Shown: positions 1 to 28,549 of the stretch, in pieces
Layout of the letters: the number at the start of each line of letters is the position of its first letter
How positions within the stretch are numbered: the stretch's first letter is position 1
NCBI GenBank assembly: GCA_014189675.1
Contig: DVAE01000014.1
Location: 1 to 28,549, forward strand
DNA from: Candidatus Undinarchaeales archaeon SRR5007147.bin71
GTDB lineage: Archaea > Undinarchaeota > Undinarchaeia > Undinarchaeales > Undinarchaeaceae
DNA length: 28,549 bases
Direction: 5' to 3'
Position numbers and translations under genes: made by a program
The notes under the pieces: model-generated
Databases searched by the model: none
What the model saw: the letters and a program-made list of their open reading frames with translations, nothing else
Told to the model about the DNA's origin: nothing

Positions 1-1
1 A

Positions 2-358
2 TCTTGGTATTCAGGCTGTATGTGGGTTGGCGCAGACTGTGCAGATATAGATACTTATGACTCAACAACAGGCGACTGGTCAAGCAACAAGATTCTTTGT
101 GAAAGCTACGGGTGCGCTTTCTACGAAGCTTCTTGTGGAGTGATATCCGGAGCTCCTGAAGAATACATTGCTACTTGCTCCGCCGCTAACAGTAAAGAAT
201 CCTGCTCACTTATTTCTTCTAACTGTCTCTGGAAAGACTACAACCTGCCTTGGGTCGGTTGCTACGGAGGCTCAAGCTGCTCAGCAATACCTGATTCAGC
301 AACCTGTGAAGGAACTGGAGAAGTCGCATCAGCAGGCTGTGAATGGATTACTCAGTAA
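2..358 (+). CDS. Cys-rich surface-type protein, C-terminal fragment
   Basis: The reading frame is open from the window edge, so this is the 3' end of a longer gene; an in-frame ATG at position 20 is probably internal. The visible 118 residues contain 12 cysteines and several tryptophans and tyrosines. They are arranged as imperfect repeats in which a Cys pair is followed by a G/N-C-x-W/F element (GCMW, GCAF, NCLW, GCEW). No lysine-rich or DNA-binding segment is seen. Such disulfide-type repeats are usual in secreted or cell-surface proteins, so an extracellular location is inferred. The signal peptide and any membrane anchor would lie upstream, outside the window. I do not recognise a named family. 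The real gene is very likely; its function is unknown. Confidence 0.75.
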   Translation, partial: SWYSGCMWVGADCADIDTYDSTTGDWSSNKILCESYGCAFYEASCGVISGAPEEYIATCSAANSKESCSLISSNCLWKDYNLPWVGCYGGSSCSAIPDSATCEGTGEVASAGCEWITQ

Positions 359-382
359 AGCCTATCTTCTAACTCCTCTCAG

Positions 383-390
383 TTAAATTA
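383..390 (+). promoter_or_regulatory. possible TATA box for radB
   Basis: The A/T run TTAAATTA lies about 32-39 bases before the radB ATG, in the 63-base gap after the Cys-rich gene. The distance is a little long for a leaderless transcript. There is no clear ribosome binding site in front of radB. Weak call. Confidence 0.3.
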
Positions 391-421
391 AGCTCTAAAA
401 CATCACTTCCTTCGCTTTATT

Positions 422-1120
422 ATGAATTTGCTGTCCAGAAAAGCGAAAGCCCTTAACTTTGCCAGCTCTGGCTCAGAAAAACTAGACGAATTACTCGGCG
501 GTGGCTTCCCTGCCGGTGCAATTACTCATCTCTACGGACCTTCAGGCTCAGGAAAAACAAATATCGCTATGTCCGCCGCCGTAAGCTCAGCCGGCTCCGG
601 AAAGGCAATCTACCTTGACACTGAAGGAGGCTTCCATCTGGACAGGCTGAGGCAAATTCTTCCAAAACCTGAGCTTGCCAAGAATATACTTCTCAAACAA
701 CTCTACTCCTTCAAGGAGCAGAAGTCAGTTGTCTCTCAGCTCCAGCGCTTCGTGGACTATAAGTGCCGCCTCATCGTTTTGGACAGCGCTGTAAGCCTCT
801 ACAGGCTGGAGAACTCAGGAAGCCGTGGTGATATGCTGGACAACAGCCGAGAACTTGGGCGGCAGATGGCACAGCTCTCCAAAATAGCGAGACAAAACCA
901 GGTCCCAATAATAGTCTGCAACCAGGTCTACGAATCCTTCAGAAAGAAGGGATCAGTCGAGCCTGTCGGCCGAGACGTGATGGCATACTGGTCAAAAACA
1001 GCCCTGGAACTCGGAAGAAAAGGAAGCTCAAGATGGGCAATGCTGGCAAGGCATCCATCTAAAAAAGCCGGTGAGGAAAGTAAGTTCAAAATAGACAATG
1101 AAGGCATAAGTAAAGCTTAA
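422..1120 (+). CDS. radB: RadB, RecA/Rad51-family recombinase paralog
   Basis: RadB is the short archaeal RecA-family ATPase that assists the recombinase RadA in homologous recombination and DNA repair. This 232-residue protein has the size of the family and lacks the N-terminal helix-hairpin-helix domain of RadA. The Walker A motif GPSGSGKT is at residues 39-46 and the Walker B strand CRLIVLDS at 115-122. The N-terminal segment SGSEKLDELLGGGFPAG (16-32) is typical of RadA/RadB. The C-terminal part (LGRKGSSRWAMLARHPSK) is basic and probably contacts DNA. ATG 422 is the first start in frame. The gene is followed after 15 bases by a small membrane protein gene. RadB occurs mainly in Euryarchaeota and some DPANN lineages, so it helps place the organism among the Archaea. 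Confidence 0.93.
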   Translation: MNLLSRKAKALNFASSGSEKLDELLGGGFPAGAITHLYGPSGSGKTNIAMSAAVSSAGSGKAIYLDTEGGFHLDRLRQILPKPELAKNILLKQLYSFKEQKSVVSQLQRFVDYKCRLIVLDSAVSLYRLENSGSRGDMLDNSRELGRQMAQLSKIARQNQVPIIVCNQVYESFRKKGSVEPVGRDVMAYWSKTALELGRKGSSRWAMLARHPSKKAGEESKFKIDNEGISKA

Positions 1121-1135
1121 AAAGACCAAGAGTTT

Positions 1136-1372
1136 ATGTTAAATATTATGGCAGCACGCGATAAACTCTTTGGAGCGGCACTTTCACTCGCTTCTCTCGG
1201 GCTTGGAGCTGGTTATTTCTACGCACTCTTCGGACCAGGTGGATACGCGCTCTGGGCAATGAGTATAGCTGTTTCTGCACTCGTTGTTGTATTTCTGCTT
1301 ATTTTCACCTGGGCTGGCTGGGTAATAATGACTTCGCCTACAGTTGAGGAACTGGAAACAAAGAAAAAATAA
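1136..1372 (+). CDS. small two-helix membrane protein, unknown function
   Basis: This 78-residue protein has two predicted membrane helices, roughly residues 13-31 and 39-66, a short Gly/Pro-rich turn between them (FGPGGYA), and a charged C-terminal tail ending in three lysines. There is no recognisable catalytic motif. The start may be ATG 1136 or ATG 1148; the second gives MAARDKLFG and is equally plausible because no strong ribosome binding site decides between them. It lies 15 bases after radB, so the two may be co-transcribed, but nothing in the sequence ties it functionally to recombination. Hydrophobic composition with a positively charged tail supports a real integral membrane protein. 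Confidence 0.65.
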   Translation: MLNIMAARDKLFGAALSLASLGLGAGYFYALFGPGGYALWAMSIAVSALVVVFLLIFTWAGWVIMTSPTVEELETKKK

Positions 1373-1373
1373 C

Positions 1374-1386
1374 AATAAATTATTAA
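1374..1386 (+). promoter_or_regulatory. TATA box for the pyrD operon
   Basis: The A/T block AATAAATTATTAA is centred about 30 bases before ATG 1410. This is the spacing expected for an archaeal TATA box and a transcript starting at or next to the start codon. It supports choosing ATG 1410 for pyrD and marks the start of the pyr-prs-rpiA operon. Confidence 0.5.
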
Positions 1387-1409
1387 CCTTCTCTAACTAT
1401 TGCGTATTC

Positions 1410-2312
1410 ATGAAGCCCAAGCTCTCTGTCACTCTTTGCGGCATAAACTTAGATAATCCCACTGTTCTTGCATCAGGCATAATAGGGAATACTGGAGAAC
1501 TCCTCAAGCGAGCAGGTGACGAAGGCGCAGGCGCTGTTACTACAAAAAGCATAAGCCTCGAGCCATGGGACGGTCATCCTTCTCCGAATGTTGTCGAACT
1601 CGAAAAAGGTTTGCTAAACGCTATGGGTTTGCCAAATCCTGGAGCTGAGAATTTTGTAGAGGAAATTAATATAGCTAAACAGGGCGATGCGCCTGTTATA
1701 GCGAGCATTGTCGAGAGCACAATACAAGGATATGCTGATGTAATCTCTATACTCGAGAGCTCGGAACCACATATGTACGAGCTAAACGCCTCCTGCCCTA
1801 ATGTAAAGGGAGGTCAGGACATAAGCAGGAGCCCAGAACTGGCAGGAAAGCTTGTTGAGAAAGCCTGCGGCGTCACAAATGCCCCAATTTCCTTCAAGAT
1901 AAGTCCTGACGCGGGAAAGCTCGCGGATGTCGCCCGAGCAGTAGATGAATCCGGCGCATCGGCTATAACTGCTGTCAATACGCTTCCTGCAAAAGCAATT
2001 GACTCTAAAGCAAATCTTCCAGTCCTTTACAACAAAATAGGCGGTTTATCTGGAGACTTGCTTCATCCGATAGCCCTGCGCTGCGTCAGTGAAATCTCAG
2101 ACGCTGTTGAAATACCTATAATAGGAACTGGGGGCGTCAGCACCGGTCAGCACGCTGCCGAGATGATATCTTCCGGAGCAAGAGCCGTCGGAATCGGCAC
2201 AGCGGTCTGGCATCACGGTGTCGGAGTGTTCAAAAAAGTCTCAAATGAACTCTCTTCAATTATGGAAAAAAAGGGATTTGAAAGTGTGGAGGATATTGAA
2301 CATGGAATTTGA
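1410..2312 (+). CDS. pyrD: dihydroorotate dehydrogenase, class 1B catalytic subunit
   Basis: PyrD oxidises dihydroorotate to orotate in de novo pyrimidine synthesis. The 300-residue protein is an FMN-binding TIM barrel. The motif NASCPN (126-131) carries the catalytic cysteine (C129) of class 1 enzymes; class 2 enzymes have serine there. FMN-contacting elements include TTKSI (44-48), SFKISPD (161-167) and GTGGV (239-243). The frame is open upstream to an ATG at 1344, but that would overlap the preceding gene. ATG 1410 gives the usual N-terminus (PKLSVTLCGINLDNP) and sits 30 bases after a TATA box. The next gene is the electron-transfer subunit PyrK, starting 11 bases before this stop, which fixes the enzyme as the NAD-linked class 1B heterotetramer. 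Confidence 0.95.
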   Translation: MKPKLSVTLCGINLDNPTVLASGIIGNTGELLKRAGDEGAGAVTTKSISLEPWDGHPSPNVVELEKGLLNAMGLPNPGAENFVEEINIAKQGDAPVIASIVESTIQGYADVISILESSEPHMYELNASCPNVKGGQDISRSPELAGKLVEKACGVTNAPISFKISPDAGKLADVARAVDESGASAITAVNTLPAKAIDSKANLPVLYNKIGGLSGDLLHPIALRCVSEISDAVEIPIIGTGGVSTGQHAAEMISSGARAVGIGTAVWHHGVGVFKKVSNELSSIMEKKGFESVEDIEHGI

Positions 2313-3093
2313 CGTCGAAAAGACTTACAAAGTCTCAGAAATACGCCAGGAGACGGACAAGGTCAAAACATTTTTCTTTGATTTCCCTAAAAAAGCGAAG
2401 CCGGGCCAGTTTATAATGCTCTGGATTCCCGGAAAGGAAGAAGTTCCGATGAGTGTTTCCTATTCTGACGGGAAAAGGCTCGCAATAAGCGCCTTTGCAG
2501 TCGGTGAAACCACTGAAAAGCTACATGCCCTCCAAGTTGGCGATTTAGTCGGCATCCGCGGACCTCTTGGAAATCCATGGACTTTAGAAGGACGAAAATT
2601 GGCTTTTGTTGCCGGAGGGTATGGAAGCGCCCCTCTCGCCTTCTTCGCCGAAGAGCTTGGAGAAGCTGTTGAAATAAGCGCCTTCCTTGGCGCAAGGACT
2701 AAGGACCTTCTCCTTTTTGAAGAAAGGCTGAAGAAGGCTTGTAAAGAAGTAATTTGTACTACTGATGACGGTTCTTACGGAGAAAAAGGGCTCGTCACAG
2801 AGCCGCTGGAAAAACTCCTTCAGAAAAAGGAATTTGATACAGTCTATGTCTGCGGTCCTGAAGGTCTTGAAAAAGCTGTTTTTGATCTCTGCGAAAAATA
2901 CGACATAGCAATGCAGGCGAGCCTTGAAAGGATTTTCAAATGTGGACTCGGGATGTGCGGAGCCTGTGTAGCAGGAAAATACAGAATCTGCACAGATGGT
3001 CCTGTTTTGGACAGAGAAAAGTTGAGAGGAGTAAAAGACTTCGGAAAATTCAGCAGAGACAAAGCAGGGAGGAAGAAGAACTATGGTAGTTGA
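2302..3093 (+). CDS. pyrK: dihydroorotate dehydrogenase electron-transfer subunit PyrK
   Basis: PyrK passes electrons from the FMN of PyrD to NAD+ through FAD and a [2Fe-2S] cluster. The 263-residue protein has a ferredoxin-reductase-like FAD barrel (residues 1-95, with VPMSVSYSDG at 49-58), a nucleotide-binding domain (about 98-205, with FVAGGYGSAPLAF and VYVCGPEGLE) and a C-terminal cluster-binding loop with cysteines 214, 219, 222 and 230 (CGLGMCGACVAGKYRIC). In-frame starts further upstream lie deep in pyrD. ATG 2302 gives the standard N-terminus and the small overlap typical of this operon. It overlaps pyrC by 11 bases downstream. The Arg usual in the FAD motif RPxS is Val here, which I regard as a family variant rather than damage. 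Confidence 0.94.
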   Translation: MEFDVEKTYKVSEIRQETDKVKTFFFDFPKKAKPGQFIMLWIPGKEEVPMSVSYSDGKRLAISAFAVGETTEKLHALQVGDLVGIRGPLGNPWTLEGRKLAFVAGGYGSAPLAFFAEELGEAVEISAFLGARTKDLLLFEERLKKACKEVICTTDDGSYGEKGLVTEPLEKLLQKKEFDTVYVCGPEGLEKAVFDLCEKYDIAMQASLERIFKCGLGMCGACVAGKYRICTDGPVLDREKLRGVKDFGKFSRDKAGRKKNYGS

Positions 3094-4360
3094 TTTTGTT
3101 CTTGAGAATTGTAAAATAGCAAGACCTGATGGAATTCTGGAAGCCAGCATTGCCATAAATAATGGAAGAATACAAAAAATCGCCCTCAGTGATGCAATGC
3201 CGAAAGCAGAAAATACAATTGACATGTCTAAAAAAATAGTCCTGCCTGGTGCTATCGATCCTCATGTTCATTTCAGAGATCCTGGATTCACTGAAAAGGA
3301 AGATTTTGAAACAGGCTCCCTCTCAGCTCTCTTTGGAGGAGTCACCACAATTTTAGATATGCCAAATACTAAACCCTTTACTGGAACTTCAGAAGAATTT
3401 GAGAAAAAGAAAACCCTTGCCGAGGAAAAATCCTATATTGATTTCAGCCTCTACTTCGGAGCGATGGACGGCAATATTTGGGAAATGAGGAAGGTAAATC
3501 CAATAGGCTACAAATTTTATCTTGACCATCCTGATATTGTAGGATATTCAGGTCTCAAAGCAGCAGCATCTTCTCTTGAAAACAAAATTTTTGCAGTCCA
3601 CGCAGAGGATCCCGATATTATGCATGAGAATTTGAAGAAAAATTCAGCCGCAGATCCGGAAAGACACGGAAAAATAAGAACTGCAGAGGCCGAAATGGAG
3701 TCTGTCAAATCAATATTGAATATAGAAATGGGAAGCAACAAGTTGTATTTCTGTCACCTCTCAACTCCCTCTGCTGTAAAGGCAGTTCACGAAGCAGGAC
3801 ATTTCTCAGAGCTTGCAACACCTCATCTATTCCTGAGCCGTGAGAATTCAGCCGAGCTCGGTAACTTCGCAAGAATTAATCCAAGTTTGAAAAGCGAGGA
3901 AGACAGACTGGGTCTCTGGAAAGTTCTTTCTCTCGTCAGCACTCTTGCTACCGATCATGCTCCTCATCTTATTTCTGAAAAAGAGAGCGCAAGCCCTCCT
4001 TCAGGAATGCCCGGAGTTGAGACCTTCCTCCCACTTATGATTGATTCAGTAAACAGGGGATTTCTCGACTGGACTGATGTAGCAAGACTCTGCTCAGCAG
4101 GAGCTTCCAATATCTTCGGACTTGTAAATAAGGGAATAATTGAAGAAGGGAAGGACGCTGATTTAGTTATTGTTGACAGAAAAAAAGTCTGGGAAGTAAA
4201 AGCCAGCAAATTACACTCAAAGTGTGCTTGGACGCCCTTCGAAGGAAGAAAAATAAGAGGAAAAATAGATTCAGTATTCCGTGGAGGAAAGCTTGCAATA
4301 GATAAAGGAAAACTTCTTGTGAAGCCAGGTCAGGGGAAATACATTGCACCCGAAAGATAA
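3083..4360 (+). CDS. pyrC: dihydroorotase (PyrC)
   Basis: Dihydroorotase cyclises carbamoyl-aspartate to dihydroorotate, the substrate of the neighbouring PyrD/PyrK. This 425-residue amidohydrolase has the zinc pair HVH (61 and 63) in DPHVHFRDPGFTEKEDF, the carboxylated-lysine candidate K144 (GYKFYL), histidines 173 (AVHAED) and 225 (CHLST), and the catalytic aspartate D291 in ATDHAPH. All binuclear zinc residues are therefore present, so it should be active rather than one of the inactive dihydroorotase homologues. The length fits the class I (long) type. A purine-rich ribosome binding site (GGGAGGAAG) lies about 10 bases before ATG 3083, inside pyrK. Aspartate carbamoyltransferase and PyrE/PyrF are not in the window. 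Confidence 0.95.
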   Translation: MVVDFVLENCKIARPDGILEASIAINNGRIQKIALSDAMPKAENTIDMSKKIVLPGAIDPHVHFRDPGFTEKEDFETGSLSALFGGVTTILDMPNTKPFTGTSEEFEKKKTLAEEKSYIDFSLYFGAMDGNIWEMRKVNPIGYKFYLDHPDIVGYSGLKAAASSLENKIFAVHAEDPDIMHENLKKNSAADPERHGKIRTAEAEMESVKSILNIEMGSNKLYFCHLSTPSAVKAVHEAGHFSELATPHLFLSRENSAELGNFARINPSLKSEEDRLGLWKVLSLVSTLATDHAPHLISEKESASPPSGMPGVETFLPLMIDSVNRGFLDWTDVARLCSAGASNIFGLVNKGIIEEGKDADLVIVDRKKVWEVKASKLHSKCAWTPFEGRKIRGKIDSVFRGGKLAIDKGKLLVKPGQGKYIAPER

Positions 4361-4384
4361 AAAAGGGGGAATACAAGGAATATT

Positions 4385-5281
4385 ATGGATGTAGTTCTGG
4401 CATGCTCAAAGGCGCAGGTTCTCGGGCAGAGAATAGCCAAGCAGTTTAGCGCGGAGCTTGTTGAGTACGAGACACGAAAGTTCTCGGACGGGGAAATTTA
4501 CTCAAGAATACTGGGAAATGTCAACAATAAAGAAGTTATTATTGTTCAGGCAGGCTATCCTGAGCCAAATGATGCTCTTATTGAGCTCTTTCTAGTTGTA
4601 GATGCTTGTAGGAGCCTGAACTCTCGCAGAATTCGTGTAGTAATGCCTTACTTTCCCTATGCTAGACAGGATAAGAGGTTCAACAGGGGTGAATCTCTAA
4701 GTCTTCACGTTATAGCAGATCTTCTGAAGTCTATGGGTGTTTCTCTCGTTGTAACTGCAGACGCCCATTTTAAAGAAGACTATGGATCCTATGATTTTTT
4801 CGGGATAAAGTCCTATAATATCAGTGGCGGAACTGTGATTGCAGAACATATTAAAGAAAAATTCAAACTGGACGACTTTGTCATTATCTCTCCTGATCTC
4901 GGTTCACGTGGAATGATTGATGAAGCCTCCAAAAATGTCGGGGCCAAGACAATGAAGATAGATAAGAAAAGAAAAAGCGAGACCGAAGTCGAAATGACTG
5001 CAAATGACCTTGATGTAAAAGGAAAGGATGTTCTGATTATAGACGACATAATAAGCACAGGAGGTACTATGTTGAAGGCAATTGAGCTTATGAAAAAAGC
5101 CGGTGCCAACAGAGTTTTCGCAGGAGCAACACACGGCATATTTTCAAAAAATTCCTTCAAAAAACTTGAAAAAGCCACAAATTATCTTGTCACTACTGAT
5201 TCAATACAGACAGGAGTTATGGAAGTTACGCTCGCCGGCGAGATTATGAAGGTAATTGAGGACAGCAGGGTATATTTCTAA
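4385..5281 (+). CDS. prs: ribose-phosphate pyrophosphokinase (PRPP synthetase)
   Basis: This enzyme makes PRPP from ribose-5-phosphate and ATP, feeding orotate phosphoribosylation and other nucleotide pathways. The 298-residue protein has the two phosphoribosyltransferase-like domains of the family. Visible elements are RKFSDGEIY (31-39), the ATP-binding and flexible region YFPYARQDKRF (89-99), the metal-binding ADAH (125-128) and the PRPP loop LIIDDIISTGGT (217-228). It is shorter than bacterial class I enzymes (about 315 residues), in line with archaeal forms. It lies 24 bases after pyrC, with a G-rich run (4364-4369) as possible ribosome binding site. Its stop overlaps the start of rpiA, whose product supplies its substrate. 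Confidence 0.95.
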   Translation: MDVVLACSKAQVLGQRIAKQFSAELVEYETRKFSDGEIYSRILGNVNNKEVIIVQAGYPEPNDALIELFLVVDACRSLNSRRIRVVMPYFPYARQDKRFNRGESLSLHVIADLLKSMGVSLVVTADAHFKEDYGSYDFFGIKSYNISGGTVIAEHIKEKFKLDDFVIISPDLGSRGMIDEASKNVGAKTMKIDKKRKSETEVEMTANDLDVKGKDVLIIDDIISTGGTMLKAIELMKKAGANRVFAGATHGIFSKNSFKKLEKATNYLVTTDSIQTGVMEVTLAGEIMKVIEDSRVYF

Positions 5282-5934
5282 TGGATTCTGAGGAAAAGAA
5301 AAAACTTGTCGCAGAGGAAGCTTCAAAACTTGCCGATGATGGACAAATAGTCGGTCTCGGAACTGGAAGTACAGCATCTTATTTTATCAAAGCTCTTGCC
5401 TCTAGAAATTTAGACATAACTTGTGTTTCAAGCTCAAAAAGAAGCTCTGAACTGGCAGAAAGTCTCGGTATTAAAACTCTTGAGCCGGAGAATGTTGAAA
5501 AAATAGATCTTTATGTTGACGGAGCTGACGAAGTTTCAAAAGATTTAGATTTGATAAAGGGTGGAGGTGGAGCACACACTCTTGAGAAGAATTTAGCCTA
5601 CCGAGCAGAGAGATTTATTGTTATTGTGGATGACAGCAAGCTTACCCATCTTCTGGGGGACTTCCCGCTTCCGGTTGAGCTCAGAGAGGAATTTTTAGAT
5701 GAAGGCAAAAAAGCACTCGAAGCACTGGGAGCAAAGGTTACACTACGTGAAAATTTCAAGACTGACCTAGGAAATCCTATTTTAGATTGCAAGTTCAGCG
5801 CAATTCTCAAACCAGCCGAGCTTGAGAGGATTATAAACAATATCGACGGAGTAATTGACAATGGTATATTTTCAAAAGAGAAGGTAAGTGAAGTCCTAGT
5901 CGGAACTGACGAAGGAATCAAGCGTCTTTCTTAG
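5281..5934 (+). CDS. rpiA: ribose-5-phosphate isomerase A
   Basis: RpiA interconverts ribulose-5-phosphate and ribose-5-phosphate, the sugar used by the adjacent PRPP synthetase. The 217-residue protein shows the family signatures GLGTGST (25-31, phosphate binding), DGADEV (80-85) and KGGGGAHTLEK (93-103). The last contains the catalytic glutamate E102 and the lysine at 93. Length is normal for the family. The ATG shares one base with the prs stop codon (TAATG), so translation of the two is probably coupled. The 3' end overlaps the 3' end of the convergent topA by 17 bases. Confidence 0.95.
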   Translation: MDSEEKKKLVAEEASKLADDGQIVGLGTGSTASYFIKALASRNLDITCVSSSKRSSELAESLGIKTLEPENVEKIDLYVDGADEVSKDLDLIKGGGGAHTLEKNLAYRAERFIVIVDDSKLTHLLGDFPLPVELREEFLDEGKKALEALGAKVTLRENFKTDLGNPILDCKFSAILKPAELERIINNIDGVIDNGIFSKEKVSEVLVGTDEGIKRLS

Positions 5935-7996
5935 TTTTTTTATCCTTTCCCCACTCTTCCTTTGATTTGCAGGCAGGGTCTATACACATAGAGAACTTTC
6001 GTTTCCCCTTCCTTACTACTTCTATCATAGGAAGTCCGTCGTGTTCACATTCCTTCTTCATAGGAACAATAAGTGCTCCCTGTGGAAGAGGGTAGGAGTT
6101 CGTACAATCAGGATATCCGCTACAACCAATGAACTGCTTCCCACTTGCTCGTGAGCGTCTGATTATAAGATCATTTTTACACAGCTTGCAGATACTGATA
6201 GTTCTCTGCTCTTTCAACGTTTTAACATATTTTTCAGCAAGCTCTTCTCCAATCTCCTTTATATGCTCTTTAAATCGAAGAATTACGGTCTTCAGAGTTT
6301 CCCTTGCCTCTTCGAGAACTTCCTCTCTATTTCCCTCTCCTGTCTTTATAGATTCAACATAGGCTTCGAACTTTTGTGTAAGCTCTTCAGATGTAAGCTC
6401 AGGAGCATGCTCAGAAAGAACGCTGACAACTGTTAAGCCCAACTCAGTAACTTCTATTTTCTGATTGTGGATATATTTCCTATCATAAAGAGTCTGAAGT
6501 ATCGATGCGCGAGTTGCCTTTGTTCCTATTCCAATAGTCTCCATTTTCTTGACTATTGTCGCCTGCGAATATCTGGCAGGGGGCTTAGTTTTTTTCGCAG
6601 TCTTACTCAGTTTTTCCACTTCTTCTTCAGAAGCCTCTTCAAAAGGAGGAAGTTCCTCTTCCTTCTTCGAATAATATTTTCCGTAAATTCCTATCCACTG
6701 CTTGTCAAGTGTTATTGCGCCGCGGGCGAAGAAAGGCTCGCCTGCTATTGAAAAAGATACTGTCTGACTCTGCCTTGTTGCAGTTTCCCCGAATGACGCA
6801 AGGAAGCGCCTTGCAATCAAATCAAAGATTCTTGCCTCCTCATCATTGAGTTTTTTCGGAACTTCTCCAGTCGGATATATACAAGGGTGAGCTGGATCAG
6901 TTTTCTTTCCCTCATTTGCTTTTAGCTCCGGTTTTTTCAGGAGTTCCTCTGCTATTTTCTTATATGCGCTTATTTTTGTCAGAGCTTTCACCATTGTTTT
7001 AGTCTCAATTCCGGCCGGAAGTTTCTGCGAGCTTGTTCTTGGATAAGAGATAAGTCCTTGGTCATAGAGGCTCTGCGAAAATCTCTGTGTCTTCTTTGGA
7101 GAATATTTGAAAGCTCTGTAAGATTCGCTCTGTAGTGTGCTGAGATTGAAAGGCGCAGGAGCTTCTTCCTTAATAGTGCGTTTCTCAATTTTTTCCACTA
7201 TTGCAGGATTTTCATTGCATTTCTCATAAGTCTCAGAAGCTTTTTCTTTGTCAAAGAAGCGTTCCTCTCTATGCATTATCTTTAATCCATTTTCAAGAAG
7301 AGCGCTTATTTCCCAGTAAGGCTCTGGAACAAAGTCTGCAATTTCCTTCTCTCTGTCGCTGAGAACTTTTAAAGTAGGGCTCTGAACTCGTCCTGCAGAT
7401 ATTGGACGGTATCCTCCTACTGCTTTACTATAAGCGGCTGAAAGAGCCCGAGAAGTATTAATTCCCCAGTACCAGTCCAGGAAGTGACGAGTTATACCGG
7501 CTTCCACCATTTCAGTATCTAATTCGTACTGATTTTGGTAGGCTTTTTCTATTTCAGTCTCAGTCAGGGCAGAAAATTTCATTCTGTGAGTATTTTCAAG
7601 AGCTTTCGTCTTCCCAAGTTCGTGAATTATATTGTATCCAATAAGTGAGCCCTCTATATCGTAGTCGCATGCATTTATGAATTCGCTGGCATTTTTTGCA
7701 AGCTTTTTGAGGCTTGCAAGATAAGGTTTAGAGAAAGCAGAAGATTTTGAAACTCCGTGAGAGGGAACCCACTCAATTTCAAATATAGGATATCCTCTCT
7801 GCCCCTCCTTAGGTCTGAGTGTATAAAGATGGCCAACAGCAGGCGCGACAATTATATCCTTTCCGTCTTTTGTGAAAACATAGTATTTAGCCTTCCCAGC
7901 TTTTTCCTCTACCGCAGTTCCGCCTGAAAGAAATTCGGCTATCCGCTGGCTGACTTTCGGCTTCTCCGTAACTACAAGTGTATATCCCTTTTCCAT
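5918..7996 (-). CDS. topA: DNA topoisomerase I (type IA)
   Basis: Type IA topoisomerases relax negatively supercoiled DNA by passing strands through a single-strand break. The 692-residue protein begins with a TOPRIM domain holding E11 and the acidic motif DYDIEG (111-116). The active-site tyrosine is Y318 in GLISYPRTSS, and the motif TIGIGTKATRASI (487-499) is conserved in the fourth domain. The C-terminus has a four-cysteine zinc finger (C603, C606, C625, C631; CKLCKND and GCSGYPDC) and a second cysteine group (C650, C671, C676). There is no helicase domain, so this is not reverse gyrase. The gene starts 17 bases after serA and probably belongs to the same minus-strand transcript. Its last 17 bases overlap rpiA. 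Confidence 0.95.
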   Translation of the reverse strand: MEKGYTLVVTEKPKVSQRIAEFLSGGTAVEEKAGKAKYYVFTKDGKDIIVAPAVGHLYTLRPKEGQRGYPIFEIEWVPSHGVSKSSAFSKPYLASLKKLAKNASEFINACDYDIEGSLIGYNIIHELGKTKALENTHRMKFSALTETEIEKAYQNQYELDTEMVEAGITRHFLDWYWGINTSRALSAAYSKAVGGYRPISAGRVQSPTLKVLSDREKEIADFVPEPYWEISALLENGLKIMHREERFFDKEKASETYEKCNENPAIVEKIEKRTIKEEAPAPFNLSTLQSESYRAFKYSPKKTQRFSQSLYDQGLISYPRTSSQKLPAGIETKTMVKALTKISAYKKIAEELLKKPELKANEGKKTDPAHPCIYPTGEVPKKLNDEEARIFDLIARRFLASFGETATRQSQTVSFSIAGEPFFARGAITLDKQWIGIYGKYYSKKEEELPPFEEASEEEVEKLSKTAKKTKPPARYSQATIVKKMETIGIGTKATRASILQTLYDRKYIHNQKIEVTELGLTVVSVLSEHAPELTSEELTQKFEAYVESIKTGEGNREEVLEEARETLKTVILRFKEHIKEIGEELAEKYVKTLKEQRTISICKLCKNDLIIRRSRASGKQFIGCSGYPDCTNSYPLPQGALIVPMKKECEHDGLPMIEVVRKGKRKFSMCIDPACKSKEEWGKDKKTKKDA
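5935..5941 (+). terminator. possible oligo-T terminator after rpiA
   Basis: Seven consecutive T follow the rpiA stop directly on the plus strand. Archaeal RNA polymerase can terminate at such runs without a hairpin. The run lies inside the topA coding region on the other strand, which is a reason for caution. Confidence 0.35.
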
Positions 7997-8013
7997 CTTT
8001 CCAATGCTCCTAT

Positions 8014-8916
8014 CTAAACTAGGTCTTTTACTCTCTCAACGAGCAGTTTTCCTATTCTTTCTCTTGCTTCTATTGTGCTACTTCCTAGATGAGGGGTAAG
8101 AAGAACATTGTCTCCAATTGCGAGAAGCTTTTCAGAGGGCTTCTTTCCCCAATATACATCAAGGGCTGCTCTTCTAATTTTACCGCTTTCAATGGCAGAG
8201 TAGAATGCCTCTTCATCAATAAGTTCCGCTCTTGCCGCATTTATTAAGAGTACTCCATTCTTCATCTGTGAAAATTCATTTTCTCCAATGAGGTTTCGGG
8301 TTTCCTCAGTAAGTGGCGCATGCAAGCTTATTATGTCAGATTCCGAAAGAAGTTCTCCAAGCTCTGAACTCCGTACTGAAGCATTCTGCATTTCTTCTTT
8401 TGAAGCATAGGGGTCATAGGCTAAAATCTCTAATCCAAATGCTAAGGCAAGTTCGCTCACCATTTTGCCAACTCTTCCAAATCCTATTATTCCTAATGTC
8501 TTTCCTGACAACTCTGTCCCACTGAGTTCTCCCTTTTCCCAGCTTCCTGCCTTTGTTGAGGTATTTGCTGAACATATATTTCTTGAAAGATTTAACATGA
8601 GTCCAATTGTCAGTTCTGCAACACTCTGCGTCGGAGCTTCAGGAGTGTTAAGAATTTTAATTCCCTTTTCCTTTGCCGCTTCTCTGTCAATGTTGTCCAG
8701 ACCGACGCCTGCTCTAATAATTCCTTTAAGATTTTTTGCGGATGAAATAAGTTCTGATGTAACCTTTGTCCGGCTCCTCACTATTAAGATTTCGACATCA
8801 GCAATTTTTTCAAGGAGTTCTTCTGGACTAATAGCCGGAGAAAGTTCCAGCTCTCCCATTTCCCCAATTTCATTTGCCGCTTCTTCGCTTATTGGATCTG
8901 CTGCCAGTATTTTCAA
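8014..8916 (-). CDS. serA: D-3-phosphoglycerate dehydrogenase-like protein (SerA)
   Basis: SerA oxidises 3-phosphoglycerate in the first step of serine synthesis. This 300-residue form has only the substrate- and nucleotide-binding domains and lacks the C-terminal ACT domain, so serine feedback is not expected. NAD binding is shown by GFGRVG (145-150); IRAGVGLDNID (67-77) and the active-site R229 (NAARAELID) and H276 (TPHLGSST) are present. The position of the catalytic Glu, normally in DVFxxEP, reads DVYWGKKP, so lysine replaces it at residue 258. The start is TTG at 8914-8916, because no ATG gives the family N-terminus (KILAADPISEEA). The TTGA overlaps the stop of the upstream aminotransferase. 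Another D-2-hydroxyacid dehydrogenase specificity is possible. Confidence 0.85.
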   Translation of the reverse strand: MKILAADPISEEAANEIGEMGELELSPAISPEELLEKIADVEILIVRSRTKVTSELISSAKNLKGIIRAGVGLDNIDREAAKEKGIKILNTPEAPTQSVAELTIGLMLNLSRNICSANTSTKAGSWEKGELSGTELSGKTLGIIGFGRVGKMVSELALAFGLEILAYDPYASKEEMQNASVRSSELGELLSESDIISLHAPLTEETRNLIGENEFSQMKNGVLLINAARAELIDEEAFYSAIESGKIRRAALDVYWGKKPSEKLLAIGDNVLLTPHLGSSTIEARERIGKLLVERVKDLV

Positions 8917-9965
8917 ATTTCTAATACCTCCTTAAGTGCTTCAAGTGTTCTCTCAATTTCCGGTCTTCCTACTGATCCCATATGGCCTATTCTAAACATC
9001 TTTCCTTTTTCAGGAGCCTGTGCACCTGCAACTAAAATTCCCTTTTCTTTCAGAGAAGACCGGATATCCTCAGCTCTGTCACTTCTTATAGATGTAAGGG
9101 TTTCTGAGCAGATGTCCTCTGATGCCGGATAGAGCTCAAGTCCCATTTCTTTCACAGCAGTCCTTGTAAACTCGGCGTTCTTTCTATGTCTCTGAACTCT
9201 CTTGTCGAGACCTTCCTCCTCTATTATTGAAAGAGCTTCCTGAAGACCGTATATTAATGATATTGGAGCTGTGAAAGGGGTTTGCGGATATTTTGAACGG
9301 TATTTGTTGAGGTCAGTGAGATAATTTTGTTCCTTGTTCTCTATCACAGGCCAGGCTTTATCTGATACTGAAAGAAAACCAATCCCGGGAGGCATTGAGA
9401 AGCATTTTTGAGAGCCGGCTATACAGAGGTCAATGTTCCAATTATCCGTTTCCACATTGTCGCCTGCCATACTTGAAATTGTGTCGCAAATAAAAAGTGC
9501 ATTTGTGTCCTTCACAAGTTTTCCAACAGCTTCCACATCTGCTCTTACGCCCGTCGATGTTTCGTTGTGAACCATCGTCACGGCTTTTACATCATCAGAA
9601 AGTGCTTCTTCTATTTTCCCAATGTCAGGAGCCTGCCCCCAATCAAATTGAAGCGTCTCAAGGTCTGAACCTACTGAGAGTGCTATATCACGAAATCTTT
9701 CTGAGAACTTTCCGAAAACAATAGAGAGGACTTTATCTCCCTTTGATACAGTATTTTCAAGAGCCGCGCACATAGCCGTTGTTCCTGAACCTGACATAGT
9801 ATAAACTGTATTATCTGTTTTGAAAACTTTCTTCAACCTGCTTCCGCAGTCATCAAGAATTTCAGTAAATTCTGGAGTCCTATGGTGAACAATAGGGTGT
9901 GCTAATGCAGTTCGTATACGTTCTGGAACCTCAGTTGGTCCTGGTGTCATAAGTAGTGGAACCAT
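8913..9965 (-). CDS. class V aminotransferase (serine/alanine-glyoxylate type)
   Basis: This 350-residue PLP enzyme belongs to the alanine-glyoxylate / serine-pyruvate aminotransferase family. The N-terminus TPGPTEVPERIRTAL and HHRTPEF (27-33) is characteristic, MSGSGTTAM (57-65) binds the cofactor phosphate, D161 (CDTISSMAG) contacts the pyridine ring, and K187 (AGSQKCFSMPPG) is the Schiff-base lysine. Its stop overlaps the TTG start of serA by four bases, so the two are translationally coupled. It may therefore act as the phosphoserine or serine aminotransferase of the same route; that role is inferred from context. ATG 9963-9965 is used; an internal Met at residue 6 is an alternative. Confidence 0.9.
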   Translation of the reverse strand: MVPLLMTPGPTEVPERIRTALAHPIVHHRTPEFTEILDDCGSRLKKVFKTDNTVYTMSGSGTTAMCAALENTVSKGDKVLSIVFGKFSERFRDIALSVGSDLETLQFDWGQAPDIGKIEEALSDDVKAVTMVHNETSTGVRADVEAVGKLVKDTNALFICDTISSMAGDNVETDNWNIDLCIAGSQKCFSMPPGIGFLSVSDKAWPVIENKEQNYLTDLNKYRSKYPQTPFTAPISLIYGLQEALSIIEEEGLDKRVQRHRKNAEFTRTAVKEMGLELYPASEDICSETLTSIRSDRAEDIRSSLKEKGILVAGAQAPEKGKMFRIGHMGSVGRPEIERTLEALKEVLEI

Positions 9966-9991
9966 AGTGCCTTAAGAAGCTATTCAGAACC

Positions 9992-10001
9992 CTTTATGTA
10001 G
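9992..10001 (-). promoter_or_regulatory. possible TATA box for the aminotransferase-serA-topA operon
   Basis: Read on the minus strand, CTACATAAAG lies about 27-36 bases before the aminotransferase ATG, in the 60-base gap after the ZIP gene. The position is right for an archaeal TATA box; the match is moderate. Confidence 0.35.
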
Positions 10002-10025
10002 TTTTCTATAGCACTTTCTCCATAC

Positions 10026-10769
10026 TCATCCAAGTGACAGAACTAGCATTATAGCAATTCCTGCCAAAAAGGTCAGGAACTGAAGAATAGATTTTTTCAA
10101 TACTGTTTCTTTATGCATCTCAGGTATCAAATCCGCCGCAGCTATATAGATAAAATTCCCGACTGCGAAGGGTATCAAGATTCCTTCAAGAGATGGTGTT
10201 GTGCTTCCAATAACTAATACTATTACAGTTCCTAGAAGGGCCGTAAGGGCAGAGGCAAGATTGTAGAGAAGAGCTTTTGCTCTTGAGAGCCCGCTATGTA
10301 TAAGTATAGAAAAGTCTCCAATTTCCTGCGGTATTTCGTGGAATATTATGGATATTGTAGTTGCTATTCCCATTGGGATGCTTGTAAGATAGACAGCTCC
10401 TATAACCATACCATCTATAAAATTATGTATCCCATCTCCAATCAAAATCAAGTAGGACATTGGATGTACCTTACTTTCCCCTGCTTTGTGCATATGCTTC
10501 CAGTGAACAATTTTTTCTATTACAAAAGCAGTCAAAAGTCCTGCAAGAATATAGAGGGATATTTCGAGCCCGAATCCACTTGTCTGAACAATCTCAGGAA
10601 TTAAATGCAGAAAAACATTTCCAAGTATCGCACCTGTAGCAAAACTTACTAGATATAGAAGATTATTTTCAAGCAGACTCTTCCTTGCAGAAAGGACGAA
10701 GACGCCTACAAGGGAAACGAGACTAACTATGATGACGCTAATAATTGCATAAATCCATGAAATTTCCAT
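10026..10769 (-). CDS. ZIP-family divalent metal transporter
   Basis: ZIP proteins move zinc, iron or related divalent metals into the cytoplasm. This 247-residue protein is hydrophobic throughout, with about eight membrane helices. It carries the paired metal-site motifs HNFIDG (115-120) and HEIPQE (144-149) in the central helices, plus NVFLHLIPE (51-59) in the second helix. A histidine-containing cytoplasmic loop (HWKHMHKAGESKVH, 89-102) is the usual variable metal-binding loop. Which metal is carried cannot be read from sequence. The ATG lies about 27 bases after a good TATA box, suggesting its own leaderless transcript separate from the EamA gene upstream. Confidence 0.9.
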   Translation of the reverse strand: MEISWIYAIISVIIVSLVSLVGVFVLSARKSLLENNLLYLVSFATGAILGNVFLHLIPEIVQTSGFGLEISLYILAGLLTAFVIEKIVHWKHMHKAGESKVHPMSYLILIGDGIHNFIDGMVIGAVYLTSIPMGIATTISIIFHEIPQEIGDFSILIHSGLSRAKALLYNLASALTALLGTVIVLVIGSTTPSLEGILIPFAVGNFIYIAAADLIPEMHKETVLKKSILQFLTFLAGIAIMLVLSLG

Positions 10770-10790
10770 ATTTATTAAATGACAAATTCT

Positions 10791-10802
10791 CCTTATTATA
10801 AG
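10791..10802 (-). promoter_or_regulatory. TATA box for the ZIP transporter gene
   Basis: On the minus strand CTTATAATAAGG is centred about 27 bases before the ZIP ATG, in the 36-base gap after the EamA gene. The spacing fits a leaderless archaeal promoter. Confidence 0.5.
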
Positions 10803-10805
10803 TTT

Positions 10806-11669
10806 CTAGTAGAGGACTATTATAATCGCTCCGGCAAGCATTATTAGTGTTCCTATCAGTCTCCTTGCAATATGCTTTTCGCGGAATACGACTCCTCCAA
10901 ATATTACTGCAAAGAGAACGGCGAGTCTTTTCAAAGATATAACATAAGGAACTATCTGCATCGTCAGTGCAATATTTATTAAAATGGCTGTCAGGGAAAT
11001 CACAAGTCCTGTAGCCAAGACCCATCTCCAAACGTTTTTGTGGCTTTTAATGATACCCTCCTCTCTTGTTTTGGCATAAGCCAAAAATGGAACTGCAGTT
11101 ACTAGGAATATGCTAGCAGAGGAAAGTATAGGATCTGAATTAAGAACTGCAATTTTATTATAATTCGCTGCAATGCTGAAGATAAATGCAACTCCAAGCA
11201 TATCCAACACCCCTTTGTTCCTCAAGATTTGTTTTAGAGGGTAAAGAAGCCCCTTGTGATCTGTGGACATATTTATTACATACGATCCAGAGACAATCAA
11301 AAGTATTCCAATCCCCCCAACATAGCTTGGAAGTTCTCCCAATATCAGGAAGGAAGTGACTATCAGAAAAAGAGGGCTAAATGACAGCATCGGCAAAGAA
11401 AGTGATATATCTGTCGTTTTCAGAGCTCTAAAATAGAGTGCAACTGCAAAAACATTTAGAATTCCTGTTACAAGAACTGAGGGATAGAATTGAGTTCCAA
11501 TCTCTGGTATTCCTTTAACAAGAGATGCAGAAAAGAGTATTGCCGCTCCTGTGAGAAATACTCCACTAGCTATGACGCGAATATCCTCTTTCCGTACAAG
11601 CTTCTTTATCAGTGTATAGTAAAGAGCCTCAAAAAACGCTGAAACTATTGCCAGTACGTACCAATACAT
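10806..11669 (-). CDS. EamA/DMT-family transporter
   Basis: This 287-residue membrane protein has about ten hydrophobic helices in two homologous halves (about 1-135 and 150-287), the arrangement of drug/metabolite transporters of the EamA family. The first half shows the usual FxxALYYTLIKK and the end of each half a pattern close to LGExPxxxxxxGxxLIxxG (LGELPSYVGGIGILLIVSG). The second half ends with REKHIARRLIGTLIMLAGAII. The substrate cannot be deduced; family members export amino acids, metabolites or nucleotide sugars. The ATG lies only four bases after the thrS stop, so the gene is probably read from the thrS transcript. Confidence 0.85.
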   Translation of the reverse strand: MYWYVLAIVSAFFEALYYTLIKKLVRKEDIRVIASGVFLTGAAILFSASLVKGIPEIGTQFYPSVLVTGILNVFAVALYFRALKTTDISLSLPMLSFSPLFLIVTSFLILGELPSYVGGIGILLIVSGSYVINMSTDHKGLLYPLKQILRNKGVLDMLGVAFIFSIAANYNKIAVLNSDPILSSASIFLVTAVPFLAYAKTREEGIIKSHKNVWRWVLATGLVISLTAILINIALTMQIVPYVISLKRLAVLFAVIFGGVVFREKHIARRLIGTLIMLAGAIIIVLY

Positions 11670-11673
11670 TCAA

Positions 11674-13566
11674 TTATGACCTGTCCTCTATTTCTTTCCC
11701 AAGTTTCTTAATAAAGCTCTCAGCCTTCACTCCAAACTTAACCTTTCCGTTCCTCGTTCTTATAGCAAGCGTTCCCTTTTCAACTTCTTTGTCTCCGATA
11801 GTTATTACGTAAGGAACTTTCTCAAGCGTAGCATCTCTGACCTTTGCCTCTACTCTCTCAGCCCGCGAATCCATCTCAAAGCGGATTCCACTTTCCATCA
11901 TCATTCCGGAAACCATATCTGCATATTTATTGTGCCTGTCTGCAACTGTTATTATTTTAGCCTGAACTGGAGAAAGCCAGACAGGGAATGCCCCACTAAA
12001 ATGCTCTGTCAGAACTGCCATGAAACGCTCCATACTTCCAAGTATTGCAAGATGTATCATAACCGGTCTGTGCGGACTATTATCTTCCCCAATATATTCC
12101 AGTTCAAATCGTTCAGGCATCTGGAAATCCAGCTGGACTGTTCCTGTTTGCCATTCTCTTCCAAGCGAGTCTCTCATCACAAAGTCAATCTTAGGCCCGT
12201 AGAAGGCACCTTCGCCTGGATTAAGAGAATAAGAAACTTTATTTTTCTCGAGAACATTTGTCAAAGCCTTTTCAGCCTTTTCCCACAGCTCGTCAGATCC
12301 CATTGATTTCTCAGGTTTTGTCGATAAGCGGATAGTGTATTCAAATCCAAAAGCTTTGTATATTGTTTCCACAAGTTCAAGTATTCCCTTTATTTCAGAC
12401 TCAATCTGCTCCGGTGTTACATATGTGTGATTGTCATCCTGCGTAAATGCTCGAACTCTCATAAGTCCGTGAAGAACTCCAGAAAGCTCGTGTCTGTGAA
12501 CGTGTCCGAATTCAGAAAGCCTCAAAGGAAGTTCTCTATAACTCCTTGGTCGCGAAGCATATATCTTCGTATTTCCTGGGCAGTTCATAGGCTTTACAGC
12601 GTATTCACTTTCATCAACTTCTGTCAGATACATATTTTCTTTATAGTGGTCCCAGTGACCTGACTGGTGCCACAACTTATTATCCAGTATTTGCGGTGTT
12701 CTGACTTCGTGGTAGCCTCTCCTTCGTTTTTCCTCAAGCAGAAATTTCTCAAGTTCTCTGTATATTACCATCCCCTTTGGATGGAAGAATGGAAATCCGG
12801 GACCTTCTTCGTGGAATGAGAATAGGTCCAGCCTCTTCCCAAGTTTTCTGTGATCTCTTTTCTCAGCCTCTTCCTGTAGTTTTAGATACTCTTTCAGCTC
12901 TTTGGTCTCAGGAAAACTGATTCCATAGAGTCTCTGCAACATAGCATTTTTTGAGTTCCCCCTCCAATATGCTCCTGCAACCTTTGTCAGCTTAAAGGCC
13001 TTCAACATCCCTGTTCTCGGCACATGACCGCCTCTGCAGAGGTCCATAAATTCTCCCTGCCTGTAAAACTGTACCTGTTTTCCGGATATTTCTTTCAAAA
13101 TCTCCAGTTTGTACTTGTTTCCTTTGAAAAATTCTTCAGCCTTCTTCCTTGTGAGAATTACACGCTCGACTTCAAGATCTTCCTTTACAATTTTCTGCAT
13201 TTCCTTCTCTATATCTTCGAAATCGCCTTCAGAAAAAGTGTATTTTGAATCAAAATCGTAGTAAAAGCCGTTTTCAACTGCCGGTCCGATAGTGTTCTTA
13301 ACATTCTTATGCAGTCTCTGTATTGCTTGCATCATAAGATGAGCCGTTGAATGCCAGAAAGCTTCCCTTCCCTCTGGCGAATCAAAAGTGAAAAAAACAA
13401 CTGAAGCAGATTTTTCTATCGGCTCAAAAAGGTCTCTTATCTCTCCGTCAACTGAGCCAAGAACTGCAGCCTTTCCAAGCCTAGGTCCTATTGAGTAGGC
13501 AAGCTCTCCAAGTGTAGTTCCTTTCTTAACTTCCTTCTTCGAGCCGTCGGGCAGACTTACTTTCAT
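11674..13566 (-). CDS. thrS: threonyl-tRNA synthetase, bacterial-type architecture
   Basis: ThrRS charges tRNA-Thr and hydrolyses mischarged Ser-tRNA. The 630-residue protein has an N-terminal TGS domain (1-61), a bacterial-type editing domain with HSTAH (72-76) plus C177 and H181 (DLCRGGHVP), a class II catalytic core and a C-terminal anticodon-binding domain (about 530-630). Catalytic zinc ligands include C329 (PMNCPGN) and H380 (QDDNHTY); motif 2 is GHVHRHELSGVLHGLMRVRAF. Most archaea instead have a D-aminoacyl-tRNA deacylase-like editing domain without TGS, so this gene resembles the bacterial version found in some archaea, including several DPANN groups. Transfer from bacteria in an ancestor is a reasonable inference. 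ATG 13564-13566 gives the standard start of the TGS domain. Confidence 0.95.
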   Translation of the reverse strand: MKVSLPDGSKKEVKKGTTLGELAYSIGPRLGKAAVLGSVDGEIRDLFEPIEKSASVVFFTFDSPEGREAFWHSTAHLMMQAIQRLHKNVKNTIGPAVENGFYYDFDSKYTFSEGDFEDIEKEMQKIVKEDLEVERVILTRKKAEEFFKGNKYKLEILKEISGKQVQFYRQGEFMDLCRGGHVPRTGMLKAFKLTKVAGAYWRGNSKNAMLQRLYGISFPETKELKEYLKLQEEAEKRDHRKLGKRLDLFSFHEEGPGFPFFHPKGMVIYRELEKFLLEEKRRRGYHEVRTPQILDNKLWHQSGHWDHYKENMYLTEVDESEYAVKPMNCPGNTKIYASRPRSYRELPLRLSEFGHVHRHELSGVLHGLMRVRAFTQDDNHTYVTPEQIESEIKGILELVETIYKAFGFEYTIRLSTKPEKSMGSDELWEKAEKALTNVLEKNKVSYSLNPGEGAFYGPKIDFVMRDSLGREWQTGTVQLDFQMPERFELEYIGEDNSPHRPVMIHLAILGSMERFMAVLTEHFSGAFPVWLSPVQAKIITVADRHNKYADMVSGMMMESGIRFEMDSRAERVEAKVRDATLEKVPYVITIGDKEVEKGTLAIRTRNGKVKFGVKAESFIKKLGKEIEDRS

Positions 13567-13587
13567 AATACTGTTTCAGTATCTCCT

Positions 13588-13597
13588 TCTTTTTAAG
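13588..13597 (-). promoter_or_regulatory. possible TATA box for thrS
   Basis: CTTAAAAAGA on the minus strand is centred about 27 bases before the thrS ATG. A ribosome-binding-like GAAGGAGATA lies between them (13577-13586), about 10 bases from the ATG. The two signals suggest either a leaderless or a short-leader transcript, and I cannot decide. Confidence 0.35.
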
Positions 13598-13621
13598 ACT
13601 TGCTAAGCTCTCAGTGCAAAC

Positions 13622-14122
13622 TTAGATTCCCATAAAAGTCTTTCTAATGTGTATTAATTCTTCAAAGTGAACTGCTATTACTTGCGTTCTCAACTTAAAA
13701 ACAAAACACTTCTTTATCAGCTTAGGTCCGATATATTTTCCCTTGAAACTTACCAATTTCCTTTCGTTAAATCTATACACAAGCACCTTCTTGTCAACAT
13801 ATTCTTCAATATAGTTTATTTCTGGCCATCCCAATACAATATATTCAGTTCCTATTGGGAGTTCTTCCCCTCCTGAGTACATCTCCCACCGGGAACCTTT
13901 CCACAATTTATCCATGTCCTTTCCAGGATTTTCTATGAACTCCTCTAATCGCTCTCCCTTCATTTTACGCCATACCCACATTCTTGAAAGCTTGATAAAA
14001 TCATCTCCACACGTTCTAACTACTCCTTTGTGTAATGAGTTCCCTCTCCTAAAAATTATAAAATCACCTATTCTGGGAATTGTTTTGGTGGAATCTATCC
14101 ATGGTAAGAGTTTTTCAGACAT
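13622..14122 (-). CDS. hypothetical basic protein
   Basis: The 166-residue product is not recognised. It is rich in lysine, isoleucine and aromatic residues, contains five tryptophans, and has no signal peptide or membrane helix. A segment near the start (RIGDFIIFRRGNSLHKGVVR, about 17-36) has the beta-strand pattern of small SH3-like or KOW-like barrels, which is only an impression. The region is more A+T-rich than the flanking housekeeping genes. It is transcribed from its own promoter, with no overlap with thrS or the SPFH gene. Recent acquisition is possible but unproven. The coding call rests on the long open frame, the promoter and a plausible protein composition. Confidence 0.7.
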   Translation of the reverse strand: MSEKLLPWIDSTKTIPRIGDFIIFRRGNSLHKGVVRTCGDDFIKLSRMWVWRKMKGERLEEFIENPGKDMDKLWKGSRWEMYSGGEELPIGTEYIVLGWPEINYIEEYVDKKVLVYRFNERKLVSFKGKYIGPKLIKKCFVFKLRTQVIAVHFEELIHIRKTFMGI

Positions 14123-14140
14123 GTCAATACCTATTCTACA

Positions 14141-14149
14141 CTTATACTG
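14141..14149 (-). promoter_or_regulatory. TATA box for the hypothetical gene
   Basis: On the minus strand CAGTATAAG is centred about 23 bases before the ATG at 14122. This suits a leaderless or nearly leaderless transcript. The remainder of the 93-base gap to 14215 is A/T-rich with no other clear signal. Confidence 0.45.
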
Positions 14150-14215
14150 ATTAATAGATAATATAGCTTAAATTAATGTTTATTCAGTACATCTAAAATT
14201 CGTCTAAGCCTTATC

Positions 14216-15049
14216 TTATTTCTGAATCTTCTCTACAAGCTTCTCGATTCCGCTATCTTTTCCACCAAGTCCACTAGACAGCTTCTGTGCCATCTTTGTG
14301 AATTCCATTGGGAAGATTAGCTTGCTTGACCTGCCGTCAGCAACTTCCTTGAGTGTCTGCAAATAAAGATAGTTAAGGGCCGGTTCAGAAAGCTTTCCTG
14401 CTGCAGCCTCTATTGCATTGATTCTTATCTTTGTAGTTTCAGCTTCCTCAGCTGCAGCTTCCTTATATCTCTGTGCTATCTGCTGCGCTTCCATTGCTTC
14501 AAGAACTGCCTCAGGCGGAATAACGCTAATAAGTTCAACTTCAATTATCTCAATTCCCCAGCCTCCAGTCAACTCCTGTATTTCATTCTTTAGCTGAGAG
14601 TTTATCTTGTCTATATTTCCATATACATCTTCTAGTTCATTGTTTCCAACAACGTTTCTTATTCTACCTTTCAGATGCTCCTCTATAGCCTTTCTATAAT
14701 CTTCCTCAACTTCTAGCTCTGCCTTTGCCGGATCTGAAACCCTAAGGTACATTATGGCATCTATCAAAACTTTTATCCTGTCTTTTGTAATTACCTGCTG
14801 AGGAGGTATATCGATGGACTCAGTCCTCATATCATATTTTACAAAACTCTCTATAATTGGAAGAATAAAGTTCCAGCCAGGTTTTGCAATTCTGTTGTAT
14901 TTTCCAAATCTGAACACAACGGCTCTCTCATATTCCTTAAACTCGAAAAGTATGCTGTTAAGAACAGAGCCTCCTGGTGCAGCCATTACAATCAACAATA
15001 GTATTAGTACAATTCCAATGGGTATTCCTATCAACATCCAAACTGCCAT
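14216..15049 (-). CDS. SPFH/band 7 (stomatin-like) membrane protein
   Basis: SPFH proteins form large membrane-anchored ring assemblies that organise membrane patches and often work with proteases. The 277-residue protein has one N-terminal membrane helix (about 5-25) followed by the SPFH domain. Family-typical elements are the EYERAVVFRFGKYNRIAKPGWNF segment (about 39-61), the DIPPQQVITKDRIKVLIDAIMYLRV strand region, and GIEIIEVELISVIPPEAVLEAMEAQ leading into the alanine/glutamate-rich coiled coil (about 185-225). The partner NfeD protease gene commonly adjacent to such genes is not seen here. The start is supported by a ribosome binding site five bases upstream and a TATA box at 15087-15095. 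Confidence 0.9.
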   Translation of the reverse strand: MAVWMLIGIPIGIVLILLLIVMAAPGGSVLNSILFEFKEYERAVVFRFGKYNRIAKPGWNFILPIIESFVKYDMRTESIDIPPQQVITKDRIKVLIDAIMYLRVSDPAKAELEVEEDYRKAIEEHLKGRIRNVVGNNELEDVYGNIDKINSQLKNEIQELTGGWGIEIIEVELISVIPPEAVLEAMEAQQIAQRYKEAAAEEAETTKIRINAIEAAAGKLSEPALNYLYLQTLKEVADGRSSKLIFPMEFTKMAQKLSSGLGGKDSGIEKLVEKIQK

Positions 15050-15053
15050 CTTA

Positions 15054-15061
15054 CTCCCTTT
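15054..15061 (-). promoter_or_regulatory. ribosome binding site of the SPFH gene
   Basis: AAAGGGAG on the minus strand ends four bases before the SPFH ATG. With the TATA box at 15087-15095, it predicts a short leader of about 15 bases, unlike the leaderless neighbours. Confidence 0.5.
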
Positions 15062-15086
15062 TCACTACTCTTCAGTGAGTAATGTT

Positions 15087-15095
15087 GTATATAAG
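15087..15095 (-). promoter_or_regulatory. TATA box of the SPFH gene
   Basis: CTTATATAC on the minus strand lies in the gap after the exported-protein gene, about 42 bases before the SPFH ATG. The expected transcription start would be near 15064, just upstream of the ribosome binding site. Confidence 0.5.
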
Positions 15096-15108
15096 TCTTA
15101 TTCCTTTC

Positions 15109-15936
15109 TTACAGCCAGTCAAAAAGTCCGCTGAGCTTCTCCTTCATCTTCTCAAATAAGCCCTTTACTTGTTTCTTGGTCTCTTCTTCAGTAGCTTCCT
15201 TTGCAAGTTCTTCTACCTTTGTCGAAACTTTATCTGCAATTTCAGTAAGTTTGCTATTTTCCTGTGTTACTTCCTCAGACTGCTTCCACTTAATCAAAAT
15301 TTCTGAGAAAGAATTCTCATCAAGCCCATTGCATATAACAGTTTCTCCTGATACAAGGCAGTTGTCTGGTTGCGCATTTGTTATGACAGTTCCCTTTGGA
15401 ACCTTCATCGAATAGCTTATCGTTCCTATTCCAAGATCAAAACTTTCTATTGTGTTCCTTACGCTAATTCCTGTAATATTTCCAATAAGATCAGAAGGCT
15501 GTGCCTGCAATTTTCCGTCATCTGCCTTGGAAACTATTGCTCCTGTCTCGAACGAAAGGTTTAGAATATAATTTGTTTCGTAGCTTGTCATTTCCAGACT
15601 CTTCCTGAAAACAAGTCCCAGTTCTGAGCTACTGAGGCCTTTATCAATCTCGTAATCGCTTGGTATCGTGTCTGTTGTCAGCTCCCCATACCTATCTTTC
15701 AGAATAAGGTTTCCTATATCTCTCGTTCCGTAATGTATGCTCGCTCTTGTTAGCTGTCCTTCATCAGAAGCTCCTGCAGAGCATTTGAAGTTATACACAA
15801 TGTCTACAAAAAGCCTGTTAGTATATTCACTGCTTATTCCAATACTTTCAACAGAACATCGTTCATCAAGAGCTGCGTAGGCCTGTCCTGATAAAATAAC
15901 TGTGCAAATTAAAATTCCAAGAAAGATCCGCTTCAT
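15109..15936 (-). CDS. exported protein of unknown function
   Basis: The 275-residue protein begins with a clear Sec signal peptide (KRIFLGILICTVILSGQAYA, cleavage probably near residue 21). The mature part has four cysteines (27, 52, 193, 202) that could form two disulfides, alternating beta-strand-like segments, and two N-glycosylation sequons (N126-L-S and N153-I-T). The C-terminal 55 residues (from about 221) are strongly charged and helical, like a coiled coil, ending in an amphipathic Phe/Trp/Leu segment (GLFEKMKEKLSGLFDWL). No catalytic motif or named family is recognised. It is divergently transcribed from the nonulosonate operon across a shared regulatory region, so coordinated control is possible. 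A role as a glycosylated surface protein is speculation. Confidence 0.8.
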   Translation of the reverse strand: MKRIFLGILICTVILSGQAYAALDERCSVESIGISSEYTNRLFVDIVYNFKCSAGASDEGQLTRASIHYGTRDIGNLILKDRYGELTTDTIPSDYEIDKGLSSSELGLVFRKSLEMTSYETNYILNLSFETGAIVSKADDGKLQAQPSDLIGNITGISVRNTIESFDLGIGTISYSMKVPKGTVITNAQPDNCLVSGETVICNGLDENSFSEILIKWKQSEEVTQENSKLTEIADKVSTKVEELAKEATEEETKKQVKGLFEKMKEKLSGLFDWL

Positions 15937-15957
15937 ATATGATTTGTCTCGTTTCTA

Positions 15958-15968
15958 CTATATATAAA
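15958..15968 (-). promoter_or_regulatory. TATA box of the exported-protein gene
   Basis: TTTATATATAG on the minus strand is centred about 27 bases before the ATG at 15936. This is a near-ideal archaeal TATA box for a leaderless transcript. Confidence 0.6.
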
Positions 15969-15985
15969 TTGACTGAGCCACAAAA

Positions 15986-16095
15986 TTTAAGATATATTTA
16001 AGCATTTATCTTAAAATTTAAGACATCGCTCTTAAATTTTCTACTTTTATCTTAATATTTCCAAAGATTTATATACTACTATAGTGTTTTTAAGA
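15986..16095. promoter_or_regulatory. operator-like array of TTTAAGA half-sites
   Basis: Between the two divergent TATA boxes lies an A/T-rich stretch with repeated TTTAAGA or its complement TCTTAAA. Sites are at 15986-15992, 15997-16003 (last base C), 16009-16015, 16017-16023, 16030-16036, 16050-16056 (last base T) and 16089-16095. The pair at 16009-16023 forms a perfect inverted repeat with 7-base arms around one central A. Several spacings are near 11-13 bases, about one helical turn. The downstream gene encodes an Lrp/AsnC regulator, a family that often binds several spaced A/T-rich sites near its own promoter, so autoregulation is likely. The last site lies just before the lrp ATG, consistent with repression. 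Confidence 0.6.
16068..16076 (+). promoter_or_regulatory. TATA box of the lrp-nonulosonate operon
   Basis: TTTATATAC is centred 27 bases before ATG 16099. This supports a leaderless start there and argues against the GTG at 16084, which would lie upstream of the expected transcription start. Confidence 0.6.
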
Positions 16096-16098
16096 GTT

Positions 16099-16590
16099 AT
16101 GACTAAACTTGACAAGAAGAACTGCATAATCCTCAACATGCTGCAGGAAAATTGCAGAGTCTCTCTCACAGACATGGCGAAGAGAGTCGGCCTTTCGGTG
16201 GACTCTGTAAAAAAGAGGGTCAAAAAAATGGAAAATTCAAAAATATTTTATCCAAGAGTTCAGATAAGGCCACGTCATTTTGGTTTCGAGAATATTGTGG
16301 ATGTAAAAATAAAGCTTCACAATTACACTGATGAAGACCTAAACTCTTTTGTAAAGTTCTTAAAAGAGAATCAACAGGTTCCTGAAGTCTTCCTCGTCTC
16401 AGGGGAATGGGACGTCTCCATAGTCATTATGGCTAAAAATTCTGAGGATCTCGGGGAGCTGACTTCATCTATCAGAAAGCGTTTTGGCAATATAATCAGG
16501 GAGTGGTCAGAATCCCTTACAACCATCGCTCATAAGTTCGAGACCTACGATATGCTCGAGCTAATGGGACACAGGAGTGGAAAAGAGTAA
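16099..16590 (+). CDS. Lrp/AsnC-family transcriptional regulator
   Basis: This 163-residue protein has an N-terminal winged helix-turn-helix (about 3-50, KLDKKNCIILNMLQENCRVS then LTDMAKRVGLSVDSVKKRVKKM). A C-terminal RAM/Lrp ligand-binding domain (about 68-150) follows, with VFLVSGEWDVSIVIMAKNSEDL as its core. Both fit the Lrp/AsnC family, which assembles into dimers or octamers and often senses small molecules. ATG 16099 is chosen because the TATA box is 27 bases upstream. Its stop shares one base with the ATG of the Gfo/Idh gene (TAATG), making it the first gene of the nonulosonate operon. It is the obvious candidate to bind the repeats at 15986-16095. The ligand is unknown; a sugar or amino acid linked to the pathway is inference. 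Confidence 0.9.
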   Translation: MTKLDKKNCIILNMLQENCRVSLTDMAKRVGLSVDSVKKRVKKMENSKIFYPRVQIRPRHFGFENIVDVKIKLHNYTDEDLNSFVKFLKENQQVPEVFLVSGEWDVSIVIMAKNSEDLGELTSSIRKRFGNIIREWSESLTTIAHKFETYDMLELMGHRSGKE

Positions 16591-17525
16591 TGAAAGTGAT
16601 GTTTTTCGGACTTGGTTCAATAGGCGAGAGGCACGCCCGCCTTCTAATAGACAATTTTGAGCACGAGCTCTATGCTTTTAGGTCAGGCAAAAGCTCCGGA
16701 AAAAACAGTCTTGGTATTGAAGAAGTTCACACTCTAGAAGAAATTGAAAAAATCAGTCCAGATATTGCCTTCATTACAAATCCGACAAATCTCCATATAT
16801 CCACTGCAGTCCAGTGCGCCGGTCAGGGAATTAGTCTCTTTGTAGAGAAGCCACTTTCTCACAGCGAAGATGGAGTTCAGAACCTTATGGATGCAGTAAA
16901 ATCAAATGATGTTTCTCTTTACATAGCATATTGCATGCGTTTTCATCCTGTCATCAAATGGCTCAAGGAACATCTAAAAACCAACAGAGCAATCCACGCC
17001 ACAGTAAGAGTTTCTTCCTACCTTCCAAACTGGCGTGAGGGCCTTGACCACCTGACTCACTACAGTGCAATAAAAGACTCTGGGGGTGGCGTTCTCCTGG
17101 AGCTTTCACATGAGATTGACTACCTTTACTACCTCTTCGGAACTCCAACTATAATTGAAGCGGTTTCATCAAAAGCTGGCAGAGTAACTACAGACTCCGA
17201 GGACTTTGCAGACATACTCCTAAGTTTCGGCGGAAATCTTAATTGCAATTTGCATATGAACTTCCTCAGCAGGCTTAACAGGCGTGAGATGATTCTTGAT
17301 TTTGAGGATCACACTGTTGTAGCCGATCTTGCAGAAAGCAAGGTAACAATCCTGACTGACGAAGACGAGAAAGTCAGCGAGCTTCCTTTCGAACGGGACG
17401 ATATGTATCTGGAACAACTGAATTATTTCTTTGATAATATAGGAAAACCCGGAATGATGAACGGTCCTGATGAAGCTCCCAAAGTTCTGAACGTTCTTAT
17501 GGAAATAAAGGAGGCTGCAAAATGA
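16590..17525 (+). CDS. Gfo/Idh/MocA-family oxidoreductase (PtmF-like)
   Basis: The 311-residue protein has an N-terminal NAD(P)-binding fold with GLGSIGERHAR (7-17) and the family motif EKP (86-88, lysine 87 catalytic). The C-terminal substrate domain carries GGVLLELSHEIDYLYYLFG with H174. In nonulosonate gene clusters such an enzyme often sits directly before the CMP-sugar synthetase and an SDR protein, the order seen here; in Campylobacter the corresponding ptm genes take part in legionaminic acid production. Its exact reaction cannot be read from sequence. A ribosome-binding AGGAGTGG (within 16571-16580) precedes the ATG, which overlaps the lrp stop. It overlaps the next gene by four bases. 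Confidence 0.87.
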   Translation: MKVMFFGLGSIGERHARLLIDNFEHELYAFRSGKSSGKNSLGIEEVHTLEEIEKISPDIAFITNPTNLHISTAVQCAGQGISLFVEKPLSHSEDGVQNLMDAVKSNDVSLYIAYCMRFHPVIKWLKEHLKTNRAIHATVRVSSYLPNWREGLDHLTHYSAIKDSGGGVLLELSHEIDYLYYLFGTPTIIEAVSSKAGRVTTDSEDFADILLSFGGNLNCNLHMNFLSRLNRREMILDFEDHTVVADLAESKVTILTDEDEKVSELPFERDDMYLEQLNYFFDNIGKPGMMNGPDEAPKVLNVLMEIKEAAK

Positions 17526-18229
17526 TACTTCTCACAATCTGCGCCCGCGGAGGCTCCAAAGGCGTGAAAAACAAAAACATTCGCGAGATCGCAGGCAAAC
17601 CTCTTATTGCGCATACAATAAAAGTTGCAAAAGACTGGGGTAAGGCTGATAGGATTGTCTGCTCTACAGACTCTGAAGAGATTGCAAAAGTAGCCAGGGA
17701 TGCAGGAGCTGAAGTTCCGTTTATGAGACCTTCTGAGCTTGCAACAGATGAGTCAAGTAAAATGGATGTTATAAGACACGCTGTTTATGAAGCAGAAAAA
17801 AAGTATGGGGAAAACTACAACACAATTGTAGATCTTGATGTGACAAGTCCGATAAGGACTGTTGAAGATTTAGAGGGATGTCTCAAAATATTCCAGGAAA
17901 AAGATCTTGATTCTGTATTCTCTGTTACAAATGCTAGAAAAAGTCCTTATTTTAATGTGGTCGAGCTTAATGATGAGGGCTACGCACACCTGTCAAAGGA
18001 GCCACTATCCCCAATTGTCAGGAGGCAGGACGCTCCCGAGGTTTACGATATGAATGCATCAATTTACTTTTACAAAAAGGAATTTCTGATGAAGCCTGAA
18101 ACAGAGGCTCCAATGTCAGACAAATCAGCAATCTATGTGATGGATGATATCTCATCTGCAGAAATAGACTCTGAACTTGACTTGGCATTTCTCGAATTCC
18201 TGATTGAAAAAGGAGAGGTATCATTATGA
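17522..18229 (+). CDS. CMP-nonulosonic acid synthetase (NeuA/LegF-like)
   Basis: This 235-residue enzyme transfers CMP from CTP to a nine-carbon keto-sugar acid, activating it for glycosyltransfer. The nucleotide-binding start ICARGGSKGVKNKN (6-19) and GKPLIAHTI (25-33) are diagnostic. The middle has TSPIRTVEDL (108-117), and RRQDAPEVYDMNASIYFY (167-184) resembles the RRQ-x-x-P-x-x-Y-x-x-N-G-A-x-Y segment of CMP-legionaminate and CMP-sialate synthetases. The acidic end DDISSAEIDSELDL (208-221) fits the metal site. A strong ribosome binding site AAAGGAGG (17507-17514) precedes the ATG. Whether the natural substrate is legionaminate, pseudaminate or sialate cannot be settled from sequence; the legionaminate type is favoured by context. 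Confidence 0.9.
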   Translation: MILLTICARGGSKGVKNKNIREIAGKPLIAHTIKVAKDWGKADRIVCSTDSEEIAKVARDAGAEVPFMRPSELATDESSKMDVIRHAVYEAEKKYGENYNTIVDLDVTSPIRTVEDLEGCLKIFQEKDLDSVFSVTNARKSPYFNVVELNDEGYAHLSKEPLSPIVRRQDAPEVYDMNASIYFYKKEFLMKPETEAPMSDKSAIYVMDDISSAEIDSELDLAFLEFLIEKGEVSL

Positions 18230-19005
18230 CAGATTATATGAAAAAATTTAGTCTAAAGGGAAAAACTGCTGCAGTCTTCGGAGGTCTTGGTCTAATCGGC
18301 AAGGAAATAGTATCCGCTCTTGGACAGGCTGGGGCGAAAGTTCTTCTCATAGATATTGATGAGGAAAAAGGACGTAAAATTGCGTCAGAACTTGGTGCAG
18401 AGTTCATAGAGCTGGATATAACTGATATAGCAAGCTACGACGAAAAAATTTCTGCTATTTGGAAAGAACAGGGACAGGTTGATATTGTTGTAAATACTGC
18501 ATACCCAAGAACTGAAGACTGGGGCGACAAGTTCGAGGATGTAAAATCAGAATCATGGCGAAAAAATGTCGACATGCAGATGAATTCCTACTGTCTTCTC
18601 ACAATAAAATTTGCTGAGCTAATGAAGAAGAACGAAATAAAAGGCAGCATAATCAACTTGGGCTCAACTTATGGAGTCCTTGGCGCAGACTTTGAAATAT
18701 ACAAGGGAACTGACCTTAGCTGTCCTCCTGCCTACGCTGCGATAAAAGGCGGAATCATAAATTTCTCGAGGCACGCAGCTTCCTATTACGGAAAATACGG
18801 AATCCGCGTTAACGCATTATGCCCCGGAGGAATTTTTGACAATCAAAATCCTGAGTTCGTAAAAGCTTACGAAAGCAAAACATCCCTGAAAAGGATGGGG
18901 AATCCGGAGGAAATTGCATCAGCCGCGGTCTTCCTGGCTTCCGACGCTTCTTCATATGTAACTGGAACTGCCTTCATGGTAGATGGAGGTTGGACTAGCA
19001 TATGA
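18226..19005 (+). CDS. short-chain dehydrogenase/reductase (PtmA-like)
   Basis: A 259-residue classical SDR. It has the cofactor motif GGLGLIGKE (about 19-27), an acidic residue after the second strand (LLIDIDEEKG) that favours NAD, NTAYP in place of the usual NNAG, the catalytic serine in INLGSTYG, and the YAAIKGG pair (YxxxK). ALCPGG and SYVTGTAFMVDGGW complete the fold. It follows the CMP-sugar synthetase with an ATGA overlap, in the same place as PtmA-type proteins of legionaminic acid loci. Its substrate is unknown; a hexosamine- or nonulosonate-linked redox step is inferred. A ribosome-binding AGGAGAG (18211-18217) supports ATG 18226 over the Met at codon 5. Confidence 0.87.
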   Translation: MTDYMKKFSLKGKTAAVFGGLGLIGKEIVSALGQAGAKVLLIDIDEEKGRKIASELGAEFIELDITDIASYDEKISAIWKEQGQVDIVVNTAYPRTEDWGDKFEDVKSESWRKNVDMQMNSYCLLTIKFAELMKKNEIKGSIINLGSTYGVLGADFEIYKGTDLSCPPAYAAIKGGIINFSRHAASYYGKYGIRVNALCPGGIFDNQNPEFVKAYESKTSLKRMGNPEEIASAAVFLASDASSYVTGTAFMVDGGWTSI

Positions 19006-19769
19006 GCAAGAAGGCAAGAGTAATCGCAAGACTTGATGTAAAAGGTCCTAATGTGATAAAGGGCGTTCAGCTTGAGTGCCTCCGAGTAGTTGGAAAACCA
19101 GGAGAGATGGCCGAAAAATATTATTTACAGGGTTCTGACGAGCTCATTTACGTCGATATAGTTGCCAGCCTTTACGGCCGAGATAACCTTCTTGACATAG
19201 TTGACAAGGCATCTGATAAAATTTTTATTCCATTCACAGTCGGCGGAGGCGTCAGGACTCTTGATGACATTCGGGAGTTTCTAAAAGCTGGAGCAGACAA
19301 AGTGGCAATCAATACAGCGATAACAAAAGACCCTGAGCTCATAAGTAAAGGAGCCAGAATGTTTGGTTCCCAGTGTATAGTTGCTTCAATAGAAGCTAGA
19401 AATATTGGGGATGGTAAGTGGGAAGCTCTCACGGACAATGGTCGGGAAACAACCGGTCTTGATGTTATAGAGTGGGCAAAAAAAGTTGAGGAGCTTGGAG
19501 CAGGAGAAATCCTTCTCACCTCTGTTGACAAGGAAGGAACTCAGAAAGGTCTTGATACTGATCTTGTCCGAAGTGTTACTGACGAAGTATCTATTCCCGT
19601 CATCGCCTGTGGAGGAGCTGGAAGTTCCGAGGACCTTCTTGACTGCGTCAGAAAAGGAAATACTGACTCGGTTGCAGTCTCATCAATTTTACATTTTAAC
19701 AAGGTAACAATCCCTGATATAAAGTCAACACTGAACAGTGGCGGAATCGAGGTGAGGAATCTTGACTGA
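19002..19769 (+). CDS. HisF2-type acetamidino-modification cyclase homologue
   Basis: This 255-residue TIM barrel resembles the HisF cyclase of histidine synthesis but belongs to the sugar-modification branch. Features of that branch are RLDVKGPNVIKGVQLECLRVVG near the N-terminus, YVDIVASLYGRDN, the glutamate in VASIEAR where histidine HisF has aspartate, and TDNGRETTGLDVIEWAKKVEELGAGEILLTSVDKEGT. With HisH and a PseA-like amidotransferase, such proteins convert an N-acetyl group to an acetamidino group using ammonia from glutamine; HisF2 is thought to channel or position the ammonia. The following hisH and amidotransferase genes complete the module, and no other histidine gene is nearby. It overlaps its neighbours on both sides. 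Confidence 0.88.
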   Translation: MSKKARVIARLDVKGPNVIKGVQLECLRVVGKPGEMAEKYYLQGSDELIYVDIVASLYGRDNLLDIVDKASDKIFIPFTVGGGVRTLDDIREFLKAGADKVAINTAITKDPELISKGARMFGSQCIVASIEARNIGDGKWEALTDNGRETTGLDVIEWAKKVEELGAGEILLTSVDKEGTQKGLDTDLVRSVTDEVSIPVIACGGAGSSEDLLDCVRKGNTDSVAVSSILHFNKVTIPDIKSTLNSGGIEVRNLD

Positions 19770-20442
19770 AGCTGACATTACTATAATTGACTATGGTCTC
19801 AACAACCTGAAAAGTGTTTCAAAAGGTTTTGAAAAGATAGGACGAAGTTCTAAAGTCGTTGATACTCCTGAAGAAGTCCTTTCTGCAAAGTGCCTGGTTC
19901 TTCCCGGAATAGGCGCATTTGAGGACGGAATGAATGGTCTGAAGAAAAGAGGCCTCATCGATCCAATCACTCAAAAGGTCTCTGAAGGAACTCCTTTTCT
20001 CGGAATTTGCCTCGGAATGCAGATGCTCTTCACAGAAAGCGAGGAGTTCGGACTTCACAAAGGTCTTGATTTGATAAAGGGTCGAGTCATCGCGTTCAAA
20101 GCACCTGAAGAACTTAATATTGACTGGTATAAAGTTCCTCATATGGGCTGGAATGAGATAATCACTCCTACTGGTTCTACTTGGGATGGCAGTTTCCTTG
20201 AAGAAACAAAAGAAGAGACAAACCTTTATTTCGTTCACTCTTTCTATCCAGTTCCTGAGGATAAAAGAGTGATTCTGGCTACTACTGAGCACGGAAAGCA
20301 GGTTTTTGCTTCTATTGTTCAAAAAGGAAGTGTTGTTGGAACACAGTTTCATCCTGAAAAGAGTGGAGAGCTCGGTCTCTCACTGCTAGAATCTTTCTGC
20401 GATATAAACAATATAGGGAAGGAGGAAGAGAAAAATGAGTGA
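19762..20442 (+). CDS. HisH-type glutamine amidotransferase subunit
   Basis: A 226-residue class I glutaminase with the HisH fold: DYGLNNLKSV near the start, LPGIGAFEDGM (47-57), the nucleophile C83 in GICLGMQMLF, YKVPHMGWNEI typical of HisH, and the triad partners H197 and E199 in TQFHPEKS. It should release ammonia from glutamine for the neighbouring HisF2 and amidotransferase. The start is TTG at 19762; an in-frame stop at 19753-19755 excludes any earlier start, and GAGGTGAGG just upstream is a good ribosome binding site. It overlaps hisF2 by eight bases and the amidotransferase by eight. Participation in histidine synthesis cannot be excluded, but the neighbours point to sugar amidination. 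Confidence 0.9.
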   Translation: MTEADITIIDYGLNNLKSVSKGFEKIGRSSKVVDTPEEVLSAKCLVLPGIGAFEDGMNGLKKRGLIDPITQKVSEGTPFLGICLGMQMLFTESEEFGLHKGLDLIKGRVIAFKAPEELNIDWYKVPHMGWNEIITPTGSTWDGSFLEETKEETNLYFVHSFYPVPEDKRVILATTEHGKQVFASIVQKGSVVGTQFHPEKSGELGLSLLESFCDINNIGKEEEKNE

Positions 20443-21664
20443 AAATCTAGAGGCCTATTTCGGTCTTCCAAATGAAGTTAAATTCTGTACGAGGTGTGTC
20501 ATTTCAAACCAGAGACCCAATTCCTCAGTTGAATTCAAACACACAAAAGAGTCAAAGAAAAAAACAATTAATTTCGACAGCGAGGGTGTCTGCGACGCAT
20601 GCAGGCATGCAGAAAACAAATACAACAAAATAGACTGGACAAAGCGCGAAGAGGAGCTTTATACACTTCTTGACAAATACAGAAAGACTGATGGTTCTTA
20701 TGATATTCTTGTTCCTGGAAGTGGGGGGAAGGACAGTGTTTACGCTTCTCACATTCTGAAATACAAATACGATATGCACCCACTGACTATAACTTGGGCT
20801 CCACATCTCTACACAAATTATGGCTGGGATAATTTCCAGGGATGGATTCACAAGGGAGGTCTTGACAATATGCTTTTCACTCCAAATGGAAAGATACACA
20901 GACTTCTTACAAGGCAGGCTTTCAAAAACTTACTACACCCTTTCCAGCCCTTTATATTCGGCCAGAAGAATTTGGCTCCAAAAATTGCTGAAAAGTTCGA
21001 TATTCCACTTGTATTCTATGGCGAGAATGAGGCTGAATACGGAAATCCAATACAAGATACCTCAACAGCAGAAAGAGACTGGAGGTACTTCGCTTCTAAC
21101 GATCTCGAAAGCACCTATCTTGGAGGGACAAGCATTCAGGACCTTATTGAAAAACACGGTGTAACTATGAATGATTTGGACATCTATATGCCAGCTGATC
21201 CTAAGATGGTGGAGAAGAAGCAAATAAAAGTTCACTATCTTGGCTACTATCTAAAGTGGATTCCTCAGGACAATTACTATTATTCTGTTGAAAATACAGG
21301 CTTCAAGCCAAACGATCAAAGGACTGAGGGAACTTACTCGAAATACAACAGTATAGATGATAAAACAGATCCATATCATTACTGGACCACTCTTATAAAA
21401 TTCGGAATTGGCAGAACGACTTATGACGCGTCTCAAGAAATAAGAAACAATCACATAAACCGTGACGAAGGTGTCGCCCTAGTCAAGAGATTTGACACTG
21501 AATTTCCTAAGAGATATTTCACGGAATTTCTTGACTACATAAGCATGACTGAGGAAGAGTTCTGGAAAACAGCCGACAAATTCAGGTCTCCCCACATTTG
21601 GAAGAAGGAAAACGGGGACTGGAAGCTCAGGCACACCGTTTGGAATGGAGGTACTGACGACTAG
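20435..21664 (+). CDS. N-acetyl sugar amidotransferase (PseA/WbuX-like)
   Basis: This 409-residue enzyme belongs to the PP-loop ATP pyrophosphatase family that activates an N-acetyl group of a sugar and replaces the oxygen with ammonia, giving an acetamidino group. Visible are two N-terminal CxxC pairs (C18/C21 in CTRCVISNQRP and C53/C56 in CDACRHAE), probably zinc-binding, and the ATP loop VPGSGGKDSVY (93-103). Conserved segments include NPIQDTSTAERDW and HYLGYYLKWIPQDNYYYS. Length matches the family. A strong ribosome binding site GGAAGGAGG lies before ATG 20435, inside hisH. With HisF2 and HisH it forms a complete amidination module. The product may be an acetamidino-legionaminate or a related sugar. 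Confidence 0.9.
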   Translation: MSENLEAYFGLPNEVKFCTRCVISNQRPNSSVEFKHTKESKKKTINFDSEGVCDACRHAENKYNKIDWTKREEELYTLLDKYRKTDGSYDILVPGSGGKDSVYASHILKYKYDMHPLTITWAPHLYTNYGWDNFQGWIHKGGLDNMLFTPNGKIHRLLTRQAFKNLLHPFQPFIFGQKNLAPKIAEKFDIPLVFYGENEAEYGNPIQDTSTAERDWRYFASNDLESTYLGGTSIQDLIEKHGVTMNDLDIYMPADPKMVEKKQIKVHYLGYYLKWIPQDNYYYSVENTGFKPNDQRTEGTYSKYNSIDDKTDPYHYWTTLIKFGIGRTTYDASQEIRNNHINRDEGVALVKRFDTEFPKRYFTEFLDYISMTEEEFWKTADKFRSPHIWKKENGDWKLRHTVWNGGTDD

Positions 21665-22785
21665 TGATAAAAATCAGAGATCGTGAACTTGGAGGAGATA
21701 AGCCCGTCTACATAATAGCAGAAGCAGGGGTCAATCACAACGGAAGTATTGAACTTGCAAAGAAGCTCGTCGACGTAGCCTCGGAACTTGGTGCAGATGC
21801 TGTTAAATTCCAGACTTTCAGGGCGGACTTAATTGTTACTGAAGACTCTGAAAAAGCAGAGTACCAGAAAAAAGACTCGGATGTAACTCATTTCAACATG
21901 CTTAGAAATCTTGAGCTCTCAGATGAGAATTTCAAAGAGCTGAAAGATTATTGCAATACTAAGAAAGTGGAATTTTTGTCAACTCCTCATTCAGGGAAAT
22001 GGAGCGTCAATCTTCTTGAAGGGCTTGGTATTTCTGCATACAAAATCGGATCCGGAGATCTCACAAATATCCCTATACTCAAATATATCGCTAAACTTGG
22101 AAAGCCTGTCATAATTTCAACAGGAATGGCAACAATGGACGAGATACAAGAGGCCAAGGAGACAATAAATTCAGAAGGTAATGATAATTTAATTGTACTC
22201 CATTGTACCACAATGTACCCCTGTCCTGAAGAAAAGGTCAACCTGAGGGCTATGCAGACAATTCTGGACAAGACAGAGAACCTAGTCGGCTATTCGGACC
22301 ATACACAGTCTATAGAGGCCTCAATAATTGCAACCTGTCTTGGAGCTTCTCTTATAGAAAAACACTTTACACTTGACCAGGATATGCCTGGTCCTGACCA
22401 TGAATCTTCAATTGAGCCGGATGAGCTGGAAAATCTTATAAGAGCTGTCCGTTTTGTTCGGAAAAATAATATAAGCAATCCTTCTGAGGCCTTTGAGGTT
22501 CTGAACAGCCAAGGCTATTCTCTGGATTCAAGTTTAATTGAAACAATTCTTGGAAGTCCTGAGAAGCTTCCGGATGAAAAGGAGCTGGAAATAGCCAAGG
22601 TTTCAAGAAAAAGTATAGTCGCAACTAAATACATAAAGGCCGGAGATGAGATCACAGAAAAAAATATTGGGATTCTTAGGCCAGGTGAGGGGCTTCATCC
22701 GCGACACTTCTCTGAAATTATTGGAAAGCACACAGTTCGAAACATACAAAAAAATGACTATGTTCTCCTGGAGGATGTAAAATGA
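21664..22785 (+). CDS. nonulosonic acid synthase (NeuB/LegI family)
   Basis: NeuB-family synthases condense a six-carbon amino sugar with phosphoenolpyruvate to make the nine-carbon acid. The 373-residue protein has the TIM barrel with IIAEAGVNHNG (17-27), DAVKFQTFRAD (45-55), YKIGSGDLTN (126-135), HCTTMYPCPEEKVNLRAM (180-197), GYSDHT (209-214) and EKHFTLD (232-238). It ends in the SAF (antifreeze-like) domain, about 315-373, that lids the partner active site in the dimer. A linker of about 40 residues (270-310) between the domains looks longer than usual. The start is GTG 21664, sharing a base with the preceding TAG. Motifs do not separate sialate from legionaminate synthase. Confidence 0.93.
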   Translation: MIKIRDRELGGDKPVYIIAEAGVNHNGSIELAKKLVDVASELGADAVKFQTFRADLIVTEDSEKAEYQKKDSDVTHFNMLRNLELSDENFKELKDYCNTKKVEFLSTPHSGKWSVNLLEGLGISAYKIGSGDLTNIPILKYIAKLGKPVIISTGMATMDEIQEAKETINSEGNDNLIVLHCTTMYPCPEEKVNLRAMQTILDKTENLVGYSDHTQSIEASIIATCLGASLIEKHFTLDQDMPGPDHESSIEPDELENLIRAVRFVRKNNISNPSEAFEVLNSQGYSLDSSLIETILGSPEKLPDEKELEIAKVSRKSIVATKYIKAGDEITEKNIGILRPGEGLHPRHFSEIIGKHTVRNIQKNDYVLLEDVK

Positions 22786-23915
22786 GAAAAATACTTTATG
22801 TCACTGGAAGCCGGGCAGAATACGGTCTTATGCAGTCAACACTTAAATTGATTGACAATGATTCCGCTCTTGACCTCCATATAGTGGCAACTGGAATGCA
22901 CCTTATGCCTGAGTTCGGAAACACCATCACTGAGGTAGAGCACGACGGTTTCACTCTTCACAAAATTGATTCAATTTATTCAGAAGACAGCAAGGAAGCA
23001 ATGGCCCGCTTTGCCGGTGACTTTCTACTGAAATTTGCGGATGTTCTTAAAGAGATAAATCCTGATTTGATTCTTCTTCTTGGGGACAGAGCTGAGATGC
23101 TCTCAGCCGCAGTTGCAGGAGCTTATATGTCAATTCCTGTGGCTCATATTCACGGAGGCGAAGTAAGTTCAACAGTGGATGAAATGGCAAGGCATGCCAT
23201 AACGAAACTTTCTGAAATTCATTTCGCTGCAACAGAATCAAGCGCTGAGAGAATACGGAAGATGGGGGAAATTCCTTCAAACATATATGTTGTCGGAGCT
23301 CCAGGACTGGATTCAATACTTAATGATACTCTTCCTTCAAAAGAAGAAGTTTTCAAGAGTCTTGGACTGAATTCTTCTGAAAAAACAGTTCTCATTGTCC
23401 AGCACCCAATTACTCTTGAGGATGGAAAATCCGAAGAGCATATGAGAGCTATTCTTGAAGTTGTAAAAGAGGAAGGACTTCAATCTGTTATAGTTTATCC
23501 AAACGCTGATGCTGGTGGAAGAGAAATAATAAATGTCATTGAAGAATATAAAGATACATTCAATATTTTCAAAAGTATGGAGAGGCCCCTTTTCCTTAGT
23601 ATTATGAAACACTCAGACGCAATCATAGGAAATTCCAGTTCTGCCATCATAGAGGCGCCTTCATTTGGAATTCCTGCTGTCAATATAGGCTCTCGCCAGA
23701 ATGGCCGCGAGCGGGCTGATAACCTAATAGATTCAGGATACAAAAAAGAGGAAGTCCTTTCTGCAATTAAGAAAGCATTTTCTCCTGAGTTTATAGAGAA
23801 AGCAAAAATGTGCAAAAATCCCTATGGTGATGGAAAAGCTATGGAGCGCATAGTAAAAATACTAAAAGAGGTGAAGCTTGGAAGGGAACTTCTTGACAAG
23901 AAGATAGCGTACTGA
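22782..23915 (+). CDS. hydrolysing UDP-sugar 2-epimerase (NeuC/LegG-like)
   Basis: This enzyme removes the nucleotide and inverts C2 of a UDP- or GDP-amino sugar, giving the free 2-acetamido hexose used by the NeuB-type synthase. The 377-residue protein has the GT-B-like fold of the family with VTGSRAEYGLM (7-17), LLGDRAEML (99-107), AHIHGGE (121-127), ATESSAERI (150-158), VGAPGLDS (171-178) and GNSSSAIIEAPSFG in the C-terminal domain. The synthase and epimerase overlap by an ATGA, as is common for neuB/neuC pairs. Which nucleotide sugar it uses (GlcNAc or a 2,4-diamino-6-deoxy sugar) is not evident; the nearby aminotransferase and acyltransferase favour the diamino sugar. Confidence 0.92.
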   Translation: MRKILYVTGSRAEYGLMQSTLKLIDNDSALDLHIVATGMHLMPEFGNTITEVEHDGFTLHKIDSIYSEDSKEAMARFAGDFLLKFADVLKEINPDLILLLGDRAEMLSAAVAGAYMSIPVAHIHGGEVSSTVDEMARHAITKLSEIHFAATESSAERIRKMGEIPSNIYVVGAPGLDSILNDTLPSKEEVFKSLGLNSSEKTVLIVQHPITLEDGKSEEHMRAILEVVKEEGLQSVIVYPNADAGGREIINVIEEYKDTFNIFKSMERPLFLSIMKHSDAIIGNSSSAIIEAPSFGIPAVNIGSRQNGRERADNLIDSGYKKEEVLSAIKKAFSPEFIEKAKMCKNPYGDGKAMERIVKILKEVKLGRELLDKKIAY

Positions 23916-24313
23916 TGGAAAATGATGACAGGTTTGATGAATGGAAGCCTCCTGAGATAAAGGACGGAGAGCTTACAAAATGGAATTGGATGGTTCAGAA
24001 TGTAGAGGGTCTAAAACTTGGGAAGAATACAGACATAGGAGCTTTCACCTACATAAATGCAAAACACGGTGTTGAAATACAGGACAAAGTTCAGATTGGT
24101 TCACATTGCTCAATCTATTCAGAATCTACAATAGACGAAAAATCCGGCAAAGTTACAATAGGAGAAAACGCCAGAATAGGCTCTCACAGCCTGATAATGC
24201 CTGGCGTTACAATTGGAAAAAATGCAGTAATCGGAGCGTTTTCTTTTGTTACAAGTGATGTGCCTGAGAACTCTATTGCATACGGAATTCCTGCAAAAGT
24301 GGTGAAGAAATAA
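23915..24313 (+). CDS. short left-handed beta-helix acyltransferase
   Basis: A 132-residue protein made largely of hexapeptide repeats, seen as a run of [I/V]-G-x-x-[A/S/T]-x units from LKLGKNTDIGAFTYI to KNAVIGAFSFVTSDVP. It ends in the usual VPENSIAYGIPAKVVKK. This fold acetylates amino or hydroxyl groups of sugars as a trimer. It lacks the N-terminal Rossmann domain present in PglD/LegH-like N-acetyltransferases and is therefore short. A tryptophan-rich N-terminus (DEWKPPEIKDG, TKWNWMVQN) may form a lid. Position between the epimerase and aminotransferase genes suggests that it acylates the amino group installed by the aminotransferase; O-acetylation of the finished sugar is the alternative. 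The ATG shares one base with the neuC-type stop. Confidence 0.87.
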   Translation: MENDDRFDEWKPPEIKDGELTKWNWMVQNVEGLKLGKNTDIGAFTYINAKHGVEIQDKVQIGSHCSIYSESTIDEKSGKVTIGENARIGSHSLIMPGVTIGKNAVIGAFSFVTSDVPENSIAYGIPAKVVKK

Positions 24314-25450
24314 ATGAAAGTTCCCTTATTCAAGACTTATTGGAATCAGGAAGACATAGATTCAGTGAAAACAGTAATAGAGCGAGGAACATATTGGGCA
24401 ACCGGTCCTGAAATTGAAGAATTTGAGAAAAAAATTGCTGAGTTCGTTGGATCAAAGTATTGCCTGGCTTTCAACTCAGGAACTTCAGCTCTACACACAC
24501 TCTTACTTGCTCATGGTGTAAAGGAAAAAGAAGTCATAGTTCCGTCTTTCACATTCATTGCCACAGCAAACGCAGTCGTACTCGCTGGAGGAATTCCGGT
24601 TTTCGCAGAGTCAGAATCAGAAACCTACGGTCTTGACGCAGAGGATGTAGAATCAAGAATTACAGAGAAAACTGCTGCCATATTGAATCTGGACTTTGGA
24701 GGATTCCCTGCAAGAGACCACGAAAAGCTCAGAGAAATCGCAGACCGTCATAATATTCTCTACATTGGCGATTCAGCTGAGTCTCTCGGTTCTAGTATCA
24801 GCGGAAAAATGCTCGGCTCCATTGCAGACTCAACAATTTTCAGTTTCTGCCAAAATAAGGTAATCAGCACAGGAGAGGGAGGAGTTATCGTTACAAACAA
24901 TGAATCTGTTTACGAAAAAGCAAAGCTCATAAGGTCTCACGGACGTGTGGAACTTGCGGATGATTACTTTTCTAGCACAGAGGACAATGATTACATTCAA
25001 ATTGGCTATAATTACAGAATGCCGACAATGTGCGCTGCTCTTGGTCTTTCCCAGATGAATAAAATTTCTGAAAATATTAAAATGAGGAGGACAAATGCCG
25101 AACATCTTAATCTTGGTCTTGGAAAAATCAAGCAGGTAAAGACTCCGGTACTTATTGAGGGACATCTCCAGGTTTATCAGATGTATACCATCCAGCTCAA
25201 TGACAAAAGTACAAGGGACTCACTTCAGAATCACTTAACTAAAAATGGAATCAACACAAAAGTATATTTCAATCCTGTCCATCTCAAAACAGTTTACAAA
25301 AACATGGGGTGTTCAGAAGGAGACCTTCCTAAAACTGAGGAGCTCTCTGGAAAAGTTCTGACTCTTCCAATGTATCCATCTCTTACTGAGGCTGAAATTG
25401 ATCATATAATAAATTATGTGGAGGAGTTTTTTAACAATGCCGAAGCTTGA
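24314..25450 (+). CDS. DegT/DnrJ/EryC1/StrS-family sugar aminotransferase
   Basis: These PLP enzymes transfer an amino group from glutamate to a keto-sugar nucleotide, typically at C4. The 378-residue protein has GTYWATGPEIEEFE near the start, FNSGTSALH (53-61) for the phosphate, PSFTFIATANAV (77-88), the cofactor aspartate D153 in IGDSAESLGS, and the Schiff-base lysine K182 in FSFCQNKVISTGEGG. The C-terminal part (YNYRMPTMCAALGLSQM) is typical. It begins directly at the end of the acyltransferase gene and overlaps the next gene by 14 bases. In legionaminate-type routes this would be the 4-aminotransferase, but the required 4-keto sugar must come from a dehydratase not evident here. Substrate and regiochemistry are unproven. 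Confidence 0.9.
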   Translation: MKVPLFKTYWNQEDIDSVKTVIERGTYWATGPEIEEFEKKIAEFVGSKYCLAFNSGTSALHTLLLAHGVKEKEVIVPSFTFIATANAVVLAGGIPVFAESESETYGLDAEDVESRITEKTAAILNLDFGGFPARDHEKLREIADRHNILYIGDSAESLGSSISGKMLGSIADSTIFSFCQNKVISTGEGGVIVTNNESVYEKAKLIRSHGRVELADDYFSSTEDNDYIQIGYNYRMPTMCAALGLSQMNKISENIKMRRTNAEHLNLGLGKIKQVKTPVLIEGHLQVYQMYTIQLNDKSTRDSLQNHLTKNGINTKVYFNPVHLKTVYKNMGCSEGDLPKTEELSGKVLTLPMYPSLTEAEIDHIINYVEEFFNNAEA

Positions 25451-26825
25451 GGACATGCTAATAAACCAGTCAACTTCCATTAAAGAAGCAATGTCTGCCA
25501 TAGATAGAGCAGGAATAAGAATGGCTCTCATCGTTGACGATAATCAGAAGCTTAAGGGAATAGTTACTGACGGAGATATACGTAGAGGAATCATCAAAGG
25601 AGCCGGAAATGATGACCTTGTTTCAACTGTTATGAATGATGCCCCTCTTATTGCCGAAGAGAATCTACCCCATCAGGACATTCTGGACTTGCTCAAGACA
25701 AACAAAGTTCTTGGAATTCCACTTCTTTCAGAAAGCGGAAAAGTCCTCGATATGCTCCTTCTGGAGGGCAACGATGTTCTCTCATACACAAAACATACCA
25801 TTGAAAAGAAGCATCTCAAGAAAATACTGGTAATCGGTGGAGCAGGATACATTGGCTCCGTTCTTGTCAAAAAGCTCCTTGACAAGGGCTACAAGGTAAA
25901 AGTCCTCGACAATTTCTTATACGGAAACGAGTCCCTATCTTCAATAGACTCTGATGAGCTTAGCCTCCTCGAAGGGGATACTCGGCACATAGAGGATGTT
26001 ACTGAAGCCGTCCAGGATGTTGACGCAGTGGTGCACCTTGCTGAGCTTGTAGGGGATCCTGCATCAAGTCTAGATCCAAAACTCACTCAGGATATTAACT
26101 ATCTTGCAACACGCAACGTTTCCTCTGTCTGCAAACACTTCCATCTTAACAGGTTTGTTTATGCCTCATCTTGCAGTGTCTACGGGGAATCTGAAGAAGG
26201 AAATCTGCTTACAGAAGAATCTCCTCTCAATCCAGTTTCTCTTTATGCAAAAATGAAGATAGCTGCTGAGAAAGCTCTTGTTGAAATGAAGGATGACAGC
26301 TTCAGACCGACAATCTTGAGGCTTGGAACTGTCTTTGGTCCCTCTCCTCGTCCCAGATTTGACCTTGTCGTTAATCTTCTCACAGCAAAGGCTGTAAGAG
26401 ACGGCAAAATAACAATTTTCGGAGGCGATCAGTGGAGACCTAATGTCCATGTTGAAGACGTAGCTGAAACTATTATTTCTGTCCTGGAAGCTCCTTTAGA
26501 TAAGGTCGGGGGGGAAGTATTCAATGTCGGTTCAGAGGAAAACAACCATACCATAAACGAACTTGGGGGACTTATTAAAAATCAAGTTCCTTCTTCTGAA
26601 CTTGTAATAGAGGAAAAAGATATTGATAAAAGGGATTACAAGGTTGACTTCACAAAACTCAGAGAAGGTCTTGGAATCAAACTTCAGAGAACTGTAAATG
26701 ACGGAATCGCCGGAATAATTTCTTTTCTAGAAAGCCACAAAGACTTCAACTACGAGGATTCAAATTACAGCAATGTCAAATTCCTTGAACAGGGAAAGCT
26801 TACAGAATTCTTTTCTAAGGGCTAG
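25437..26825 (+). CDS. CBS-pair fused to NAD-dependent epimerase-type extended SDR
   Basis: The 462-residue protein joins two CBS domains (about 1-120) to an extended SDR (about 127-430). The CBS part (MPKLEDMLINQSTSIKEAMS then VTDGDIRRGIIKG) looks like the N-terminus of PtmE-type sugar nucleotidyltransferases of legionaminate loci. Instead of the nucleotidyltransferase there is a Rossmann domain with GGAGYIG (134-140), SSCSVYG (244-250) and the catalytic pair Y270/K274. The Asp-Glu pair of 4,6-dehydratases (T-D-E-V-Y-G) is replaced by Cys-Ser, so epimerase or reductase chemistry is favoured. HLAELVGDPAS is a subgroup signature. ATG 25437, after a GTGGAGGAG ribosome binding site, is preferred over the upstream in-frame start at 25416. 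CBS domains suggest control by adenine nucleotides. Confidence 0.88.
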   Translation: MPKLEDMLINQSTSIKEAMSAIDRAGIRMALIVDDNQKLKGIVTDGDIRRGIIKGAGNDDLVSTVMNDAPLIAEENLPHQDILDLLKTNKVLGIPLLSESGKVLDMLLLEGNDVLSYTKHTIEKKHLKKILVIGGAGYIGSVLVKKLLDKGYKVKVLDNFLYGNESLSSIDSDELSLLEGDTRHIEDVTEAVQDVDAVVHLAELVGDPASSLDPKLTQDINYLATRNVSSVCKHFHLNRFVYASSCSVYGESEEGNLLTEESPLNPVSLYAKMKIAAEKALVEMKDDSFRPTILRLGTVFGPSPRPRFDLVVNLLTAKAVRDGKITIFGGDQWRPNVHVEDVAETIISVLEAPLDKVGGEVFNVGSEENNHTINELGGLIKNQVPSSELVIEEKDIDKRDYKVDFTKLREGLGIKLQRTVNDGIAGIISFLESHKDFNYEDSNYSNVKFLEQGKLTEFFSKG

Positions 26826-26839
26826 GTAAAAACAGAAAC

Positions 26840-26848
26840 TATTTAATA
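26840..26848 (+). promoter_or_regulatory. TATA box for the small membrane protein gene
   Basis: TATTTAATA is centred about 25 bases before ATG 26869 and only 16 before ATG 26860. This favours the second ATG as a leaderless start and marks the end of the nonulosonate operon. Confidence 0.5.
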
Positions 26849-26868
26849 GGCAATTCTTTATGCCAGTT

Positions 26869-27099
26869 ATGGCACGAAAGTCCAAAAAAACTAAAGAAGA
26901 GCAAAGAGTAATGTTCGCAGTGGAAGAGATTGTTCTCAGCTTTGTAGGCTCTCTTGTGCTCGCTTTCGGTTTTGTCGTTATCTCGACAGCTGAAGGAAGC
27001 ACTTTCTGGGCCAACTTTGTGCTGGGCCTCTTTGTGGTCTGGCTAGGATTGCTCCTCTTTACTGTACCTTTAATCAGAAAGATTGAAGAGCTCATGTAA
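26869..27099 (+). CDS. small two-helix membrane protein, unknown function
   Basis: A 76-residue protein starts with a highly charged stretch (ARKSKKTKEEQR), followed by two hydrophobic helices of about 20 residues each (roughly 18-40 and 46-66) and a short charged end. It resembles the small protein at 1136-1372 in size and layout, though not visibly in sequence. No motif suggests a function. ATG 26869 is chosen over 26860 from the spacing to the TATA box. The gene lies 43 bases after the nonulosonate operon with its own promoter signal, so it is probably separately expressed. Confidence 0.65.
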   Translation: MARKSKKTKEEQRVMFAVEEIVLSFVGSLVLAFGFVVISTAEGSTFWANFVLGLFVVWLGLLLFTVPLIRKIEELM

Positions 27100-27168
27100 T
27101 TACATTACCTGATGATTTCAGCTCCAGCGTGAGCTTGGTTTGCCCTCTTAATCAACTGACAGCATAAG

Positions 27169-27177
27169 CTATTAATA
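27169..27177 (+). promoter_or_regulatory. TATA box for the acyl-CoA synthetase beta gene
   Basis: CTATTAATA is centred 27 bases before ATG 27200, in a 100-base gap. No ribosome binding site precedes this ATG, so the transcript is probably leaderless. Confidence 0.5.
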
Positions 27178-27199
27178 CGCGCCTCAATTAACACTTTTT

Positions 27200-27850
27200 A
27201 TGAGAGTTCTCACGGAGATACAGTCCAAAAAGCTCCTCAAGGACCATGGCATAAAGACTACTAAACAGATTTTCGCTGCGTCTCCTCAGGAAGCCGCCTC
27301 TGCTGCGTCGAAACTTGGATTTCCTCTTGTAATGAAAATAGTTTCTCCTGATATAACACATAAGACGGAAGTTGATGGTGTTTGTGTTGATATAAAATCT
27401 ATTCCTGAAGTTATAGAAAGCTACAAGTCTATAATATCCTCAGCAAGAAAGGCAAGACCAAAAGCAGTTATTGAAGGAGTTTCAGTACAGGAAATGGCGG
27501 ACGGCGTTGAAATAATAATAGGGGTTTCAAGGGATTCTCAGTTCGGACCTGTAATTATGATTGGTACTGGTGGAATTTTTGTTGAAGTTCTTAAGGATGT
27601 ATCTTTCAGAGTGGCTCCACTAAGTGAAAGTGATGCTCTTGAGATGATTTCAGAAATAAAGGGAAACATCCTTCTAAAAGGTGTCCGCGGAAAAAAACCC
27701 AGCGACATAAAGTCCCTTATTTCAATGCTCTTAAAAATGTCAAAGCTCGCAATGTCCGATGAAAGTATACTTGAGATAGATATGAATCCAGTCTTCGTAA
27801 ATCCTTCTGGAGCAGTGGCGGCGGACGCCAGGGTGGTTCTTGACAAATGA
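27200..27850 (+). CDS. ADP-forming acyl-CoA synthetase, beta (ATP-grasp) subunit
   Basis: ADP-forming acetyl/acyl-CoA synthetases convert acyl-CoA, ADP and phosphate to acid, CoA and ATP, a main energy-yielding step in fermentative archaea. This 216-residue protein is the ATP-grasp beta subunit. Visible elements are LTEIQSKKLLKDHGI at the N-terminus, KIVSPDITHKTEVDGV (46-61) with H54, the likely phosphohistidine of the shuttle, EGVSVQEMADGVEIIIGVSRDSQFGPVIMIGTGGIFVEV in the middle, and LEIDMNPVFV near the end. Length is typical of a stand-alone beta subunit. The alpha subunit gene is not in the window, and the next gene is an unrelated membrane protein overlapping by ATGA. Confidence 0.92.
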   Translation: MRVLTEIQSKKLLKDHGIKTTKQIFAASPQEAASAASKLGFPLVMKIVSPDITHKTEVDGVCVDIKSIPEVIESYKSIISSARKARPKAVIEGVSVQEMADGVEIIIGVSRDSQFGPVIMIGTGGIFVEVLKDVSFRVAPLSESDALEMISEIKGNILLKGVRGKKPSDIKSLISMLLKMSKLAMSDESILEIDMNPVFVNPSGAVAADARVVLDK

Positions 27851-28521
27851 AAACATCAACGGAAAAAATACAAATGCGAGCCCTCAGATTATTCGGAGTT
27901 CTCATAGCAAGTTTCATAATTTTCTTTGGTTTGCTCGCTTCTGTTCAAGGATACAATATAGAGAAGGTTACTCAAAAAGATGTTCTTCTCAATGCTTTAG
28001 AGCCCATGTTTTCAAACATGCTTGAAGAAGAGTGTGCTGATGCAGGAGAATTTAAAGATTCTTGCATTGAGCAAGCTAGCAGTTCCATTAATCTCTCAGA
28101 AAAGATAGATGATCTCTATACGGCCTCAGTAAAGATTCCCTTAATTGGTGCTATAAGTCTTTACTCTCTGAATTCCATAGCTTCTGCTTCACAGGGAAGC
28201 GGTCTTATGGTAGCCGCCGCCGGAATTCTTTTAATCCTTTTTATTCTGAAAGATAAACTAAAAATCCTAAAAATACTGGGAGGACTCTTCGTTTCACTCT
28301 CTGTCGCGACTTATGGTGGTGCCTTCCTTGTGGAGAAAGCAATCCTTCCAAGACTCCTGTCTGGACAGCTTTCGGCTGTTGTCTCTCTAGCTGATTTCTT
28401 CAGTTCTCAGCTACTCAATTTTCAGTTCTTTGTAGGAAAGCTCTTCTTAATCGCTGGGATTTCCCTCTATGCATCTTATTTCCTAATACGGAAATACCTT
28501 TTTTCGGAGGTAGGTAAATGA
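27847..28521 (+). CDS. membrane protein of unknown function
   Basis: The 224-residue protein has four likely membrane helices, near residues 13-33, 115-136, 142-160 and 195-215. A hydrophilic loop of about 75 residues follows the first helix and contains two cysteines (EECADAGEFKDSC) that could form a disulfide outside the cell. No family is recognised. Its ATG overlaps the stop of the acyl-CoA synthetase subunit (ATGA), and its own stop overlaps another start, so it is part of an operon continuing off the window. A function linked to acyl-CoA metabolism is not supported by anything beyond this position. Confidence 0.75.
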   Translation: MKTSTEKIQMRALRLFGVLIASFIIFFGLLASVQGYNIEKVTQKDVLLNALEPMFSNMLEEECADAGEFKDSCIEQASSSINLSEKIDDLYTASVKIPLIGAISLYSLNSIASASQGSGLMVAAAGILLILFILKDKLKILKILGGLFVSLSVATYGGAFLVEKAILPRLLSGQLSAVVSLADFFSSQLLNFQFFVGKLFLIAGISLYASYFLIRKYLFSEVGK

Positions 28522-28549
28522 GTCCTATACTTTCTTCTGTTGAAAGTTC
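28518..28549 (+). CDS. start of a further gene, truncated by the window edge
   Basis: An ATG at 28518 overlaps the preceding stop (ATGA) and follows a ribosome binding site (GGAGGTAGG, 28507-28515 region). Only the first ten codons are visible (MSPILSSVES), too few to identify the product. The junction type matches others in this window. Confidence 0.5.
   Translation, partial: MSPILSSVES

Follow-up and report, generated by a model that had tools for sequence, protein, structure and literature searches.

An Lrp/AsnC-type regulator linked to nonulosonic acid operons in two archaeal phyla, and its candidate operator

Archaeal Lrp/AsnC regulators that act locally, such as LrpA, LysM and Sa-Lrp, are short single-domain regulators that combine an AsnC HTH with a RAM domain, and AT-rich palindromic sites are found at their own promoters. 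Many archaeal Lrps are global, one example being Sa-Lrp of Sulfolobus, which is glutamine-responsive (PMC3584215). Operons for legionaminic acid, described from Campylobacter and Plesiomonas (ptm-leg) and from Halorubrum sp. PV6, hold NeuA, NeuB and NeuC together with an aminotransferase, an acyltransferase and PtmA/PtmF-like genes. In the WbuX/WbuY/WbuZ (WbpG-HisH-HisF) module three proteins stand in a row, and the same row is found in Sulfurospirillum-type nonulosonic acid (NulO) clusters (L050, L056, L072). The local-regulator, legionaminic operon and Wbu module features are all shared by the locus described here. In the open-access literature we found work on archaeal legionaminic acid and on archaeal Lrp regulators and nothing joining both, and no reported transcriptional regulator of archaeal sialic-acid-like sugars. 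To our knowledge, no earlier concrete candidate exists for the control of these sugars in archaea. Our analysis of sequences and gene neighborhoods points to a dedicated, autoregulating and ligand-gated local Lrp that would control the NulO operon as one unit, a reading to which we give a probability of roughly 0.8.

The Lrp-led operon and its putative product

The window, a stretch of 28,549 nucleotides from Candidatus Undinarchaeales archaeon SRR5007147.bin71, contains twelve ORFs between positions 16099 and 26825, all of them open and all on the plus strand (Table 1). Successive genes overlap by 1, 4, 4, 4, 8, 8, 1, 4, 1, 0 (abutting) and 14 bases, the last value applying with 25437 as the start of the CBS-SDR gene. 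This start was preferred over 25416 because the alignment with the Woesearchaeota homologue begins there. The initial annotation had read the region as a twelve-gene NulO operon led by Lrp, with junctions that abut or overlap by 1-14 bases, and had named a synthase, an epimerase, a CMP-synthetase, an aminotransferase, an acyltransferase and an amidination module; the ORF check bore out the layout, and Pfam and NCBIfam profiles the assignments. The NulO core genes are all present (TIGR03569 and TIGR03568 over cut-off for the NeuB-type synthase and the hydrolysing 2-epimerase, PF02348 for the CMP-synthetase), and the amidination module is complete, with WbuX and HisH over and HisF/WbuZ slightly under cut-off. 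A role of HisF and HisH in histidine biosynthesis was ruled out: besides the operon HisF, the His_biosynth profile found no second strong PF00977 (HisF/HisA) protein in the 83%-complete genome, which indicates that the pair serves amidination.

The window genome is a 624-kb draft, its phylum was sampled with six genomes, and all genomes in the comparison are draft MAGs. Gene order and flanks of the twelve-gene operon are kept in two further species of the genus, and identity across the three species is 93-97% for Lrp and 80-98% for the pathway proteins. NeuB is also present in other families of the phylum, but those NeuB loci are without this lrp. In one of the two further species (G004, locus L010) wbuX and degT were each recovered in two tblastn pieces, possibly due to sequencing errors in the draft genome. 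The overlaps, the conservation and the single TATA box ahead of lrp suggest that all twelve genes are transcribed together.

Table 1. Coordinates of the operon genes and of the promoter elements and candidate operator sites ahead of lrp, as positions in the window.
Feature	Position	Strand	Evidence or remark
TATA box of divergent gene 15109-15936 (ATTTATATA on minus strand)	15961-15969	-	invariant in 3 species
Candidate operator half-site TTTAAGA (outer)	15986-15992	+	kept in 3 species
Main candidate operator, perfect palindrome TCTTAAAATTTAAGA	16009-16023		once per genome, upstream of lrp
Candidate operator half-site TCTTAAA	16030-16036	-	kept in 3 species
Candidate operator half-site, dyad centre -42, directly upstream of BRE/TATA	16050-16056	-	same -42 in most related lrp promoters
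TATA box of lrp operon (TTTATATA), 31 bases before ATG	16068-16075	+	invariant in 3 species
Candidate operator half-site TTTAAGA, dyad centre -11, at expected transcription start	16089-16095	+	kept in 3 species
lrp: Lrp/AsnC-type regulator, 163 aa, NulO-linked clade	16099-16590	+	PF13404 44 bits (AsnC HTH), PF01037 32 bits (RAM domain), both over cut-off; tree clade 99/98
Gfo/Idh/MocA oxidoreductase, PtmF-like position	16590-17525	+	PF01408; UDP-GlcNAc 3-dehydrogenase model weak, far under cut-off
CMP-NulO synthetase (NeuA/LegF/PseF family)	17522-18229	+	PF02348; top NCBIfam model PseF, under cut-off
SDR oxidoreductase, PtmA-like	18226-19005	+	NF006619 and FlagModPtmA, both under cut-off
HisF/WbuZ-type synthase, amidination module	19002-19769	+	TIGR00735 and TIGR03572, both slightly under cut-off; PF00977
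HisH-type glutaminase, amidination module	19762-20442	+	TIGR01855 204 bits, cut-off 105
WbuX-type N-acetyl sugar amidotransferase	20435-21664	+	TIGR03573 385 bits, cut-off 203
NulO synthase (NeuB/NnaB/LegI) with SAF domain	21664-22785	+	TIGR03569 408 bits, cut-off 400; PF03102, PF08666
Hydrolysing 2-epimerase (NeuC/NnaA/LegG)	22782-23915	+	TIGR03568 444 bits, cut-off 236
Hexapeptide N-acyltransferase, LegH-like, short	23915-24313	+	NeuD family and others, under cut-off
DegT/PseC/LegC-family sugar aminotransferase	24314-25450	+	PseC 285 and LegC 233 bits, under cut-offs
CBS domain fused to SDR sugar-nucleotide epimerase/dehydrogenase	25437-26825	+	PF00571 and PF01370; motif SSCSVYG

The co-occurrence of NeuA, NeuB, NeuC, LegC-like, LegH-like, PtmA-like and PtmF-like genes, a set also found in Plesiomonas and Campylobacterota clusters, would agree with standard legionaminic acid made by a Campylobacter-type GDP pathway. 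We regard this as possible but doubtful. The operon is without the guanylyltransferase PtmE, and the single PF00483 protein of the genome is encoded elsewhere. Furthermore, the last gene does not look like a 4,6-dehydratase: its motif is SSCSVYG compared to STSEVYG, STDEVYG or STDKA in 4,6-dehydratases, so that the acid/lysine is missing, and sister loci carry an STDKA-type dehydratase in the slot held by the CBS-SDR of the window. The best solved relative of its SDR half is PDB 6vo6, which we take to be Cj1427 and which likewise has no 4,6-dehydratase acid. An assignment of the CBS-SDR as LegB was unsupported, with a mismatched motif and 95 bits for the LegB model compared to a cut-off of 475. 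No canonical LegB or other 4,6-dehydratase was recognised among the PF01370 matches of the 83%-complete genome, and for these reasons the product may be something other than legionaminic acid. Judging from the gene content, the most fitting name for it is legionaminic-like or sialic-acid-like NulO, probably amidinated, and a 9-hydroxy NulO is possible.

A clade of NulO-linked Lrps with exchangeable tailoring genes

A contig scan with the synthase as query revealed a Ca. Woesearchaeota contig (L045) with a NulO operon that opens with an Lrp sharing 59% identity with that of the window and that ends in the same pair of aminotransferase and CBS-SDR (64 and 61% identity). A profile search for Lrp in 371 genomes of the Woesearchaeota-containing phylum yielded relatives in 37 genomes, which part by score into 13 with at least 187 bits and a remainder with at most 154. 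NulO genes adjoin lrp in all 13 high-scoring copies and, within the flanks covered, in none of the 27 sister Lrps (Fisher 8e-11). The sister genes whose neighbors were examined adjoin unrelated genes; in the window genus lrp stands next to NulO genes in three of three species. The 16 NulO-linked Lrps form one clade in a maximum-likelihood tree (support 99/98). Twelve of the 13 loci have lrp and the NulO genes co-directional on one strand, and in ten lrp is directly followed by a NulO or amidination gene. The exception in orientation is L160, where the NulO cluster is convergent to lrp and wbuX is divergent. Among 394 archaeal genomes sampled across the domain, no clade members were found outside these two groups.

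The association also holds when read from the side of the genomes, since a strong NeuB was found in 13 of 13 genomes with a clade lrp compared to 53 of the 358 others (Fisher 6e-11). These 53, out of 66 genomes with a strong NeuB in the phylum, have NulO clusters without the clade Lrp, which therefore appears to be an add-on and not a requirement. NeuC-type clusters are moderately enriched with the clade Lrp (10/14 compared to 10/40 loci, p 0.003) and tailoring modules weakly (9/14 compared to 12/40 loci, p 0.03). An oddity of a single genus is ruled out by the Woesearchaeota locus together with the search of its phylum, and the description of an Lrp-led NulO operon as unusual in the initial annotation has to be qualified accordingly, as the arrangement recurs in two archaeal phyla. 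The comparison of gene order in related archaea that it had suggested turned out in its favor, with the operon in two more species and linkage in 13 of 13 second-phylum genomes. A regulator unlinked from the sugar genes in relatives, which it had named as evidence to the contrary, was not seen among true orthologues, and many NulO clusters lack the regulator.

Around the constant core of lrp and NulO genes the tailoring genes vary. Amidination genes lie downstream of lrp in the window genus and in L156, L157 and L164. In L155 and L160 they are divergent and upstream of lrp, and the shared operator region could control both directions. Three Lrp-led NulO operons (L045, positions 6523-19925, L159 and L165) carry a PIG-L deacetylase, a formyltransferase and one-carbon genes instead of amidination genes; FTHF cycloligase, FolD and GlyA are present in two of these three. 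A formylated archaeal NulO is not far-fetched, since N-formyl-legionaminic acid is known by experiment in Halorubrum (PMC6137143). That amidination is exchanged for formylation while the regulator stays the same points to a cassette logic in NulO tailoring. In L164 (G086) Lrp and the HisH glutaminase form one uninterrupted in-frame ORF of 377 codons. Further operon genes are also fused in the L164 MAG, in L157 and in L159.

Promoter architecture and proposed mode of control

The lrp promoter region is conserved in the three species of the genus, where both divergent TATA boxes and most of the TTTAAGA-type half-sites are kept and the spacers vary. The position of the TATA box at 15961-15969 fits a leaderless start at 15936 for the divergent gene, and a leaderless transcript is likewise predicted for the lrp operon. 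The divergent gene (minus strand) is conserved in the genus, has a signal-peptide-like start and is without NCBIfam match; it shares the operator region and may be co-regulated. Counted from the ATG, related lrp promoters repeatedly show dyads centred at about -73, -42 and -11, and their TATA box is at about -31; most have the box at -30 to -32 and a dyad at -10 to -13. The main palindrome of the window lrp is centred at -83.

The perfect palindrome TCTTAAAWTTTAAGA occurs in 10 copies in 630 kb of loci, every one upstream of a clade lrp, compared to an expectation of 0.0 from shuffled sequences, and was absent from 684 kb of sequence surrounding 40 NeuB loci that lack the clade Lrp and served as controls. 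In ten genomes (G000, G004, G005 and 7 of the 13 from the Woesearchaeota-containing phylum) it is found exactly once per genome and always upstream of the clade lrp. Four of these 13 lrp promoters have imperfect palindromes only (L155, L160, L162, L163), and in two (L164, L166) no convincing palindrome was found. One locus carries a compensated palindrome, GCTTAAATTTTAAGC. A palindromic site at its own promoter is what would be expected of an autoregulating Lrp/AsnC protein. The wide reach of many archaeal Lrps, Sa-Lrp included, might suggest a general amino-acid (feast/famine) regulator with the NulO operon as one of many targets, but this is very unlikely given a perfect operator that stands once per genome and always at lrp; moreover, the window genome encodes a second, distant Lrp that could do the global job.

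The ladder of dyads at -42 and -11 was found in 8 of 14 independent loci compared to 0.22 in shuffles. It is also present in 5 of 27 promoters of sister Lrps without NulO linkage, and autoregulation therefore appears to be older than the link to NulO genes. Such a ladder in sister Lrps might be taken to mean that the clade Lrp autoregulates itself only and was carried along in operon transfer, the NulO genes being read through without meaningful input; the many NulO clusters of the phylum that lack it and the convergent NulO genes of L160 would agree with this. We consider it unlikely, since the link is kept among Lrps that have diverged to 46-61% identity and in spite of changes in gene order and tailoring genes, one Lrp is fused in frame to HisH, and linkage is complete in the clade and absent in the sisters.

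A dedicated local regulator could act as follows. Lrp would bind an operator array in which the TATA box is enclosed between dyads at about -42 and -11 and a stronger palindrome lies upstream; an Lrp oligomer would wrap the promoter and autoregulate the whole transcript, and a small molecule in the RAM domain would set the switch. The output of the operon would be a sialic-acid-like sugar, CMP-activated and probably amidinated, that is destined for surface glycans, with the CBS domain probably adding allosteric control at the enzyme level. We think autorepression likelier than activation because sites lie to either side of the TATA box and cover the expected start. The strongest palindrome of most loci is found ahead of BRE/TATA, around -72 to -94, and a Ptr2-like activator bound there might recruit TBP or RNA polymerase at high levels of its ligand. 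Activation of this kind is a tentative alternative, as the second and third sites surround the TATA box and extend over the expected start, and in L160 and L163 the best palindrome is at the start region.

The initial annotation had proposed that surface-sugar synthesis is tied to a metabolite sensed by Lrp. The regulatory link gained support from the linkage in 13 of 13 genomes, the single clade and the genome-unique palindrome; the identity of the metabolite and the direction of control we infer. Our leading guess for the ligand is glutamine, since it feeds HisH as nitrogen donor in the amidination module, since Lrp is fused to HisH in one relative (L164) and since Sa-Lrp responds to glutamine (PMC3584215). 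The formylation-type operons with the same Lrp use no glutamine in tailoring, which weakens a glutamine-only reading. More speculatively, the clade Lrp might be a pathway-specific NulO sensor of small-genome archaea that reads the tailoring donor metabolite (glutamine where the sugar is amidinated, one-carbon amino acids where it is formylated) or the sugar itself, so that surface charge would be set by nutrient supply, and the lrp-operator-NulO cassette might have been transferred between phyla as a whole, its tailoring modules being exchangeable.

Comparison with described systems

The clade Lrp and its one-per-genome operator represent a directly testable switch. Together they provide a sequence marker with which further NulO operons can be sought, and an entry point to the timing of surface decoration in small, probably host-dependent archaea. 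Compared to LrpA, LysM and Sa-Lrp, the target of the window Lrp would be a NulO operon, with a perfect site once per genome, and its clade is distinct, with a QxRPR linker and a C-terminal KFExYD motif. Unlike the legionaminic operons of Campylobacter, Plesiomonas and Halorubrum sp. PV6, the window operon is led by Lrp, lacks PtmE and a canonical LegB, and has its CBS domain fused to an SDR and not to a nucleotidyltransferase. The Wbu module is here placed inside an Lrp-led archaeal operon, with a deacetylase-formyltransferase pair and one-carbon genes in its stead in relatives. The CBS-SDR differs from the Cj1427-like SDR (6vo6) by its N-terminal CBS domain and its place within a NulO operon. 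Local regulation by Lrp is of a known kind, whereas the clade, the operator and the target are, as far as we could find, new.
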